This document shows, one piece after another, positions 1 to 21,808 of a DNA stretch of 21,808 nt. The stretch is from the IMG/VR virus record IMGVR_UViG_3300045733_000028, positions 1 through 21,808 of that record; one strand, given 5' to 3'. Under the pieces are notes generated by a model that was given only the letters and a program-made list of their open reading frames with translations, did not search any database and had not been told where the DNA came from. Position 1 is the stretch's first letter; the number at the start of each line of letters is the position of its first letter. Source of the DNA: a virus. A program made the position numbers and the translations under genes.

Positions 1-3000
1 TAGTTCATCTACGCCACCTATTTCTTCTACCCACTTTACCCAACTATCAGGTACTGGAACCATACATTCTGCTTCGTTTATTCCGTCTTTACCCAGACTA
101 TAAAACTTAAGTTTTCTATCATAGAAGTATCCAGGTTCCTGAACATACATTTCTCCATGAGATTTTCTATGGATAACGTTATTCTTAACCATAGCAGTAA
201 GAATAGGTTCTACTCTATTAGCATCAGTAAATAGGTCAAAGACTTTCTCTTTACTATCTATAACTCCTTTAAGCCCCTCCATCATGTTATCAGGAAGGAT
301 TCTTGTATAGAACTGATCTTTTAATTCCTTATAGAATGTCTCTTCTGCTGTTTTATCTTTTAAACCATAACCATTCTTATCTTCAGTAACACCTAGTTTA
401 CCCAATACTTTATCCCAGTTACGTTTAGTTAATTCATTTATAGCAGCATCACGTTCTTTTATATTGTCAGCCAAGTCTTTAAACTCAGGAAGAAGTTTAC
501 CATTATTGTGAGTATCAGCGTATATATTTGAAGTTAACTGTATAGAAGCAGTTACTCTATTCTTATCTCTTTCCTGTATATCTAACTGAGTACCTATATC
601 ATTATATGAAAGTTCTGTAGTAATGTGTTTAGGCGTTATCATATCTCCTTTACGTATATCTATAGCGTTAGGATAATACTCACCTTTCATTACTTCCTGA
701 TCACTAAATATATCAACATCATTTTGTAACATTGAAAGATATAACTTTAATGCGTCTCTACCAAGTAATGATGGCATAGCAGGGCCTACAGAAGATTTCA
801 ATATTGATAATGTACCAGTATTACTTTCTATATTACTACCAGTCATACCTGCACCTAATGGTTTTTCAGGTGGTAACTGACCAAGTTTATCAAGAGTTAT
901 TCTTTCTCCTTCAAACATAGGAGCATATGATACTTTACCATGAGTGTGTCTTGAAAATACACCAGTAGTAAACATCTTCTTATTAGCATCTTTCCATATA
1001 GCGTTAAGTTCAGGATCAGCAATAACTTGTAATGCTAGTTTCTGCATTTCATATTGATAGATAGGTTCATGCATATCATCTTTCCATGTACCTTCTCTAG
1101 CCTTAAATCCTCTTACGTAATCAAGTGTTGCAAAAGAATGACCATCTATTATCTTAGCTTTACCCTTACCGTAGTCTGAACTAATGGCAACTAAGTCTGC
1201 TCTTTCACTTTCATTTCTTATAGGAGAACCTATTATAATTTTAACATTTTTATTGTGAGATTCACCGTTAGCCTTTGGATAATATGTATTAAGATGATCT
1301 ATTGTTAAATCATCATTGTTTGTTTGCATTCTAGTTGAACCAGAAGATGTAGTTCTCTTTTCAAGATCTTTAATACTTTTATAACCTCTTGGATCACCAA
1401 AGAATAATTTAAACTGTTCCTGTTGCCCAATGAAATAGTTATATGAATGTTGAAGTATAAGTCTATCGAGATTATCAGTTGTTATCCATCTATTACCATC
1501 TGTAGGTAATCCCATGTATTTAGAACCAGATACAGTCTCAGGATTTAATCCAGGTATTGCCCATTTACCATTACCTTTATCTATGATAAGTCTACCTTCT
1601 TTGAGAGATTCCTTTGTAAAATCATTAGTCTTAATTATATGATTATCAAAGGCACTTTCAATACCTTGACGATTATTGGATATAAAGTCTTCTACAAAAC
1701 CTTTCATAGTATCCAAATCATAGTCTTCAGGTATATCCTTGCTATTCAGGAACTCCTCTAGTGATTCAACACTTTTTTCATCATGAATAAACTTAAATAT
1801 ACCAAGTTCTTTACCATTCTCTGAGTAATGAGCAAGCTTAGAACCAAACCTTAAGTCTTTTGGATAAGCCCTTAATGATAGAGATGTCAATAGTTCATCT
1901 CTAAGATAACCCATCATTTTATTTGAGAATTGTAACTGGGATGCGTTCCATTCTGTATCCTGTATTTTCACAGCATATTCAGGAGATCTCTCTGCCATCC
2001 TCTTAGATGGTATAATATTTCTTAAGATTGCATCAAATGTAGACATCTTATAGTCTGCGAAGTTAGCATGTTTAAGTTCTCTACTAGCACCTGATTCATC
2101 TCTTATACCTTTAATAACATGAAGTTCTAATTGCCCTTCACCTGAAGCAATAAGTTTCCAATACTCTGAACTAGTTGTATATAGGTTACCTTCTTCACCA
2201 TCAAAAGGCATGATGTTTTTAAGTACATCTGGTACAGGAACAGGTTTACCTTTAGCTGCTTTAACTGCTAATGCATATTCATTTACCCTATTAAGTACTT
2301 CAGATAAATGAGAGTTTCTAGTTATAGACCATTCCATATTACCCTCTTGGTTAAAATAGGAAAGATCTGCGTTATTTAATATATATTTTGATGCTTTATC
2401 AAGTAGTTTATCAACACTACCCTGAATTTGTATCTTATTACGGTCATAGAGGTCATTTAAGCTCACATCTCTACCCTCACGGATAGCGACCTTCATTTCA
2501 GCCTTAAGTTTGTCTAAGTACACAGAAACCTCTTTTATAGCACCTACTGTAGCAGGATTACCATTAACATCTATTCCTAGATTATCAAGTATAGTTTTAG
2601 GATCAACCTTACTCTCCAAATCTTTAAGTAAAACTTTAGTGTTTACACTATAGTCATTCTTAGTTTTATCAAATGATATATAACGAGAGTCTTTACTTTT
2701 AGCTAAATCCATAGCGTTGTTTACCCATACATTCTTTGTAACAGACTTATCTGTTTCATTTGCCATATTAGCATATGTAACAACACCATTATTCTTAACT
2801 ATCTCAAGTGTAGGGATATTCTTGTTTGTAGCAAATACATTATAGAACTGATTACGTAACCTAAATTGAGTAAGACTAAGTTGTTTAGCATCCCCGCCTA
2901 AATACTTATATAGAAGTTTAAACGAATCATTTGATTTAGATAAATACTTAAGTTTAGTCATTACGCTATCCATAGAAGTAAGTTTGGTGAGATTATTAAA

Positions 3001-6000
3001 CAACGTATTCATTGTATTATTAAACTCAACATTACTATATGTTCCAAACTCTTCATTAGGAAAAGCTTTGAACTTATAATTACCGCCAGTTGCTTCTTTA
3101 GCAGTAACATTAGGTAATGATCCTATAAGGAATCTTATAGCAGAAGGAACTCTATCCTTCATAGGCCTTATAAAACTTTCTTCATGATACTGCCCAGGAG
3201 TGTCATCATGCTCTTCTGCATTCCTTTCTCTCATATCAACTTTATACTGGGTCATATAAAGTCTATGCTGATCTTCAAACTCCTTCCAGTTATCAAGTAC
3301 ATCTTTAAATGGAAAATCTTTATCTTTTACTCCATTAGCTTTTGCAGTCTCTCTATCAAGCATGTAGTCTTTCTTGATACGATCATATATCTCATTAGGA
3401 GTATCTTTAAATAGTAATTCTCCACCCTTACCAACATCTTCTCTAATCTGATCAAAGAATCTAAAGTTTAGATCTTTAACCAGTGCTAACTGTTTAACTG
3501 GATCTACTTTAGCTATTCTATCAAATGTTTCTGATGCTGTTCTAACTGGATTAGTGAATGTACCATTTTTAATAGCGTTAAAAGCTTCTTCAATTTGATC
3601 TTTAGAAGCAGTATCAAACTTAGCACTCATGCCAAGATGAGTAAACACTTTGTTAACAAAACCTTTTAATGCTTGTAATATCTTTTCAAATACAGTTTTC
3701 TGTACTTCTTGCCCTTTATTAAATTTATAATGACCATCCTGCATCATAAAATCTCTAAACTCTTCAGCTAGATGTTCTTCTGCCTGCCTATCTGTCATAT
3801 CATTATTACCAAGTCTCTTGCGAGTTTCATTATATAATGATTCCTGTATACCTTTATCCACAAACACATTACTCCATGTATGAAATGCCTCATGAAATAC
3901 AGTACCTTCCTCAGCTAAATCACTAAGTAGTACCTTACTACCTTTAGATAACTGCCCCCATAACTTACCATCAATAAGTTCAGGATGACTTTCTATAGGA
4001 AACTCAGGAAACTTTTCTTTAAACCATACCTTAGCAGCATCTATATTTTCTCTTTTATAACTAGTCTCATTACGAGCTAATCTATCAAAACTAACATTAA
4101 TCTCTTTACCTCCCTCTGCCTTTTCAGCAATCTGCTGATCAAACTCCTCTTTAGTGAAAGATTCTTTTACATCATCAGATGCATCTTCATACTTAGGGGT
4201 TACAATAGGTTTTTCATTAGCAACTACAGGAATAACCTCATCTGCTTTAACTTCTTTCTTGTTAAGGTCTACTTCAGGAGCAATAGTCTTATCCACAGAT
4301 ACAGACATCTTAGTAGTAACGTTACCACCATCTTTATTCTTAGAGGATATATCTATATCGTTAAAGTTTTCTAAATCTACTTCTCCTCTTGTTAATTTAC
4401 TAGCTATAGCTTTAGCTACATTTTGTGTAGTAACACCACTTTTAGTATCTTTAGCTTTTACATCAGGATGTTCAAAGTCTACTTTACCTGTCTTAGGATC
4501 ATAATTAAAGTAAAAATCTACTTTACTACCATCTTTTTTAGTCTGTGTGGCTTTTAATAGTAGCGTACCCCCCTGTTTAGCCACTTTAGTCTGGAGTGGT
4601 TCTTCGCCCCTTACATGGGTATTGAGTGACTGATTACTATACTGTGGAGATTTAGCTAGCGCCATATTTCTACCAGCCATAGATTTTGACTTAGAAAGCG
4701 GAACAAGTTCTACAGTACCTTTAGATTTAGCACTTTGTTCTCCACTAAATAAGAAACCTTTATACCCACCATCTGCCCTTCTCCAGTTAATAGCTTCTAG
4801 ATCTAATTTATTATTTACACGATATTCAGTAAAGTCAGCATTAGTTTGTAATGATTTATAATCAAAATTCCAATATTTTGTAGCAAGGAAATCTTTGAAT
4901 GCTTGTACTTTCTCAGGAGCAGAACCATCTAATAACTCTTTTGTTTCTATCTGACCACTACCAAATACAATAGTTTTATATTTATCTTCAATAACCTCAC
5001 CTTTAGTATTTGTGTCTTTAACAAGAACTAATTTGTAATCATGTGCATAATCTCTTGCCTGTATACTAGTTTCGCCATTGAAGAATATTGCTTTCTTTAA
5101 ATACTCCAGCACAGAACCATAATCTTTCTTATACTCTGCAACATATTTAAACAAATTTAACACATTGTTAACATCCTTTGTCTCATCAAGAGTCTTAGGT
5201 TTAACAGGTTCCAGTCTATTGTTATAGATAACATAAGCATAACCTTTATCTACCTTGTATTCAGTACCGCTAATAGTTAATGATTCTTCACCTTCACCTG
5301 GACGAAATACCCTAAACTGTAACGCATTTAAATTCTCATTTATAGCATCTTTTAAGTCTACTTCTTTACCTTTTTCCTTAACCCCAGGATTAACTGCATC
5401 TATGTCAAGTATAGCAGGTTCATCTAATACTCTGGTTCTAAACTGTAGGAACTTTTCTTGTTGAGTTTGAAAGTCTTTATCTACAACATCTTCAGCTTCA
5501 GCCAATAGACCCTTTCTAACTTCAGGATTATCTTCTAATCCTTCATTAGTTATCTTTTGATCTATATATTCCTGTTCTGCCTGTTTAAATGAGAATCTTG
5601 TACTCTGTTTATCCGTTCTTCTAACAAGACTTTCCTCACCTAATGATGAGAATGCAAGATGAGTTTTCTGTCCCGATGTAACTTTAGCAAGAGGACTACC
5701 GTTATCATCTGTTAACAGAAACATGTTAGGATTATCGTAATGTATAGCTACAGTCTTAATATCATTCTTAGCTGTCTCTATAGCCTTGGTTTTCTTTGAA
5801 ACAGGAAGTTTATCTATTTGTTCTATCGTTAACAGTTTTTCACCTGTCCAAAACCTTAAACCACGTCTTAATTTAGCGTTCTTTAATGCTTGATCATAAG
5901 TAACAGTCTTAAGTGCATACTTAGGAGTCTTTTCTCTTTTGGTCTCTTCTTCACCTTCAGTTTTACCAACACTTCTTTTATACGCATGATTGTTTACAAA

Positions 6001-9000
6001 TACAAACCATCTGGCTGCATCATCCCCACTCTCAGGATTAACAACTACTTCTTTTTGAGTTCCTGATGTAATAGTTAAGAATGAATTGAATCCTTTATAA
6101 GGATGTCTAGCTTGATCTTCAAATCCACCTACAGGCCTAACTCTAAGTTGTGCAAACGTTTCTTCAGCTCCACTTTCAAAGTCTGGAGCTTTCTTACCAT
6201 CTACCCTACTCTTCTCATATAGATCAGGTGTGCCAAAGAAGTTATTTAAAGACTTCTTATATCCTTTAAATATCTCATTAAACCTACTACTGGCTATACG
6301 CCTACCATATTCGAATTTAGATTGAGCCTCAGCATACTTAGCCTCAGCTTCTTTGCTATCTTTTAGTATCTCTTCGGCATCAGATAGTTTCTGCCGAGTA
6401 TTCTCCATCTGATCAGCAAGACTAACTTCTTCACTTGGGAAGACATAACCTTCTGTGTCAGCCTCTCTAAGATCTTTAACTTTATTAGCTAAAGTCTCAT
6501 GTATAATATTTAACTTATCTACTTCGGATATATCTTGTCTATATTTCAAATCAGATATATCTATACCTAATTTCTTAGCAAGTTGTGTATGATAACCTTT
6601 AAGGAGGCGTCTTGTGTTGGCTATAAGTGTTTCAGCTGCATCTATAGCATCCCTACTAGCTTTAAGCATAACCATAGCATTTTGTTCTTCACCTATACTA
6701 TAGTCTCTTAACTTCTTAAGTGTCTCAAGAGGTAGTTCTTCAGAAGCCCTAGCCCTTTCAATTTCTGCATTAAATGTAGTAATTTTATCTTTATTCTTGG
6801 ATATACGAGACTCTAACTCACTATTTTTATCTTTGAGACTTGATATTTCATCCCTTATTTGACTTTCGGTTTGATATAATCTAACTATCCTACCAGCCTC
6901 TTCTTTAGTACCAGTATAGATTTTCTTATTAGATTTAAGTTCAGTAAGCAGTGCATTACGATGTTCTTCAGTAAATTTGGATAATCTACCTGTGAGATAT
7001 TTAATTCTATCTTTATTTACCTTAGCATCCTTATGATACTTCTCTATACCGTTCTTATAATCATCAATTACTCCACGATAGTAATCTACTGCAGCCTTAG
7101 TTTGTTGAAACTTCCTCTGCTCGTCTGGAGTTTTATATTGTTCTATATCAGTAACTTTAAATTTACTTCTACCATCAGAGTATTCCTCCATACTGTTAAG
7201 ATACGTAGTCCTATCAGCACCACGCCTATCTGATGGAAGTTCGTTACCTTCCTTATCAAACTTTACTTCCCTTACGTTGAGACTACCTGCTTTATTAGGT
7301 TCGCCTACTTCAGCAAGTACTTTTTGTGTCTTACCATCTTTACCTATAAAGGTTATCCTTACAACGCCACGATGAGTAACTTGCCTAGATACACTTGGTA
7401 TCTTAGTTGGGGTAAGTTCTCCTTGATGCATTAGGTTGATAGTCTTATCTACATCACTGTAATCCTCAACTAGATTATTCTGCTTCCATAGTTCTTTTAG
7501 ACCAGGATCATTTATCTGATTAGAAGAAGCATCTATAATTGCTTTCTTTAATTCTGGAGCTTTAGTTATCTTGTCATTAAAAGCCTTCTGTAGATACTTT
7601 TCGTCATATTGTTTATTTAACTCTTCCCCAACCCTTTTATATAGATTAACTAACCTCTTAACATTGTTTATATCTCTAGAGATTTGTATCTGTTCAGACT
7701 TATCATATTTACTCTTATTAGCCTCAAAGTTATCATTTAAATCTTTAACCATATCCTGACTAACCTCAGTTACTTTAGAGGTTATCCCACCTTTAGGATT
7801 AGTTGCAAGAGTTTTTAATACCTCTTTTATTCTATCCATAGAATATTCAAGATCTACCTTAGATGATAGTTTAGCATTTCTAGTGGTTTCACTGAATGCA
7901 AGTAGATCATCTTTAGTTGAATCTTTAAATGGTTTTACTTTAAAACTAAGAGGATGTGTGTCTTGAACCTGATCATATATTTTCTGGAACTTATCTAGTT
8001 TATCCAGCAGTTTGCCTTTGAGTGATTCTACCTGGCCTGTCTCTATACCAAGTTGATCAAGATCTTGCTGTTTCTCTTTATCAGCAAGCATATTAATATG
8101 CCTTTTAAATAGTTCTTTACCTCCTTCTATCTGTACCCAATTTAACATATAGTCAAAATGAATAAGGTTAGAAAGGTAATCATACAACTCTTTGTCTCCA
8201 GTCTTAAACGCCTCTATCGCCTGTTCTCTTATAGCACCATTATGTATTAACTGAAAACATCCTTGTTCAAGTTTATCAAAATCATAATCATATGTACCAT
8301 CTTCTTTCATTACAGGTTTACCATCCTTTGTCTTTGCAAAGTCTTTACTTTCTTTAAGATAGTTTACATAGTTATTTCTTAATAGTTCATTATAAGCACT
8401 AGCCAGTTTCTCTTCGCCACCACCTTTCTGAAGTTCACCGAATCCTGCCATTCCAGCACCGAGTATAGCGTTTAGTATTACACCACTCCATACTTTAGAT
8501 GATTTACTATCATCCGTTAAATCAGATAGGAACTGATCAACAATAGTTCCCATACTAAACTCTTTATTTTTATCTGTTGCAACTTCACCGATAGCTCCTG
8601 CTCCTGCTCCAAATACTAGTCCCATAGTAGCAGCTCCTTTTAAAGGCCCTTTAGCCTTATCCCATACCTTTACTCCTAGTGAAGACTCAGGAACTTTCTC
8701 TGCTATCTCTGTAGCACCTTCAGGTATAGTTTTATCTAATGCCCTAGTTACAGCAGATCTACCTGCTGCTTTAGATACAGTTTCAGAACGATTAAACCCA
8801 TTAAATAACCACTTCTGTTCTAGAAATGCTGGCCCTATAAATAGTGCAGCATTAGCCTTAAAACTATTACTAGCAGCTTTACCTGCTCCGGCTACATCGT
8901 TAGGATATTGATCAAGATATGTATTAAAAGCATCCATTCCAGATGCAGCAGACATGTATGTAGTATTAACAATAGTCGAAGTCCAGTCATTAAGTAACCC

Positions 9001-9744
9001 TGCAGTTTTACCAGAGGTTAGTCCAACTTCTGCTTTTTTAGCAACGTCTGCTAATTCAAATGCTGGTTGTATTAGTTTTTCAGCTGGAGTAAATATATTC
9101 TTAATTGCTGCTCCTGCACCAGCTAAACCTTCTCCAACTTTCATCCATCTAGTTATAGCACCTGGTGCTAACATACCTACAAGAAAACCTACGCCATTAG
9201 CTCCTTCTGTTGACCAAAAAGACGATGAAGATAATTTATCAAACAGATCACCATTCTCTACACCTTTTGGTGTGTACACAGGTAAGCCATTATTCTGAAG
9301 ATTTTGATTGAATTTATCAAGAGAATTAATCCAAGTATTGTTAAATGAATTAGCGTATTCTTTAGGATCAAATCCATTACCCGCCCATTCGAGAGCTCCA
9401 CCTATATAACCTGGCATTTTTAATACCTCAGTAGCAGCAGTAGTTGCAGCTCTTGGTATAAAGTATAGCAATCTCTCCCCAACCGATTCCGATTGAGCCA
9501 TAACCTCTGGAAGATCTACTCCTTCAACAGGAGCATTAGTTCCAAGTCTACTTTTAATTTTGGAAAAAGGGATATTCCCAGGAAGAGAGGCTTCTCTACT
9601 AGGAGATGTTGAAAAATCTTGTTCTGATTTTCGTTGTAACCTAGTTTTTAAACTTTCAGGTTCTCCAGGATTTGTAATTTCCGGAGACGAAGCATCCTGG
9701 GGAAGAATAGGTTCTTGCCCTAGCACATTTTCACTATCTACCAT
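1..9744 (-). CDS. Giant virion protein, 5' part: ejection region, zincin and virion RNA polymerase-like region (partial)
   Basis: Reading the minus strand from the ATG at 9744-9742 gives 3248 codons without a stop to base 1, so the protein is longer than 3248 residues and its C-terminus is off the window. An in-frame TAA at 9757-9759 makes this the first ATG; no Shine-Dalgarno is visible. Layout by residue: 80-450, Gly/Ala-rich hydrophobic stretches (about 181-200, 369-388, 418-436); 450-900, mostly helical; 925-1160, Lys/Glu-rich coiled coil; 1180-1820, unclassified mixed segments; 1820-1890, charged linker; 1900-2030, metallopeptidase-like domain with HEAFH at 1951-1955 and Glu 1994/1995; 2600-3248, motifs LFFGDPRGYK (2780-2789), a Tyr-Arg...Gly-x-Trp...Tyr block (2872-2898) and VPVPDSWVKW (3229-3238). 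From memory of crAss-like giant proteins, this last region precedes the DxDxD motif of the virion RNA polymerase. The gene follows the cargo genes directly. The crAss-like assignment is strong; the polymerase assignment is good but lacks the active site. Confidence 0.85.
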   Translation of the reverse strand, partial: MVDSENVLGQEPILPQDASSPEITNPGEPESLKTRLQRKSEQDFSTSPSREASLPGNIPFSKIKSRLGTNAPVEGVDLPEVMAQSESVGERLLYFIPRAATTAATEVLKMPGYIGGALEWAGNGFDPKEYANSFNNTWINSLDKFNQNLQNNGLPVYTPKGVENGDLFDKLSSSSFWSTEGANGVGFLVGMLAPGAITRWMKVGEGLAGAGAAIKNIFTPAEKLIQPAFELADVAKKAEVGLTSGKTAGLLNDWTSTIVNTTYMSAASGMDAFNTYLDQYPNDVAGAGKAASNSFKANAALFIGPAFLEQKWLFNGFNRSETVSKAAGRSAVTRALDKTIPEGATEIAEKVPESSLGVKVWDKAKGPLKGAATMGLVFGAGAGAIGEVATDKNKEFSMGTIVDQFLSDLTDDSKSSKVWSGVILNAILGAGMAGFGELQKGGGEEKLASAYNELLRNNYVNYLKESKDFAKTKDGKPVMKEDGTYDYDFDKLEQGCFQLIHNGAIREQAIEAFKTGDKELYDYLSNLIHFDYMLNWVQIEGGKELFKRHINMLADKEKQQDLDQLGIETGQVESLKGKLLDKLDKFQKIYDQVQDTHPLSFKVKPFKDSTKDDLLAFSETTRNAKLSSKVDLEYSMDRIKEVLKTLATNPKGGITSKVTEVSQDMVKDLNDNFEANKSKYDKSEQIQISRDINNVKRLVNLYKRVGEELNKQYDEKYLQKAFNDKITKAPELKKAIIDASSNQINDPGLKELWKQNNLVEDYSDVDKTINLMHQGELTPTKIPSVSRQVTHRGVVRITFIGKDGKTQKVLAEVGEPNKAGSLNVREVKFDKEGNELPSDRRGADRTTYLNSMEEYSDGRSKFKVTDIEQYKTPDEQRKFQQTKAAVDYYRGVIDDYKNGIEKYHKDAKVNKDRIKYLTGRLSKFTEEHRNALLTELKSNKKIYTGTKEEAGRIVRLYQTESQIRDEISSLKDKNSELESRISKNKDKITTFNAEIERARASEELPLETLKKLRDYSIGEEQNAMVMLKASRDAIDAAETLIANTRRLLKGYHTQLAKKLGIDISDLKYRQDISEVDKLNIIHETLANKVKDLREADTEGYVFPSEEVSLADQMENTRQKLSDAEEILKDSKEAEAKYAEAQSKFEYGRRIASSRFNEIFKGYKKSLNNFFGTPDLYEKSRVDGKKAPDFESGAEETFAQLRVRPVGGFEDQARHPYKGFNSFLTITSGTQKEVVVNPESGDDAARWFVFVNNHAYKRSVGKTEGEEETKREKTPKYALKTVTYDQALKNAKLRRGLRFWTGEKLLTIEQIDKLPVSKKTKAIETAKNDIKTVAIHYDNPNMFLLTDDNGSPLAKVTSGQKTHLAFSSLGEESLVRRTDKQSTRFSFKQAEQEYIDQKITNEGLEDNPEVRKGLLAEAEDVVDKDFQTQQEKFLQFRTRVLDEPAILDIDAVNPGVKEKGKEVDLKDAINENLNALQFRVFRPGEGEESLTISGTEYKVDKGYAYVIYNNRLEPVKPKTLDETKDVNNVLNLFKYVAEYKKDYGSVLEYLKKAIFFNGETSIQARDYAHDYKLVLVKDTNTKGEVIEDKYKTIVFGSGQIETKELLDGSAPEKVQAFKDFLATKYWNFDYKSLQTNADFTEYRVNNKLDLEAINWRRADGGYKGFLFSGEQSAKSKGTVELVPLSKSKSMAGRNMALAKSPQYSNQSLNTHVRGEEPLQTKVAKQGGTLLLKATQTKKDGSKVDFYFNYDPKTGKVDFEHPDVKAKDTKSGVTTQNVAKAIASKLTRGEVDLENFNDIDISSKNKDGGNVTTKMSVSVDKTIAPEVDLNKKEVKADEVIPVVANEKPIVTPKYEDASDDVKESFTKEEFDQQIAEKAEGGKEINVSFDRLARNETSYKRENIDAAKVWFKEKFPEFPIESHPELIDGKLWGQLSKGSKVLLSDLAEEGTVFHEAFHTWSNVFVDKGIQESLYNETRKRLGNNDMTDRQAEEHLAEEFRDFMMQDGHYKFNKGQEVQKTVFEKILQALKGFVNKVFTHLGMSAKFDTASKDQIEEAFNAIKNGTFTNPVRTASETFDRIAKVDPVKQLALVKDLNFRFFDQIREDVGKGGELLFKDTPNEIYDRIKKDYMLDRETAKANGVKDKDFPFKDVLDNWKEFEDQHRLYMTQYKVDMRERNAEEHDDTPGQYHEESFIRPMKDRVPSAIRFLIGSLPNVTAKEATGGNYKFKAFPNEEFGTYSNVEFNNTMNTLFNNLTKLTSMDSVMTKLKYLSKSNDSFKLLYKYLGGDAKQLSLTQFRLRNQFYNVFATNKNIPTLEIVKNNGVVTYANMANETDKSVTKNVWVNNAMDLAKSKDSRYISFDKTKNDYSVNTKVLLKDLESKVDPKTILDNLGIDVNGNPATVGAIKEVSVYLDKLKAEMKVAIREGRDVSLNDLYDRNKIQIQGSVDKLLDKASKYILNNADLSYFNQEGNMEWSITRNSHLSEVLNRVNEYALAVKAAKGKPVPVPDVLKNIMPFDGEEGNLYTTSSEYWKLIASGEGQLELHVIKGIRDESGASRELKHANFADYKMSTFDAILRNIIPSKRMAERSPEYAVKIQDTEWNASQLQFSNKMMGYLRDELLTSLSLRAYPKDLRFGSKLAHYSENGKELGIFKFIHDEKSVESLEEFLNSKDIPEDYDLDTMKGFVEDFISNNRQGIESAFDNHIIKTNDFTKESLKEGRLIIDKGNGKWAIPGLNPETVSGSKYMGLPTDGNRWITTDNLDRLILQHSYNYFIGQQEQFKLFFGDPRGYKSIKDLEKRTTSSGSTRMQTNNDDLTIDHLNTYYPKANGESHNKNVKIIIGSPIRNESERADLVAISSDYGKGKAKIIDGHSFATLDYVRGFKAREGTWKDDMHEPIYQYEMQKLALQVIADPELNAIWKDANKKMFTTGVFSRHTHGKVSYAPMFEGERITLDKLGQLPPEKPLGAGMTGSNIESNTGTLSILKSSVGPAMPSLLGRDALKLYLSMLQNDVDIFSDQEVMKGEYYPNAIDIRKGDMITPKHITTELSYNDIGTQLDIQERDKNRVTASIQLTSNIYADTHNNGKLLPEFKDLADNIKERDAAINELTKRNWDKVLGKLGVTEDKNGYGLKDKTAEETFYKELKDQFYTRILPDNMMEGLKGVIDSKEKVFDLFTDANRVEPILTAMVKNNVIHRKSHGEMYVQEPGYFYDRKLKFYSLGKDGINEAECMVPVPDSWVKWVEEIGGVDEL

Positions 9745-9763
9745 ACTAATAAATGATTAATAA

Positions 9764-12058
9764 CTATTGCTTATTTTTTACATAATCAAGATACACTTCA
9801 TCTAGTGCTCCAAACAATCCTTGTTTAGTTGCATATTCAAAAGGTTCCGGGTATCCTGGGACATTTAATATATATTTTATTCTACCTGTTCCACTAGTTA
9901 AATCTGTAGTTCTATTTACTCTAACTCCATTAAATGGCGCAAGTGTTTGATATCTATTAGAAAGTATGTTCTTTAAGCGTTGGTCATTATCATTAATTGT
10001 ATAGCCTTGTGCTCTATTAGATAGAGTTATATCTTTGTATATTACGTCTTTAAATTCTGGTCTTCCTGTTACCTGAGAGGCTCTATCCATAAAGTCTGGG
10101 CCCATCTTAGCTAAATTCATCCTAAGTGTTACGAAGTCTTTATCTGGAGAGTACAATGTAATGGAAGGATCTCCTTCTCTAGTAAAGTTATACTCTACTG
10201 TTGATTCACCACCAGCCATTCCAGTTTTACTAGTGGTATTAAATTTAGATGCAAAAGTTTTTAATCTATCTGGAGACCATTCTCCAGGATTACCATTTTT
10301 ATCTTCTACATCAAAGTGTTGCATATAATTTCCAAACCAATCAGTTGCTCTTTTAGCTTCTTCTGGTTTAGACCCATATGGGGGAGCATATATGTCTGAT
10401 ACAAATACATCTCCATCCTTTATTTTTTTATCTACTTGATTTTTAACTACCTGAAAACTATTTGGATTTGCACCAGTTTCATGATAGTTACCAGTTCCTT
10501 GATAATAATTCTCAAATTCATCAATAGTTTTTGCTACCTGCTTAGCTGTTTTACCAAATAGATTGGTTAATTGTGGTTCTGATAATGTACTATATTTATC
10601 AGAATTATTAGCTTTATATTCTTTTAATAGATTTACCGTTAATTTACGAGTTAAATCTGCCTTTGTGTTAGTGGTAGATTTATAATTATCTATTGCTGCA
10701 ATTGTTGCATTTGAAGAACCTTCAACTAATCCAGAAATAATAGCAGGAATAGTCATATTAGTATTACCAAATGTTGTGAACAAGTTCTTAAGGACAGGGT
10801 TTAGAGTCTTACTAACAACACCTGGGGTAAGAACTGCGTTAAACTTTTTATTGAAATCGGTTTCTGGTACTGGTTGAATCTTTCTTTCTAGTGAAGAAGT
10901 CTTTAACATGTAGTCTCTTATAGTATTAAAAACAACATCAGAGTTGCCTGGTGCTGTTTCAATTCCAGATAAACCATTATCAATAATATTTCTTCCTATT
11001 TTTAATATTTTAGCATTTTGAGGTACTGCCTCTACTTGAGTAAACACATCCCTTAGTTTATCCTGAACATATAGACCTGTTTGATATTGATTAGCTATTT
11101 CAGCTTTTTTCTCTTCTGGTATATTGGGATCATCTAACTGAGTTCCAAGTTTGTTTAATGACTCCTGTGAGAATGTTTTTACTGCACTAGATAGGTCAGT
11201 AACATTTGCTTGTTTAAAGAAAGAGTTTTGATAACCTTTGTTTCCAATTTTATCTAGATTGGAACCAGTCTTATCAGCATTTTTTATACTTTCTCTATAA
11301 CTCCAGTCTTGCACGTATGAAGGTTTTCTTTCACCTACAAGTTGAGACATTGCCACTGAATAAGCTCTATCTCTAATAGATAGATCATTAGGATCAAATC
11401 CTGATGCTTGTATATGCTGACTTAACCAATCCTGTCCTTTTTTACTACCTAAGAATTTATTAGCCTCATCTGAATTTCTATAACCTTCTTGAGTAGCTAT
11501 TTCTAGATAGCCATTAGGATCGCCATTCTCATCTCTGAGTTTCGTGATACTAGGTTGGTTACTGCTTATACTTGTAGCGTGTTCTTTAGCTACAGAAGCA
11601 ACTCTCATATCTAGATCATTTAAATTACCAGGTTTCCAATTATTAAGATTGTTGGCATCTTTTAATGTAACAGAAGATGGATCAAAGTTTTCATGATAAT
11701 TAACACCATGTTCTGCAATAAGTTTACTTCTTAAGTCTACAGCTTTAGCTTTATCATTAATAAATGACCACAGTGGATGAGCTTTATATTTTGTTGTTAA
11801 TGCAGCAAGTCTTTGTGCATATTGAGAATTAGCTCTATCAAAATTAAATTGTTTATCCAGACTATCAACTTCTTTTGAAAAACCAGTCATTAGACTATTC
11901 TTATCTGCCTCATCTGTTGGCGAAGCAGGAATACCTGCCATAGCCTCTGACATACCCTGCTCTTTAGCAGTATTGACATCGTAAGCCTGTTGATATTGAT
12001 TTAATGTATTCTGCAATACATTAGTGTCCGTTGGGACATACTGTGGTATATAAGCCAT
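9764..12058 (-). CDS. crAss-like virion cargo/ejection protein, 764 aa
   Basis: The 764-residue protein begins MAYIPQYVPTDTNVLQNTLN, an opening I recognise from a conserved crAss-like late gene next to the giant ORF. Residues 1-140 look helical, with a Gln/Asp/Lys-rich N-terminus and an FxxDxANSQYAQRLAAL-like helix near 73-90. The rest is soluble, polar and apparently helical, with no catalytic motif, signal peptide or clear membrane segment. The start is supported by AAGGA at 12064-12068, five bases upstream of the ATG, and by tight packing: the upstream gene's TAA is two bases before the ATG. It ends in TAG, 19 bases before the giant gene. In relatives, proteins at this position are packed inside the particle, so a cargo or ejection role is inferred. 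The biochemical function is unknown. Confidence 0.75.
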   Translation of the reverse strand: MAYIPQYVPTDTNVLQNTLNQYQQAYDVNTAKEQGMSEAMAGIPASPTDEADKNSLMTGFSKEVDSLDKQFNFDRANSQYAQRLAALTTKYKAHPLWSFINDKAKAVDLRSKLIAEHGVNYHENFDPSSVTLKDANNLNNWKPGNLNDLDMRVASVAKEHATSISSNQPSITKLRDENGDPNGYLEIATQEGYRNSDEANKFLGSKKGQDWLSQHIQASGFDPNDLSIRDRAYSVAMSQLVGERKPSYVQDWSYRESIKNADKTGSNLDKIGNKGYQNSFFKQANVTDLSSAVKTFSQESLNKLGTQLDDPNIPEEKKAEIANQYQTGLYVQDKLRDVFTQVEAVPQNAKILKIGRNIIDNGLSGIETAPGNSDVVFNTIRDYMLKTSSLERKIQPVPETDFNKKFNAVLTPGVVSKTLNPVLKNLFTTFGNTNMTIPAIISGLVEGSSNATIAAIDNYKSTTNTKADLTRKLTVNLLKEYKANNSDKYSTLSEPQLTNLFGKTAKQVAKTIDEFENYYQGTGNYHETGANPNSFQVVKNQVDKKIKDGDVFVSDIYAPPYGSKPEEAKRATDWFGNYMQHFDVEDKNGNPGEWSPDRLKTFASKFNTTSKTGMAGGESTVEYNFTREGDPSITLYSPDKDFVTLRMNLAKMGPDFMDRASQVTGRPEFKDVIYKDITLSNRAQGYTINDNDQRLKNILSNRYQTLAPFNGVRVNRTTDLTSGTGRIKYILNVPGYPEPFEYATKQGLFGALDEVYLDYVKNKQ

Positions 12059-12060
12059 AA

Positions 12061-13266
12061 TTATCCTTGATTAGATTGTCCGTATCTTGGTAATACTTTT
12101 GTAGTTCCTCCAGTCATAGAACGTACAAACTTCTGCCATGAGTTCTCTTGACCTGGAACATATTGATAAAGACCATAATCTTTACCCATCGTATTCATCA
12201 TACTAGCTTGATTGTATTGTGCCCTATAATCAGCCATTGCTCTAGGTATTGTTTCTCCTAGACTATTATATAAACCTAGTCTCTGTTGACCATACATTTC
12301 TCTACTACGAGCATTCTGCGTTGCTTCCTGCATCTTAATATTAGCATTAGTTTGACTAGTCTGATTAGATACTCCAGCATTCTGCACATCTTCATTTAGA
12401 TAAGACTGAGACATATTCTCTCCGAGGTTACGATTAACCTCTGTAACTCCAGCTACTTGATTAGCATAAGCGTTACTAGGGTTAGATGCATTCCTTGAGT
12501 TAGTTAATGCAATATTTGTAGCATTTCCTGCACTTCGCTGTAGTGCTTCTCTTTGTCTAGATAAGTTAAGGTATGTAGGTACGACTGATGGAAATTGTAC
12601 CCTATTTCTTTTTAAGTTTTGTTTAGCTGCTATAAGTGATCCTATATCCCCTAACGCTGAAGCACCTGCTGCTATAGCACTTGGAACTATACTAGCAGAC
12701 ATAGGTTGATATGAACCATTATTAGATGAATTACCATAGTTATTCATAGGGGCATTGGCTTGTTGTAAACCAGCTTGGCCCACGAAATTAAATGCCGCAT
12801 TCAAAGAACCATTAACTTCATCGGCAGGATTAAGATAATCATCTGGATTACCTCCACCATATGCGTAGTTTCTCATATGCCAAGGATCTCTCTTCATGAA
12901 TCTAGGATACATGAATTTACCACCCATCTTATAAGTATGCTTACTTGTATCCTCCCAACTATCCCATTCACCACCATGCTCCATTTGCTGTTGCCCAGAT
13001 TGCTGACCTTGCTGCTGCATCATCTGTTGTTCCATCTGAGGTTGTTCATCCTGTCCTTGTTCCTGTTCTTCTGGCTGTCCAGGTTGCTCCTGTTGTTCTT
13101 GCTCATTACCCATACCATTAGCATTACGAAACTCTTCTTGCTGATCTTTTAGTTTTGCAAGTTCTGCTAACATATCTTTTCTTTCTATGCTGTCCCATTC
13201 AAAACGAGGAAAACGTTTTTTTATTTCCCTAACTTGGTCAGCATAACTTTTAATCTTTTTTTTCAT
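12061..13266 (-). CDS. crAss-like Gln-rich virion cargo protein, 401 aa
   Basis: Residues 1-47 form a highly charged helix (MKKKIKSYADQVREIKKRF...). Residues 54-96 are low complexity, with 20 Gln and 9 Glu in 43 positions. Next come an aromatic/Gly segment with KMGGKFMYPRF (113-123) and RNYAYGGG (132-139), an Ala/Gly-rich stretch at about 190-213 that may touch membrane, and an Asn/Gln/Ala-rich helical C-terminal half. No enzyme motif is seen. Its place between the 546-aa and 764-aa cargo genes, and the GG-type motifs it shares with the 546-aa protein, suggest an internal virion protein; this is inference from crAss-like gene order. The first 17 bases overlap the 3' end of the homing endonuclease gene, and the start has no visible Shine-Dalgarno. 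The N-terminus looks complete, so the insertion does not seem to have broken the gene. Confidence 0.72.
   Translation of the reverse strand: MKKKIKSYADQVREIKKRFPRFEWDSIERKDMLAELAKLKDQQEEFRNANGMGNEQEQQEQPGQPEEQEQGQDEQPQMEQQMMQQQGQQSGQQQMEHGGEWDSWEDTSKHTYKMGGKFMYPRFMKRDPWHMRNYAYGGGNPDDYLNPADEVNGSLNAAFNFVGQAGLQQANAPMNNYGNSSNNGSYQPMSASIVPSAIAAGASALGDIGSLIAAKQNLKRNRVQFPSVVPTYLNLSRQREALQRSAGNATNIALTNSRNASNPSNAYANQVAGVTEVNRNLGENMSQSYLNEDVQNAGVSNQTSQTNANIKMQEATQNARSREMYGQQRLGLYNSLGETIPRAMADYRAQYNQASMMNTMGKDYGLYQYVPGQENSWQKFVRSMTGGTTKVLPRYGQSNQG
12064..12068 (-). promoter_or_regulatory. Ribosome binding site of the 764-aa cargo gene
   Basis: AAGGA on the minus strand lies five bases before the ATG at 12058, inside the last codons of the upstream 401-aa gene. 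It supports this start and suggests translational coupling across the two-base intergenic gap. Confidence 0.5.
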
Positions 13267-14050
13267 CTTTTATTATTGTTAAAAAAGTATGGGAATCGAA
13301 TGGTAATTTTTTAGACCATGCCCGCAAACCTCTTTCTACTTTATATTGTTTTTTAGCACTTTCTAAATAATCAAGTATTAAATATTCTTTTTGTTTAAAT
13401 CCATTTTCTTTTAAATATTTAACCAAGGTGCCTTTATCTAAACCATATTCTTTTGCTAACACGGTTAATGATTCTTTACCAAGTAAATTTCGATAATATA
13501 TTTCAGTCAACGGTAAATCTTTTTTTCTTCTTAAAGTTTCAATCCCATTTCTATAAAAGGTAGTCTTTATTTTAGAAATACTAACATTAAAAATTTTTGC
13601 AATTTCTTCTGTGCTAACTCCTTCGTTATGTAATTTTATTGCCTTTATTATATCAATTTCTTTAAACAAAACATGAGTGGGCCCAGCAATAGATATATCT
13701 GTTTCTTTAGAAATATTAAAAGTATTTTTAAACCCATAATAATCTATCCAATATTTTTCTCTTTTTCTACAATCTTCTGGATTAATAACTATTTCTAAAA
13801 TAGAAAAACTTAAACTCTCTATCCCATATTTATTAACATGATTCTGAAGATGGGCACAATGATGATTATTTTTCCTTAAGTCTCCTAAATGTTCGCTCCA
13901 TCTTCCTATGAATCCAGTTTTACACGTAGTGCTGCCAATATATTTTTTATCATTAATCTTATTACCAACACTATATACCCCAATTAAAGACAATCTATCT
14001 ATATCATCAGAAGTTAAATTATATACTATTGATCTTTTTTTAATTTTCAT
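13250..14050 (-). CDS. Free-standing GIY-YIG homing endonuclease, 266 aa
   Basis: The N-terminal GIY-YIG nuclease domain (about residues 23-110) has GVY at 24-26, YIGS at 37-40, the conserved Arg 50 (GRW), a HLQNHVNKYGIESLSFSILE-type core at 67-86 and the metal-binding Glu 98 in REKYWIDYY. All key positions are present, so it is probably active. The C-terminal half holds two helix-turn-helix-like segments (about 132-170, EGVSTEEIAKIFNVS; about 182-218, LTVLAKEYGLDKGTLVKYL), suited to DNA recognition. The ATG overlaps the upstream gene's TGA (ATGA), and the 3' end overlaps the next gene by 17 bases. Sampled 60-base lines inside it are about 22-23% G+C, against 37-38% in sampled lines of its neighbours, which suggests foreign origin. 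Such genes cut homing-free alleles and spread by repair; the target is probably near the insertion junction. It is not a virion component. Confidence 0.92.
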   Translation of the reverse strand: MKIKKRSIVYNLTSDDIDRLSLIGVYSVGNKINDKKYIGSTTCKTGFIGRWSEHLGDLRKNNHHCAHLQNHVNKYGIESLSFSILEIVINPEDCRKREKYWIDYYGFKNTFNISKETDISIAGPTHVLFKEIDIIKAIKLHNEGVSTEEIAKIFNVSISKIKTTFYRNGIETLRRKKDLPLTEIYYRNLLGKESLTVLAKEYGLDKGTLVKYLKENGFKQKEYLILDYLESAKKQYKVERGLRAWSKKLPFDSHTFLTIIKDEKKD

Positions 14051-15687
14051 TTTTTCTTATCTTCTATAAACGGTAATCTATTTGAGAATATATATGACGA
14101 ACCATCCTCAAAATCTACTCTCTCTTCTCCCTCCTCAACCCTAGCACCTTTACCTACAGGTATACCACCGTATTTGTTTTCCTGATGAGAACCCCCTCCA
14201 GTGTAACTTGTAAGCATATTTTTATCTACTTTAAGACTATTCATAAATGGGCCACCATCTGCATAGTTACCGCCATAACGTTTTTGATATTCACCTTTTC
14301 CTTCAAACTTTCCAGGGCCTATTATATTTCCATGTCCATCTACAGGATAACTACTCCCTGACCAACCACCACTGTCTGGTGCTGGTACTATAGGAGGAGG
14401 CGTATTACCCATTGGATTAGTCATAGGATCGTTAGGAGCAAAATATTTATTACCATACTGATTGGCTGTATTACCATTGAGATAACCTTTCCAACCTCTA
14501 GTTTGCACTGAATCTATCATCTGTTGAGCACCAGCAGTTTTAGTCCATGCTGCTCTATTGAATAAATCAGCAGCATTTATATCTGTCATAGGATGATAAC
14601 CTGGTATGGATACTGGAACATCTCCTGGCCCCCCATTAGCATAATACATTGGAATGTATCTAGGATCTACTTTAACCATACCACCATTCTTATAACCCTT
14701 GAGATAACCACTTGGGCCATCATCATGCTTATAACTATATTTATCTAAGTTGTGTACATTTTCATTCTGATAGAGATCACCACCCCATTTCTTAGGATTG
14801 CCTCCCCCTGCGATAAAGCCGAAATACTTTTTCTGTTTATCAGTAAGTTGTTTACCATGAGCAGTACCATCTCTAAGCATTTCTTTTGCTTTGTTTTTAC
14901 TTAACTTTCCACCTTTAGTCATCTGTAACTGAGGCATTTTATTCAATTCATCAGATGCTCCTACCTGTTGTAATTTCTTATAATAATCAGGAGGATTACC
15001 CTTATTAAGTTTTATACTATCTTTTATATGATCTGCAGCAATACGTTGTGCTAATTTAGTATTACCTGTATGCTCATATTCAACTTTTTCACCAGCCTTC
15101 ATTTCTTCTGGGTAAAGTTTAATAAAATTCTTTGCTTCTTTTAATGTAGAGTTACCTTCTGGTAGATGACCACCACTAGCCATATTTTGATTATATGAGT
15201 TTAATCTACCCATAGCAGTATTGACATTTGCCTTATTTTGATTAAGTCCTGCTTCTTTATTTTCTAAGTCTTGCTGAGCAGCATCTTTACCAAATCCACC
15301 TGCACCGCTTGCCATCATCCCTGCTCCTATTGGTGCTCCAACACCTGTTGCTATTAAAGCAGCACCCCCAATAGTCTGTGCTATATTACCTACATTTCTA
15401 CCAAGCCATGAACCAAACCCATAGTCATTATAATAATTACCAGGATAGTATCCACCGAAAGCTTGATCTGTAGGGTAGTACATTTCTTCTGTATCATCCC
15501 ATGAAGGTATGTATCCACCTTCAGCCTTATGTTTCCAGTGTGAAGCATTCTGAGCAAATATTGCTCTCTTCCTGGTAGTTGGATTACTTGAATGAGTAAG
15601 TTCTGCTGTTGTTTTTCCAGTAGCCTTCTTTGTAGCGTTGAACTTTCCTTTGTTCTTTGGGTTTATATGAATACCAGATTTTGACAT
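14047..15687 (-). CDS. crAss-like mosaic virion (cargo) protein, 546 aa
   Basis: The protein is a string of short modules I recognise from Bacteroidota phage structural genes. Residues 5-53 (GIHINPKNKGKFNATKKATG, then RKRAIFAQNASHWKH) are a common N-terminal module. Residues 101-131 are Gly/Ala-rich and hydrophobic, possibly membrane-active. Residues 195-241 (VEYEHTGNTKLAQRIAADHI...YYKKL) resemble the DUF5661-type helical module. Residues 267-296 carry MLRDGTAHGKQLTDKQKKYF followed by GFIAGG. The middle is Gly/Pro/Tyr-rich. The C-terminus has TGGGSHQENKYGGIP (496-510), VEEGEERVDF and YIFSNRL (532-538), a recurrent ending. No catalytic motif is seen. It is the first gene after the only promoter-like gap, and its TGA overlaps the start of the homing endonuclease. 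The C-terminal module is intact, so the insertion did not truncate it. A role as packaged cargo or in assembly is inferred. Confidence 0.78.
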   Translation of the reverse strand: MSKSGIHINPKNKGKFNATKKATGKTTAELTHSSNPTTRKRAIFAQNASHWKHKAEGGYIPSWDDTEEMYYPTDQAFGGYYPGNYYNDYGFGSWLGRNVGNIAQTIGGAALIATGVGAPIGAGMMASGAGGFGKDAAQQDLENKEAGLNQNKANVNTAMGRLNSYNQNMASGGHLPEGNSTLKEAKNFIKLYPEEMKAGEKVEYEHTGNTKLAQRIAADHIKDSIKLNKGNPPDYYKKLQQVGASDELNKMPQLQMTKGGKLSKNKAKEMLRDGTAHGKQLTDKQKKYFGFIAGGGNPKKWGGDLYQNENVHNLDKYSYKHDDGPSGYLKGYKNGGMVKVDPRYIPMYYANGGPGDVPVSIPGYHPMTDINAADLFNRAAWTKTAGAQQMIDSVQTRGWKGYLNGNTANQYGNKYFAPNDPMTNPMGNTPPPIVPAPDSGGWSGSSYPVDGHGNIIGPGKFEGKGEYQKRYGGNYADGGPFMNSLKVDKNMLTSYTGGGSHQENKYGGIPVGKGARVEEGEERVDFEDGSSYIFSNRLPFIEDKKK

Positions 15688-15704
15688 GGTTATATAATAG
15701 GTTA

Positions 15705-15736
15705 CAAATATACGTAATTAAAACGACATCTCCAAA
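15705..15736 (-). promoter_or_regulatory. Bacteroidota-type promoter for the cargo genes
   Basis: On the minus strand, TTTG (15733-15736) is followed after exactly 20 bases by TATATTTG (15705-15712), matching the known Bacteroidota -33/-7 form TTTG-N(about 20)-TAnnTTTG. The 546-aa gene starts about 18 bases downstream, so the leader would be very short and has no Shine-Dalgarno. It sits in the longest non-coding gap of the window. Use by the host sigma factor is inferred. Confidence 0.6.
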
Positions 15737-15746
15737 TAAAACGACA
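15719..15746 (-). repeat. Tandem 10-base direct repeat overlapping the promoter
   Basis: TGTCGTTTTA occurs twice on the minus strand (15737-15746 and 15719-15728), 18 bases apart start to start, one copy just upstream of and one between the -33 and -7 boxes. Extended by three bases, the match is 12 of 13. The position is typical of an operator or an activator or polymerase recognition site; which one is unknown. Confidence 0.6.
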
Positions 15747-15762
15747 ACTTTTTTTGCTCTTT

Positions 15763-15788
15763 ATATACTTTACTTATACAGAGTATAT
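15763..15788. repeat. AT-rich inverted repeat after the muzzle gene
   Basis: ATATACT (15763-15769) and AGTATAT (15782-15788) form a perfect 7-base stem around a 12-base loop, just past the muzzle gene's TAA. The stem is nearly all A/T and no T-run follows on the minus strand, so it is a weak candidate for a 3' end or processing structure rather than a clear terminator. Confidence 0.3.
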
Positions 15789-15790
15789 GA

Positions 15791-18700
15791 TTAATTCTTA
15801 ACAGGTCTAAAAAATGTTGTAATGTCATGTAAGACAACTCTCTTATTAGAAGCATCATTATCTTTAGATAACTTTATTTTACAATATGTATCAGTTAGTC
15901 TATATACATCAGAAGATAGATCATCTGGTATTAACCAAACTCTCCATTGTCTTGCTATAGTTTTCTCAGTATCTGTAACCGTTGGTTCTCCTCCAAAGTT
16001 TAAAGCCTTAGTTATAGATTGATAATTTGTGTTTGCCGTAAGAGAATCAAACTGTTCAGTCTCATAAAAGATATTTAAACCATCTTTAACATCTACTCTT
16101 AAATCAACAACATCAAATCTACAAACAAGATTACTACTGGGGTTTATAATTATAGTAATATCTGAAGCAGTATATGTTTCATAAAATTCACCAACGTCTC
16201 CTTCGTTGTGATGATATCCAAATTCTGAAGTCATTGAATAAAGTTGATCATTTAAACTAAACATTAAATCAGGAATAAAAGAATACTTTCCAATAAATAC
16301 TCCCATGTATTCATTTAATACTGAAGTACTCTCTTGTGAACCATCGCTAATATAAAATAATACTTCTTTATAGATAGGATCAAACCCTGATTTAACTGTA
16401 GTTATTGCACCAAAAGATTTAAGATAACTTCTATATCCTTTTATCTCACTTATAGGAACTGCACCTTCTCCAGTAAATCCATATATAATTTTGTTTCGTC
16501 TATCAAGATAATAAAAAGATTTATCTGATAATACCATATCGAAGTAATTCTGGAATCCAGATGTAGTTGTTAGATAATCATATCTCTCAAGTACACCACC
16601 TGTACCAAGTACTAATTCCCTTTGACTATTATCCTGTATCATAGATCTTTCCTGAACAGATACTTGTGCTATACCTTTATCTTGACCAGCAAATAAACTA
16701 TTGTTTATAGTAAAGATATTTCTAATTGGGCCATACTTAGGGTCAAGCCATATAGTATTGTTTGTAAATACATTAGTCCAATTATCAAAGTATTCATTAT
16801 TTATTTTAGCACCTGTAGATATAATCTCAGTATCTATGCCCTCTATATTATTAGAATCAAATATTTTATTCTGTATAAGTTCAGCATTACCAACTTGTGA
16901 GAAGATAGCATTTTGTCTATACAGATCTCCTATCTCTACCGGATATCTTGTTGGAAATGAAGTTACTCCATCAATGACCTTTTCATTTAACCCATAGAAA
17001 CAACCAGCATTAAAATAAGGTATTATGTATTTCTGTATAGGATCAAGTCTATGAAATAGATCTATAGTAGTTTCAGTTGCAACATTTATAACCGTTTGAA
17101 ATCTGTATATTGCTCCATCAAAATACATTCCTTTTAAACAAGTATAAAACTGAATAAATGTATCCCCATAATAACAGGTTACATTAGTTGTTCCTTTTGG
17201 AATATATGATGAATAGGGTACTACCTGATTATAACTTCTGGCTTCATATGTTATACCACCATATCTAGAAACATGAACGTCTCTCATGTGAGCAGCAAGA
17301 ACATATCCTGTAGTTGCAGCATTTAATGTTAGATCAGCATCTAATTGCATTAAAAGGGTTGTACCTGTCTTTGAATAGTACACATGCCCCCCAGCAGTAT
17401 GATTTAATTCATGTAGATAATTTCTACTAAATATCTGTGAGTAGGTATGGTTTATAGGATCAGAATCACTATAGGTTATTAAATCATCTATGCTATAAAC
17501 TAAAGTGTCTGTAGCATTAGGAACTTTTATTTCCTTAGTCTTCATCCAATATAATTTCTGATCTGCTTCAGGAGTATCTTTAACATCGTCGTACCCATAT
17601 CTACCTTCTACACGGATCACATCTCCAGATATACGTTTAACATCTTTATTGAATGTTATTTCAGGAGCTATGAATTCTATAACCCTAGGTTCAGTTGTTG
17701 CTAAACCTAAGTCTTCTGCTCTTGTAAATACATATGGGGTTGTGTCACTTGTAGCAGTTCTAAGGTTTGTTGCGTCATCATATGCTGCAGATATAAGACC
17801 TCTCATTATGATACTCTTATCTGCATTCTTTCTTTCACATCTAAATATTTGCCATCCTAATAAAGCAGGATCAGATGGAACATTATATATTGTTATTTTT
17901 GGATATAAATAATTAGCATATATTTGTGTACTTAAAGTCATAAAAGCACTCTCTGGCACAGACGGCATCCTAAGATCTGATATCCACTGGGGATTACTAA
18001 ATTGCATCTTAGTGTTATAGAAAACTATATAGTTTCTATATACCTCATTACGCATAGATGATCTCTTAAATGTTTCTGCTGCGGTAGAACTAAATGGAGA
18101 ATTAACATGAGTTCGTCTTATTTCCGTATTAGTGTCTATCATTAACGAATCAGTAACAAACTCTATTTCTATGTTTTTTCCACTTGCTCCAAGAGTTGAT
18201 CCATTATATTGATATTTGTATTCATATGTTGGATCATCATCATTATTAATATCGTTGAATGTATTTATAGCATCGTGATCATAAGCAGTTTGAAACGCAG
18301 TCCATCCTGCAGCATCCCACTGTGCTATAGTATTACCAGCAGGTTGTGTTATCGTTATTGGTGCTTCAGTATTATCCGTGAGTATAGAAGATACTGTAGA
18401 TGTTGTATAATTATATGTAAATTGAAAACTATATAATGTAATATCGTCAAAACTTATAAAGTTTGTAAAAAAAGTACCAGGGCTTTTTGTTAGGTTGAAA
18501 CTTAAATTCCCACCAGCAAAAGAAATAGCACCTATAGTAGTGTCTAATGTAGTACCAGAAAATGCAGGATGGGCAGAAACGTTATCAGTATAATGACCAC
18601 CTACTATAGAAAAACCACCAGCTATAGTAGAAGCAACAGCAGTGACTGCAGTTACAGTTCTTCCAGCAGGTATATAATTTGTCTGAAAACTTGTTATGTT

Positions 18701-19945
18701 TACATGTATAATATTATCCGCAATTCTACTAAAACCAAAACCAACTGAAGCCATTGTATAATTAACAGGAGTAGTAGTAGCTCCAGTATATGGCGTAATA
18801 AGATCTCTAAATCTCACAGCTCTAGCATCCCAAAAATTTACATCATTTGGATTAAGCCATGTAGGATTCCATTTAGCCTTAGTTGTATTAGCAAAGAATA
18901 AGTAATTATTCTTAGATGCTAAACTATCTGCTTTGTAATCAGTTTGACCTAATAACCTAAATTCTTCAAGTGGTATAGTTCCATACGTTGTAGCACCATT
19001 ATCAATGAAAGTAAATGTAGTTGCTGTGTTATCATAATCTGCTTCTCCTACTATATTAATAATCGGAGTAACATTTAATTCTGTGTAATATATAGCAACT
19101 ATTCTAATTCTATTATATGTTGTATCAATATTTGATATAGTTACAGTACAGGATTTCCCTGTGTTATCTCCTAATTTTGTACCTACATTTAAATCAGATG
19201 AGGTAGAACTATCTCCTCCACTTAATGTTACAAGATTAGAACAAGGTGAAAATGTAGTTCTTGCTCCATTTTTTATATACAGTTGATATGAATGTTGTAC
19301 TACTCCAGAGTTATATGAACCACCAGAATCAACAGTAGTTACTGGAGCACTCAATGTTGCACTAGGGTTAATCTCGAATATAGTAGTTGGGTCAGATGTA
19401 CTAACTGTATCAAGTATCATATACCTGATATTATTATAACCATCTACCCAGTATATTTTCCTTATAAGTTCAGATTCATATCTACCTTCTGCTTTTATTG
19501 GATGATCTATTGAGAAATTAAGTGGATCTGATGCGTCGTCCTCATATATATAGCCTACTTTGTATGCTGTGACACCAGAACCTATCACTTGAAACGTAAC
19601 GTCCATATCTATATCCCCTGACACTCTGTACGGGTCTCCTTCCAAAAGATATATTCTATCTCTAGTTGTTGAGGTATTAAGTGTAAAGAATACGATAGAG
19701 TCTTTACCTAAGTCTTTATAATTATTTCGTATCTTACAATAGCCAAGTATGACATCATCTGTAGGAAAGGATAGTTTTAATATGTTCCCTTTAACACTAG
19801 TTCCTGCGCCTGATTCATTCGCATCATTAGTTATGATACGCATGTTAGTTGCATCAAAGTAAGTGGTCTTAGAATACTTATTAAATGACGTATCTTGATC
19901 TACCCCACCTGACAAAGTCTGAATATGTTTCTGTGTTTTGATCAT
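15791..19945 (-). CDS. Muzzle / tail tubular protein, P22 gp10-like, 1384 aa
   Basis: This protein forms the end of the short tail tube in crAss-like phages. Features I recognise from the family are the N-terminus with LSGGVDQDTSFNKYSKTTYF (residues 11-30), DATNMRI (31-37), EFRLLGQTDYKADSLASKNN (328-347) followed by YLFFAN, YQYNGSTLGASGKNIEIEF (579-597), and a C-terminal WRVWLIPDD. Its 1384 residues fit the usual large size; the composition is beta-rich (Thr/Ser/Asn) with no signal peptide. Residues about 385-560 are a Ser/Thr/Gly-rich segment poor in charged residues, which looks like a variable insertion. The gene follows the head-completion gene by three bases (TAG CCG ATG) in the same frame, with only a weak purine stretch as ribosome site. 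The family call is from remembered motifs plus gene order, both of which agree. Confidence 0.85.
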   Translation of the reverse strand: MIKTQKHIQTLSGGVDQDTSFNKYSKTTYFDATNMRIITNDANESGAGTSVKGNILKLSFPTDDVILGYCKIRNNYKDLGKDSIVFFTLNTSTTRDRIYLLEGDPYRVSGDIDMDVTFQVIGSGVTAYKVGYIYEDDASDPLNFSIDHPIKAEGRYESELIRKIYWVDGYNNIRYMILDTVSTSDPTTIFEINPSATLSAPVTTVDSGGSYNSGVVQHSYQLYIKNGARTTFSPCSNLVTLSGGDSSTSSDLNVGTKLGDNTGKSCTVTISNIDTTYNRIRIVAIYYTELNVTPIINIVGEADYDNTATTFTFIDNGATTYGTIPLEEFRLLGQTDYKADSLASKNNYLFFANTTKAKWNPTWLNPNDVNFWDARAVRFRDLITPYTGATTTPVNYTMASVGFGFSRIADNIIHVNITSFQTNYIPAGRTVTAVTAVASTIAGGFSIVGGHYTDNVSAHPAFSGTTLDTTIGAISFAGGNLSFNLTKSPGTFFTNFISFDDITLYSFQFTYNYTTSTVSSILTDNTEAPITITQPAGNTIAQWDAAGWTAFQTAYDHDAINTFNDINNDDDPTYEYKYQYNGSTLGASGKNIEIEFVTDSLMIDTNTEIRRTHVNSPFSSTAAETFKRSSMRNEVYRNYIVFYNTKMQFSNPQWISDLRMPSVPESAFMTLSTQIYANYLYPKITIYNVPSDPALLGWQIFRCERKNADKSIIMRGLISAAYDDATNLRTATSDTTPYVFTRAEDLGLATTEPRVIEFIAPEITFNKDVKRISGDVIRVEGRYGYDDVKDTPEADQKLYWMKTKEIKVPNATDTLVYSIDDLITYSDSDPINHTYSQIFSRNYLHELNHTAGGHVYYSKTGTTLLMQLDADLTLNAATTGYVLAAHMRDVHVSRYGGITYEARSYNQVVPYSSYIPKGTTNVTCYYGDTFIQFYTCLKGMYFDGAIYRFQTVINVATETTIDLFHRLDPIQKYIIPYFNAGCFYGLNEKVIDGVTSFPTRYPVEIGDLYRQNAIFSQVGNAELIQNKIFDSNNIEGIDTEIISTGAKINNEYFDNWTNVFTNNTIWLDPKYGPIRNIFTINNSLFAGQDKGIAQVSVQERSMIQDNSQRELVLGTGGVLERYDYLTTTSGFQNYFDMVLSDKSFYYLDRRNKIIYGFTGEGAVPISEIKGYRSYLKSFGAITTVKSGFDPIYKEVLFYISDGSQESTSVLNEYMGVFIGKYSFIPDLMFSLNDQLYSMTSEFGYHHNEGDVGEFYETYTASDITIIINPSSNLVCRFDVVDLRVDVKDGLNIFYETEQFDSLTANTNYQSITKALNFGGEPTVTDTEKTIARQWRVWLIPDDLSSDVYRLTDTYCKIKLSKDNDASNKRVVLHDITTFFRPVKN

Positions 19946-19948
19946 CGG

Positions 19949-20878
19949 CTAGAACTTTCTTTGCTCTTGATTAGTACTTGTTTTGAACGAGTTGGAGTGT
20001 TGATTGATCTTAGGTATTGACCTCAGTAACATCCTCTTAATTCCTTCCATCATGTCTAATGACGGTTGTCTTGCAGCAGATCTGGCTGAACCTATATACC
20101 AACTGGCTTCTCCACTAGATGTTTCCCATACTTTCTGATCAGTCAATGCACGAGTACTCCTCCAACGTTTATAATCCATTCTTGATATCAGATACCACTC
20201 TACAGCCTTTATAAACTTAATGTTATCTGGAACCATTGGCATTCCAAGTTCGTCTATTGGATAAGCTTTATATGCCATTTCTACAAAACCATTCTTAAAG
20301 TTAGTATACATATAATCTCCACTTAGTTTATACTTAGGGGAGAAGTCTGTATTCCTAAAAGATGTTGATACCCTACCTTGTGCTGTTTTAATATTTTGTA
20401 CTAAGTCCGTAAGATCTTCCTGAGCATCTGTAAGTTCTGCTAATGTTCCAGCATCAATATCTTCCTGTGCTTCATCCAGTTTCATAGTTAATGATGTAGT
20501 AGTTAATGTACCAGCGAAGTCGCTTACTGAAGTATTGAATTCTTCTTGAACACTTGGAGATTGATAAAACAAGTCCTGTGTTTCAATCATTGCTTTAAAT
20601 CCTATTATATTAGATTGATTATCAAGATGCACCACACGACAAGGCCCAGGAACGGCTAAATCATTTGGTAACTCTCCTCTAAAGTTTTCAACAATAATAG
20701 GTATAGGATTTTCTCCTTGACCATTACATGTTTTATCGAAGTAAGATTGAGGAACACCGATGAGCCTTAAAACATCAATTACATCCTCAGCCGCATCAGA
20801 CCAAGGTATAACGTCTGTCTCGATAGTCCTGTATACCCTTTCAATTATCGCTGATAACGAAGTAAATCGACTATTCAT
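19949..20878 (-). CDS. Head-completion / tail stabilisation ring protein, P22 gp4-like, 309 aa
   Basis: The protein joins portal and tail in short-tailed phages and carries the family's pattern in crAss-like genomes: an N-terminal helical region with DAAEDVIDVLRLIGVP (29-44), a beta region with YKLSGDYMYTNFKNGFVEMA (about 183-202) then YKAYPIDELGMPMVPDNIKF, and a C-terminal helical part with RMDYKRW and a GSARSAARQPSLDMMEGIKR helix. Residues about 130-168 (Asp/Glu/Ala/Leu-rich, around DEAQEDIDAGTLAELTDAQE) look like a flexible helix. The ATG directly follows the TAA of the preceding gene (TAAATG) and has the best Shine-Dalgarno in the window, which fixes the start. It ends in TAG, and the muzzle gene follows in frame after one codon. 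Confidence 0.82.
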   Translation of the reverse strand: MNSRFTSLSAIIERVYRTIETDVIPWSDAAEDVIDVLRLIGVPQSYFDKTCNGQGENPIPIIVENFRGELPNDLAVPGPCRVVHLDNQSNIIGFKAMIETQDLFYQSPSVQEEFNTSVSDFAGTLTTTSLTMKLDEAQEDIDAGTLAELTDAQEDLTDLVQNIKTAQGRVSTSFRNTDFSPKYKLSGDYMYTNFKNGFVEMAYKAYPIDELGMPMVPDNIKFIKAVEWYLISRMDYKRWRSTRALTDQKVWETSSGEASWYIGSARSAARQPSLDMMEGIKRMLLRSIPKINQHSNSFKTSTNQEQRKF

Positions 20879-21499
20879 TTAATTCCTCCTTTTCCTATTG
20901 TAGGTTCGTTTGCTTCCATAAAACTTATTCGTTAAATAATAATCATTCTCTCTTTCATCTGACTTAATCCACTTTGCTAAATTCAATCTGTTGTACTTAA
21001 CTGGTTTAAAACTATAAACGGAAATGTTTGGAATTCTTGCGGTACTTCTGTCCCACACCCATCCCATAATATATCCGTTTGTATGTTCATTCATGTTATA
21101 AATTACAACCTTATCCTTGATAACATTTATTTCTTTCCTAGTTAATCCAGGATATTCTTTATTCCAATATTCCCATGTCTTACCCCAATCAGGGATCATT
21201 TTATTCTTTTCTAATTTGCCATCTACTATCTTAACCTTTACCTTAGTTTTCCTTATGGAGATTGTTCCCAATCTACCAGGTATTCTAAATTCAAAGGATT
21301 CTTTTATTATCTTCTCAGATAGCGTTTTGTTTATCTCATGACAAATATCTACATATGTTTTTCTATCTATTTTATAAACATGTTTATATTCTTTTTTAAA
21401 CTCTTTGTAGGCCTGCCATAATCCACAGGTTATCACTACATTATGCTTGAACTTTTCCTCCTTCTGGTTTAACCTCTCCGCTTGCGTCATTTGTTTCAT
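20879..21499 (-). CDS. HU/IHF-like-fold ring protein of crAss-like phages, 206 aa
   Basis: Helical N-terminal part (residues 15-65), then FRIPGRLGTISIRK (71-84), which I recognise as the beta-arm signature of the crAss-like family described as integration-host-factor-like, then a region with YNMNEHTNGYIMGWVWDRST (134-153), also typical of that family. The C-terminus is strongly basic (GSKRTYNRKRRN). In solved crAss-like virions, proteins of this type sit in the portal-tail ring stack rather than acting as free nucleoid proteins, so a structural role is likelier than gene regulation. The chosen ATG overlaps the upstream gene by 59 bases; AGGAG at 21512-21516 is 12 bases away, rather far. A second ATG three codons in is possible. 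No later in-frame ATG precedes the conserved part. Confidence 0.68.
   Translation of the reverse strand: MKQMTQAERLNQKEEKFKHNVVITCGLWQAYKEFKKEYKHVYKIDRKTYVDICHEINKTLSEKIIKESFEFRIPGRLGTISIRKTKVKVKIVDGKLEKNKMIPDWGKTWEYWNKEYPGLTRKEINVIKDKVVIYNMNEHTNGYIMGWVWDRSTARIPNISVYSFKPVKYNRLNLAKWIKSDERENDYYLTNKFYGSKRTYNRKRRN
20885..20890 (-). promoter_or_regulatory. Strong Shine-Dalgarno of the head-completion gene
   Basis: AGGAGG lies six bases before the ATG at 20878. It is encoded in the Arg-rich last codons of the upstream gene (RKRRN, stop). It is the strongest ribosome site seen here; most other genes in the window have weak sites or none, as is usual for Bacteroidota. Confidence 0.7.
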
Positions 21500-21808
21500 C
21501 TGATGGTGTAACTCCTATTAGTTTAAAATCCTTCTCCATTATTGCTGTCATCATATATCGAACCATATAATCATTTATTGGATAATCATCTGTTGCCCTA
21601 ACATAGGTTGATACTTGTGTAGGATCAGCGAATACTCCAACTACCCTTATTTTATTAATTGCTTTTTTAATTCCACCCTTGGATTTAATATAAAATCTAT
21701 CATCATAGAATGCGGCAAATAGAGAATCTTTATTAGTTACCCCATTACCACACCAACGAAGTCTATCCATACTAACTGATTGAATTGTTTTACTCTCTAC
21801 ATCAGCAG
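21441..21808 (-). CDS. crAss-like connector/ring protein, C-terminal part (partial)
   Basis: The frame stays open through the right edge, so the first Met seen (21770) is not necessarily the start; codons before it read ADVESKTIQSVS. The visible 120 or so residues contain VVGVFADPTQVS and DDYPINDYMVRYMMTAIMEK followed by DF, a pattern I associate with a conserved crAss-like structural protein encoded just before the IHF-like gene. The tail (SDETNDASGEVKPEGGKVQA) is polar and probably disordered. It ends in TAA within the next gene (59-base overlap). A ring or connector role is inferred from position only. Confidence 0.6.
   Translation of the reverse strand, partial: ADVESKTIQSVSMDRLRWCGNGVTNKDSLFAAFYDDRFYIKSKGGIKKAINKIRVVGVFADPTQVSTYVRATDDYPINDYMVRYMMTAIMEKDFKLIGVTPSDETNDASGEVKPEGGKVQA

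Follow-up and report, generated by a model that had tools for sequence, protein, structure and literature searches.

The giant open reading frame (ORF) of the window, i.e. the whole 21,808-base stretch of viral DNA that was analyzed, very probably (at roughly 85%) encodes a packaged crassvirus protein that serves transcription and ejection. In this protein, a homologue of crAss001 gp47 and phi14:2 gp67 is joined to the virion RNA polymerase that corresponds to gp50 and gp66 of the same two phages. Its modules lie in a single frame, are homologous to those of studied crassviruses, follow the same order, and are fused in the same way in relatives. By analogy with the studied relatives, the giant protein would be packaged, ejected, and active in early transcription. 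Features of the window are listed in Table 1.

Table 1. Annotated features of the window with their positions and the evidence or remarks for each
Feature	Position	Strand	Evidence or remark
Giant ORF	1..9744	-	ATG start, 3248 codons, 3′ end cut by contig edge
N-terminal module (residues 1-760)	7465..9744	-	Homologous to phi14:2 virion protein gp67
Charged coiled-coil-like spacer (residues 881-1170)	6235..7104	-	Absent from relative G002
Middle region (residues 1171-1717)	4594..6234	-	blastp matches in nearest relatives only
Zincin-like metallopeptidase domain (residues ~1888-2065)	3550..4083	-	Profile, blastp, alignment, model
HExxH residues H1951, E1952, H1955	3880-3894	-	
Third ligand E1990	3775-3777	-	
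Crassvirus two-barrel virion RNA polymerase, N-terminal ~1,100 residues (2151-3248)	1..3294	-	Profile and fold
Invariant lysine K2961	862-864	-	28 sequences
Invariant lysine K2983	796-798	-	28 sequences
764-aa protein	9764..12058	-	Between cargo 1 and giant ORF; conserved in L010, L011
401-aa Gln-rich cargo-region protein	12061..13266	-	Similar ORFs in L010, L011
GIY-YIG homing endonuclease	13250..14050	-	Pfam PF01541 E=3e-9, phrog_314 E=6e-18
Cargo protein 1 candidate (gp45-like)	14047..15687	-	Weak Pfam crAss_CARG1 E=5e-4, below cut-off
Muzzle protein	15791..19945	-	Homologue of crAss001 gp44 / phi14:2 gp71
Ring protein 1	19949..20878	-	Pfam PF24228 CrAss_Ring_1 E=4.6e-39
IHF/HU-position protein, conserved in Crassvirales	20879..21499	-	phrog_12177 E=3e-25

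No in-frame stop was found from position 9744 to position 1 of the minus strand, and the frame is still open at the edge. Over these positions, the remaining two minus-strand frames contain 234 and 624 stops; at this off-frame rate, the chance of 3248 codons free of stops is about 10^-200. An alternative genetic code is not needed, since the standard code keeps the frame open; genes of the window end in TAA, TAG, and TGA. The window is the complete IMG/VR record, with nothing further to the left of the edge, and an exact-match scan of viral contigs with the terminal 24-mer yielded no overlapping contig. Two relatives from independent assemblies, G002 (L019; 4082 aa including the stop) and G001 (L021 and L024; 5420 aa including the stop), are collinear with the giant chain, except that the coil is missing in G002 and a linker near residues 1717-1864/1904 is unmatched. 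The giant ORF is therefore neither a chimera nor the result of a missed stop, and the claim of an earlier sequence-only reading that one uninterrupted ORF of at least 3248 codons is present here was confirmed. By homology, the full-length protein should comprise about 4100-5400 aa, 3248 codons being a lower bound. The evidence from the window itself comes from one metagenomic contig, so that an assembly or frameshift artefact might in principle have joined separate genes; this explanation is extremely improbable and was rejected, as the same module order is found in single ORFs of G001, G002, two further loci (L025 and L032), and published Suoliviridae. Searches of the whole giant protein directly against Pfam, PHROGs, and PDB returned nothing significant, and when two slices of it were each scanned as a single protein against viral contigs, no relatives were returned. 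Module identities were obtained via relatives and profiles rather than by direct scans, with relatives recruited first by the muzzle protein and then by an alignment.

Upstream of the giant ORF, and on the same strand, lie the genes for the IHF/HU-position protein, Ring protein 1, the muzzle protein, the cargo protein 1 candidate, the endonuclease, the 401-aa protein, and the 764-aa protein, in this order. The order of the structural and cargo genes agrees with that of crAss001 and phi14:2, which argues that the phage belongs with the Crassvirales, as judged on a 21.8-kb fragment that carries no TerL, portal, capsid, or primase genes. The IHF/HU-position protein is similar to the product of the IHF-subunit gene in phi14:2 and to the HU/IHF-like gp42 of crAss001, the muzzle protein shares 25-29% identity with Crassvirales muzzle proteins, and the cargo protein 1 candidate gave short matches to crAss001 gp45 and phi14:2 gp70. 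ORFs similar to the 401-aa protein were found in L010 (E=6e-39) and L011 (E=1e-34). The 764-aa protein, which has no match in the phage collection, occupies the position of crAss001 gp46 and phi14:2 gp68. We also noted that the homing endonuclease gene interrupts the cargo block, with cargo 1 on one side and the 401-aa gene on the other; a similar endonuclease ORF occurs in the same gene block of L012 and L013.

The N-terminal module of the giant protein matches phi14:2 gp67, which is annotated as a virion protein detected by mass spectrometry (blastp, residues 98-642 against gp67 86-603, E=3e-25, only 22% identity). A profile of this region of the module also detects L025, L032, and L029 and, in L049, an ORF of its own located upstream. 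Strong membrane segments were not found in the module at the threshold used; a hydrophobic segment near residue 180 falls below the membrane-helix threshold. The spacer that follows is 37% charged, contains 4.5% Gly+Pro, and displays a heptad periodicity above the 95% limit of shuffled sequences. Both the ejection-type N-terminal segments and the coiled coil proposed in the sequence-only reading were thus recovered, the former by homology to gp67 and the latter by its charged, Gly/Pro-poor, heptad-periodic composition. Identity of the middle region to G001 and G002 is 32-33%.

For the C-terminal part, which had been called virion RNA polymerase-like, the similarity to the crassvirus enzyme extends over its N-terminal half and was detected by both sequence profile and fold. 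A 28-sequence profile (A3) matched 6vr4_A, the structure of phi14:2 gp66, with E=5.8e-106 over profile positions 4-1028 (a three-sequence profile did not reach 6VR4), and Foldseek matched the predicted model to 6vr4_A with E=1.9e-23 and to nothing else significantly. A polymerase core profile built without the window matched the last ~110 residues with E=1e-15. The invariant lysines K2961 and K2983 would be the first-barrel lysines, judging from their position and 22-residue spacing rather than from mapping on 6VR4. G002 and G001 are 42% and 35% identical to the window, respectively, over the C-terminal 1,350-1,400 residues, and both carry the sequence NRxPT...DFDIDKL shortly past the last aligned residue of the window; from its position in this alignment, the catalytic DxDxD motif should lie about 59 codons beyond the edge. 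Polymerase activity of the window protein is predicted from these relatives, the DxDxD motif and the second barrel lying outside the window. Downstream of the polymerase, the G001 and G002 chains go on into a segment that looks like the beginning of gp49-type proteins. In single ORFs, the HExxH-to-DxDxD spacing has a median of 1377 residues (range 1281-1714; n=39 ORFs, duplicates included).

Two loci showed unusual polymerases. In L051, the polymerase is divided over adjacent ORFs (4460-14125 and 14129-18640) just before the DxDxD core, with about 220 residues particular to the second ORF preceding the core. The barrels would then be on separate proteins, recalling the cellular beta and beta′ subunits; the division may be a real fission or an effect of assembly. 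In L056, about 190 extra residues (ORF residues 2745-2935) lie within the polymerase core match, possibly representing an intein or an insert.

Between the middle region and the polymerase lies the zincin-like domain. A crassvirus zincin profile, in which the window row is itself included, matches residues 1888-2065 with E=1e-56; independently of this profile, plain blastp matched the region to crAss001 gp47 and Dulem virus 41. The HExxH motif and a downstream Glu are both present in the window and conserved: H1951, E1952, and E1990, which is located 39 residues past the first His, are invariant in 39 aligned sequences, whereas L041, L042, L070, and L036 have another residue in place of the second zinc-binding His. 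An AlphaFold model of the domain shows, in order, an N-terminal helix, three strands, the HExxH helix, and the Glu helix, an order of elements that has been described for zincins in the polyvalent proteins of phages (PMC5512222). Fold search of the model against PDB gave no significant match, possibly due to the low confidence of the model ends, and a viral fold library returned mainly giant crassvirus proteins. The best profile matches of the domain were zinc peptidases (E about 0.9). Since no solved zincin was returned by fold search, the designation 'metallopeptidase-like', already proposed from the sequence and upheld here by the HExxH and Glu residues, rests mainly on the conserved motif. 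No paper naming a crassvirus zincin was found in the part of the literature covered.

Two further observations concern HExxH motifs. In L041, L042, L068, L070, and L036, which represent two separate lineages, the second His is changed to Glu (HEIGE, HEVFE, HEAFE); all of these loci except L068 keep the fusion. Different HExxH motifs (HEVIH, HEIMH, HEFIH) were noted in a gp65/gp49-like region, the carriers being (i) L022 (G003), near residue 3669 of its giant ORF; (ii) phi14:2 gp65; and (iii) L021, at 2-2698. Apparently, a second zincin-like domain exists in cargo proteins of some crassviruses.

To determine how the two modules are distributed, both were searched for in 46 loci recruited by zincin-region alignment, for which a zincin-like motif was required, and in named phages. 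Zincin and polymerase are encoded in one ORF in 36 of the 46 rows of the polymerase tree (two identical), with the window and four Suoliviridae counted. Six members (crAss001, Dulem virus 41, L037, L038, L040, and L043) have split modules and form one fully supported clade, which is nested with fused relatives. L068 represents a frame break inside a group of near-identical fused phages, and L051 is broken inside the polymerase. The zincin was not detectable in phi14:2 and G003 by the search for both modules. At least three changes between the fused and split states are required on the tree. The window groups with G002, then with G001 (SH-aLRT 96 and 99), then with L025 and L032, all of which are fused. 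Among the loci covered, fusion of zincin and polymerase is the prevailing state. It is also suggested to be ancestral, on a quick, midpoint-rooted tree with several long branches and zincin-based recruitment. The sequence-only reading had stated that these functions are split in some crAss-like phages, which holds for crAss001, phi14:2, and Dulem virus 41; its implication that fusion is rare is not supported, as the four Suoliviridae and most recruited IMG/VR crassvirus loci are fused.

In L068, the break takes the form of overlapping ORFs (1765-9306 and 9269-14227) that correspond to a single ORF in the near-identical L041 and L042; the frameshift is either an error or programmed. In L049, L055, L067, L069, and L046, the ORF begins only 400-930 residues ahead of HExxH, the N-terminal module of L049 being placed on its separate upstream ORF. 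The joint at which a gene boundary falls therefore varies between lineages.

Fused proteins of this kind have precedents, and the giant protein of the window is a divergent representative of already known fused crassvirus proteins, i.e. real but ordinary. Large multidomain transcription proteins were described for crassviruses (PMC7886860), polymerase genes of up to ~6000 aa are cited in a review (PMC10136315), and fusions of virion RNA polymerases to large proteins were stated for crAss-like and N4-related phages (PMC10770324). Among the closest known proteins are the giant fused proteins (4272-4774 aa) of the Suoliviridae cr6_1, cr50_1, cr1_1, and cr114_1. In these, an N-terminal part, a zincin-like domain, and a DxDxD polymerase share one ORF, as predicted for the window, and this ORF likewise follows the muzzle gene and two genes of the cargo region. 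Identity to the window is low, however, and the N-terminal module of the window is nearer to phi14:2 gp67; a profile does not detect the module in these four. Moreover, two of the four genomes read TAG as a sense codon, whereas the window does not need an alternative code. In phi14:2, gp66 (PDB 6VR4) and gp67 are homologous to the polymerase half and the N-terminal module, respectively, and follow the same order, but they are two adjacent genes and no HExxH zincin was found in either. In crAss001, a zincin is located near the end of gp47 and the polymerase in gp50, but these two genes lie on opposite strands. Giant chains combining entry functions, a metallopeptidase, and a virion polymerase are also known from N4 (gp50, ~3,500 aa) and P23-45 (gp96, 5,002 aa, described as a tape-measure fusion with metallopeptidase and polymerase) (PMC5512222, PMC12633501, PMC10770324). 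Both differ from the window in domain order. In addition, N4 has a T7-type polymerase, and that of gp96 is located at the N-terminus of the tape-measure protein.

Two alternatives depart from our main reading only in the role assigned to the peptidase. According to the first, the chain is a polyprotein that the zincin cuts near the polymerase junction, in the head or after ejection, so that a polymerase of the gp50/gp66 type is freed from the ejection part. Processing of giant injected proteins by zincins is an already published idea, and Iyer et al. proposed that such domains autoprocess the N4-type polymerases in which they reside (PMC5512222). In the crAss001 clade, the split ORFs terminate 147-324 residues past HExxH, so that the zincin of the fused chain lies roughly where one gene gives way to the next in split relatives, a coincidence that autoprocessing predicts; furthermore, the window and most relatives retain the key zincin residues. 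However, the second zinc-binding His is replaced in fused chains (HEIGE or HEVFE in L041, L042, and L070; HEAFE in L036), G003 has a fused-type chain without a detectable zincin, split genomes keep an intact zincin though they need no cut, and the N4 polymerase is packaged unprocessed (PMC5512222). Because of these observations, a general requirement for cutting at the zincin-polymerase joint appears unlikely, and the earlier notion of a chain cut apart inside the host fails as a general rule. We consider the polyprotein explanation itself improbable for the window, although in some phages the zincin might shorten the chain, or it might act at other sites, its activity and the cleavage both being predictions. 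More doubtful still is the specific version in which the embedded zincin of fused crassviruses separates polymerase and ejection module at one set point during entry, a cut for which the split layout of crAss001 has substituted a gene boundary.

According to the second alternative, to which we would give slightly less than even odds, the zincin targets a host or envelope protein at entry, or is purely structural, and the chain works uncut as in N4. This would be consistent with retention of the domain in fused and split genomes alike, with its loss of the second His in two lineages that retained the fusion, and with the N4 polymerase functioning as one chain of ~3,500 residues (PMC12633501). 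On the other hand, the target is hypothetical, and for most lineages a purely structural role is made less likely by the conserved HExxH and Glu.

Under our main reading of a giant packaged transcription and ejection protein, the chain would be packaged in the head alongside other cargo proteins; in crAss001, the virion cargo comprises gp45, gp46, gp47, gp49, and gp50 (PMC10172136). It would then be threaded through the tail into the cell, probably with the N-terminal part first. The N-terminal module would stay with the entry channel, and the two-barrel polymerase would transcribe early genes inside the cell, in line with the description of the crassvirus polymerase as a virion enzyme for early genes (PMC7886860). 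The zincin just upstream of the polymerase would be a standing part of the cargo, for which cutting of the junction is probably not the general purpose.

In the best-studied crassviruses, crAss001 and phi14:2, ejection and polymerase functions are encoded by separate genes, and this split arrangement underlies the models of packing and ejection. Judging from the present set of loci, the common form would be one giant chain, mostly of about 3,000-5,700 residues, and its passage through a tail channel with constrictions under 50 Å would therefore be the usual case. Phages that are fused with a broken zincin and phages that are split with an intact one provide a ready comparison for the role of the peptidase.
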